Below are positions 1-64,000 of a stretch of DNA of 64,000 nt, piece by piece. This stretch comes from Bathymodiolus brooksi. Taxonomy: Eukaryota; Mollusca; Bivalvia; Mytilida; Modiolidae. The stretch is taken from assembly GCA_963680875.1 (NCBI GenBank), contig OY804578.1:103879689-103943688 (forward strand), in the 5' to 3' direction. Numbering within the stretch: position 1 is the first letter of the stretch; the number at the start of each line of letters is the position of its first letter. The translations under genes and the position numbers were made by a program. The notes under the pieces are model-generated. The model searched no databases and had not been told where the DNA came from. It worked only from the letters and a program-made list of their open reading frames with translations.

Positions 1-10
1 CCATTTTCAG

Positions 11-101
11 CAACTACACTTTGAAGAAAATGCCTGTGCCACTACATGATATCTGTGGCCAACAAAAACATCCAGAAAGGACAGAAGCTGCAATACAAAA
101 G
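11..101 (+). CDS. CARMIL: CARMIL exon: end of LRR domain
   Basis: The acceptor is TTTTCAG at 4-10 and the donor is GTATGT at 102. One base completes a codon begun in an upstream exon, and the exon ends in phase 0. It reads [16 protein letters not shown], then [11 protein letters not shown]. This corresponds to the last leucine-rich repeat and C-cap of CARMILs, where the family has N-Y-T-L, a P-x-P-x-x-D-I run and E-R-T-E-x-A. The other frames are closed or unlike any known family. Confidence 0.85.
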
Positions 102-3100
102 GTATGTCTGATAACCACACATTTATCAGTCTTTATATAGTGATAAAAACATAGATATCTAATTTATTGTGCAACACACGTTTCTGGAGTAAGGCCAAAT
201 AAAAAAATATGTGTGTTTACGGTCACATGTCAAAAAAATATAGGGTCGGTCGGTCGACATTCATTTTGTTTAATTTTTTTTTTTATTATTGGCAAAACCG
301 GAAATAGTCGTTGCAGAATCCGATTCTGGTATTTCATTTTCGAAATTTCCAGTAAGCCGTCATTTGTCAAGCTGTTTTATGACGAGTTACGCAGTTTTTC
401 TACCTTCTTTGCTCTCAATTTCGGCAAAAAGCTAGCGGTTGAATAAATAAAACATTGCTGCTGATTAAACAACAAAAATGGTTATCCGAATTCTGTGTAA
501 AAATTGATAGGGTCGCTAGCAAAAATTAGGGTCGAATAATTGGCAATAAAGAAGGTTAGGGTCGGCGGCTGAAAAATAGGGTCGGTCGGGTGACCGTAAA
601 CACACATATTTTTTTATTTGGCCTAACCTTCATCAGGTACGCTAAAAGTCAAAAGATATGAAAGCTAAATAATTTGAAAGTCTTGAGCATGAATTGTTAA
701 CCTTTTATGAACTGTATTTTCAACAACAGCAACTGTAGAATTGTAATATACAGTGAAATCAGTCTTAACTGAACATCATTGGCACCAACTTATGTATTGG
801 GAATAGACAAGTGTTCAGTAAATACAGGTTAAATTAACAAAGATTTCCTGCCAAAAAATTCCTGTATTTCGACTAGCGTTCTTGAAGAAAAATAGGGTAG
901 GTAGGTAGGCAAACCTTATTATCTTTTTTTTACAGAAGTTTTACAGGACAATTGTCCTAGTCCAAAAATGGCTATATTAACTTGTGAGTAGGCACTAACA
1001 ATTAGAGTTGGTAGAGTTAGTGGAAATACAGGTATTTTCTTTTCAACTGAACTTTATGTCCAATTAAACCTTAGATTTACCAATGAAATGAAAATCTTGA
1101 CAGAATACCATAAGTTCACTATTTCAAAGGTTAAATCGAATGGTGTTTACATGCTTCCATAATTAATTATCCCCACGCCAACAAAGTTGCGAAGGGATAT
1201 AGTAACGCTACGTCCATCCGTCCGTCCTTCCGTAACATCCTTGTGAACACTCTAGAATCAACATCCTGCAATGGATTTTCACCAAACTTGGTACATACTG
1301 AGTCCTTAAGAGAATCTGGAACCCTATTGATTTTCAAGGTCATAGGTCAAAGGTCAAGGTCACTGGGTCAACTTTTTTACCGTGTAACATCCTTGTGAAC
1401 ACTCTAGAATCAACATCCTTCAATGGATTTTGACCAAACTTGGTACATACTTAATCCTTAGGTGAGTCTGGAACCCTATTGATTTTCAAGGTCATAGGTT
1501 AAAGGTCAAGGTCACAGGGTCTAATTTTTACCCTGTAACATCCTTGTGAACACTCTAGAATCAACATCCTTCAATGGATTTTGACCAAACTTGGTACATA
1601 CTTAGTCCTTAAGAGAATCTGGAACCCTATTGATTTTCAAGGTCAAAGGTCAAATTTTTAGGCGAGGGGATATGCCACGCTTTGCATTGCCCTTGTTATC
1701 TTTGAATATTTATATTTATGTCTTTAAATGGGATAAATATATATTGTTCTTAATTCTGCCCTTTGTTTGGTCATCTTATCTATGAGAATAGTTTAGAATT
1801 ATAGAATCGACTTCGGAGAACTTTGCAATATCCGACATCAAATTTCCTGATAAGTGTGTGTAAAGTTAAGCTCCGCCGGAAGTTGATTCTATATTTCTAT
1901 ACTGTTCTCGTAGTTAAGATGGCGGAACCATAAATATTTATCCAATATATATGTATTCAAAGATAATTAACTATGGACAAAAAAAGACCATAAGAGCTAC
2001 TGTTCTGCAGCTACCGTACATGTAGGAGTGTAAATTCCATGTGAAAAAGAAGTAAAGATAAAAACAATAGGATAGACCTTACAGATGCGACAGGGTTTTA
2101 AATGCAAGAGCGTGATTTATTGTCAGTCAGGAAACACTTGGTCTATGGAGAGTAGTGTTGTAATCTTGATTTAGGCATTTCTAAAACAAAGGATACCATC
2201 ATTTGTGTACATAAACATGATTAAAGAATGTATTGAAACTTATCGTCTGTCACAAGAATTCTTTTAGATTATGGTGTAATCATTTTAAGTTTGGAAGTTT
2301 TGATGATTGTAATAAAGCAACTATTATTATATTTGTAATGTCAAAAAAGATTGTCAGAATAAGTTTTACTTTTAGATTGAAGCTCTTTTACAAAGAAATC
2401 ATAGTCCACAGAAGTACCCTTCCGGACACTTTGTTAAAATACAGTGGTCTTATCTCGGCTCTCTGCAACAGGTAAGGAATCATGATCTATAGAGAATAAC
2501 GGCAGTTTTGAAGGTCGAGATCAAGAATTTTCTGAGAATTTTAAACATCAAGTAAGTTCTTGTGCATGCGAGTTATGAACAGACGTAATATTTTTGTGGA
2601 TCAAGGTCAGTTCAGTGATCCAGACTTCAACAATGCACACATCAATGGGAAAATGTCCAAGTTGCTGATAAACGGGACTATCATGTAAACAGGTTATACA
2701 ATACATTGCTGTTACCATAGTTCTACACAACAGATAAAGAATAATATGATTTCTGTATTGGCCCTGATATATAGCTTGCAGGGGATCAATAACAAGGCCA
2801 ATACAGGATCATTACATTATTATATCTTTATTAATTTACTCCTGATTCAAACGCTTGAAAATGGCATTAAGTACTATCAAACAAACAAACAAACAAATGC
2901 TTTTGTGTTGGCTTTGTTTCTTTTTATGTGCAAGCACATCCATCATATCTTGCAAATATCACATTTTTGATTTTTTTCACCCTTTATATGCAGTTCCAAT
3001 TGAGCTGACGACAGTTCAGTCTTTGTCGTAACATGTCAGCTAAAATCTAGAACCATACTGGAATCCTGTATTGGCTGGATATGAACTCTGCCAATTGGAA

Positions 3101-6100
3101 CGAAAATCAATATTGACTGTAATCCCGTTATTGGCCTTGTAAATGTATTCATATTCAATGTAATGTCCATTTTATTGTTATTTTGACAATAATATGGTAG
3201 GTAGTTAATTAAGAATAGTCCATAAACATACCATGTAAATAGCAGTTGTACAATACATTTTTTCTTGCTTTCCTGATATACAGTTAAACCTGCCCATGCA
3301 GTCACCTCTATTAGGCAGTCACCTGTATTAAAAGGTCACCTTTTTTAGCTCACCTGACCCAAATGGTCATGTGAGGTATTGCCATCACTTGGCATCCGTC
3401 TGTTGTCCGTCCGTTAACTTTTTCATATTTTAATCTACTCCTCTGAAACAACTGGGCCAAATGGAACCAAACTTGGCAGAAAGCATCTATATAAGGTGCT
3501 CTATAAAGTTTCTTCATTTCGTCCCATTCTGCCAACAAATATGGCCGCCAAGGGCAATTCTGGTTTCTGATTGGCTAATGTTAAAAAAATCTTCTCCTCT
3601 GAAACTGCTTTGCCAAATGGAGCCAAACTTGGCAGGAAGCATCTATGTAAAATCCTCTATAAAACTTCTTCATTTGGTTCCATTCGGCCAACAAACATGG
3701 CCACTGTTACTAAAAATAGAACATGGTAAAATTGCACATTTTTGGTAATAACTCAAAAACCATTAATAATATCAGAAATCTGACGGGGTAGAAATGATCA
3801 GCACAGCAAGATCTAACTACCCTGAAATTTCGAAGAAAATCTGATTACCAATTGCCCTTTTTTCATCAAATTTTAAAGATTTTAATACTTTTCGTTTTTT
3901 ATTTCAAAAACTATAAGAGATAGATGTTAAGTTTAAACAGCAAACATGTGCAACATGTCAAGATTTACCTAACCTGCAAATTTAAAGTAAATCTGATTAC
4001 CCATTTTGAAGTTATTGCCCTTTTTTCATCAAATTTTAAAAATGTTAATACTTTTCATCCTTTATTTGAAAAACTATAAGAGATAGATGTTAAGTGTAAA
4101 CTGAAAACATGTTCAGCTTGCCCTGCAATTTTGAAGTAAATCTGATTACCCGTCTAGGAGTTATTGCCCTTTTTTCATCATTTTTTAGCTCTCCTGGCCA
4201 AAGGGCCATGTGAGGTATTGCCATCACTTGGCGTCCGTCGTCCGTCCGTTAACTTTTTCATATTTTAATCTTCTCCTCTGAAACAACTTGGCCAAATGGA
4301 ACCAAACTTGGCAGGAAGCATATATGTAAGGTCCAAACCTGGCATAGATGGTCCCTGGGTGTGCCCCTTTCAAAATTGTGTCCGACCGCCCCACCCTCCA
4401 TTCAAGATAGCTGCTGTTTTTTAAGGTAATGATTATCTCCCTTTGAAATTTGCTTCAGTATCATTCTATTGTCAGGTGAGCGATACAGGCTTATGAATTA
4501 TCAGAGCCTCTTTGAAGAGGTCACCTGTCTTATGAGGCCACTTTTTCTTTGTCCCAAAGATGACCTCTTAATACAGGTTTGAATATATATACTAAGTTAA
4601 ATACATTTACATATTGTTTATGTTTTTTTTATAGCAAGTAGACAGACAAGTTGTACAAGTCCGGGATAAGATCGAAGCTTTACAGAAAACACCATCAGCT
4701 GATGACTACAAAGAAGACATAGGTGTAGCTTTAGGTTATGTTAAAGATGCTGATAACTCACAATTGGTAAGTCAGTGACTTTGCGACAGGTCAGTGGTTT
4801 TCTCCGGGTACTCCTGTTTCCTCCACCAATAAAACTGACCACCATGATATAGCTTAAATATTGTTGAAAGTGACATTAAACACCATACCCCTCAATATTA
4901 TATAAGGAGGAGATAAAGTATGATTAGTAAATGTCAAGGTTTGTTCTGTAAAAAGTAAGACAGTCGTCAAATCATAATTCATTTAATCAACCAATCATAT
5001 ATTTGAGGGGATGCCATGCAATTATCGTTATGCAAATTAGTTAATTTTGTGAGTTTACTGTTTATCGCTATTTTGTTTATTTTCCCTTTGATGTTTAAAA
5101 CCAATATATTTCATATCACGTAAGCGCTGAGATGATTCCAATTATCGCTAATCGTTAAGCGTTGTCAAGGACGCACGTAGTAATATCGCTGTTTTCTGAT
5201 ATGACGTCACATTACCAAATCCTTGATAAACATACTATCATAGCGATATAAATAATTAAAGATGTTTTGTAAAACTCGAAGACGTTTCTCAGTCATCTCT
5301 CATCTCAGGGGCTTCACCCTTCGATGAGAGATGACTGAGAAACGTCATCTCGTTTTATAAAACATCGTTAATCACTTATTCTCATATGGCTACTGCATTT
5401 TATAGACAGTAGGTAATGTTACTCTTCGAGACAATAGAGATAATTGTGTACCTATGTATGAACTGTGTTTTTATGCCCCCAGCCGCTGGGCATTGGGGAG
5501 CGTTAAGTTTTACCCATGTTCGTCCCACATTTGGTTTCTGGTCGATAAATTTAGTTGTCCTGAAACAAATCATTTCAAATTTATACACAAGATCTTCGAC
5601 TTCAACGTAACAAGGTTCTACTGCATAATTATGCTTTATTAAAGTTATCGATTGATTGATTGATTGTTGTTAATGTCATGGGGGGCAGTTTTTCAGCTAT
5701 ATTCGTGACACGAAGCAAGTATACAAATGATAAATCTGTTAACAAGTTGGCATTTGGATGGACCAATGAATGTAAGTTTTGTATTGTAACAGCGAAAAAG
5801 GGGAGATTAGATCTGCTGCAAGTTGTCTTTTACTTTTCTGTCATTTTTCAAACACGCAGCACACATTGTTGTCCACTCCTTTTGGGTAAGTTGTGTATTT
5901 GATTTGTCAGTGTGCAACTCTTTCAGAGATGTTGTATTGCTAAACGGATAAAATATGTCTATTTTTTTGTACCCATAGGTTCCCTTCAGGAGGGAGAGGG
6001 AACTTTTAAATCTTAATTTTGAATAATGAATGACTTTCTCAAAATTGTGACCTCTAGTTAGTCAATCTAGTCAGATGAAAGTAAACAGACATATTTTTCT

Positions 6101-9100
6101 CTCTATTCTATAGTTGTTGCCACAGTTACAAAATAAAGCAGATGAGTCTGTCGGGGAAGACAACCCTGTTGCCCAACGTCTTAAAGAAATATCGCTGGAC
6201 TTGAAGGAAGTACTGGATATGCAGATGAAGGTATGAATGTGTAAATATAGAATCTATTACTTAATGAAGTATGAATCATTCTCAAATTAGCCCTGTGGTT
6301 TTCTTAGGGTACTTGAACATAAAACTGACTGCCAGAATATAGCTGAAATATTGTTGAAAGTGGTCTTAAGCACCATAACCCTGACCCCTCACTCTAATCT
6401 ACATTGACCTCAAAGTAATATCTCAATAAGGTGTTTTTATGCCCCCGTGACGAAGAGTCGGGGGGGGGGCATATTAATTTACCGTTGTCCGTCCGTTCGT
6501 CCGTCCGTCCGGATATAGATACATGGTTTATGCGGATATCTCCTCCTACAGTTTTGGAGCTACAGCTTTAATATTTTGTAGGATGTTTATACACATAATG
6601 GAGGTGTGCATGTCCACAGGATTTTGATTTTCTTCAAATATTCTCAAAATGACAGGTAGTTGGACTTAGTCATTTTTTTCGTACTACTAGCTGCATAAAG
6701 GGAACATGTAGTTGGACTTAGTCATTTTGTTCGTCCGTCTGGATATAGATACATGGTTTGTCCGGCTATCTCCTCCTACAGTTTTGGAGCTACAGCTTTA
6801 ATATTTTGTATGATGTTTATACACATAATGGAGGTGTGCATGCCCACAGGATTTTGGTTTTCATCAAATATTTGATAATGACAGGTAGTTGGACTTCATA
6901 TCCTTCTTACTAGCTACATAATGGAAACATGGTTTGTATGGTTCCTACTACAGTTTTTGACTTGTTTATAATTTCTTATGGTCAGGCGGGGGGCATCATT
7001 TGTGTCTTACAGACACACTTCATTTTTAAAAAATCACTCGTAACAAAACAACTTTGTTCATAATTATCAAGTGCGGGGGCATACTTCTTTTCTAGTTACA
7101 AGTTGTAAATACAACTCAAACTCGTTTTTTGTTGTTTTCGTTTATTTTTCTTTAATTTTCATTATGAAATGGAAAAAGAAACTCTCATATGAAAAAAATA
7201 GAGAGAATTCTGAATGAATTTTTGCAGTTCAAATAAACAGAACATGTCTGTGTGAACAGGGGTATAAGGTGAGAAATAGTGACCCCCCTCTCCCCACGGG
7301 TAAAATTAGGGGTTAATTGGGGAAAGGGCTGATGTAACCTACAGAAAGAGTGTCATTTTGCAGACATGTATTTCTTTTGTAATATACCTATTCTTTGTTA
7401 TTTTAGAAAACAGTTGAAGGCATGTTAGAGTGTACCACAAACAATTTGACAGCAGTTATGAAAAACAAGGTAACAAGAAATAAAAACAATCTGAAATGCT
7501 TAGAAGAAAAGATTTTGATGTAAATTACATGAAATAAATTTTATCCTGCAATCTGTAAAATAAAGATACACAAATAATGTTTTGCTTTAATTGTTTTAAA
7601 ATACCTGTATAAAATAACATTCTCCTGGTACCTGATGTATGTAGAGTAAATGGTAAGAAATGGTAACAGTATAGCATGGACAGAAAAGAGGACACCATTG
7701 AACATGCTTGGAACAATGCTTGTTTCTGCTCTTTGCATGGAGTTGTTTTGGACTTTTTGACATTGCAAAAAAAATAAAATTTACATACATTATCAGTAAA
7801 AAATTTTTTTAATTGCAATCGATATGAAACAGGCCAGAAAAGCTTGCCAAAAGTTCATATTTCTACCTGTTTCTAAAGCTCATACTTCCGACAATACATG
7901 TGTTTACATATATGATATATCTATTAAAAACTTGTGTTTAAAATCAAATTTAAGGACCGTATCTTTTCATTGCTTTTCTTTATCTTGTATTTGTATTTTA
8001 TGTACATTTAATTATTTTTATATGCAGTAACTTTTGTTCTAGTTGACTGATCCTTCTGAAATTTTAACACAATGAACCCTTGGTACAGAATAAAGGCTGG
8101 TGGGTTACAACCCTAATTGGGTCCAAATAAGAGGTCACAAGATGACAAAAATGGAGTGCTCTCTGTTTTTTGTATGTTTTTAGCTCACCTTACACAAAGA
8201 GTCATGTGAGGTATTTCCATTACTTGGCAATTGTTGTTGACCGTCGTATACTTTTACACAGTTTTTTGTGAAATGTTTCTTTTTGTTGAATGGATTGTGT
8301 TGAGAGCTTTCGGTTGAATGTTAGCAGATTTCCTCTATCTTTTCCAAGATATACTTGACAGAAAGAGGCAGAAAAGTGCCTATTTCTAAAATTTGAAAGT
8401 TATTTATTCTTCGTCCTATATTAATACAGTTTTTTTGTGAAGTGTTTATCGTAATGGGTTATTGATGCACCATGAATACAAATTTGCTATTTTATTTTGT
8501 AAATTTTTTTAAAAATAAATTCCGAAATTTCACATATTTGAAAGGTATATAGAATTTTTATTTTTCATCCAATTTTGATGTGTTTTTTCGTTGTTGAATG
8601 GATTGTGTTGAGTGCTTTAGGTGGTATGTCGACGGACAGTTTTTTCTTACGATACTTTATTTTTACTTTCAGGAATTTGCTACAGAACTACAAAGTGGTT
8701 GTGTATCAAACAGTAGTTTACCAGAAGATTTTGCAATCCATACTATGAATGTTGTAAAAATGGAAATTTTTAATAAACTCAGGTAAGATTTGATACAGTA
8801 GTTCCCTTGTTTTAAAACCACCCCTTCTGTAATGAAAAAAATGGCCGGCCTTATTATAAAAGGGGCCTCTCTTCAGGGGAACAATTTAGTAGTCTCTCAG
8901 TACATCTGAAATCTGGCATGATAAGAGGAGTGACCTTTAGTGGGAGTGGTCTGATAAGAGGGGTGACTTTTGGTGGGAGTGGCCTGATAAGAGGGGTGAC
9001 ATTTGGTGGACATGGCCATGTAAGAGGGGTGACATTTGGTGGACATGGCCATGTAAGAGGGGTGACATTTGGTGGACATGGCCATGTAAGAGGGGTGACA

Positions 9101-12100
9101 TTTGGTGGACATGGCCATGTAAGAGGGGTGACATTTGGTGGACATGGCCATGTAAGAGGGGTGACATTTGGTGGACATGGCCATGTAAGAGGGGTGACAT
9201 TTGGTGGACATGGCCATGTAAGAGGGGTGACATTTGGTGGACATGGCCATGTAAGAGAGGTGACATTTGGTGGACATGGCCATGTAAGAGGGTTGACATT
9301 TGATGGACATGGCCATGTAAGAGGGGTGTGTTATTAGTGTTATGGTGTTTAATGCCACTTTCAACAATATTTCAGTTGCATCGAGTAAGACCTTTGGTAA
9401 TTCTAACCTTATAAGAGGGAGTGACTTTTGGTGGGAGTGGCCTGATAAGATGGGTGACCTTTGGTGGGAGTGGCCTGATAAGAGGGGTGACCTTTGGTGG
9501 GAGTGGCCTGATAAGAGGGGTGACCTTTGGTGGGAGTGGCCTGATAAGAGGGGTGACCTTTGGTTGGAGTGGCCTTGTAAGAGGTTGACTACTGTAATTC
9601 CATTTTAAACAATATTGTTTAAGAGAAACAAAATAACTTTTGCATTTGAGCGTACTTGACGAAGGGTTTTTTCAGAAACATGTCGTGGACACTAAATTAG
9701 ATGTCTACGTTTTTATTGTAATGTACAACAGCAGAAAATTTCTTGTAGAATGTAAAAAAAAGCAAGCGTAATATCGCTTAAAACCATGACGACATTGACA
9801 GCTTGAAATAGTGCTCTCATCAATTTTAAAGTTCTGATATACAATAAAAGGGTTATTGCATGAATATTGCCCCTCACAGTGTTATAAATTCCATTATAAT
9901 TATGTCTCCCCTTCGAACGAAGGAGACATATTGTTTTAGTCTGATTTTTTCTTCCGATTCCGCTTCTTCTGCTTCTTCTCAGCGAAGCATGTCCGGACCA
10001 TAACCTTTTTTGTCTTTCCAGATAGGTCAATTATATTTGATATGTGGGTGCATGACCATAAGGCGGTGTGTCATATATATAAAGTCTAAGGGAATCTACC
10101 AATATATAGAAGTCTAGAAGATTGTGCAATGATACTGATTAAGATGTTACAAAATATATATTGACAAAATTTTCGATCAACAAATGACCTTCTTCAATGC
10201 CTTTCAAAATTAGACTGAGTTTGTAAAGATTAGATGGTATAATTACAACTCACTAAATAGTCAGGTGACAAAGTGTGACGCATTTGAGAAATCTGTTGGT
10301 GCGGGCAGAAATTTCTAAGCCTAACACAAATATAAGCAAGAGTCACTCCTGTGGAGACAAACGCTGCAAATGTTGTAGACATATGCAACACTCGTCATCG
10401 TATACTAGTAAGGTCACCGGAACACAGTACAAAATATTTTGTACTGTTAATTGCAAGAGTGCAAATATTATTTACATTCTTGAGTGTTCCGTTTGTGGCC
10501 TCCAATACGTTGGCGAGTCTAAGCAGCCCTTCCACAAACGTCTGAATGGACACAGGAGTGACCTTACAAAAAAGCCATTTCTTCCTGTGAGCCAGCACTT
10601 CGGACTGTCTGACCACAGTCTCGAGGATTTTAACAGAATGAAAATCCTCGTCTGTGGGGTGATTTTCAACGTGAGAATCGGGAAAGATTTTGGATTAAAG
10701 AACTCCGTGTTTTACATCCGGACGGTATTAACAGAAAACAATAGGTTTTTATGTATATTTTCTTTCACAGTGTTTATAGTCAACAAATATTTTACTACTG
10801 TCACAAAGTTAAGGATCTGTGCTCACCACCTTTAATTAACGATAATCTTTAGCATTCTCAAATGCGTCACACTTTGTCACCTAACTATTTAGTGAGTTGT
10901 AATTATACCATCTAAAGAAAATCAGTGAAAATGCTATTGTGTTTTGTATTCACTATTTATTTTTGTCTTTCAGTGAACTGAATCTTTCTGTAGCATATCA
11001 TATATTAGATAGAGTCATTGATAATTTATTTTTGTCTTACAGTGAACTGAACCTTTCTGTAGCATATCATATATCAGATAGAGTCATTGCTGCTGTAATA
11101 GATAACTTGTCATCAAGTCTTAAAACACTGGTAAGATAAAGTGAAAAATGTAACAAGTTTTGCTGATGTTAATTATATAGATTGAAAAATAATGAATCAA
11201 AATGAGGATTTAGGTGAGAATTATTACAAAGAACAACAAAAAGGATTAATTTCATAATACAGTACTAACAAAGTGTTTCTTTTGAAAATCACCTTTGCTG
11301 GTGATTTTTCACAGTGTTGGCACAGTGTACCACTATGAATGTGGGTGAAACACCAACAAATTACCCCTTGTTTATTGTATAGAAATACACTGACAGGGTC
11401 GTAAGCATAGATGTCATGTCTGATAAACACCAGCAATCATCGGCGGAGGACATTTGAGCGAAATGACAACCCAAAAGAGCGAAAAAAAAGTGGACATTTG
11501 AGCGAAAGAAAAACAACCCAAAAGAGCGAAATCTTAAAAACCAGATGGACATTTTAGCGAAAGAAAAATAATCCAAAAGAGTGAAATCTAATAAACCAGA
11601 TGGACATTTGAGCGAAAAAAAATTACTTTTGAACGAAATGTTATGTACTAGTACCTCTTCCATTAGCCAGAATTATGTCTGTTGCCCCCTGCTCACCACG
11701 GGGAGGTGGTAGTAGGATTTTGAGCAGGATCTATATAATTTAATTTATTTAATATTACATGTTATAAAAAACATTATAAAAAACACTATAAAAAATTAAA
11801 ACCGTCCATAAAACAGATCTGTTCATAATTCTAGTCACATCTAGTGAATTCAAATGTCTGTTCTCGCCGGATATTTGTATCCAAGTGTCCGAGTGTACTT
11901 TTCTCTGGTAATTGTACCACTTACATATTGATGTGTAAGTCAATTAAATTCTGTTCTTTTTCCTTGTCAGCCCTTGAAAGAGGTACCAGTGTTGGACCAG
12001 CATCAGTTCGTACTCTAGCTTTGCATCCCTTTGCTGAACATCTCCAGGAAAGATCTCCCGATTTAGTTTCCACATCCAATCTGTATCGGAAACCTTCACA

Positions 12101-15100
12101 TAAGATAAACTTGTGTCCTTTATTTGTCTCAATAACAGTTACTTCCATCTTGACATATAACAATCGTATGAGTTGAACATTTTTGTGTAGCTGAACAGAG
12201 TTCAGTCATGGTAAAGAAACGTTTTTGCCCCTAGCAAAAATGACTATTTACCGTAAAAACCCGAGAACACATTGTATGAACTTATATATTGTTTCTGATT
12301 TCTTAAATATTTCTATTTTTTTTCTTATATTTATTTATGACTTTTTATATTTTAATATGATTTATTTTAATTTCATATCTGAAAATATCATAAGATTTGA
12401 TGAAATGAAATTCGCTCAATGTCCTACTAAAATCTCAGGTAAATGAAAAATAGTTTTCGCTCAAATGTCCACCTGAAAAAAATTTCTTTTCGCTCAAATG
12501 TCCTATGCCCGCAATCATAGTGGTTGTCACAGAGTGATTACGGTCCACAGTGTTTTCCAACAGAAACACATCGTCAGTACTGTAGAAAATAAACTTATTA
12601 GTTCACCCGGACCAAAGGTCCATGTGAACTATTGCCATCACTTGGCGTCCGTCGTCTGTTGTCTGTTTTCTGTAAACTTTTCACATTTCAAGCTTCTTCT
12701 CCGAAACCACTGGGCCAATTGGAACCAAACTTAGCAGGAATGTTCCTTGGATGATCCTCTACAAAGTTTCTGTTTTTCGTTCCAGTCGGATATTCAACAT
12801 GGCTGCCAGGGCCAATAATATGCTCTGATTGGCTGAAATTAATGAACTGACTGAACCCAAACTGTAAATGAATGATCATTGGAATGTCCTTTACCAAGTT
12901 CCTGTTTTTTATGCCGATCGGAAATCCAAGATGGCCGCCATCGCAGGACATAGATTAACATTGGACACTATGGGAAAATGTTCAAATGCCTTCTTCTCAG
13001 AAACTACAAATATGATTAAAGCCAAACTGTACATGAATGTTCATTGGATGGTCCTCTACAATCTTAAGGTTTTTTATTCCGATATGAAATTGAAAATGGC
13101 GGCTACGGCAGGACTTAGTTTAACATTGGACCCTATGGGAAAAACGTTTCAAAATGCTTCTTCTCTGAAACCACTTGGACAATTGAAACCAAACTGCCCA
13201 GGAATGATCATTGGAAGGTCCTCTACAAAGTTTCTGTTTTTTATGCTGATCGGAAATCCAAGATGGCCACCACCGCAATACATAGATTAACATTGGACCC
13301 TATGGGAAAATGTTCAAATGCCTTCTTCTCAGAAACTACAAATATGATTAAAGCCAAACTGTACATGAGTGTTCATTGGATGGTCCTCTACAAACTTTAG
13401 GTTTTTTGTTCCGATATGAAATTCAAAATGGCGGCTACGGCAGGATTTAATTTAACATTGGACCCTATGGGAAAAATGTTTAAAAACGCTTCTTCTCTGA
13501 AACCACTTGGACAATTGAAACCAAACTGCCCAGGAATGATCATTTGAAGGTCCTCTACAAATTTCTGTTTTTTATGCCGATCGGAAATCCAAGATGGCCA
13601 CCACCGCAATACATAGATTAACATTGGACCCTATGGGAAAATGTTCAAATGCCTTCTTCTCAGAAACTACAAATATGATTAAAGCCAAACTGTACATTAT
13701 TGTTCATTGGATGGTCCTCTACAAACTGTACGTTTTTTGTTCCGATATGAAATTCAAAATGGCGACTACGGCAGGATTTAATTTAACATTGGACCCTATG
13801 GGAAAAATGTTTAAAAACGCTTCTTCTCTGAAACCACTTGGACAATTGAAACCAAACTGCCCAGGAATGATCATTGGAAGGTCCTCTACAAAGTTTCTGT
13901 TTTTTATGCCGATCGGAAATCCAAGATGGCCACAACCACAGGACATAGATTAACATTGGACCCTATGGGAAAATGTTCAAATGCCTTCTTCTCAGAAACT
14001 ACAAATATGATTAAAGCCAAACTGTACATGAATGTTCATTGGATGGTCCTCTACAAACTTTAGGTTTTTTGGTCCGATATGAAATTGAAAATGGCGGCTA
14101 CGGCAGGACTTAGTTTAACATTGGACCCTATGGGAAAAATGTTTCAAACGCTTCTTCTCTGAATCCACTTGGACAATTGAAACCAAACTGCCCAGGAATG
14201 ATCATTGGAAGGTCCTCTACAAAATTTGTGTTTTTTATGCCGATCGGAAATCCAAGATGGCCGCCACCGCAGGACATAGATTAACATTGGACCCTTTGGG
14301 AAAATGTTCAAATGCCTTCTTCTCAGAAACTACAAATATGATTAAAGCCAAACTGTACATGAGTGTTCATTGGATGGTCCTCTACAAACTTTAGGTTTTT
14401 TGTTCCGATATGATATTCAAAATGGCGACTACGGCAGGATTTAATTTAACATTGGACCCTATGGGAAAAATGTTTAAAAACGCTTCTTCTCTGAAACCAC
14501 TTGGACAATTGGAACCAAACTGCCCAGAAATAATCATTGGAAGGTCCTCTACAAAGTTCCTGTTTTTTATGCTGATCGGAAATCCAAGATGGCCGCCACC
14601 GCAGGACATAGATTAACATTGGACTCTATGAGAAAATGTTCAAATGCCTTCTTCTCAGAAACTACAAATATGATTAAAGCCAAACTGTACATGAATGTTC
14701 ATTGGATGGTCCTCTACAAACTCTAGGTTTTTTGTTCCGATATGAAATTGAAAATGGCGGCTACGGCAGGACTTAGTTTAACATTGGACCCTATGGGAAA
14801 AATGTTTCAAACGCTTCTTCTCTGAAACCACTTGGACAATTGAAACCAAACTGCCCAGGAATGATCATTGGAAGGTCCTCTACAAAATTTTTGTTTTTTA
14901 TGCAGATCTGAAATCCAAGATGGCTGCCACCGCAGGACATAGATTAACATTGGACCCTTTGGGAAAATGTTCAAATGCCTTCTTCTCAGAAACTACAAAT
15001 ATGATTAAAGCCAAACTGTACATGAGTGTTCATTGGATGGTCCTCTACAAACTTTAGGTTTTTTATTCCGATATGAAATTCAAAATGGCAGCTACGGCAG

Positions 15101-16182
15101 GATTTAATTTAACATTGGACCCTATGGGAAAAATGTTTAAAAACGCTTCTTCTCTGAAACCACTTGGACAATTGAAACCAAACTGCCCAGGAATGATCAT
15201 TGGAAGGTCCTCTACAAAGTTTCTGTTTTTTATGCCGATCGGAAATCCAAGATGGCCACAACCGCAGTCAATAGATTAACATTGGACCCTATGGGAAAAT
15301 GTTCAAATGCCTTCTTCTCAGAAACTACAAATATGATTAAAGCCAAACTGTACATGAGTGTTCATTGGATGGTCCTCTACAAACTTTAGGTTTTTTGTTC
15401 CGATATGAAATTGAAAATGGCGGCTACGGCAGGACTTAGTTTAGCATTGGACCCTATGGGAAAAATGTTTGAAAATGCTTCTTCTCTGAAACCACTTGGA
15501 CAATTGAAACCAAACTGCCCAGAAATGATCATTGGAAGGTCCTCTACAAAGTTTCTGTTTTCTATGCCGATCGGAAATCCAAGATGGCTGCCACTACAGG
15601 TCATAGTATTAACACAGGACCATATGGGGAAAATGCAGAAATATGTTCTTCTCTGAAGCTATTGCACTGATTGAACCTAAACTGTGCATCAACCATTGGA
15701 AGGTCCTTTACAAACTTTGTGTTTTTTATGTTGATCGGAATTCCAAGATGACTACCACTGCAGGACATAGTTTTTACATAGGACCAATTGGTTCTTTTTA
15801 TTACCAGGTGAACGATACAGGCTCTTGAGAGTCTCTGGTTTTTAAAAATATAGAATGATTAAGTCATTGACAAAGCTGTTGTGGTTTCTTCTTTTGTGGG
15901 GACTAATTTTTGGAGTTTGTCTTATTGTATCATATTTTCTGAGCTATGAAGTCTGTGTGAACTTTAAATCTAATTTGCAATTCCCTCCCCCTAGATTTCC
16001 CCCAGTTACTCCCCCTTTTCCACCACCAATAAAAGTGGTGCCACAATATAGCTGAAATACTGTTGAAAGTGGCGTTAAACACCATAACCCTAACCCATAG
16101 ATTTATAAAAGGAGATTACCCTTTAAAGAAAGATTATTGTTCAGTCATACCTGTCTTATGTGACATTCCTTTTTATTGTTAT

Positions 16183-16217
<35 letters not shown>

Positions 16218-19200
16218 CTGACTCATGAAGTTGTCAACAGAATTCCTCAGAAACTGTAAGTCAGATGTACCTGAGGTTTTAAATGTGATAAACTTGGATG
16301 TCTAACTGATCCTAATATATTTAAGGATTGATCACAATTTTTTGACCTCAATCAGGTTGTACACACCGTGTAACCGGGTTACGCAAGGGTGTGTACAACC
16401 TGATTGAGGTTATTTCGAATGAACCGAACAAATAATGACGATCAATACTTATAAATTGATTCAAACTTTTTGTAGTGATATTGCAAAATATATTTATTTT
16501 TGTCAAAATAAGGCAAATAATCGGAAATAAATTTAAATAACCCCAAGGTGCCTCATTTAAAGAAAATCACCCGATGACAACGGCACGCGACGCCTTGACA
16601 ATGGCGTCTATTTATAGATTCTGTTCATTTACAAATAACCTCAATATTTTAAACCAATCAAAACACGTATAAAATGACATGTGACTATAAAATTGATTTA
16701 TGTTGTATTAGTGTTTGGAATCTTAAAAGTATATTTAGGGGTCCAAATAGAGATGGGGTCCAAAATTTAGGTACAGAATCAAATATTGTGCTTTTTAAAT
16801 TTAGTTACCTCCTTTTTGATATTTTTCTTGGAACTCCTAATGGTATTGTAGAACATTCTGTTGTTGTTTTGTCTAAAAAACTGTTTGGTTTTTTTTTCAC
16901 CTCAAGTGAACAATTTGTCAGCTATATCGTGGCAAGAAGAAAAACATGTTAGATAAACAGAAGGGACAATCAAGAATGGACAATCCAGAGAAACCGGCAA
17001 CATTGGATACACAAGACGAAGACAAACAAAACAAAAAACACAACACAATATGTGTTGGACACCACCATACACAAGACACAAGACGAAGACAAAAAAAACA
17101 CAAAAAAACCCCCCCACATATTGTGTTGGACACCACTATATGTAAGCAAACACAAATAACGTAAATAAGACATGAGCCCTCCTACAAGTTACCATGCTTT
17201 TCGAGGAGATGATGATGATATCCACTTTGTACTATGCCAATATGCTTAGATGGATTTTTATAGTGCTAGCTCACTGGGTAGACATGTTGACTCACTCGAA
17301 CACGTCCAGATTTCATGCCAACCTGTATTTGCTCTTACTACTTAATGCTGCAAGCTTAGCTTAGAAATAGCCAATACCAATTTGATAGTCTTTGGTTTGA
17401 CCCAACTGGAGCTCTAACCCAAGATCTACCGCACTCGAGGCCAGCATACTAACCATTACTTGACCGATACATGTTTGTTTTTAATGAATAGTTCATACAT
17501 GTATACATGATTTGATAATTTAGCTTAATATATATTTTGATAAATATTGATTTTTAGACAAAACACTTTAAGACAGAGAACAGTAAACAAACGAAACCTA
17601 AGGATGAGGATCTGGATGCAGATGTGAAACCACCGGAACCCAGTTCACCTGAAAGTTCACCTGTTGTAAGTGTAGAAGATTTTGTTAAATAGGATGGCAA
17701 TTATTTAATTCCTTATAGAACAACTAAAATAATAATTGACTAAATTCTTCAATTTATTTAGCTCACCTTGCCAAAGGCAAAGTGAGCTTTTGCCATCACT
17801 TGGCGTCCGTCGTCTGTCGTCCGTCCGACGTCCATTAACTTTTCACATTTTAATCGCACAGCCAATTGATCTGCAATTTGGTAGGAATCATCTATGGAAG
17901 GTCCTCTATAAAGAGTGCTCATTTCGTTCCGATCCATTAACAAACATGGCCGCCACAGGCAATTCTTGTTTCTGATTGGCCGATTAAAAAAAATCTTCTC
18001 CTCTGAAACCACTTGGCCAAATGAACCGAGGAAGCATCTATGGAAGGTCCTCTATAAAGATTGCTCATTTCATCCCGATCCATTAACAAACATGGCCACC
18101 ACAGGCAATTCTTGTTTCTGATTGGATGATTTCTAAAAAATCTTCTCCTCTGTTAAAAGAAAGATAACTCTTGCCTAAACTGTTAAAGGAAAGATAACTC
18201 TTGCCTAAACTGTTAAAGGAAAGATAACTCTTGATATTATCTCCCTTAGAAATTAACTAATGTTGATATAGTGTAACATGTTTATTCTATACATTACAAG
18301 TAGGTATTCACATTTTAATATTCTTTTTAGCAAACCTTGCCAAAGGCAATATGAGCTTTTGCCATCACTTGGTGTCCATTGTCTGTCATCCGTTTACTTT
18401 TCACATTTTAATCTTCTCCTCTGAAAACCCTCAGCCAAATGAACAGAAACTTGGTATGAAGCATCTATGGAAGGTCCTTTGTAAAGAGTGCACATTTTGT
18501 TATGATCCATTACCAAACATGGCTGCCACAGGCAATTCTTGTTTCTGATTGGCCGATTTTTTAAAATGTTCTCCTCTGAAACCTCTTGGCCAAATGAACC
18601 GAAACTTCGTAGGAAGCATCTATGGAATGTCCTGTATGAAAATTGCTCATTTCATCCCGATCGGTTAGCAAACATGGCTACCACCAAAACTTGGTAGGAA
18701 ACATCTATGGAATGTCCTCTATGAAGTTTGCTCATTTCGTCCCGAACGGTTAGCAAACATGGCCACCATATGCAATTATTGTTTCTGATTGGTAGATTTC
18801 TAAAAAATCTTCTCCCTTGAAACTGCTTAACCAAATGAACCGAAACTTGGTAGGAAGTATCTACATGTATGGAAGGTTCTGTATTAAGTTTCCTCAAAGC
18901 AGAATGAAAGGTGAGCGACACAGGCTCAGCCCACTGAGCCTCTAGTTTTTGGACAATTTCCTTTCGTTGTCAATAAAATTCAAATGACTTTGCACATTAA
19001 TTATTTTAATTAAGATTAGCAATCAATTAAATCACAATTTTTATATGCTTCATTTTCATTATCAAGTTGTTTATTTCATAATTAAAATACTATATATAAA
19101 AATATACATTAGTAAGTATTTTAATGTAGAATTACTTTTTTTTTCTCTTCAAAATTATATCTTTTCTTATTTACAATTTTAGTGTGTGAATCACAGTTAC

Positions 19201-22200
19201 TATAAAGTAAAACAGGATACGTATATTGATTAAATCATGTCATGTATTTGAACTGCGTTTTATGTTTCCACACACACAAAATAATAATAACATTTCCGCA
19301 AAAAAAAGAAGAGAAGAATACATTTTTGTTAAAGAACAGTCATTTTCTGCAACTTTTTTTTTTCAATGATGTTTCAGAATACTTTATGTTTCTGCATATT
19401 TTGCCATTTCCGTTAGCCATGTAAATCTGTTGTCCCCTGCTCAATAATGGGTAGATGGAAGTAGAACTTTGAGCAGGATAAGTCTATAAAGTCACTATTA
19501 TCCAGTTTAAAATGTAAGTTGTATACATGTATACAACTTACATGTATACAACTTACATGTATCATATCTATTAATACATGTATATACATGCTTGATTGTA
19601 TGGTAGTTGGATTTATAACTACCTATACAATCAGTGCCCATCATCACTAATATTGTGAGTTCGATTCCCACTCAGGCAAGGTGTACTCGATACAACATTA
19701 TGTGATAAAAGTTGTCAGTGACTTGCGACAGGTCGTAGTTTTCTCCATGTACTCCGGTTTCCTTCACCAATAAAACTGACTGCCACGATATAGTTAAAAT
19801 ATTGTTGAAAGTGGTGTTAAACACCATAGCCTTAACCCCTATACATGCGTTAATTGGGTAGTATTTGCAGAAAGATAATATATAATTTTATTCAAAAAGT
19901 AAAAGTGCATATTTCAAGAAAATTGCAGAAATTTGGTACAAGCTAAGTGGGTTTTTATTCCTTAAATGAAACACAACTTACCAAAAAGAAATAATTTTTA
20001 TTATTAATTTTGTAGAATTTATTCTTAATAGATACAACTAATAAAAAAAAACTGACAAAAATACAACACAATTTATATGTGTATATGAACTGATTTCTTT
20101 TCATCCAAAGGTTAGTTGTTTTAGATCTGAAAAGGTATGGAAGAACTACTAAAAAGAGATTGTCGCATGGGCCCTTTTAATAACTGAAGTTTCTTTAGAA
20201 TAAATAATACCCCTTTGTTAAAAGATTGGCTCAAACAGTCATTTTTTTTGCATGCAAAACTTTTAATTCTCCTTGAAAATTTTGCCTTTTTGATTTTTTA
20301 ATCATCCCTGATTTATTTAGATTGTTATACAGTAAACCTCTCTAAACAGAACATCCATGAGACCAACTTTTGTGTTTGGAATAGACATGTGTTCAGTTTA
20401 TACAGTTTAAATTATCAAAGACTTCGTGTATTGGAACTTTATTTATAGTTCGGTTTATGCAGGATTTCGGTTTATTCAGGGTTCCGTTTAGACAGTGGTC
20501 ACTGTCATTATAAATTAATTTTGTACATTAAATTTTATTGATGTATTTGTCTTTTTCTCAAACTTTTAAACCAAATAAGCATTTATTTACATATTGTTTA
20601 AACAGAAACCCCCCAGGGAGAACACTGGTGTAAGTTTTCGTGACTTCTAAATTTTGATAATGCATATGTTTTCATAAATTATGTAAACAAATATCTTTGA
20701 ATGACTATTTATGAATGATGTTATTTTTATATTTCACTTCTTACTGAACAGATAGGTACAATAAACTGTTGTTTGTTAGACCATTTACACATATACAACT
20801 TGATTCTAAATTTATATCTTTTTATACATGATTTTATATGAGTTATTTCCCTTTAAAATGGGCAGAAGGTCCAATTTCGTGCAAAGTTCAGTGAAAATAA
20901 CATACTTTCCCATAATCTATAAAAAATGAATAAGCCATGATATAGCTGAAATATTGCTAAAGTTGGCATTAAACACCAATTAATCAATGAAAATTAATAA
21001 TATTGTAACAACTTGTGAATTTTCTAGTTACTATGAAATTGTTCTCCAATTTTGTACAAAGTTTAAAAATCTACAAATTGTTAGAAAATTATACTTCCAT
21101 TATTTTGCCCTTTTTGTTTCTCTTATTAATGAGGGATATCATTTTGCCTGTCATAAGGGAGATAACTCCTATAAAACAAAAGGTTAAAAATGTTTAATTT
21201 TAGAATCAAATCGGGAATGTAGAAATGGTCTCATGTCTTGCATCATTTCCATCATGATTAGTTTCAGTAAATGTAGCTTTCAGACAGTTGTTAATTTCTA
21301 TATTTTTGTGTTAATTTCTATTGTTTTGCATGCTTTAGTTTTCTTCTGGTCTGTCTCTATTGTTTCCGTCAAATGATGTAAGTGTTTTGTCTATAGAGTG
21401 TGGGAACTGGATATCACAAGTAATATATTGATGCAATGTAGTGATTATTTTATTCGATTGCACTAATCAAAATATTTTTTATTGAATTAACAAGTTACTG
21501 AAATATATTTGATATTTTTACCCATTACATATGTATATGTAGTGCTGTAGTTTTTTTAAAAGGTTTTTTTTTAAATATAAATTTGTTTGTTTAGGAATTA
21601 GTTTTTTGTGATGAAAGCTCCTATGCACTTTATGCATACAGCCTTCCTACTTATAATACAAATTCCTTAGTATAGACAATTTCCAGGCTTAATAATAGAA
21701 TTGGAAAACAAAATAAAAAGATTAATCTCGTTGTTTTGAAGTCGAATTGACAAATGATATTACTCCGACATAGCCAAATATGATAAAAAAAATGATAAAT
21801 GCTGCTACAAAAAGACGAAGTGTTTACTTTTGAGTTTTCTAAGGAAACGAATTACAAATGATTTTGCTGTGACATAGCCAAAAATTCAATTTATCGTATT
21901 CGATAAAGAAAAAGATAAATACAATGACGAAAAGATGAAAATTTTACTTTGAGGTTTCCAAGGAAACCGAGTTGTCTAAGTTCAAGATAATGAGATTCTA
22001 CAGTACTTCAATTTAATTACAAGAGCAGTCATGTGTCATGTTTCATTAATACTGTAAAGTGTTGCTGTTTTTAACTTGAAAGTTATTTGTTTTAAAACTG
22101 ATTTCTTTTTTCTTTAAGTAGAATTATTTAGCATTTAGATAAATGAGCTCTAATTATTCATATGGTTAAAGTTGGGTATAATTTTTTTTGTTAAAATATT

Positions 22201-25200
22201 TTTTTTTTCAACTTTCTGAAAGTTTTGCATATTTGAAATGTTAATGCCTAACAATCTTAGCGGAGAATAACATAAATGTGTCTATCTTTTTCTCATTGTT
22301 CTTGACAAGATTTAAAAGTGATGCTATAATTAATAACCAATCAAAACAATTCCAGACACTTATGATAAGATATTTAACTCATTTCTTGCTTCTGCCTTCC
22401 CCTTAATTATGTATCTCAATGTTTATATCATATACATTTAACACCAGTTAGATTCTTACAAGTTATAGATGGTGGGTTCGAGCCCCGATCAGGTCAAACC
22501 AAAGACTATAAAATTGGTATTTGTTGTTTCTTCGCTAAGCACACAGCATTAAAGAGAAAGAGCAAAGACTGATTGACTCGAAATCAGAATAATGTGTCTA
22601 TGTGGGGCGACATGTCTACTTGCAGACTGTTGTTTCAGTCAGCTAGCACTATAAAAAATCCAACTATGCATGGTAGCCTAGTACAAAGTGCATCTCCTCA
22701 TCTCATTGAACTCAATTAACTTATTCTCGCCATGATATACCGGTAGCTGAAATCTGTGTGAGTTGGAGTTGAGCAACAAGCACTCACTCAATGTTTATTT
22801 ACATCATATACATTTAGCACTGGTGGTAGTTCTTGCAAGTTACAATATCCTGTGAATTCGTTTACATTTCTGAATACCAATTTTTCGTGTTTTGAGGAAA
22901 AATCGTATTTTCGTTGATACATAAATTCGTTGATCTGCTTGCTGATATAGTCATTACATATGTGTATATGGTGACAAATATTTGTTGAATTCTAAATTTT
23001 GTGGTTTAAATAATTTTTGATACTATCTATGAAATCCACGAAAATTGGTATATTACGAATAGGAATGAATTCTCAGTATTAAATAGATAAATATATTTAA
23101 AAAATATAATTTGCAAAATTTTGTTTAAAATATATTAAAATGTTAGAAGAATAAATCTTTCGTTATCTGATATATTTTCAACATGTGATTACGACATTGT
23201 ATCTATTAAGTATCTGCCTTACGATACAGAAACACTGAAGTAGTAACTGTTTTGTCAGTCCACATGGTGTTTGTTCATTTACATTATCTTTTTAACAGCA
23301 CAGAAAAACATTGGAAATAATTCCATGAACCAAGTTACTATTTAGTTTGCACATGATTTCGAGATGCACCTTCAAATACTGCTTTCATACAGTAGCTACC
23401 CTCTTATTAGGCCACTCCCATAACAGGCTTCCCCTCTTATTAGGCCACTCCCATAATAGGCTTCCCCTTTTATTAGGCCACTCCCATAATAGGCTTCCCC
23501 TCTTATTAGGTCACTCCCATAATAGGCTTCCCTTCTTATTAGGCCACTCCCATAATAGTCTTCCCCTCTTATTAGGCCACTCCCATAATAGGCTTCCCCT
23601 TTTATTAGGCCACTCCCATGATAGGCCACCTCTCTTATCAGGTCAGATTTCAGATGCGCCAATCTTACTACATGTACTAAATTATTCCAATCAAGAGATG
23701 CCATCCCTCTTTTAAGGACACTGTTTCATTGCAGAAGAGGTGGTCTTATAAAATTTAATGAGGTGTCAGAGCAATTAATTTGATTATGAAGCACAAATTA
23801 TTGATAAATTATAGAAATGGGACAGACTCAAAAATATGGTATGGTTAAATTGATAAATGGGATGTTATCTCTCCACATTGATTGTCTAGATCTCCAGTGG
23901 ACAAATATAATAAAACCACATACAAGTTTGTTGTAGGTTTAAATTTTATTGGTCAATCTCCCTCAGGTATATGTAACCTTTGCAGATTTTGGTTTATGGT
24001 GTTTTATGCCACTTTCAACAATATTTCAGTGGCCTTAGACCCTTTAGTTTACTAGCTCTCAAAGACTTAAATTTTTTGGTTTTCCAATCTTTTGAATATT
24101 AGCGTACCTGAAGAAGATTATTCCAGAAATTTGTCATGCATACTAAACAAGATATCTATGTTCTTATTACAGGTCCCAATCGGAAGGAAGATGATTGGGA
24201 ATACTATAAAAAGAACAACACGACCTCAAACTGTCGTCGGTAGGTAACACATAGACAACTATATATACAAGTATTTATTTAGCAGTATATACATATTTTA
24301 TCTAGCTCTGTATCATTAGATAGAATCTGATTAGCTGTTCGAAAGATTTTGATTTACTGTCATTTATTATCCTTTACAATAGTTCGGTATTATGTCAAAA
24401 AAAGAAAGAAAAGAAAAAAAGGCAAGAGCTTTGAAGCATATGGCACAGTTGCAGATAAGAAAAATTTCCTGTCAGACATTGGGTCCTGCAAGTAAGAGAG
24501 TTTTGCCAGACCTACTTGTTTTTAGAAATTTTTTAATAGTTCACTTTCAATACAGTATGATTAAAAAAGGGACATCTTAAAGCCTTAACACAGTTAACGA
24601 CTATATGCTACTACGACCAGATTAAGGATATTGCCAAAAGGGGGGCTAGTGACTGAGACCACATTCAATTTAGATAGCCCTGCAACATCAAATAATCAAT
24701 CCTTCATATTATTAAGATTGTATTATTCCTCTAATGAGTATTTTGATATCAAGTAGTCCTTTGTTTGTTCATTTTCTTCTTCTTCTTCCCAGATACGAGT
24801 CAGACTCTGTAGTTACTGAGTGTGTGTGACTCGGGCGCATAAACAATCAGACAGGGGGCCCCTCCAAAACAGGTAAAAGTCCAAAGAGATGGATGGTATA
24901 TACAAATAAAAGTCATGTACAATATATACATCGTACGGCTGCCCTGTCGTTTATCTGTGTTGTGATAAAGGCCTGGCAGGGGATGGAATTCAACCTGACC
25001 TTAAAGTCCTCTAGGGAACCAGCATCTACAACTGAAGATGGTACTCGGTTCCATTCCCTGATGGATCTCGGGAAGAAGGAATATATGTGTCCTTCTTGGC
25101 TCTGATCTGTCCGAGTCTATGGTTTCCTCTTGTTCTGGAGTCCCCTGCTGTATATTAGTTGGCTGGTTCAATGGCAATCATCTGATGGTGGATCTTGTAG

Positions 25201-28200
25201 CACATTACAAGGGTTTGTTTCCATCCTCTTTGCAGGAGGGATTCCCATTGAAGACTGTTTAGCAGGTTTGTTACACAGCCTGGGGAGTTGTCCTGGTAAC
25301 AGTTATAGAACTGAGATTTTGTTCAAACTCAAAGTCAGACTCAATGCTCTTTTCATGGTCAGTTATTGTACTAAGCTTAGAGTTGGAGCAGCCAGTTATA
25401 AAAAGATGCTTATGCTTTAAGTTTACTTTCGAATTTGTCAGTCGTGCATGCTCGGTAGGTATCAGGTCAAATCGGCACCTGGTCATTTCAGCACCTATCT
25501 ACATAGTCAAATCGGCACTTACTCAAATCAGCACCTAGTCAATTCGGCACCTGTCATGGTCAATTCGGCACCAGTGTTAAAAATAATTTTGTAATAATAA
25601 AATATTTATATAAAAAAAAAAAGAAAAAAGGTTGGTTTTATTAGCTAGTACCAAATATAATCTATAGTCAATCAACAAATTTTTTTTTATGGTTATTACG
25701 ATTGCAGTTGATTGCTTTAATCAACTTTAATTATTTCCTTCATTAAATAAATACTTATAATATAAATTCAATACATCTAACATGCCGCGTGATTAACATT
25801 AGATGTGTTTCTTTTAAATATACTCTGGAAATCTTTGATGTTACAATGTAGAAGGAAAGACAATCAAGCCTACACCCAAGCCATCGTCATTATTTTGAGA
25901 AAATTTAGAAAAACACAAGCTTAATTTTGAATTAAAATGGGAAATTTGGAGAGCACATTATCACTTGCAAAATGTCAGACGACAGCTGCATACAGTGTAC
26001 AAACCAAGTCCGTCCTAGACAAGAGGTACTTCAATGTGAACAATGTCAACGTTGGCAGCATCGCACTTGCAATACTGGTAAGAGAATATTTTTTTAACTT
26101 TGACTAAATAGAACATGAAATAAGTAAAACGAATGCAGATTTTTTTGTTAATTAATGGATTTTGATTTCCGATACATGCTTGTATAGGGAATTATACGAA
26201 TAATTGTTTTATTATATTAGATTAGGTTTATTTTTGCTTTTGAAAACGAATTTATTGGAAGAAAACACCATTCACACACTTTTCTCATTTAATGCGTTAC
26301 AAAATATAATTAATAAATGCAATTTATTGACTCTGAAAGTTGTAGTTAAATTGACTATATTGTTCTATCTGTCATCGTTATTTATGATATTGCAAAATTA
26401 ATAAAATTAATAAATGCAATTTATTAACTCTGAATATTGTTTCTTTTTTTTTTAAATTATTTATGTATTGTGAAGCAGAATATGAACATTTTACAGATAA
26501 CATGTTTCATACAAATACATATATACATTTAAATATTAATCACTAAAATATCAATAAAATTATAATTTTCCAATGTACAAATGGAAAAAAATATATACAT
26601 AGGTGCCGAATTGACTATCGGAAGGTGCCGAATAGACTATTGGAAGGTGCCGATTTGACCAAGTGCCATTTAACTTGGGGTCGAAATGACTAACCTAGGT
26701 GCCGATTTGACTAGGTGCCGAAATGACCAGGTGCCGAAGTGACTTGAATTCGCTCGGTACACACTGCATTTCATAACATTTTTAGACTCATTATACGACA
26801 ACCGTCCTTCCATTTTTGATTAAAGGACCGCCCCGGTCGCCTCTCCTTCTCATGATATGTCGACCTTTTGGCTTTTTTATTCTCTGTAGATAAATCGATA
26901 AGTAGTGGGTGCTTTTTTCCAGGTTTAGACCCCTCCGTAAACTTAATTGGCCATGCAACCATAACGGAAATGATCAAATTACAATTTACAACGATTACCG
27001 ATAGGATACGAAATAAAATCCGGAATGGAAACTGGTTCCCGAAATTTAGCATAAACAGAAAGGAACAGAAATTTTTACCGATTTGTTTACGACTTTTGAC
27101 TTTATTAACGATAATCAAAGATCCTTCGTCTTAGGGGTCTAAGAGGTAATAACCAGGACCGACAGAAATTTAATTTTTGACAGCCCCAAGCAGTAAAATT
27201 GTTTGCCGGTCATTAGGTCTGACACAAAGACGTCATTTGCCGGACCCTCTAAAATTCTGCCCCCTAGGTCCGACACGGCCGACGATTAGCTGCATCTCTG
27301 ATATGGACTTCGTTAAAAAAATCCTGAAAAACTAAGCCATTATAATAAATTACAGTCAAACCTGTATTAAGAGGTCACTTTTGGGAAAAAGTGGTCTTTT
27401 AAGACAGGTGACCTCTTAAAAGAGGTTCAATTCATATGAAATTGTATATGACAGGACTAGAAAAGTGTGTTCTTTAATAAAAGGTGACTGCTTAATAGAG
27501 GTGACCACATGTACAGGTTTGACTGTATTAATTTGTATACCTGCCTTACCGGTCACCTCAAATAAACGGTCACCTCTGTCTAACGGTCACTTTGAGACCC
27601 GCCCAACTAATATTACTATATAATTTAACTCTTTTCAACGGTCACCTCTCTAACGCGGCCAACAGTCACCTATTTCATGCGTGAATTGTGAGATCGTCTT
27701 CTAATAACGGCCATTTTGGACATCTTATCACATGACATAATGTGTACGATCGATCACATGATACGGTTACTTTTAAGATAATAAATAATCGCCGAAGGGA
27801 AATACAACTAATTGAGTTGGTAATTTAAATGTTAAATAAACATAGATAAAAAGAGATCCTAATAAACAATTGAATAGGTGTAAACAGTGTTCATTGAGGC
27901 TCATTAAAATAATCTTTATGAAAACAGGTGCAATAAAAGTTTGTCCGAGACGTGATGTTTCAAAGCCGTATCTTAACGTTAAATTAGAAACATGAAGCTA
28001 TTTAAAAATGCAAAGTGGGAAAAGTGGCTGTTAAGTATTTTGAAAGTGATTTTGTTGAAAAGTAATACATTACGGTTTTTAAAGAAACTTTAATTTCGTT
28101 CAATAACAAACAACAATGGTCCATTGGAAAGTGAACGAAATCCGACTCTGTGCTATGAGAAATGTTGACCAAACTTTTTGTCCAAAGCTACTTTCAGCAG

Positions 28201-31200
28201 AACGAACTTTTGATTTATTATTTTCTCATTTCTGTTGCATAAAATCCTAGCTCTCGTATTTTATATGTTCATATATGCGAAGGTTGGCCATTCAAAATTC
28301 GTTGAAATGCATGGGGACGCTTCAGATTTTTACCGATCCACATTGGTATTTTATACTCGACGTGGGGTTAATATTGCGATCTATCGAACTGTTTATTTAC
28401 ATACAGACAAATGTATGTGTAAGCGTTAATGCATATGCATTTAAAAAATAAACTTTGAACTACATTATTCAACATAACTTATGTTCATTTACATCCATAA
28501 ATACATGTACAAAATGTATTACGTGAAAGTGCTTGGCAATCCATTTGATGACAACTTTGGTCCATTTTTACTGAACCTCTTTTAAGAGGTCACCTCTCTT
28601 GAGAGGTCACTTTTGACATTCCCCATGAGTGACTGCCTAAGACAGGTTTGACTGTAAATCATGAATATTTTTGTAGTATAACTAATCTTGAATATTGAAA
28701 ATAAATTAGTAGCTGAATGTATTGTACGTTTCAGCATGAGTGAATTATCATCGTTTTTAGCTCACCTTGCCAAAGGCAATGTGAGCTTTTGCCATCACTT
28801 GACATCCGTCGTCTGATGTCCGTCATCTGTCGTCCGTTAACTTTTCACATTTTAATCTTCTCCTCTGAAACCCCTCAGCCAAATGAGCTGAAACTTGGTA
28901 GGAAGCATCTATGGAAGGTCCTCTACTCATTTTGTCCCGATCCGATTCGTAGGAAGCATCTATGGAATGTCCTGTATGAAGATTGCTCATTTTGTCCCGA
29001 TCGGTTAGCAAACATGGCTACCACCGAAACTTGGTAGGAAGCATCTATGGAATGTCCTCTATGAAGATTGCTCATTTCGTCCCGATCGGTTTGCAAACAT
29101 GGCCACCATATGCTATTGTTGTTTCTGATTGATCGATTTCTAAAAAATCTTCTCCTTTGAAACTGCTTAGCCATATGAACTGAAACTTGGTAGGAAGCAT
29201 CTACCTGTATTAAGTTTCCTCAAAGCAGAATGAAAGGTGAGCTACACAGGCTCAGCCTACTGAGCCTCTAGTTTGATTACGTATGGTTTATTTTCAATAT
29301 TCAGACTGCTAGAGTAGTTATACTATTTATTACATAGAGTGTACACTTTTGTTTGCAGTAAGAAGACGCTTAAAAAAGGAACTAGTTTTTATTAGCTCAC
29401 CTTGCCAAAGGCAATGTGAGCTTTTGCCATCACTTTGCGTCCGTCGTCCGTCGTCTGTTAGCTTTTCACATTTTAATCTTCTCCTCTGAAATCCCTCAGC
29501 CAAATTAACTGAAACTTGGTAGGCAGCATCTATGGAAGGTCCTCTATAAAGATTGCTCATTTTGTCCCGATCCATTAACAAACATGGCCACCACAGGCAA
29601 TTCTTGTTTCTGATTGGCCGATTTTTAAAAATCTTCTCCTCTGAAACCGCTTTGCCAAATGAACCGAAACTTTGTAGGAAGCATCCATGGAAGGTCCTCT
29701 ATAAAGATTGCTCATTTCTTCCTGATCCGTTAACAAATATGGCCACCACAGGTAATTCTTGTTTCTGATTGGTCAATTTCTAAAAATCTTCTTCTCTGAA
29801 ACCGCTCTGCCAAATGAACTGAAACTTTGTAGGAAGCATCTATGGAAGGTTCTCTATAAAGATTGCTCATTTCGTCCCGATTCGTTAACAAACATGGCCG
29901 CTACAGGCAATTGTTGTTTCTGATTGGTCGATTTCTAAAAATTTTCTTCCCTGAAACCGCTCTGCCAAATGAACTGAAACTTTGTAGGAAGCATCTATGG
30001 AAGGTTCTCTATAAAGATTGCTCATTTCGTCCCGATTCGTTAACAAACATGGCCGCTACAGGCAATTGTTGTTTCTGATTGGTCGATTTCTAAAAATTTT
30101 CTTCCCTGAAACTGCTTAGCCAAATGAACCGAAACTTGGTTTGGAAGCACCTATGGAAGGTTCTGTATTAAGTTTTCTCAAAGCAGAATGAAAGATGAGC
30201 GACACAGGCTCAGCCCACTGAGCCTCTAGTTCATTGTTGGACGCTCAATGATATTTTTGATTGTGACAACATCAGTATTGTGACGTCATGCAGTGAAATA
30301 GATGTATTATTTCACCTGGTATGATACTGGTCTTTATTTCATTTGAAAATCTCCAGTATTTCACCCTGTCACGTACATAATAACGTTTTTTCTGTCCAGA
30401 CTTCTGTTTTCATCTCATGGCTTTTTGTGCCAATCACTTCCTTTAACTTGATTCCACTTTCTTAAGAAACACATCTCTTATTTTATACTAATGAAATAGT
30501 CCGAATAAATTGAAACATAACAATTGATCTGGTTTTAATGCTCATTTATGCTTTGAAGAGAGAACATTGGTATTACCTTATGAAAAAAAATGCTAATAAA
30601 ATTTGCTCTAAAAATAATGTATAATAAAAAGAAATGGCTCAATTTTTAGCTGTTTCATCTTTTCTATATATAGCATGAGGCACATGTTCACTTCACCATG
30701 TTCTATAACAAAGCATACCTAATATTAATTACTTGCCTGTATATGCCTAATTTTACTGTGGAGTCATTTTTACTGTTAATACTTTTGTACGGTCAAACTT
30801 GTATTCAACAGTCAACTTTGCGACAAAGGAAAAATGATCAGTTGATCTGGATTGTCAGTTCTAGTCCAAGATTATTTGCATATTGCTGTTTCCGGAAGGT
30901 AATTTACTGGAAAAAATGGCAGTATCTTTGTAATCTGCTGTATTTGGTAACGATTTACAGTTAATTATTTATTTGATTTTGCGGTATAATTGGTACAATC
31001 GTGTATTTAAAAAACACCTCGAAAGTTTTCTAAAGTCTAGTATGAAAAATGTACGTTAAATACTGGTAAGCTGATACTATGGGATAAACTTTGAGTGACC
31101 TCTGACCGTGTTATTTAAGTGATCGCTTACTTGAGTTAAAATATCATGTAAATGTTTACAGCAGGTGACCCCTAATTGAAGGGGACCGTTAAGACAAGTT

Positions 31201-34200
31201 TGACTAGTGTTCACTGTGTTATTATTGTCTAAAAACCAATCTGCAACCAAGACTAAAGTATCAATGAGTCTTTAGATCATCAAATCATCACTATGATATG
31301 GATTATATGTTGTCTGCAGTAGTTGTATCAACTCTCTTTTAAAGCTAGTACTTTTTAAGTTTTCTAATCTGTATTTTGCACCATTGCTAATGTACTGTTT
31401 GATAAATTCAAGTTCTGATTAATTTCATGTAAATTTCCAGGTATTAACACAGACAAATTAGTTTAGTATATATAACATTGTGCACAAAGCATTTAATAGA
31501 CCTAGATGATTTTTTTCAGTTATTTATCTGAAATCAGTCCATATTGCTTTGGAAAAAAATTACGAAAGTTACAGAACAAGTTCAGAACAAGTCAAATACA
31601 TTCCTTTTTGAAAGGGGGTGTAGATGGTTTCAGCTAATTTTCATAGATTTCAGTTATTTTATTTTCTAACTAATCCCTGAATAGAGATATTTCTATAATA
31701 TATCAAATCAAGCCATGATATTTGTCGATGAAAGATATAAAAATAAACTTTTTTAAATGATTATCACTGATTTACAGAAGATTAAAACTTCAATCGACCA
31801 TTTATTTTAATAAATAGTTAATTTTGAAAATTAGAAATATAATGGTTTTTTTTTTCAAAGTTTTTCTTGAATGACACAAAGTCCTTTGATTGATTTATAA
31901 TTGCAGATGAATTTCAAAAACTTTTGTTTAAATATAACTGAGTTACACCATCCCTAGTGACAGATGATATTTTCAATATTATGTTGAAAGTGATACTGAT
32001 TAAATCATATACTTATCCCCTCCCCAAACCACCACCCCCCCAAAAAAAACAGGCAAATTTCTGAAAAATCAAACCATTGCTATTCTTTATATCCTGTTGT
32101 AAAGTAAATTTGTTATTACTGTATACAGATAATCTTTAAAGCTCATATATATTTATATCTAGGATTATTTAACCAAACAAAGTACTTGTATTGTATTGTG
32201 GCAAACAAGATATCTGTAGTACATGTATAGTTTTTTCCCATGATGCTTTGTGCACTATGTTACATTGAAGTACTTTTTAACTATTATTCATCAGTTCATG
32301 CTAACAATAACCTGTTATGTGGTCATTACTTGAGAATTCTTTGACTTCCAAAAAAAAAAAAAAAAGATATACAATTTTTTCAAAATTTATTACACCATGA
32401 TATAGCTGAAAAATTGCTGAGTTGCATTGGCATTAAACACCAATCACTCACTTGAAACTTTATTGTGTGTTAATTATGCTTTTTGTATTTTTGCATATTT
32501 TCACGAAAATCTGTGTCAAATGTTCGACTAATTTCAAACAGAATGACCACATGACTTCTCTGTAGTGCCATGCTTTGCTAACTAACCTTGCTTGATTCCT
32601 TCCTAGACGCGGAGCACGTTAAAAAAGCTTTAGAAGTTTACAACAGTGTAAATTCCAGCACCAATCCCTCACCTTTAACACAGGAAGCCACTCCTACACC
32701 TTGCCCTGGCATTAAGGCAAAAGTTTTACCTACTGCCTCAAATGTTAATGAGGTTTCCATGACAACGCTAAGAGAATCGGAAGAATTGAAAAAAGAGGAT
32801 GAACCAGATAGGAAGAAAGGTATTGGTCAGAGAACTATGCTTATTTCAATGTGTTGTAAACATATTTTCAGTCATTATTTTGCATTTGTTTATCTATTTA
32901 TTGTAGATGATCGCCATGGTTTGTTTGATCATAAAATCACATACAATTAATTACACAAAACACCATAAACAGAACTCATCTATGAAAACACAGGCTTTTA
33001 AATTGTAATACATGTAGAGATTTATTACAATGAAATCTGTCTAAATTGAGCCAGGGGTCATCGTGGTCGTGATCGTATGGTAGTTGGATTTACAACTACC
33101 TGTACAATTCAGTGCATATGACCACTAAACTTGTGATTTGAATTCCGTTCATGGCGAGGTGTACTCGATACAAAATTATGTGAGTTTGTGAGTGACTTGC
33201 AACAGATCTGTAATTTACTACGGGTACTCCAGTTTCCTTCACCAATAAAACTGACCGCCATAATATAACTGAAATATTGTTGAAAGTGGCATTAAACACT
33301 ATAAGCCTAATTTGAACCCTGAGTAAACTGCTATCTTGTATATATCAAAATAAATAGAGTCCCAATGTAGGAAATCTTTACTAATTTATCCTGTATAAAC
33401 TGAACACCTGTCTATTCCGAACACAAAAATTGGTTTCACAAGTAGGTTGGTCCAGTTTAGAGTGGGTCTGAAAGGGGTCTAAGCGTGATACGTGAATGGC
33501 CTTTTTTCGGAAGCGTGACACGTGAAAAACAGAAAATATAGACGTGAAAACGTGATCTCTAGTGCAACGTGATCCGTGAAAAATAATTATTCTGTACGTG
33601 AATGCGTGAAAATCTAACTTACTTTTAAGCATGAAGACGAAACACAAGTACATCTGGTGTATTCATTAGCTGTGGAACCGTAGCCCTAATTATGGTCCTT
33701 GGCCAGTTTTCTGATATTTGCGGACCTATAAGGGCTACGGTTCCGCAGCTAGTGTATTCATATGCTCAGGAAGAACATTCAAATCATAATATAATCGGTG
33801 AAATTAGTCACAATCTGGCAGCTATGAGGAACTGCCATATAACTAAACAACAAAAACCAACTATAAAACTACACATACAGATGTCACAATAAGGTCTTCC
33901 ACATATATAACTGACACCAAGAAGTCCCTGACAATAAACGGTAATCAACCCATGCAGATAAGCGTGAAACGTGAAATATCCAAATATCTAAGCGTGAAGC
34001 GTGATTTTGCTAAATTTTAAGCGTGATTGCGTGATTGGTACCCCCCCTTTAGGACCCCCTTTAGACAGTTTTTACTGTATATTGATTTCATATTTTTATT
34101 AGTATTGTAACGCCACGATATAGCTGAAATATTGCTAAAGTTGGCATTAAACACCAATCAATCAATCATATTAGTATAATAAGCATTTCATAATTATATT

Positions 34201-37200
34201 TAATGCATAGCACAGCTTTGCTAGAAACATGTATCCCCTGTGTAAAGTATGCTGCCACCTCAATGGGCCCAAAATACTGTAACGCCACGATATAGCTGAA
34301 ATATTGCTAAAATTGGCATTAAACACCAATTAATCAATCAACCAAACTGTTATAGTGATAGAAATGTACAACAGTATTGTGATTTCCTGTCAAATTTGAA
34401 TATAAGCATTTGTATACTCGGCCACTATATATTAGGAACATTGATTTATAGGCCTAGAAAATTCACCCTTCGGACATTTTTAGGATGCATTTGAATTCGT
34501 AGAGTGCAAATCAGGGTTATTGTATTTTTGTAATCAAATTCTACATTTTTTCAACACAGATTCTTGAAACTTTTACATGTATATTTTATATATAAATTGA
34601 ATATTTAACATTACAGAAGATTTGTTTTTCTCCTCTTATAATCAGTTCCTCCTCTAGTTTTTTCAACCTACAATGTAGATCCTTGAAATTGTTAAATGTT
34701 TTATGCTTATTGAACTTTTGGACTTCATATTAAAAAACTTTATTTCAAAATTGTCCATATTATATAACATTTGGCTTGCCATAATTTTCAGCACAATCAA
34801 CAGAGGGTATGAATTTTGTATATTTAACTCTCCCACATTTTCAAACCCAAAACATTGATCCTCTGTAAATGTTTTTCAGAATTCACCCAGCCAATTGTTT
34901 TTTTGTGTATTTTTTTTTAGCTCACTTAACCCACTTTGTGTTGTATCATTCGTAACATTTTTAGTTCACCTGGACCAAAGGTCCATGTGAACTATTGCCA
35001 TCACTTGGCGTCCGTCGTCTGTAGTCTGTCGTCTGTCGTCTGTAAACTTTTCACATTTCAAGCTTCTTCTCCGAAACCACTTGGCCGATTGGAACCGAAC
35101 TTAGCAGGAATGTTCCTTGGATGGTCCTCTACAAAGTTACTGTTTTTCGTTCCAGTCGGATATTCAATATGGCTGCCAGGGCCAATAATATGCTCTGATT
35201 GGCTGAAATTTCAAAGATCTTCTTCTCCGAAACTAATGAACTGACTGAACCCAAACTGTAAAGGAATGATCATTGGAATGTCCTTTACCAAGTTACTGTT
35301 TTTTATGCCGATCGGAAATCCAAGATGGCCGCCATCGCAGGACATAGATTAACATTGGACCCTATGGGAAAATGTTCAAATGCCTTCTTCTCAGAAACTA
35401 CAAATATGATTAAAGCCAAACTGTACATGAATGTTCATTGGATGGTCCTCTACAATCTTAAGGTTTTTTGTTCCGATATGAAATTCAAAATGGCGGCTAC
35501 GGCAGGACATAGTTTAACATTGGACCCTATGGGAAAAATGTTTCAAAATGCTTCTTCTCTGAAACCACTTGGACAGTTGAAACCAAACTGCCCAGGCATA
35601 ATCATTGGAAGGTCCTCTACAAATTTTATGTTTTTTATGCCGGTCAGAAATCCAAGATGGCCGCCACCGCAGGACATAGATTAACATTGGACCCTATGGG
35701 AAAATGTTCAAATGACTTCTTCTCAGAAACTACAAATATTATTAAAGCCAAACTGTACATGAATGTTCATTGGATGGTCCTCTACAAACTGTACGTTTTT
35801 TGTTCCGATATGAAATTCAAAATGGCGGCTACGGCAGGACTTAGTTTAACATTGGACCCTATGGGAAAAATGTTTCAAAATGCTTCTTCTCTGAAACCAC
35901 TTGGACAGTTGAAACCAAACTGCCCAGGAATGATCATTGGAAGGTCCTCTACAAATTTTCTGTTTTTTATGCCGGTCGGAAATCCAAGATGGCCGCCACC
36001 GCAGAACATAGATTAACATTGGACCCTATGGGAAAATATTCAAATGCCTTCTACTCAGAAACTACAAATATGATTAAAGCCAAACTGTACATGAATGTTC
36101 ATTAGATGGTCCTCTACAAACTTTACGTTTTTTGTTCTGGTATGAAATTCAAAATGGCGGCTACGGCAGGACTTAGTTTAACATTCAACCCTATGGGAAA
36201 AATGTTTCAAAACGCTTCTTCTCTGAAACCACTTGGATAATTGAAACCAAACTGCCTAGGAATGATCATTGGAAGGTCCTCTAGAAATTTTATGTTTTTT
36301 ATGCTGATCGGAAATCCAAGATGGCCGCCACCGCAATACATAGATTAACATTGGACCCTATGGGAAAATGTTCAAATGCCTTCTTCTCAGAAACTACAAA
36401 TATGATTAAAGCCAAACTGTACATGAATGTTCATTGGATGGTCCTCTACAATCTTAAGGTTTTTTGTTCCGATATGAAATTCAAAATGGCGGCTACGGCA
36501 GAACTTAGTTTAACATTGGACCCTATGGGAAAAATGTTTCAAAATGCTTCTTCTCTGAAACCACTTGGACAGTTGAAACCAAACTGCCCAGGAATGATCA
36601 TTGGAAGGTCCTCTACAAATTTTCCGTTTTTTATGCCGGTCAGAAATCCAAGATGGCCGCCACCGCAGGACATAGATTAACATTGGACCCTATGGGAAAA
36701 TATTCAAATGCCTTCTACTCAGAAACTACAAATATGATTAAAGCCAAACTGTACATGAATGTTCATTAGATGGTCCTCTACAAACTTTGCGTTTTTTGTT
36801 CCGATATAAAATTCAAAATGGCGGCTACGGCAGGACTTAGTTTAACATTGGACCCTATGGGAAAAATGTTTCAAAACGCTTCTTCTCTGAAACCACTTGG
36901 ATAATTGAAACCAAACTGCCCAGGAATGATCATTGGAAGGTCCTCTACAAAGTTTCTGTTTTTTTATGCCGATCGGAAATCCAAGATGGCCACCACCGCA
37001 GGACATAGATTAACATTGGACCCTATGGGAAAATGTTCAAATGCCTTCTTCTCAGAAACTACAAATATGATTAAAGCCAAACTGTCCATATGTGTGTACA
37101 TTGGATGGTCCTCTACAAACTTTACGTTTTTTGTTCCGATATGAAATTCAAAATGGCGGCTACGGCAGGACTTAGTTTAACATTGGACCCTATGGGAAAA

Positions 37201-40200
37201 ATGTTTCAAAACGCTTCTTCTCTGAAACCACTTGGATAATTGAAACCAAACTGCCCAGGAATGATCATTGGAAGGTCCTCTACAAGGTGTGTGTTTTTTA
37301 TGCCGATCGGAAATCCAAGATGGCCACCACCGCAGGACATAGATTAACATTGGACCCTATGGGAAAATGTTCAAATGCCTTCTTCTCAGAAACTACAAAT
37401 ATGATTAAAGCCAAACTGTGCATGAATGTTCATTGAATGGTCCTCTACAAAATATACGTTTTTTATTCTGATATGAAATTCAAAATGGCGGCTACGGCAG
37501 GACTTAGTTTAACATTGGACCCTATGGGAAAAATGTTTCAAAAGCTTCTTCTCTGAAACCAAACTGCCCAGGAATGATCATTGGAAGGTCCTGTTTTTTA
37601 TGCCGTTCGGAAATCCAAGATGGCTGCCACCACAGGTCATAGTATTAACACAGAACCATATGGGGAAAATACAGAAATATATTCTTCTCTGAAGCTATTG
37701 CACTGATTGAACCTAAACTGTGCATCAATCATTGGAAGGTCCTTTACAAACTTTGTGTTTTTTATGTTGATCGTAATTCCAAGATGACACAGGACATAGT
37801 TTTTACATAGGACCAATTGGTTTTTTTTATTACCAGGTGAACGATACAGGCTCTTGAGAGCCTCTGGTTACATTTCAATCTTTTTCACTCATTCAGCCAA
37901 TTGCTTTTCGTGTATTTTTTTTTAGCTCACTCAGCCCATTTTGTGTCATGTCCAAACTTTTTCACTCACACAGCCAATTGCTTTTTTGTGGTTTTAGCTC
38001 ATTGTCACCACTGAGCGTCCATCATCTGTCGTCCGTCGTCTGTTGTCTGTCCGTCCGTCCGTTAACTTTTCACATTTTAATCAACTCCTCTGAAGCCACT
38101 AGGCCAATTTGAACCAAACTTTGGTGGAATGGTCCTTGGATGGCCCCCTTCCAAAATTGTGTCCGGTGATTCCGACTTCCAACCAAGATGGCCACCAAGC
38201 TAAAAATAGAAAAAAATGGGGGGATGAAATTTTAATTGTCCATTGCTGCTTTAGTATAAGTCAAAATGAGCTCAAATTTTAACTGCAGCTACATGGCATG
38301 GAGTAGTTTAACATATATTTCGTGTTTTTCTGTGAATTTTTTTATTTCAGCCGATTTATACCGATTATGCAAATTAGGCATATTTTGATAAAAGATCACA
38401 TTTAAATCTTCTCCTCTGAAACTGCTGAACCAAATTAAAGCAAACCTGGCAGGGATGGTCCCTGGGTGGGTCCCTTTCAAAATTGTGTCCGATAACCCGC
38501 CCTCCATTCAAGATGGCTGCTGTTACTAAGAATAGAAATTTCTTCAATTGTCCATGGCTGCTTTAGTATAAGTCAAAATGAGCTCAAATTTTAACTGCAG
38601 CTACATGACAATGAGTAGATTAACATATATTCTGGGTTTTTCTGTGAAATTTTTCTTTCAACCAATTTATACCGATTATACAAATTAGACATATTTTCAT
38701 AAAAGATCACATTTTAAATCATCTCCTCTGAAACCGCTGAACCAAGTTAAAAAAATTTTGGCTGGGATAGTCCTTGGGTGGTCGCCTTTCAATATTGTGT
38801 CTGACAGCCCCACCCTCCATTCAAGATGGCTGCTGTTACTAAAAATAGACATTTCTTCAAAATGAGCTCAAATTTTAACTGCAGCTACATGGCAAGGAGT
38901 AGTTTAACATATATTCTGGATTTTTCTGTGAAATTTTTCTTTCAGCTTATTTATACTGATTATGCAAATTAGGCATATTTTGATAAAAGATCACATTTAA
39001 ATCTTCTCCTCTGAAACCGCTACACCAAATTAAACCAAACCTTGCAGGGATGGTCCCTGGGTGGGTCCCTTTCAAAATTTTGTCCAACAGCCCCACCCTC
39101 CATTCAAGATGGCTGCTGTTACTAAAAATAGAAATTTCTTCAATTGTCCATTGCTGCTTTAGTATAAGTCAAAATGAGCTCAAATTTTAACTGCAGCTAC
39201 ATGGGAAGGAGTAGTTTAACATATATTCCATTTTTTTCTGTTAATTATTTCTGTCAGCCGATTTATACCGATTATGCAAATTAGGCATATTTTGAAATAG
39301 AAAAAGGGGGGATGAAATTTTAATTGACCATTGCTGCTTTAGTATAAGTCAAAATGAGCTCAAATTTTAACTGCAGCTACATGGCAAGGAGTAGTTTAAC
39401 ATATATTTTGGGTTTTTCTGTGAATTTTTCTTTTAGTCGATTTATACCAATTATGCAAATTAGGCATATTTTGATAAAAGATCACATTTAAATCTTCTCC
39501 TCTGAAACCGCTGAACCAAATTAAACCAAACCTGGCAGGGTGGGTCCCTTTCAAAATTGTCTCCGAAAGCCCCGCCCTCCATTCAATATGGCTGCTGTTA
39601 CTAAAAATAGAAATTTCTTCAATTGTCCTTTGCTGCTTTAGTATAAGTCAAAATGAGCTCAAATTTTAACTGCAGCTACATGGCAATGAGTAGTTTAACA
39701 TATATTTTGGGTTTTTCTGTGAGATTTTTTCAACCAGTTTATTCCATTTAGGAATATTATGAGATAAAAATCACATCTAAATCTTTTGCTCAGAAATTGA
39801 GTTGAAATGATCTTTGGGTGGCCCACTTTCAAAATTATGTGTAACACCCTCATTTTCTATTAACTTTAGATGTAAAATTGAAAACCAGGTGAGCGATTAC
39901 AGGCTCCTGGGAGCCTCTAGTTTGATTATTTTTTTCTATCTCACTTAGCCCACTTTGTGTCATGTCCAATCTTTTTCACTCGCACAACCAATTGCTTTTT
40001 TGATTTTTTTTCTACCTCACTCAGCCCACTTTGTGTTGTGTCCAATCTTTTTCACTCACACAGCCAATTGCTTTTTTGATAATTGTTTTTTATCTCACTC
40101 AGCCCACTTTGTATCGTGTCATTAATAAACTTTTTACAATCTTTGTAACTCATTAAATTGTTTTTGAATCACTACAATGACAACTCAAATATCTTTTAAC

Positions 40201-43200
40201 TGCATGCAAAAGTAAAATAACCTTCTGAATCAAACTCATACCTTTTGTTTAATTCTGTATTTATTTAGTGAAGATCGCAGACAGCCAATGGCTATGAATG
40301 AGTGGTTTTATTTTTCATCAAACATTGAAAACTTGAAGATTTGACCAAATTAATGACAATTCCTAATATATTTCTTCACTTAAAGTGTAGTACTTATCTT
40401 AAAATTTATATCATCATTGTTTAGTTTCAGGTGATGATTTCACAGAGTTAAAAGGTTTGTAATTCTTAGTATACATATTTTAATAACTAAAATTGTGAGT
40501 TCGAACCCCATTCATGGCGAAGTGTACTCGATACAACATTATGTGATAAAGTTTGTCAGTGACTTGCGACAGGTCCACCAATAAAATTGACCGCCACGAT
40601 ATAAGTGAAATATTGTTGAAAGTGGCGTTAAACACCATAAACCAACCAACCAACCAACCAACCCTATTTTGGTTTTTCTTTTATTATCAAAGCATGATAT
40701 AAACATATTATCGCTGTTTTCTATTGGGACATTTCAATGACGTCACCTTGCCAAATACTCAATAAACATACTATTGTTGATATGATTTACTTGAAATGGA
40801 CTTCTAATCGCATCTCATCCCATCAGTGGTGTAATGGTTAGCGTGCTCGCCTAGAGTGTGATAGATCGCAGGTTTGAGCTCAGATCGGGTCAAACCAAAG
40901 ACTATAAAATTGATATTTGTTGCTTCTTTGCTAAGAACGCAGCATTAAGGAGGTATATCAGTGGCATTCAGGTTAGACAACTCTATGTTAAAAACGTTGT
41001 TGTATAATTTTTCGAGTTGAAATACTTCAGAAAATTTTACATGAATTAATAAAATAACAAATACAGTAAAACCTGCAGGTTGCCTTCAGTGCTCTTTATA
41101 TACAGGTTTGACTGAATAGTGAACATTTGATTGTAATGATAGAATTATTTCTTTAGTAGGGGTCATCATGGTTGTGATCATATGGTAGTTGGATTTACAT
41201 CTATCTATGCAATCAATGCCTATTACCACTAAAGTTGAGAGTTTGAATCCTGCTCATGACGAGGTGTACTCAATACAACTTATATGATAAAGTTGTCAGT
41301 GACTTGCAGCAGGTCTGTGGGTTTTCTCTGGGGACTCCAGTTTCCTCCACCAATAAAACTGACCGCCACGATATAGCTGAAATATTGGTGGCATTAAACA
41401 CCATAACCTATAACCTATTTCTTTTGTTTTCTTTTTTCCTGTGTTAATTTTATTATTACATCAATTTTATAATTCTAATGACCACCATGATGTAACTGAA
41501 ATATTGGTGAAAGTGGCGTTAAACACCATTAACCTAACCTCAATTTTATATGTCCGTCTCATGCAGTCTTCACTCTAACCCACTCGCCCCAAGCCTGGGT
41601 AAATCAGGATTCGGACAAGTGAAAATTATGAAAGAATTTATTTGATTAAATAGAAACAATTTCTAAATTTGGGTTTTGGACAAATAGGTGAAAAAAATTA
41701 AGGCTAAGACTGCTCTTGGCATGACTTGATAAAATGTTGAAATTTTGATTATTGCTTACAGATGAAGTGAATAGTTTCCAATCCTTGTAAAACTTCAATA
41801 CGTATATTATTCCTGTCATTTATAAGAGCTAGAACTTGAATGCTGCTGTATAAATCTCAATTAAATGGCGATAGTCTTTGAGTTACATCAGAAACTGTAA
41901 ATCATATCTATTAGACTACATTAAAAACTACAGAGCTGCTGTATCTTTCACTCAGAAACTGGTAGAAAAGTGAGACTTTGACAAGCTTTTCTGGCCTGTT
42001 TTGCAACGAGGGCAAATTAATTTTATATTCACTGACGAAGTACATTTATTGTTTTTATCCTGCAATGTCAAATCTTTTTCACTCACCCAGCCAAGTGTTT
42101 TTTTTAGTAAATTTTTTTAGCTCACTCATCCCACTTTGTGTCATGTCCAATCTTTTTCACTCACCCAGTAAGTGCTTTTTTTGAATATTTTTTTTTAGCT
42201 CACTCAGCCCACTTTGTGTCGTGTTCAATCTTTTTCACTCACCCAGCCAAGTGCTTTTTTTGAGTATTTTTTTTAGCTCACTCAGCCCACTTTGTGTCAT
42301 GTCCAATCTTTTTCACTCACCCAGCCAAGTGCTTTTTTTGAGTATTTTTTTCTAACTCACTCAGCCCACTTTGTGTCGTGTTCAATCTTTTTCACTCACC
42401 CAGCCAATTGCTTTTTTGATTATTTTTTTCTATCTCACTCAGCCCACTTTGTGTCGTGTTCAATCTTTTGCCATCACTTGGCGTCTGTCGTCCGTTAACT
42501 TTTCACATTTTAATCTTCTCCTCTGAAACCCCTCAGCTATATGAACTGAAACTTGCTAGGAAGCATCTATGGAAGATCCTCTATAAAGATTGCTCATTTT
42601 GTCCCGATCCATTAACAAACATGGCCACCACAGGCAATTCATATTTCTGATTGGCCTATTTTTAAAAATCTTCTCCTCTAAAACCGCTTAGCCAAATGAA
42701 CTGAAACTTGGTAGGAAGCATCTATGGAAGGTCCTCTATAAAGATTGCTAATTTCATCTTGATCTGTTAACAAACATGGCTGCCACAGGCGATTCTTGTT
42801 TCTGATTGATTGATATCTAAAAAATCAGTTTTACTGTTAAAAGAGAGATAACTCTAGTTTAAATATAGATACATTTTGTATCTATTCAAAATGCAGTTAT
42901 CTCTGAATTGAATTACAGATAAATATGCCTTTAAAAACCCCTCAACCAGATGAACTGAAACTTGGTAGGAACCATCGATGGAAGGTCCTCCATAAAGATC
43001 GCTCATTTCTTCCTGATCCGTTAACGAACATGGCCGCCACAGGCGACGCTTGTTTTTGATTGGCTGATTTTTAGCTCACGTGGCCTTTAGGCCAGGTGAG
43101 CTATTGTCATCACTTTTCGTCCGTCGTCCGTCCGTCAACATTTCACATTTTAATCTTCTCTTCAGAAACCACTGGGCCAATTGCAACCAAACTTTGGTGG

Positions 43201-46200
43201 AATGGTCCTTGGATGGCCCCCTTCCAAAATTGTGTCCGGTGATCCCGACTTCCAACCAAGATGGCCGTCAAGCTAAAAATAGAAAAAAGGGGGGATGAAA
43301 TTTTAATTGTCCATTGTTGCTTTAGTATAAATCAAAATGAGCTCAAATTTTGACTGCAGCTACATGGCAATGAGTAGTTTAACGTATATTCCGGGTTTTT
43401 CTGTGAAATTTTTCTTTCAGCCGATTTATACCGATTATGCAAATTAGGCATATTTTGATAAAAGATCACATTTAAATCTTCTTCTCTGAAACCGCTGAGC
43501 CAAATTAAACCAAACCTGGCAGGGATGGTCCCTGGGTGGGTCCCTTTCAAAATTGTGTCTGACAGCCCCGCTCTCCATCCAAGATGGCCGCTATTACTAA
43601 AAATAGATATTTCTTCAAATGGCCAAAACTGCTTTATTTTAAGCCAGAATGTGCCCAAATTTGAACTGTATAAGCATAATGATGAGCTTTTTAACATATA
43701 TTATGGGATTTTTTATGAACTTTGGACTTTTGCCGATTTTGACCGATTATGCAAATTAGGCATAAATAAGCAAAACATCATTTGAAAATCTTCTTGTAAG
43801 AAACCACTAGGCCAATTTCAACCAAACTTTGTCTGAATGATCCTTAGGTGGTCCCCTTTCAAAATTGTGTCCGTCAACACTGTCCTGTATCCAAGATGGC
43901 CGCCGTTACTAAAAATAGAAATTTCTTCAAATGGCCAAAACTGCTCTATTTTAAGCCAGAATGTGCCCAAATTTGAACTGTTAAAGCATAATGATGAGCT
44001 TTTAAACATATATTACGGGATTTTTTATGAACTTTGAACTTTTGCCGATTTTGACCGATTATGCATATTAGAAAAAAGGGGGGATGAAATTTAAAAAAAA
44101 TCTTCTCCTCTGAAACTACTGAGCCAATCTCAACCAAACTTTGCTGAAATGATTCTTGGGTGGTCCTCTTCCAAATCTGTGTCCGGCATTTCAGAACTTC
44201 GACCAATATGGCTGCCACAGCCGAACTTAATTTAACATGGGACCCTATGGGAAATTCCCATAAAAATCTTCTTTTCTGAAACTATTTGCTCAATAAGAAC
44301 AAAATTTTGATGAAATAGTCATTGGATGGTTCTCTTCCAAAATTATGTCTGGCGGTTCGGCCCTTTGACCAAGATGGCCCCCACAGCCGAACTTAGCTTA
44401 ACATAGGACCCTATGGGAAATTCACATAAAAATCTTCTCCTCAGAAACCACTGGGCCAATTGCAACCAAACTTTGGTGGAATGATCCTTGGATGGCCCCC
44501 TTCCAAAATTGTGTCCGGTGTTCCCGACTTCCAACCAAGATGGCCGCCATGCTAAAAATAGAAAAAAGGAGGATGAAATTTAAAAAAAAATCTTCTCCTC
44601 TGAAACTACTGAGCCAATCTCAACCAAACTTTGCTGAAATGATCCTTGGGTGGTCCCCTTCCAAAATTGTGTCCGGCATTTCATACCTCCGACCAAGATG
44701 GCCACCACAGCCGAACTTAATTTAACATAGGACCCTATGGGAAATTCCCATAAAAATCTTCTTGTCTGAAACCATTTGCTCAATAAGAACAAAATTTTGA
44801 TGAAATAGTCATTGGATGGTTATCTTTCAAAAATGTGTCCGACGGTTCGGCCCTTCGAACATGATGGCCCCCACAGCCGAACTTAGCTTAACATAGGACC
44901 CTATGGGAAATTCACATAAAAATCTTCTTGTCTGGAACCTTTGAGTTGCTCAATTGGAACCAAACTTTGATAAAATAGCCATTGGATGGTCCTCTTCCAA
45001 AATTGTGTCAGGTGGTCCCACCCTCTGACCAAGATGGCTGCACAGCTGTACTTAGTTTAACATAGGACCCTATGGGAAATTCACATAAAAACCATCTTGT
45101 CTGGAACCAGTAGCTCAATTAGAACCAAACTTTGATGGAATAGTCATTGGATGGTCCTCTTCCAAAATTGTGTCCGGCAGTCGTGCTCTTCCACCAAGAT
45201 GGCTGCCGCAGTGCAGTTGCGTTGTTATTGAAAGCAGCTTTGATCCAGGTGAGCGATTACAGGCTCCTGGGAGCCTCTGGTTTAGATTCTTCTCCTCTGA
45301 AACCGTTCGGCCAAATGAACCGAAACTTGGTAGAAAGCATCTATGGAAAGTCCTCTGTTACGATTGCTAATTTTGTCCCGATCCGTTAACAAACATGGTG
45401 GCCACAGACAATTCTTGTTTCTGATTGGTTGATTTTTTTAAATTCTTCTCTGAAGAAACCGCTTTGCCAAATGAACCGAAACTTGGTAGGATGCATCTAT
45501 GGAAGGTCCTCTATAAAGATTGCTCATTTCGTCCCGATCCATTAACAGAAATGGCTGTCACAGGCAATTCTTGTTTCTAATTGGTTGATTTCTAAAAATC
45601 TTGTCCTCTGAAACCGCTTTGCCAAATGAACCGAAACTTGGTAGGAAGCTTTTATGGAAGGTTCTCTATAAAGATTGCTGATTTTGTCCGGATCCATTAA
45701 CAAACATGGCTATCACAGGCAATTCTTGTTTCTGATTGGTCGATTTCTAAAAATCTTGTACTCTGAAACAGCTTGGCCAAATGGACCGAAACGTGATAGG
45801 AAGCATCTATGGAAGGTCCTCTATGGGAATTGCTCATTCTGTTTTGATCCGTTGTTTCGTATTGTTCGATTTCTAAAACAGCTTTTCCTCTGAAACTGCT
45901 TGGCCAAATGATATGAAACTTGGTAAGAAGCTTCTATAGAAGATCCTCTATAGAGATTGCTCATTTCATTTTGATCCATTAACAAACATGGCTGCCACAG
46001 GCAATTCTTGTTTTAGATTGGTCGATTTCCAAAAATCTTCTTCTTTGAAACTGCTTTGCCAAAATGATCCAATATTTGGTGGGAAGCACCTATGGAAGGT
46101 TCTGTATTAAGTTTCCTCAAAGCAGAATGAAAGGTGAGCGACACAGGCTCAGCCCTGACAGGGCTGAGCCAGTGTTGTTATTGTTGGAATTGTTTACCAT

Positions 46201-49200
46201 CACTGTTTAAACTTTCGTTTTTTATGAATTTATTGAAGCCATTGATGAAATTGATTCTCCAAAGAAAGAACCTAAGAAAGTGTCTGGTAAAGTGAAAGTG
46301 AAAGAGGAAGTAGATGATGAACCTACTACATCTAAATCTTCAGGGAAAGGAAAAGCTGCAAAGAGTGGAGGTAAAAAAGGGAAATCAGGAAAAGAAGAAA
46401 ATGATACTGAGGAAAAAGAAGTAGGTAAGGGATTTTTTTTAATGTGACAAATATTTTAACTTGACACTAAATGTTTCGTGTTACTGTGTGCATTTAAGTT
46501 TTCTGATAATTATATTGTAGTAGAAAGGTCTGTATTATGATTTTAACTATAATTTTGAGTTTGATTTTAGTATGAAATAACAATAAATGAACAATAGTGA
46601 ACGCAGAGATCCTTGCAATTCACTTACATGTAGATGGGTCTTGGACTCACATTTTGAGTTTGGACTCGCCAAAGTTTTTTAATTTTAAATTCTTACAATG
46701 ATGGGACTCTAAAAATTTCCGAAATATCCTCTGAACTCATATTAAATTGCTAGAAGTATCCCTGAGTACTAGTTAATAGTTATATCATAATGCTATGAAT
46801 AAAGTTATTTTTTTGCAATGTCATCTTAGAAATATTCCAGTTAAAATACCTTCTACCTTAAAAAGCAGATAATTTTGAAATGAATCATTCATTCATTTAG
46901 GCAGATTATATTTATCTTGTATAATATTGAATCATTCAAATTTATTGACAGATCTGCCCATAGAAGGGGTTTAAAAAGTGCATCCCCCAGATTCCAAAAT
47001 ATGTAATAATGAAATAAACCATAAAGACATTTCATTTGGGTCTGAAATTAGTAAATTGTTTTGACAGGATTGTATTCATAAAAGTAGTCATAAACCTTTT
47101 AAAATTCCACAATTTGACGGTGTGTCAATTAACTAATATATTTTTTCATTTACAGTAAAGAAATTGGTAATTGATTAATATGTATTTTTAGCTCATCTTG
47201 CCAAAGGCAATGTGAGCTTTTGCCATCACTTGGCGTCCGTCATCTGTCGTCTGTTAACTTTTCACATTTTAATCTTCTCCTCTGAAACCTCTCAGCCAAA
47301 TGAACTGAGACTTGGTAGGAAGCATCTATGGAAGATCCTCTTTAAAGATTGCTCATTTTGTCCCGAATCTATTAACAAACATGGCTGCCACAGGCAATTC
47401 ATGTTTCTGATTAGCTGATTTTTTAGCTCACCTGGATAAAGGTCGTGAGCTTTTGCCATCACTTGGCGTCCGTCCGTCCGTCGTACGTCGTAAACTTTAA
47501 TCTTCTCCTCAGAAAACACTGGGCCAATTGCAACCAAACCTTGGTGGAATGGTATTTGTATGGCCCTCTTCCAAAATTGTGTCCGTTGATCCCGACTTCC
47601 AACCAAGATGGCCGCCAAGCTAAAAATAGAAAAAAGGGGGGATGAAATTTTAATTGTCCATTGCTGCTATAGTATAAGTCAAAATGAGCTCAAATTTTAA
47701 TTGCAGCTACATGACAAGGAGTAGTTTAGCATATATTCCGGGTTTTTCTATGAAATTTTTCTTTCAGCCGATTTATACCGATTAAGCAAATTAGGCATAT
47801 TTTGATAAAAGATCACATTTAAATCTTCTTCTCTGAAATCGCTTAACCAAATCAAACCAAATTTGGCTGGGATAGTCCTAGTGTAGTCCCATTTCAAAAT
47901 TGTGTCCGACAGCCCCGCCCTCCATTCAAGATGGCTGCTGTTACTATAAATAGAAATTTCTTCAATTGTCCATTGCTGCTTTAGTATAAGTCAAAATGAG
48001 CTCAAATTTTAACTGCAGCTACATGGCAAGGAGTAGTTTAACATATATTCCGTTTTCTGTGAAATATTTCTTTCAGCCGATTTATACTGATTATGCAAAT
48101 TAGGCATATTTTGATAAAAGATCACATTTAAATCTTCTCCTCTGAAACCGCTGAACCAAATTAAACCAAACCTGGGAGGGATGGTCCTTGGGTGGTCCCC
48201 TTTCAATAATGTGTCCGACAGCCCCACCCTCCATTCAGCCCCACCCTCCATTCAAACTGGCTGCTGTTGCTAAAAATAGATATTTCTTCAAATGGCCAAA
48301 ACTGCTTTATTTTAAGCCAGAATGTGCCCAAATTTGAACTGTATAAGCATAATGATGAGCTTTTTAACATATATTATGGGATTTTTTATGAACTTTGGAC
48401 TTTTGCCGATTTTGACCGATTATGCAAATTAGGCATAAATAAGCAAAACATAATTTAAAAATCTTCTTGTAAGAAACCACTAGGCCAATTTCAACCAAAC
48501 TTTGTCTGAATGATCCTTAGGTGGTCCCCTTTCAAAATTGTGTCCGTCAACACCGTCCTGTATCCAAGATGGCCGCATTACTAAAAATAGAAATTTCTTC
48601 AAATGGCCAAAACTGCTCTATTTTAAGCCAGAATGTGCCCAAATTTGAACTGTTAAAGCATAATGATGAGCTTTTAAACGTATATTACGGGATTTTTTAT
48701 GAACTTTGAACTTTTGCCGATTTTGACCGATTATGCATATTAGAAAAAAGGGGGGATGAAATTTAAAAAAAATCTTCTCCTCTGAAACTACTGAGCCAAT
48801 CTCAACCAAACTTTGCTGAAATGATTCTTGGGTGGTCCTCTTCCAAATCTGTGTCCGGCATTTCAGAACTTCGACCAATATGGCCACCACAGCCGAACTT
48901 AATTTAACATGGGACCCTATGGGAAATTCCCATAAAAATCTTCTTTTCTGAAACTATTTGCTCAATAAGAACAAAATTTTGATGAAACAGTCATTGGATG
49001 GTTCTCTTCCAAAAATATGTCTGGCGGTTTGGCCCTTTGACCAAGATGGCCCCCACAGCCGAACTTAGCTTAACATAGGACCCTATGGGAAATTCACATA
49101 AAAATCTTCTCCTCAGAAACCACTGGGCCAATTGCAACCAAACTTTGGTGGAATGATCCTTGGATGGCCCCCTTCCAAAATTGTGTCTGGTGTTCCCGAC

Positions 49201-52200
49201 TTCCAACCAAGATGGCCGCCATGCTAAAAATAGAAAAAGGAGGATGAAATTTAAAAAAAAATCTTCTCCTCTGAAACTACTGAGCCAATCTCAACCAAAC
49301 TTTGCTGAAATGATCCTTGGGTGGTCCCCTTCCAAAATTGTGTCCGGCATTTCATACCTCCGACCAAGATGGCCACCACAGCCGAACTTAATTTAACATA
49401 GGACCCTATGGGAAATTCCCATAAAAATCTTCTTGTCTGAAACCATTTGCTCAATAAGAACAAAATTTTGATGAAATAGTCATTGGTTGGTTATCTTTCA
49501 AAAATGTGTCCGACGGTTCGGCCCTTCGAACATGATGGCCCCCACAGCCGAACTTAGCTTAACATAGGACCCTATGGGAAATTCACATAAAAATCTTCTT
49601 GTCTGGAACCTTTGAGTTGCTCAATTGGAACCAAACTTTGATAAAATAGCCATTGGATGGTCCTCTTCCAAAATTGTGTCTGGTGGTCCCACCCTCTGAC
49701 CAAGATGGCTGCACAGCTGTACTTAGTTTAACATAGGACCCTATGGGAAATTCACATAAAAACCATCTTGTCTGGAACCAGTAGCTCAATTAGAACCAAA
49801 CTTTGATGGAATAGTCATTGGATGGTCCTCTTCCAAAATTGTGTCCGGCAGTCGTGCTCTTCCACCAAGATGGCTGCCGCAGTGCAGTTGCGTTGTTATT
49901 GAAAGCAGCTTTGATCCAGGTGAGCGATTACAGGCTCCTGGGAGCCTCTGGTTTAGATTCTTCTCCTCTGAAACCGTTCGGCCAAATGAACCGAAACTTG
50001 GTAGAAAGCATCTATGGAAAGTCCTCTGTTACGATTGCTAATTTTGTCCCGATCCGTTAACAAACATGGTGGCCACAGACAATTCTTGTTTCTGATTGGT
50101 TGATTTTTTAAAAATTCTTCTCTGAAGAAACCGCTTTGCCAAATGAACCGAAACTTGGTAGGATGCATCTATGGAAGGTCCTCTATAAAGATTGCTCATT
50201 TCGTCCCGATCCATTAACAGAAATGGCTGTCACAGGCAATTCTTGTTTCTAATTGGTTGATTTCTAAAAATCTTGTCCTCTGAAACCGCTTTGCCAAATG
50301 AACCGAAACTTGGTAGGAAGCTTTTATGGAAGGTTCTCTATAAAGATTGCTGATTTTGTCCGGATTCATTAACAAACATGGCTGTCACAGGCAATTCTTG
50401 TTTCTGATTGGTCGATTTCTAAAAATCTTGTACTCTGAAACAGCTTGGCCAAATGGACCGAAACGTGATAGGAAGCATCTATGGAAGGTCCTCTATGGGA
50501 ATTGCTCATTCTGTTTTGATCCGTTGTTTCGTATTGTTCGATTTCTAAAACAGCTTTTCCTCTGAAACTGCTTGGCCAAATGATATGAAACTTTGTAAGA
50601 AGCATCTATGGAAGATCCTCTATAGAGATTGCTCATTTCATTTTGATCCATTAACAAACATGGCTGCCACAGGCAATTCTTGTTTTAGATTGGTCGATTT
50701 CCAAAAATCTTCTTCTTTGAAACTGCTTTGCCAAAATGATCCAATATTTGGTGGGAAGCACCTATGGAAGGTTCTGTATTAAGTTTCCTCAAAGCAGAAT
50801 GAAAGGTGAGCGATACAGGCTCAGCCCTGACAGGGCTGAGCCAGTGTTGTTATTGTTGGAATTGTTTACCATCACTGTTTAAACTTTCGTTTTTTATGAA
50901 TTTATTGAAGCCATTGATGAAATTGATTCTCCAAAGAAAGAACCTAAGAAAGTGTCTGGTAAAGTGAAAGTGAAAGAGGAAGTAGATGATGAACCTACTA
51001 CATCTAAATCTTCAGGGAAAGGAAAAGCTGAAAAGAGTGGAGGTAAAAAAGGGAAATCAGGAAAAGAAGAAAATGATACTGAGGAAAAAGAAGTAGGTAA
51101 GGGATTTTTAGCTCACCTGGCCATAGGCCATGTGAGCTTTTGTCATGGGTAAGCATCCGTCGTCCGTCCGTCCGTCCGTTAGCTTTTCACATTTAAATCT
51201 TCTTCTCTGAAACCGCTAAACAGAAATCAGCCAAACTTGCCAGAAATGTTCACTGGATGGTCCTCTACCAGATTTGTGTTTTTGGTGCTGATTTGAAATC
51301 CAACATGGCTGCCAGGGTCCATAATGTGTTCTCATTGGCTGAAATTTTAAAAATCTTCTTGTCAGAAACCACTAAGTCAATTGAATTGTGACTTTGCAGG
51401 AATGATCATTGGGTGGTCCTGTACTAAAATTGTGAATCGTTTGCCGATCGGAAATTCAAGATGGCCGCCATGACTCGACTTAGTTTAACATTGGACCCTA
51501 TGGGAATTTCACATTTTCATCTTTTTTTCTGAAACCACAAAACAGATTTGAACCAAACTTGGCAGAAATGTTCATTGGATCGTCATATACAAGAATTTTG
51601 TTTTTGGCGCTGATCGGAAATCCAACATGGCTGCCAGGGCCCATAATGTGTTCTGATTGGTCGAAATTTTAAAAATCTTCTTGTTAGAAACCACTAAGCC
51701 AATTGAATTGTGACTTTGCAGGAATAATCATTGGGTGGTCCTGTACTAAACTTGTGAATCGTTTGCCAATCGGAAATTCAAGATGGCCGCCATGACTCGA
51801 CTTAGTTTAACATTGGACCCTATGGGAATTTCACATTTTCATCTTTTTTTCTGAAACCACAAAACAGATTTGAACCAAACTTGGCAGAAATGTTCATTGG
51901 ATGGTCATATACAAGATTTGTGTTTTTGGTGCTGATCGGAAATCCAACATGGCTGCCAGGGCCTATAATGTGTTCTGATTGGTCGAAATTTAAAAAATCT
52001 TCTTATTAGAAACCACTAAGCCAATTGAATTGTGGCTTTGCAGGAATGATCATTGGATGGTCCTGTACTAAACTTGTGAATCGTTTGCTGATCGGAAATT
52101 CAAGATGGCCGTCATGACTCGACTTAATTTTAACATAGGACCCTATGGAAAAAATGTTTAAAAGTCTTCTCCTCTGAAACCAGTAAGTCAGTTTAAAGCA

Positions 52201-55200
52201 AACATGGGATGAATGGTCCTTAGGTGGTCAACTTTCAAAATTATGTCCTGTGACCCCGACCTCCATCCAAGATGGCAACCATCAGCGAACATAATTTTAA
52301 CATAGGACCCTATGGGAAATATATTTTAAAATCTTCTCCTCTGAAACTAGTAAGCCAATATAGCAAACATGTCATCGATGGTCCTTAGGTGGTCAACTTC
52401 CAAAATTGTGTTCAGTGATCCCGATCTCGGTTCAAAATGGCCGCCGTCAGCAGACATAGTTTTAACATAGGACCCTATGGGAAAATTGTTTAAAAGTCTT
52501 CTCTTCTGAAACCAGTCAGCCAATTTAAAGCAAACATGGCATGGATGGTCCTTGGGTAGTATACTTTCAAAATTGTGTCCGGTGACCACGACCTCCATCC
52601 AAGATGGCTGCCATGAGCAGACATAGTTTTAACATAGAACCCTATGGCAGTATGGGATTTGAATAGTAACTTAGATGTATTCAGCATGCAGATATTCTTA
52701 AGAGGACTTATTTATGTCAGGTGAGCGATACAGGCTCACCTGAGCCTCTAGTTTTTAATGTGACAAATATTTTAACTTGACACTAAATGTTTCGTGTTAC
52801 TGTGTGCATTTAAGTTTTCTGATAATTATATTGTAGTAGAAAGGTCTGTATTATGATTTTAACTATAATTTTGAGTTTGATTTTAGAAATATCCTCTGAA
52901 CTCATATTAAATTGCTAGAAGTATCCCTGAGTACTAGTTAATAGTTATATCATAATGCTATGAATAAAGTTATTTTTTTGCAATGTCATCTTAGAAATAT
53001 TCCAGTTAAAATACCTTCTACCTTAAAAAGCAGATAATTTTGAAATGAATCATTCATTCATTTAGGCAGATTATATTTATCTTGTATAATATTGAATCAT
53101 TCAAATTTATTGACAGATCTGCCCATAGAAGGGGTTTAAAAAGTGCATCCCCCAGATTCCAAAATATGTAATAATGAAATAAACCATAAAGACATTTCAT
53201 TTGGGTCTGAAATTAGTAAATTGTTTTGACAGGATTGTATTCATAAAAATAGTCATAAACCTTTTAAAATTCCACAATTTGATGGTGTGTCAATTAACTA
53301 ATATATTTTTTCATTTACAGTAAAGAAATTGGTAATTGATTAATATGTATTTTTAGCTCATCTTGCCAAAGGCAATGTGAGCTTTTGCCATCACTTGGCG
53401 TCCGTCATCTGTCGTCCGTTAACTTTTCACATTTTAATCTTCTCCTCTGAAACCTCTCAGCCAAATGAATTGAGACTTGGTAGGAAGCATCTATGGCAGA
53501 TCCTCTTTAAAGATTGCTCATTTTGTCCCGAATCTATTAACAAACATGGCTGCCACAGGCAATTTTTTAGCTCACCTGGACAAAGGTCGTGAGCTTTTGC
53601 CATCACTTGGCGTCCGTCTGTCCGTTCGTCCGTCCGTCGTACGTCGTAAACTTTAATCTTCTCCTCAGAAAACACTGGGCCAATTGCAACCAAACCTTGG
53701 TGGAATGGTATTTGTATGGCCCTCTTCCAAAATTGTGTCCGTTGATCCCGACTTCCAACCAAGATGGCCACCAAGCTAAAAATAGAAAAAAGGGGGGATG
53801 AAATTTTAATTGTCCATTGCTGCTATAGTATAAGTCAAAATGAGCTCAAATTTTAATTGCAGTCGATTTATACCGATTAAGCAAATTAGGCATGTTTTGA
53901 TAAAAGATCACATTTAAATCTTCTTCTCTGAAATCGCTGAACCAAATCAAACCAAATTTGGCTGGGATAGTCCTAGTGTAGTCCCATTTCAAAATTGTGT
54001 CCGACAGCCCCGCCCTCCATTCAAGATGGCTGCTGTTACTAAAAATAGAAATTTCTTCAATTGTCCATTGCTGCTTTAGTATAAGTCAAAATGAGCTCAA
54101 ATTTTAACTGCAGCTACATGGCAAGGAGTAGTTTAACATATATTCCGTTTTTTTCTGTGAAATATTTCTTTCAGCCGATTTATACTGATTATGCAAATTA
54201 GGCATATTTTGATAAAAGATCACATTTAAATCTTCTCCTCCTGAAACCGCTGAACCAAATTAAACCAAACCTGGCAGGGATGGTCCTTGGGTGGTCCCCT
54301 TTCAATAATGTGTCCGACAGCCCCACCCTACATTCAAACTGGCTGCTGTTGCTAAAAATAGAAATTTCTTCAATTGTCCATTGCTGCTTTAGTATAAGTC
54401 GAATTGAGCTCAAATTTTAGCTGAAGCTACATGGCAATGAGTAGTTTAACATATATTCTGTTTTTTTCTGTGAGATTTTTTCCGCCAATTTATTCCATTT
54501 AGGAATATTATGAGATAAAAATCACATCTAAATCTTTTGCTCAGAAATTTGAGTTGAAATGATCTTTGGGTGGCCCACTTTCAATATTATGTGCAACACC
54601 CCTATTTTCTATTAACTTTAGATGTCAAATTGAAAACCAGGTGAGCAATTACAGGCTCCTGGGAGCCTCTAGTTTCATCAAATTTTCAAAATTTTAATAC
54701 TTTTCGTCCTTTATTTAAAAAACTATAAGAGATAGATGTTAAGTTTAATTAAACTGCAAACATGTTCAGCATATCAAGATCTACCTACCCTTCAATTTTT
54801 AAGTAAATCCCATTACCCATTTTGGAGTTATTTCCCTTTTATCATCAAATTTTCAAAATTTTATTACTGTTCATCCTTTATTTCAAAAACTATAAGAGAT
54901 AGATGTTAAGTTTAAACTGCAAACATGTTCAGCATGTCAAGATCTACCTACCCTTGAATTTTTAAGTAAATCCCACTACCCATTTTGGAGTTATTTCCCT
55001 TTTTTCATCAAATTTTCAAAATTTTATTACTGTTCATCCTTTATTTCAAAAACTATAAGAGATAGATGTTAAGTTTAAACTGCAAACATGTTCAGCATGT
55101 CAAGATCTACCTACCCTTGAATTTTTAGGTAAATCCCATTACCCATTTTGGAGTTATTTCCCTTTTTTCATCAAATTTTCTAAATTTTATTACTGTTCAT

Positions 55201-58200
55201 CCTTTATTTCAAAAACTATAAGAGATAGATGTTAAGTTTAAACTGCAAACATGTTCAGCATGTCAAGATCTACCTACCCGGAAATTTTGAAGTAAATCTG
55301 ATTACCCATCTTTGAGTTATTGCCCTTTTTTCATCAATTTTTTTTTTAAAAGTTTTTATACTTTTCGTCTTATATTTCAAACACTATAAGAGATAGATAT
55401 TAAGTTTAAATTGAAAAATGTGCAGCATGTCAAGATCTACCTACCCTGCAATTTTTATGTAAATCCCATTACCTATTTTGGAGTTATTTTTCTTTTTTCA
55501 TCAAATTTTCAAAATTTTAATACTTTTCATCCTTTATTTCAAAAACTATAAGAGATAGATGTAAAAGTTTAAACTGCAATAATGTTCAGCATGTCAAGAT
55601 CTACAAAAAAGTTCCACAGTTGAAAATATCCGACAACTGTGTGAAGAGATATTCCTCTTGAAATGCATTTTTTTTGTTGACCTTCTCTGCTTTTGGTTAC
55701 TCAAATAATCAGTCAAGCAACTCTATTACAAAATGTAAAGTAGCAAAAGCTAAATTTTGAGAATCATTGACATTTATGTTTTTTTTACAGCAATGCTGAT
55801 AGCTTACATTCAAGGGGGAACCCCTGCCTAAATTTTGGAAGTTGCGAAGGGATATAGTAACGCTACCGTCCGTCCTTCCGTAACATCCTTGTGAACACTC
55901 TAGAATCAACATCCTTCAATGGATTTTGACCAAACTAGGTACATACTTAGTCCTTAAGAGAATCTGGAACCCTAGTGATTTTCAAGGTCATAGGTCAAAG
56001 TCACCGGGTCAAATTTTTACCACGTAACATCCTTGTGAACTCTCTAGAATCAACATCCTTCAATGGATTTTGACCAAACTTGGTACATTCTTAGTCCTTA
56101 TGAGAGTCTGGAACCCTATTGCTTTTTAAGGTCAAGGGTCAATGTCACCGGGTCAAATTTTTACCACGTAACATTCTTGTGAACACTCTAGAATCAACAT
56201 CCTTCAATGGATTTTGACCAAGCTTGGTACATTCTTAGTCCTTAGGAGAGTCTGGAACCCTATTGATTTTCAAGGTTATAGGACAAAGGTCAATGTCACA
56301 GTCAAATTTTTACTGCATAATATCTTTGTGAACACTAGAATCAACATCCTTCAATGGATTTTGACCAAACTTGGTACATAGTTAGTCCTTACGAGAATCT
56401 GGAACCCTATTGATTTTCAAGGTTTTAGGTCAAAGGTAAGATTTTTAGGCGAGGGGATACGCTTGCGCTTTGCGTTGCTCTTGTTATTTTTTGACCGAAG
56501 TTATCAAGTTTTATTGACTGATGTTGTTATTATACCCAGGTGAGCTATACAGGCTCCTGTGAGTCTCTAGTTAGTACTCAAAATCACACAATTGCAGAAT
56601 GAAAATAGTAAAACTTCCTCTACAATTCTATGAGCATGCTCTTGGCACAATTGCAGGGGATTCAATATTTTTCAAGTATACCAGTATTTCACTATTTACA
56701 GTCGGTACTTTTTCTTAAAATTTGAACAATTTTCATTAATATCTTATGCAACAGTCTTTGAAATTAAGAGGTACCAAACATCCATGTTAAGTGGGTGAAA
56801 GTAGCTGGTACTACCCCTTATAGAAAGGCCTGAGTAAAAATGTTATTGGAATGACGAGACATGTTGATAACATTTTAGATGATTTCTATTTTTAAACATT
56901 TAAGATATTCCTACAATAAAGATCTTATCCGATTCTTACAACGTGATCCTCAGCAATACCATTACTCTTGATTGCCAAGTTGATGCTACACCCAGAGAAA
57001 CTGTAGTCTTCTGGCATAGAGTAATTAACGGACAATTAACCAACATCGATCTTGGCACAAACAACAATAACAAATACAGCGGTTCTACTGTTAGTACTCC
57101 TTCACTCACGATCACAAACGCCCAGAATTCCGACAAGGGAAATTACGTCTGCTACGTTACAAATTTGGCTGGAACTGGTTCTAGTAATCAAACCTTCCTT
57201 GATGTTGTAGGAAGTAAGTTGTAAATTCTAATTTTATCAGTAATGATTCCTTGAATTGTTCACTTTACCGTCATGTAAGGCAGTAAAGTGTTGATTAAAT
57301 GTAATTGATGGAAAATGCTGAAAAGTTTTCTGAAATTTGACAAGATGCTATGGCCATAAAACTTTTGAGCATGATTTTATTCTTGTACTCAAATAACAAC
57401 CAATCAGAACATTGGATTTTAAGCATACTTTGATCTGATTGGACAATTTTGGAGTACATGTATGAAAATCATACTCAAAAAAGGTTAGATATTTGGACAA
57501 CACAAATGATGACAGTTTAACTACACCTCTCAGTCTGATGATTAATGAGATAGATGAGATTACCATTATAAGTGGGTACATTGTAAATATCTGGTATCAC
57601 CTCTTACTGAAAGACCTGCAATTGAATACTTTGTATCAGATAAAATTATTAATATCAATTAATATTAAAATTACAAATTTAATACAGTGAAACCTGTCTA
57701 AACTGAACCCCGAATAAACCGAAATCCTGTATAAACCGAACTTTAAATAAAGTTCTCATGTAGGAAATCTTTGTTTATTTAACCTGTATAAACCAAAGAC
57801 CTGTCTATTCCAAACATAAAATTGGTCCCAAGGAGGTTCTGTTGAGACAGGTTTCACTGTACTTGAAGTTCGTGAGTGAACTCCTTGTATCGAAAGTATT
57901 TCAAGACCAAGTTTAGAAATATTTGTAAAAATCAGTATTATTTAAAATAATTTCAGGACCGAAAGATGGTATAGACTTACCAATAGGCCTATTGCCAGTA
58001 GCTGTAAGCTCACAGCCACTGGTTCATTTTGGAAAAAATCGTCCTTCGAGACCACAAATCCACAGACCAAAGCGTCCCACTACACCCGCTACAAATATTG
58101 TGGAGGAAGACATAAACTCTACGGAAGAAAACAATAATATTGATTACTTTTTCAAATCAGCTGCTGTGACGTCGAGCCAATCCAAATTTGAGAAAGATGT

Positions 58201-61200
58201 GAAAAATTTGTAAGTAAAAATGATTAGCAGATATTAGTTACAAATTTAAAATGAATCAAAATGGGAGAGATTTTTGTCTTGTCTTGTGTTATATTATTGT
58301 CTTGTCTTTTCTCTTTATTGATTTGTATTCTTTTGTATTATTCATGATGTTATTGTATTTATCTATGTTGAGGAGAGCTACTAGTAGCCTCTGGCTGTAT
58401 GTAATCCTCATGAAATAAATAAAGAATTAAATTAATTAACATTACCGGTATGTGATAAAGTTTGTCAGTGACTTGCGACAGGTCGATGGTTTTCTCCAGG
58501 TACTCTGCTTTCCTCCACGACCATGACGGCCCGCAAATTATTTGAAACTTATACACAAGGTCAAGGACCATATAAGGCAGGACAAGTTCAATTTTGGGCT
58601 TTAATATCACTATGTCGGCTCTCGAGTTATGCCCCTTGATTTACTAAAAAATGCAAATTTCTCCAGTTTTTGTTTAATAACTTAAATGTATCTTAAGCAA
58701 CTCATTTGGCATTGGTAAAAGAATGTTTTTGATTACATTGTGCATATCAAGTTAAAATTTTGTTATTCATTTTATAGTTCCACGGTTATGCCCATTAATT
58801 AATTTAAAAAATGACGAAAATAATGTTACCCGCATTAAAACGTTATACAAACTATGACTTTCATGAATTATTACGATTCTAGTAGGAAACTTTAACTTAT
58901 TTTTCAAAGTGGAAGTCAGTAATGGAAATAAATGTCTTAACAAAATACACTAACATTCATGGTTACAGTTTGGGTCAGGTGAACTATTGTCACCACTGAG
59001 CGTCCATCGTCTGTCCATTAACTTTTCACATTTTAATCAACTCCTCTGAAGCCACTGGGCCAATTTGAACCAAACTTTGGTGGAATGGTCCTTGGATGGC
59101 CCCCTTCCAAAATTGTGTCCGGTGATCCCGACTTCCAACCAAGATGGCCGCCAAGCAAAAAATAAAAAAAGGGGGGATGAAATTTTAATTGTCCATTGCT
59201 GCTTTAGTATAAGTCAAAATGAGCTCAAATTTTAACTGCAGCTACATGGCAATGAGTAGTTTAACATATATTCCGGACTCTTCTTTCAGCCGATTTATAC
59301 CGATTATGCAAATTAGGCATATTTTGATAAAAGATCACATTTAAATCTTCTCCTCTGAAACCGCTGAACCAAATTACACCAAGCCTGGCAGGGATGGTCC
59401 TTAGGTGGGTCCCTTTCAAAATGTTTCTGACAGCCCTGTGCTCCATTCAAGATGGCTGCTGTTACTAAAAATAGAAATTTCTTCAATTGTCCATTGCTGC
59501 TTTAGTATAAACCAAATTGAGCTCAAATTTTAGCTGCAGCTACATGGCAATGAGTAGTTTAACATATATTCCGGACTTTTCTATGAAATTTTTCTTTCAG
59601 CCGATTTATACCAATTATGCAAATTAGGCATATTTTGATAAAAGATCACATTTAAATCGTCTCCTCTGAAACCGCTGAACCAAATTACACCAAACCTGGC
59701 AGGGTGGGTCCCTTTCAAATTTATGTCTGACACCCCCACCCTCCATTTAAGATGGCTGCTGTTACTAAAAATAGAAATTTCTTCAATTGTCCATTGCTGC
59801 TTTAGTATAAACCAAAATGAGCTCAAATTTTAACTGCAGCTACATGGCAATGAGTAGTTTAACATATATTCCGGACTCTTCTGTGAAATTTTTCTTTCAG
59901 CCGATTTATACCGATTATGCAAATTAGGCATATTTTGATAAAAAATCACATTTAAATCTTTTCCTTTGAAACCGCTGAACCAAATTAAACCAAACCTGGC
60001 AGAGATGGTCCTTGTGTGGGTCCCTTTCAAACTTGTTTCTGACAACCCTACGCTCCATTCAAGATGGCTGCTGTTACTAAAAATAGAAATTTCTTCAATT
60101 GTCCATTGCTGCTTTAGTATAAACCAAAATGAGCTCAAATTTTAACTGCAGCTACATGGCAATGAGTAGTTTAACATATATTCCGGGCTTTTCTGTGAAA
60201 TTTTTCTGTCAGCCGATTTATACCGATTATGCAAATTAGGCATATTTTGATGAAAGATCACATTTAAATCTTTTCCTCTGGAACCGCTGAACCAAATTAA
60301 ACCAAACTTGGCAGGGATGGTCCTTGGGTGGGTCCCTTTCAAAAATGTGTCTGACAGCCCCGCCCTCCATTCAAGATGGCTGCTGTTACTAGAAATAGAA
60401 ATTTCTTCAATTGCCCATTGCTGCTTTAGTATAAACCGAAATGAGCTCAAATTTTAACTGCGGCTACATGGCAATGAGTAGTTTAACATGTAATCCGAGT
60501 TTTTCTTTGGAATTTTTCGTTCAGCCGATTTATACCGATTATGCAAATTAGGTATATTTTGATAAAAGTTCACATTTAAATCTTCTTCTCTGAAACAGCC
60601 AAACCAAATTAAACCAAATTTGGCTGGGATAGTCCTTGGGTAGTCCCATTTCAAAATTGTATCCCACAGCTCCACCCTCCATTCAAGATGGCTGCTGTTA
60701 CTAAAAATAGAAATTTCTTCAATTGTCCGTTGCTGCTTTATTATAAATCAAAATGAGCTCAAATCTTAACTGCAGCTACATGACAATGAGTAGATTATTT
60801 TTTTCAACCGATTAATACCGATTATAGAAATTAGGCATATTTTGATAAACGATCACATTTAAATCTTCTCCTCTGAAACCGCTGAACCAAATTAAAGCAA
60901 ATTTGGCTGGGATCCTTGGGTTGTCCCCTTTCAATAGTGTGTCCGACAGCCCCACCCTCCATTCAAAATGCTCCTGTTACTAAAAATAGAAATTTCTTTA
61001 GTTGTCATTTTCTGCTTTATTACAAATCAAAATGAACTCAAATTTTAACTGCAGCTACATGGCAATGAGTAGTTTAATGTATATTCTGGGTTTTTCTGTG
61101 GGATTTTTTCAGGCAGTTTATTCCATTTAGGAATATTATGAGATAAAAATCACATCAAAATCTTTTGCTCAGAAATTTGAGTTGAAATGATCTTTGGGTG

Positions 61201-62463: not shown

Positions 62464-63300
62464 TTTTTTTTCTCTTTTCCTCGCTAGACTTTGGTTATGG
62501 CTCAGCAGTAAATTAGATTTGATTGGAATATGCAACACAATGATTCATTTTGTGCAAAAATAAGCATAAAAAAACGTAGATATCAAATTGAGTATGCACA
62601 ACGCATTTCTGGAAACATACTATCTAATTTGTTTTGACACTTTACTAGTTTTATTGATCTTTTGTTTCATAAAAAATATGATTAATGAATAATTCTATGA
62701 TGGCCCAGATAATAAGTAAATTATTGAAATTTCTGTTATTTCATTTCATGAATTTTTTTTTTATGTATTATAAGTAATACAGACTGAAAAAGAATATGTT
62801 TTTTTACGATCGTCAAAAATTATGATCACATGGTCATAAGCTTTTCAAAATTCATAAAATATCTACAAAATACTTGTAATCAGAAAGCATATATCCTCCT
62901 GATACATGCACAGTATACATACATTATTGAAAGATCTATTTGAAACAAGTAGAAAAGCGAGCCTTTCGGTCAGCTTTTCTGTCCTGTTTCGCAAGCGATT
63001 ACAAATGAATTTCATATTTTCTGACAATGTATGTATATTGTACTTGTCCTGCAATGTCAATGAACCCAAAATAACTGCCAAATTGTCTAAAAAGAGCATA
63101 ATTAAGCATCCTTTAAATTGTTTTTGATGGTGTCCTCTGTGAAGTCTGCTTATACTGTTACCGTTTCTTACCATTGCTCAACATGAATCAGGTACCAGAA
63201 AAACTATATCTTGGTCAATGATCATATATAAGAACAAATTATCCAGTCAATGCAATTTGACTGCTTAAATAGAACATGTGCAGGATAAATATGTTTTTAA
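62464..63300 (+). other. CARMIL: Presumed 3' UTR and downstream sequence
   Basis: AT-rich, with poly-T runs at 62751-62762. I saw no clear AATAAA before the SINE at 63307, so the polyadenylation site is undetermined. At 62940-63060 the text (GCTTTTCTGTCCTGTTTCGC, CCTGCAATGTCAA) resembles 41985-42070, so part of this is a repeat. Confidence 0.4.
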
Positions 63301-63306
63301 AAAATA

Positions 63307-63540
63307 GGGGCCGCCGTGGCCTTGATCATATTGTAGTTGGATTTACAACTACCTATCACCACTGATGTTGTGAGTTCGAATCTGGATCAGGGCGAGGTGT
63401 ACAACATTATGTGATAAAGTTTGTCAGTGACTTGCGACAGGTCGGTGGTTTTCTCTGGGTCCTCCGGTTTCTTCTACCAATAAAACTGACTGCCACGATA
63501 TAGCTGAAATATTGTTGAAAGTGGTGTTAAGCACCATCAA
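63307..63540 (+). mobile_element. tRNA-derived SINE, full length
   Basis: GGGGCCGCCGTGGCCTTGAT, TTGTAGTTGGATTTACAACT (box A region), GTGAGTTCGAATCTGG (box B), GTGACTTGCGACAGGTC, CCAATAAAACTGACTGCC and GTGGTGTTAAGCACCAT tail. The best reference copy in the window. Confidence 0.85.
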
Positions 63541-63819
63541 GCAAACTTGGTACATACTTAATTCTTAAGATAATATGGAACCCTATTGATTTTCAAGGTC
63601 ATAGGTCAAAGGTCAAGGTCACCGGGTCAAATTTTTACCGCATAACATCCTTGTGAACACTCTAGAATCAACATCCTTTGATGGATTTTGACCAAACTTG
63701 CTACATGCTTAGTCCTTAAGAGAATCTGGAACCCTGTTGATTTTCAAGGTCAAAGGTCAAGGTCACTGTGTCAAATTTTTAGGTGAGGGGATACGCCACG
63801 CTCTGCGTTGCCCTTGTTA
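63541..63819 (+). mobile_element. CCCCACGCC-family HINE-like element, 3' part
   Basis: Core text AACTTGGTACATACTTAATT, TAACATCCTTGTGAACAC; end AGGTGAGGGGATACGCCACG, CTCTGCG and TTGTTA. It starts directly at the SINE tail. Confidence 0.65.
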
Positions 63820-64000
63820 ATTAATTAGTGATAATTTTTGTTTCATTTAAGACTGATTATCACAGCACATTAATTATCATTAGGCAGGTTTCACAGTATA
63901 TTATTATAAATTTAGATTTGCTGTATGTATGTACTGATAGGCTAGAATGTTCCACTTTCATATTAAACACAGATTGTTTTTCTTTATATATTTATTACCT

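Follow-up and report, generated by a model that had tools for sequence, protein, structure and literature searches.

A MITE-bracketed copy of an immunoglobulin exon, open and in frame, in a CARMIL intron of Bathymodiolus brooksi

Introduction

Exon shuffling follows the phase 1-1 rule for symmetrical modules. To our knowledge, it has mostly been inferred from old architectures, and few events are known in which the donor exon, the carrier and the scar are all readable. Among the closest described systems are the animal Pack-TIRs, of which 370 were reported across 100 animal genomes (Tan et al. 2021, PMC8277862). In that report, single-copy animal Pack-TIRs were ascribed mostly to gap filling, with a bias towards nearby (cis) sources, and 13.4% captured exonic sequence (PMC8277862). 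Moreover, the RIG-I-like receptors of oysters and other lophotrochozoans were described as having acquired IG domains, through exon gain or through exonization (PMC8998645).

The window considered here is a stretch of 64,000 nucleotides from the bivalve Bathymodiolus brooksi (assembly GCA_963680875.1, contig OY804578.1, positions 103,879,689 to 103,943,688 of the forward strand), and positions without a contig name are those of the window, unless given as contig positions. Within an intron of a gene for the cytosolic actin regulator CARMIL, the window carries an Ig-domain exon that is bracketed by the ends of a MITE; its source exon, the copying at the DNA level, the MITE ends, the target-site duplication and the compatibility of its frame are all observed directly. 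A literature search covering CARMIL in molluscs and bivalves and CARMIL splicing, with relevance judged by title, found no papers on an Ig exon in CARMIL among those listed.

Results

A single Ig-family match was found in the six frames of the 64-kb window, namely an open exon of 309 nt at 56905–57213 (+, phase 1-1), preceded by AG at 56903–56904 and directly followed by GTAAGT. Its phase-1 translation (DIPTIKIL...FLDVVG) was free of stops and scored above the Pfam cut-offs of both Ig_3 (E 2.5e−11, 44.4 bits, cut-off 30) and I-set (E 1.5e−10, 41.4 bits, cut-off 23.7), while Cys24, Trp37, Tyr81 and Cys83 were invariant or almost invariant across the Ig family, the profile scores and the core residues together identifying the exon as an immunoglobulin domain. 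Furthermore, its AlphaFold2 model reached a mean pLDDT of 89.4 and a pTM of 0.83, with the Ig domains of PD-L1, CD147 and NCAM2 among the structure matches, and the solved structures closest to it in sequence were those of Roundabout and titin. The complete Ig core and stop-free exon noticed in an initial sequence-only reading were thus borne out by the Pfam scores, the core residues, the open frame and the structure model. The splice sites, described in that reading as good, were of unequal quality: the donor site was strong, but the acceptor was weak when set against those of the exon array that holds the source exon (D1, described below). In particular, the acceptor reads AAG in the window exon and CAG in the source exon (C to A at −3), and it scored lower than 32 of the 36 array acceptors taken into the comparison out of 38, the splice-site scan of the array being limited to phase-1 positions, so that other phases were left uncounted. 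An AAG acceptor was also present in 4 of the 38 array exons.

The host gene was established with the help of P0032 (1534 aa) and P0033 (1459 aa), full-length CARMIL proteins from other species, which were the sole two matches out of 4010 candidates. Since their frames ran uninterrupted, the contigs that encode them (4984 and 4881 bases, respectively) are probably mRNA. When P0032, which carries CARMIL_C and PF17888, was compared with the genome (161 candidates), 29 of the 30 scored matches were collinear at C4:103831944-103975095, covering residues 11–1534 with some gaps; therefore, the whole window sits within one CARMIL gene of 143 kb, and no second full CARMIL copy appeared among the scored P0032 matches. 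On the + strand of the window, the gene comprises exon a, with the helical dimerisation region (4635–4766), exon b (6114–6230), an exon c region open to 17692 with a GTAAGT inside (17558–17692), an exon of phase 0-1 ahead of a series of phase-1 introns (24173–24239, its end set by reading), exon e in two copies of phase 1-1 (46239–46424 and its tandem duplicate, e2, at 50911–51096), exon f, of phase 1-2, with the capping-protein-interaction motif (57957–58209), and exon region g, next after f (62361–62463). The matches of the exons themselves were weak: exons a and b aligned jointly with LRRC16A residues 699–785 (E 0.05), exon f matched LRRC16A with E-values of 0.16 and 0.48, and CARMIL_C stayed under the Pfam cut-off both for exon f and for the joined exons (E 0.056), for which the PDB search gave no match. 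The collinearity with P0032 put these matches on firm ground and confirmed the earlier assignment of the host as CARMIL.

Other features were also observed along the gene. Exon e is doubled by a tandem segment duplication (43143–46437 and 47813–51109, 96.2% over 3.3 kb), both copies being open and of phase 1-1, and a third copy (query 50905–51096) was found about 80 Mb away at C4:24069545-24069743 (−, 92%); the thirtieth P0032 match was an exon-e-like stretch at C4:24069546. An open, exon-like stretch of phase 1-1 in the same intron series, exon d (32607–32819), was not seen in P0032, and it was discarded as a second shuffled exon, as only the self-match was obtained from five genome candidates. 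Finally, an ATG-led, PHD-finger-like exon lies on the CARMIL strand at 25972–26077 (PHD E 1.7e−4, just under the cut-off), and an ORF at 10269–10832 with a GIY-YIG match (4.3e−5) is probably a transposable-element remnant.

To place the Ig exon in its family, its protein was compared with the genome of the species (2.0 Gb, 136 contigs), in which at least 150 family exons were scored out of 892 candidates. A total of 146 of these 150 places fell in nine clusters and four were solitary. A second Ig query (837 candidates, 150 scored) found neighbours for three of the four, leaving the window exon as the remaining solitary place among the scored ones; two weaker places, C8:34106027 and C19:78288033, were also solitary among those scored (by reading). 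In the protein search, 29 of 30 candidates were Ig proteins, most of them sharing the 3′ border of the window exon, and their appearance as lone Ig exons is partly due to the length rule of that search, which spanned 0.55–1.75 times the query length. None of 36 pattern matches in viral_contigs and none of 19 matches in genome_contigs were confirmed as relatives of the exon. Elsewhere in the genome, two near-regular Ig exon arrays (C6:94260766-94283336 and C6:95686612-95714747), with many equal-score copies at a spacing of about 1.7–1.8 kb, suggest very recent amplification.

Near-identical exons, proposed in the sequence-only reading as worth seeking genome-wide, were indeed found. The DNA search returned three candidates, all of which matched, namely the window exon itself, D1 (C4:100896866-100897174, 95% DNA identity, same strand, 3.04 Mb upstream) and D2 (C4:100897521-100897798, 96%, same strand), with no fourth copy. 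D1 and D2 belong to an array that comprises 38 Ig exons, every one on the + strand, and extends from contig position 100868209 to about 100918714. Because the array is flanked, by reading, by a signal-peptide-like ORF upstream and by ORFs with a transmembrane segment and a charged tail downstream, the donor looks like a giant transmembrane Ig receptor gene. A Mytilus multi-Ig protein, P0031, bears the name of hemicentin, a protein with VWA at the N terminus and EGF modules at the C terminus; the donor gene shows a transmembrane segment (by reading). The D1 protein was identical to P0003 from residue 9 onward. D2 differed from D1 at 3 of 503 positions, lacked the acceptor of D1 and had a changed donor site; it arose recently by partial tandem copying of D1, and expansion and decay are thus under way in this part of the donor array (C4:100896866-100897798).

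The likeness between window and donor was not confined to the exon, as the shared blocks spanned 56654–57296 and 57442–57556. To the left and right of the exon, the copy includes intron of the donor, and therefore the transfer took place as DNA; a retrocopy origin was ruled out because donor intron was included. The left edge of the shared sequence (56654) coincided exactly with the left end of a dispersed repeat of about 179 bp, which alone was covered by 39 of the 44 matches when a 1108-base query was compared with the genome (1956 candidates, 40 scored). The 20 copies retrieved start with CAGGGCTTTC and end with GAAAGGCCTG, as a MITE-like family. With a profile made from 19 copies (without those of the window and donor, and omitting the short copy L047), a full-length element was located at 56654–56832 (+, nhmmer E 2.6e−52, ends CAGGGGATTC and GAAAGGCCTG), and a right-end fragment of the same family at 57559–57618 (+, E 4.1e−7, profile 124–178 of 178, ending in GAAAGACCTG). 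The outer flanks of this bracket were CAATTG on both sides (56648–56653 and 57619–57624), identical at 6 of 6 positions. Six bases is the target-site length of the MITE family: the mean identity between flanks was 0.66 at 6 bp vs. 0.25–0.34 at the other lengths from 3 to 10, and the 6-bp duplication was perfect in 7 of 19 copies, matched at 5 of 6 positions in 3 and at 4 or fewer in 9. Identical 6-mers at the spacing of the bracket occurred at 24 of 63,023 window positions.

The bracket measures 965 bp, with a filler of about 726 bp. Next to the left MITE comes a linker (56833–56904, +) consisting of AGTAAA and donor intron with the acceptor. AGTAAA is the duplication of the donor MITE, a full element at contig positions 100896615–100896793 with AGTAAA on both flanks (6 of 6), and in the window copy it appears only on the inside, adjoining the donor intron. 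The exon is followed by donor intron with the donor site GTAAGT (57214–57296, +), and 57442–57556 (+) is a portion of a different repeat, which is likewise present downstream of the donor exon (100897275–100897405), the 145 bases before 57442 being missing from D1 and D2. Immediately to the right of the insert, at 57682–57861, lies a second, unlike inverted-repeat element, of which related copies occur at other places in the window as well as in the Ig array. Overall, both ends of one element family, in the same orientation, bracket a filler copied from a non-TE locus elsewhere (the array exon D1), with a target-site duplication of the family's length (CAATTG) outside; the insert thus appears to be built like a single-copy animal Pack-TIR, the MITE being known from its ends and 6-bp duplication alone. 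The idea of a captured exon, which the sequence-only reading had offered as an alternative, is well supported by the source exon and the mobile-element bracket.

Regarding how the insert arose and whether it is used, which are separate questions with overlapping odds that need not sum to one, exon capture mediated by a transposable element through gap filling of a resident MITE, the exon being unused or rarely used, is the probable explanation. A MITE would have resided in the phase-1 intron of CARMIL between e2 and f, having inserted with the CAATTG duplication, and a break within it would have been mended from the MITE beside the Ig exon of the receptor gene 3 Mb upstream. Copying would then have run past the donor MITE through its AGTAAA flank, donor intron, the entire Ig exon and the downstream intron, before joining up again with the resident MITE at its right end. 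The outcome would be a single-copy, MITE-bracketed duplicate (Pack-TIR) with a splice-ready, symmetrical exon in sense orientation, which may be silent, or a minor cassette exon at most, with its coding sequence drifting.

Composite transposition, in which two MITE ends around the array exon would have been excised together and the unit would have jumped into CARMIL, is possible but not the expected route. The 965-bp bracket with CAATTG on each side fits it as well, and the divergence between the window and donor MITEs (27/178) was about that of the linker (12/72), as expected for a unit moved whole. However, no right MITE end was found at the matching place in D1 or D2, where the array continues into other sequence, another copy of the downstream repeat near contig position 100902634 was also without it, and no further copy of the MITE-bracketed unit appeared among the scored matches. 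Moreover, the window MITE showed an identity of 0.848 to the donor MITE vs. 0.865–0.893 to 18 other copies (L030, a duplicate of L029, being omitted too from this consensus comparison), and only one non-consensus base was common to the window and donor MITEs. Gap filling is favoured over a jump because the array has no right MITE end and the window MITE is not specially donor-like; it is ranked ahead on these grounds, short of proof.

Differences between the window exon and D1 amounted to 15 of 309 positions, including nine replacements. This was a lower proportion than in the pooled flanks (52/446, p 0.001) and in the linker (12/72, p 0.0014), and not significantly different from that of the 3′ flanks alone (13/196, p 0.43). 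The pooled-flank test may overstate constraint, because the 5′ flank is mostly MITE and the window and donor MITEs may be independent insertions; the 5′ flank was discarded as a neutral clock for that reason, and without the MITE the pooled flanks differed at 25 of 268 positions vs. 15 of 309 in the exon (p 0.048). All 15 changes in the exon were transitions, vs. 19 of 52 in the flanks (p 8e−6). The nine replacements were mild by BLOSUM62 (p 0.0055–0.028 across four settings) and no better than random by the Ig family profile (p 0.13–0.24); eight of them departed from the commoner family residue (the exception being position 7, where the window exon has the commoner one), and near-invariant positions were struck, namely V5 (47/49), G17 (49/54) and A85 (58/59). 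The dN/dS between window and donor, suggested in the sequence-only reading as a check, was estimated at 0.45, which is not significantly below 1 (p 0.13), and an intact frame under neutral decay had a chance of 0.01–0.28 in five settings. The low exon change, the transitions only and the mild replacements hint at constraint, either after insertion or earlier within the array.

No single age fits the insert, because the MITE and linker diverged by 15–17% vs. 4–10% in the exon and 3′ flanks. In the tree of the exons, the sister of the window copy was P0004 (support 98/91), with a branch length of 0 for the donor and of 0.06 for the window copy beyond 0.058 in common with P0004. The frame of P0004 is open, its 3′ border is that of the window exon, and D23, K78 and N95 are common to both, against D1 (by reading), so part of the divergence of the window exon may predate the insertion. 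Since no fourth copy was found in the genome, P0004 may represent either this insertion in another species or an array exon that has since been lost.

The junctions of e2, the Ig exon and f keep the reading frame (..EKEV/DIPT..DVVG/RPKDG..). The earlier emphasis on identical phases stands in that the exon is of phase 1-1 and in frame, but the argument is weak: in the stretch from about 24239 to 57956, which makes up about half of the window, everything outside the exons is phase-1 intron (by reading), and a random insertion in the window would land in frame, strand included, with a chance of about 0.26 (about one in four). The frame match was therefore rejected as a sign of function. In relatives, the comparison covered the CARMIL proteins P0032 and P0033 of two species, both without the Ig exon: searched with the Ig-family profile, neither P0032 (best 0 bits) nor P0033 showed an Ig domain, and in P0032 exon e (residues 947–1012) is followed directly by exon f (1013–1097). 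A query with the spliced chimera, over a range of about 155–494 aa, gave one match out of 1469 candidates, the Mytilus protein P0031, which is no chimera. The CARMIL–Ig chimera envisaged at the outset is a candidate only.

Use of the exon as a regulated cassette, by which certain isoforms of CARMIL would gain an Ig domain immediately ahead of their capping-protein-binding motif, is unlikely. Such use is favoured by the open frame, both splice sites, the sense strand and the matching phase, by the dN/dS of 0.45 and the mild replacements, by the fewer changes in the exon than in the pooled flanks and the linker, and by the gain of exon e in the same intron region, as it is present in P0032 and was not seen in the more distant P0033. 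Against it stand a dN/dS not significantly below 1, replacements that are no better than random by the family profile and hit near-invariant positions, the weakened acceptor and the CARMIL proteins without the exon. It is unlikely that some transcripts of CARMIL already include the captured exon.

An origin by recombination as an ordinary segmental duplication, in which the MITE would lie at the edge and the CAATTG match would be coincidental, is very unlikely. In its favour, the MITE occurs at many places in the genome (at least 39 other matches), lone right-end fragments occur (another of similar score lies at C4:100751963-100752035, in 250 kb examined) and the Ig exon copy and its source are on one contig; however, the left edge falls exactly at an element end, the right edge is a right-end fragment of the same family in the same orientation, and the perfect duplication has the family's own target-site length. 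That the exon belongs to a nested gene of its own on this strand, an idea also raised in the sequence-only reading, is extremely improbable, given one Ig-family match in the six frames of the window and the nearest scored family members on the contig more than 1.3 Mb away.

Discussion

Within the best explanation, namely capture of an array exon by gap filling of a resident MITE, the route through gap repair and the absence of use are inferred. If, as is unlikely, the exon is already part of some CARMIL transcripts, a MITE would have supplied a cytosolic actin regulator with an extracellular Ig domain that came ready-made and in frame from a giant receptor, and it would be a case of exon shuffling in which the donor, the carrier and the target-site duplication are all legible. 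A genome rich in symmetrical Ig exons, together with a dispersed MITE, offers a concrete route by which phase 1-1 modules may spread to unrelated genes, and a splice-ready, in-frame exon in a cytosolic gene may be raw material for new protein architecture.

With respect to known systems, the closest likeness is to the animal Pack-TIRs, as the ends of a TIR element bracket a non-TE duplicate both there and in the CARMIL intron (PMC8277862). Cases recounted in that report include UTR, retained-intron and ncRNA chimeras and the small gene Ssk-FB4; unlike them, the CARMIL insert carries a whole internal exon of coding sequence together with its two splice sites, oriented in sense and lying in frame within a coding intron, and its filler is about 726 bp vs. 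a median of 224 bp in animal Pack-TIRs (PMC8277862). The grafting of IG domains onto RIG-I-like receptors is alike in that an Ig domain joins another gene, but it was inferred, in the account given there, from the gene models of paralogs and orthologs, whereas in CARMIL both the donor exon and the element that moved can be seen directly, any use of the exon being putative (PMC8998645). In Turmoil-1 of C. elegans, host coding sequence is likewise found within an animal transposable element; as described, it lies inside inverted terminal repeats, while that of the CARMIL insert lies between MITE ends and in one copy (PMC2572040). Finally, the insert resembles metazoan exon shuffling in the movement of a symmetrical class 1-1 module via introns, but the events treated in that source are old and inferred from architecture, whereas in the CARMIL insert the carrier is legible and the recipient is cytosolic (PMC8001218).
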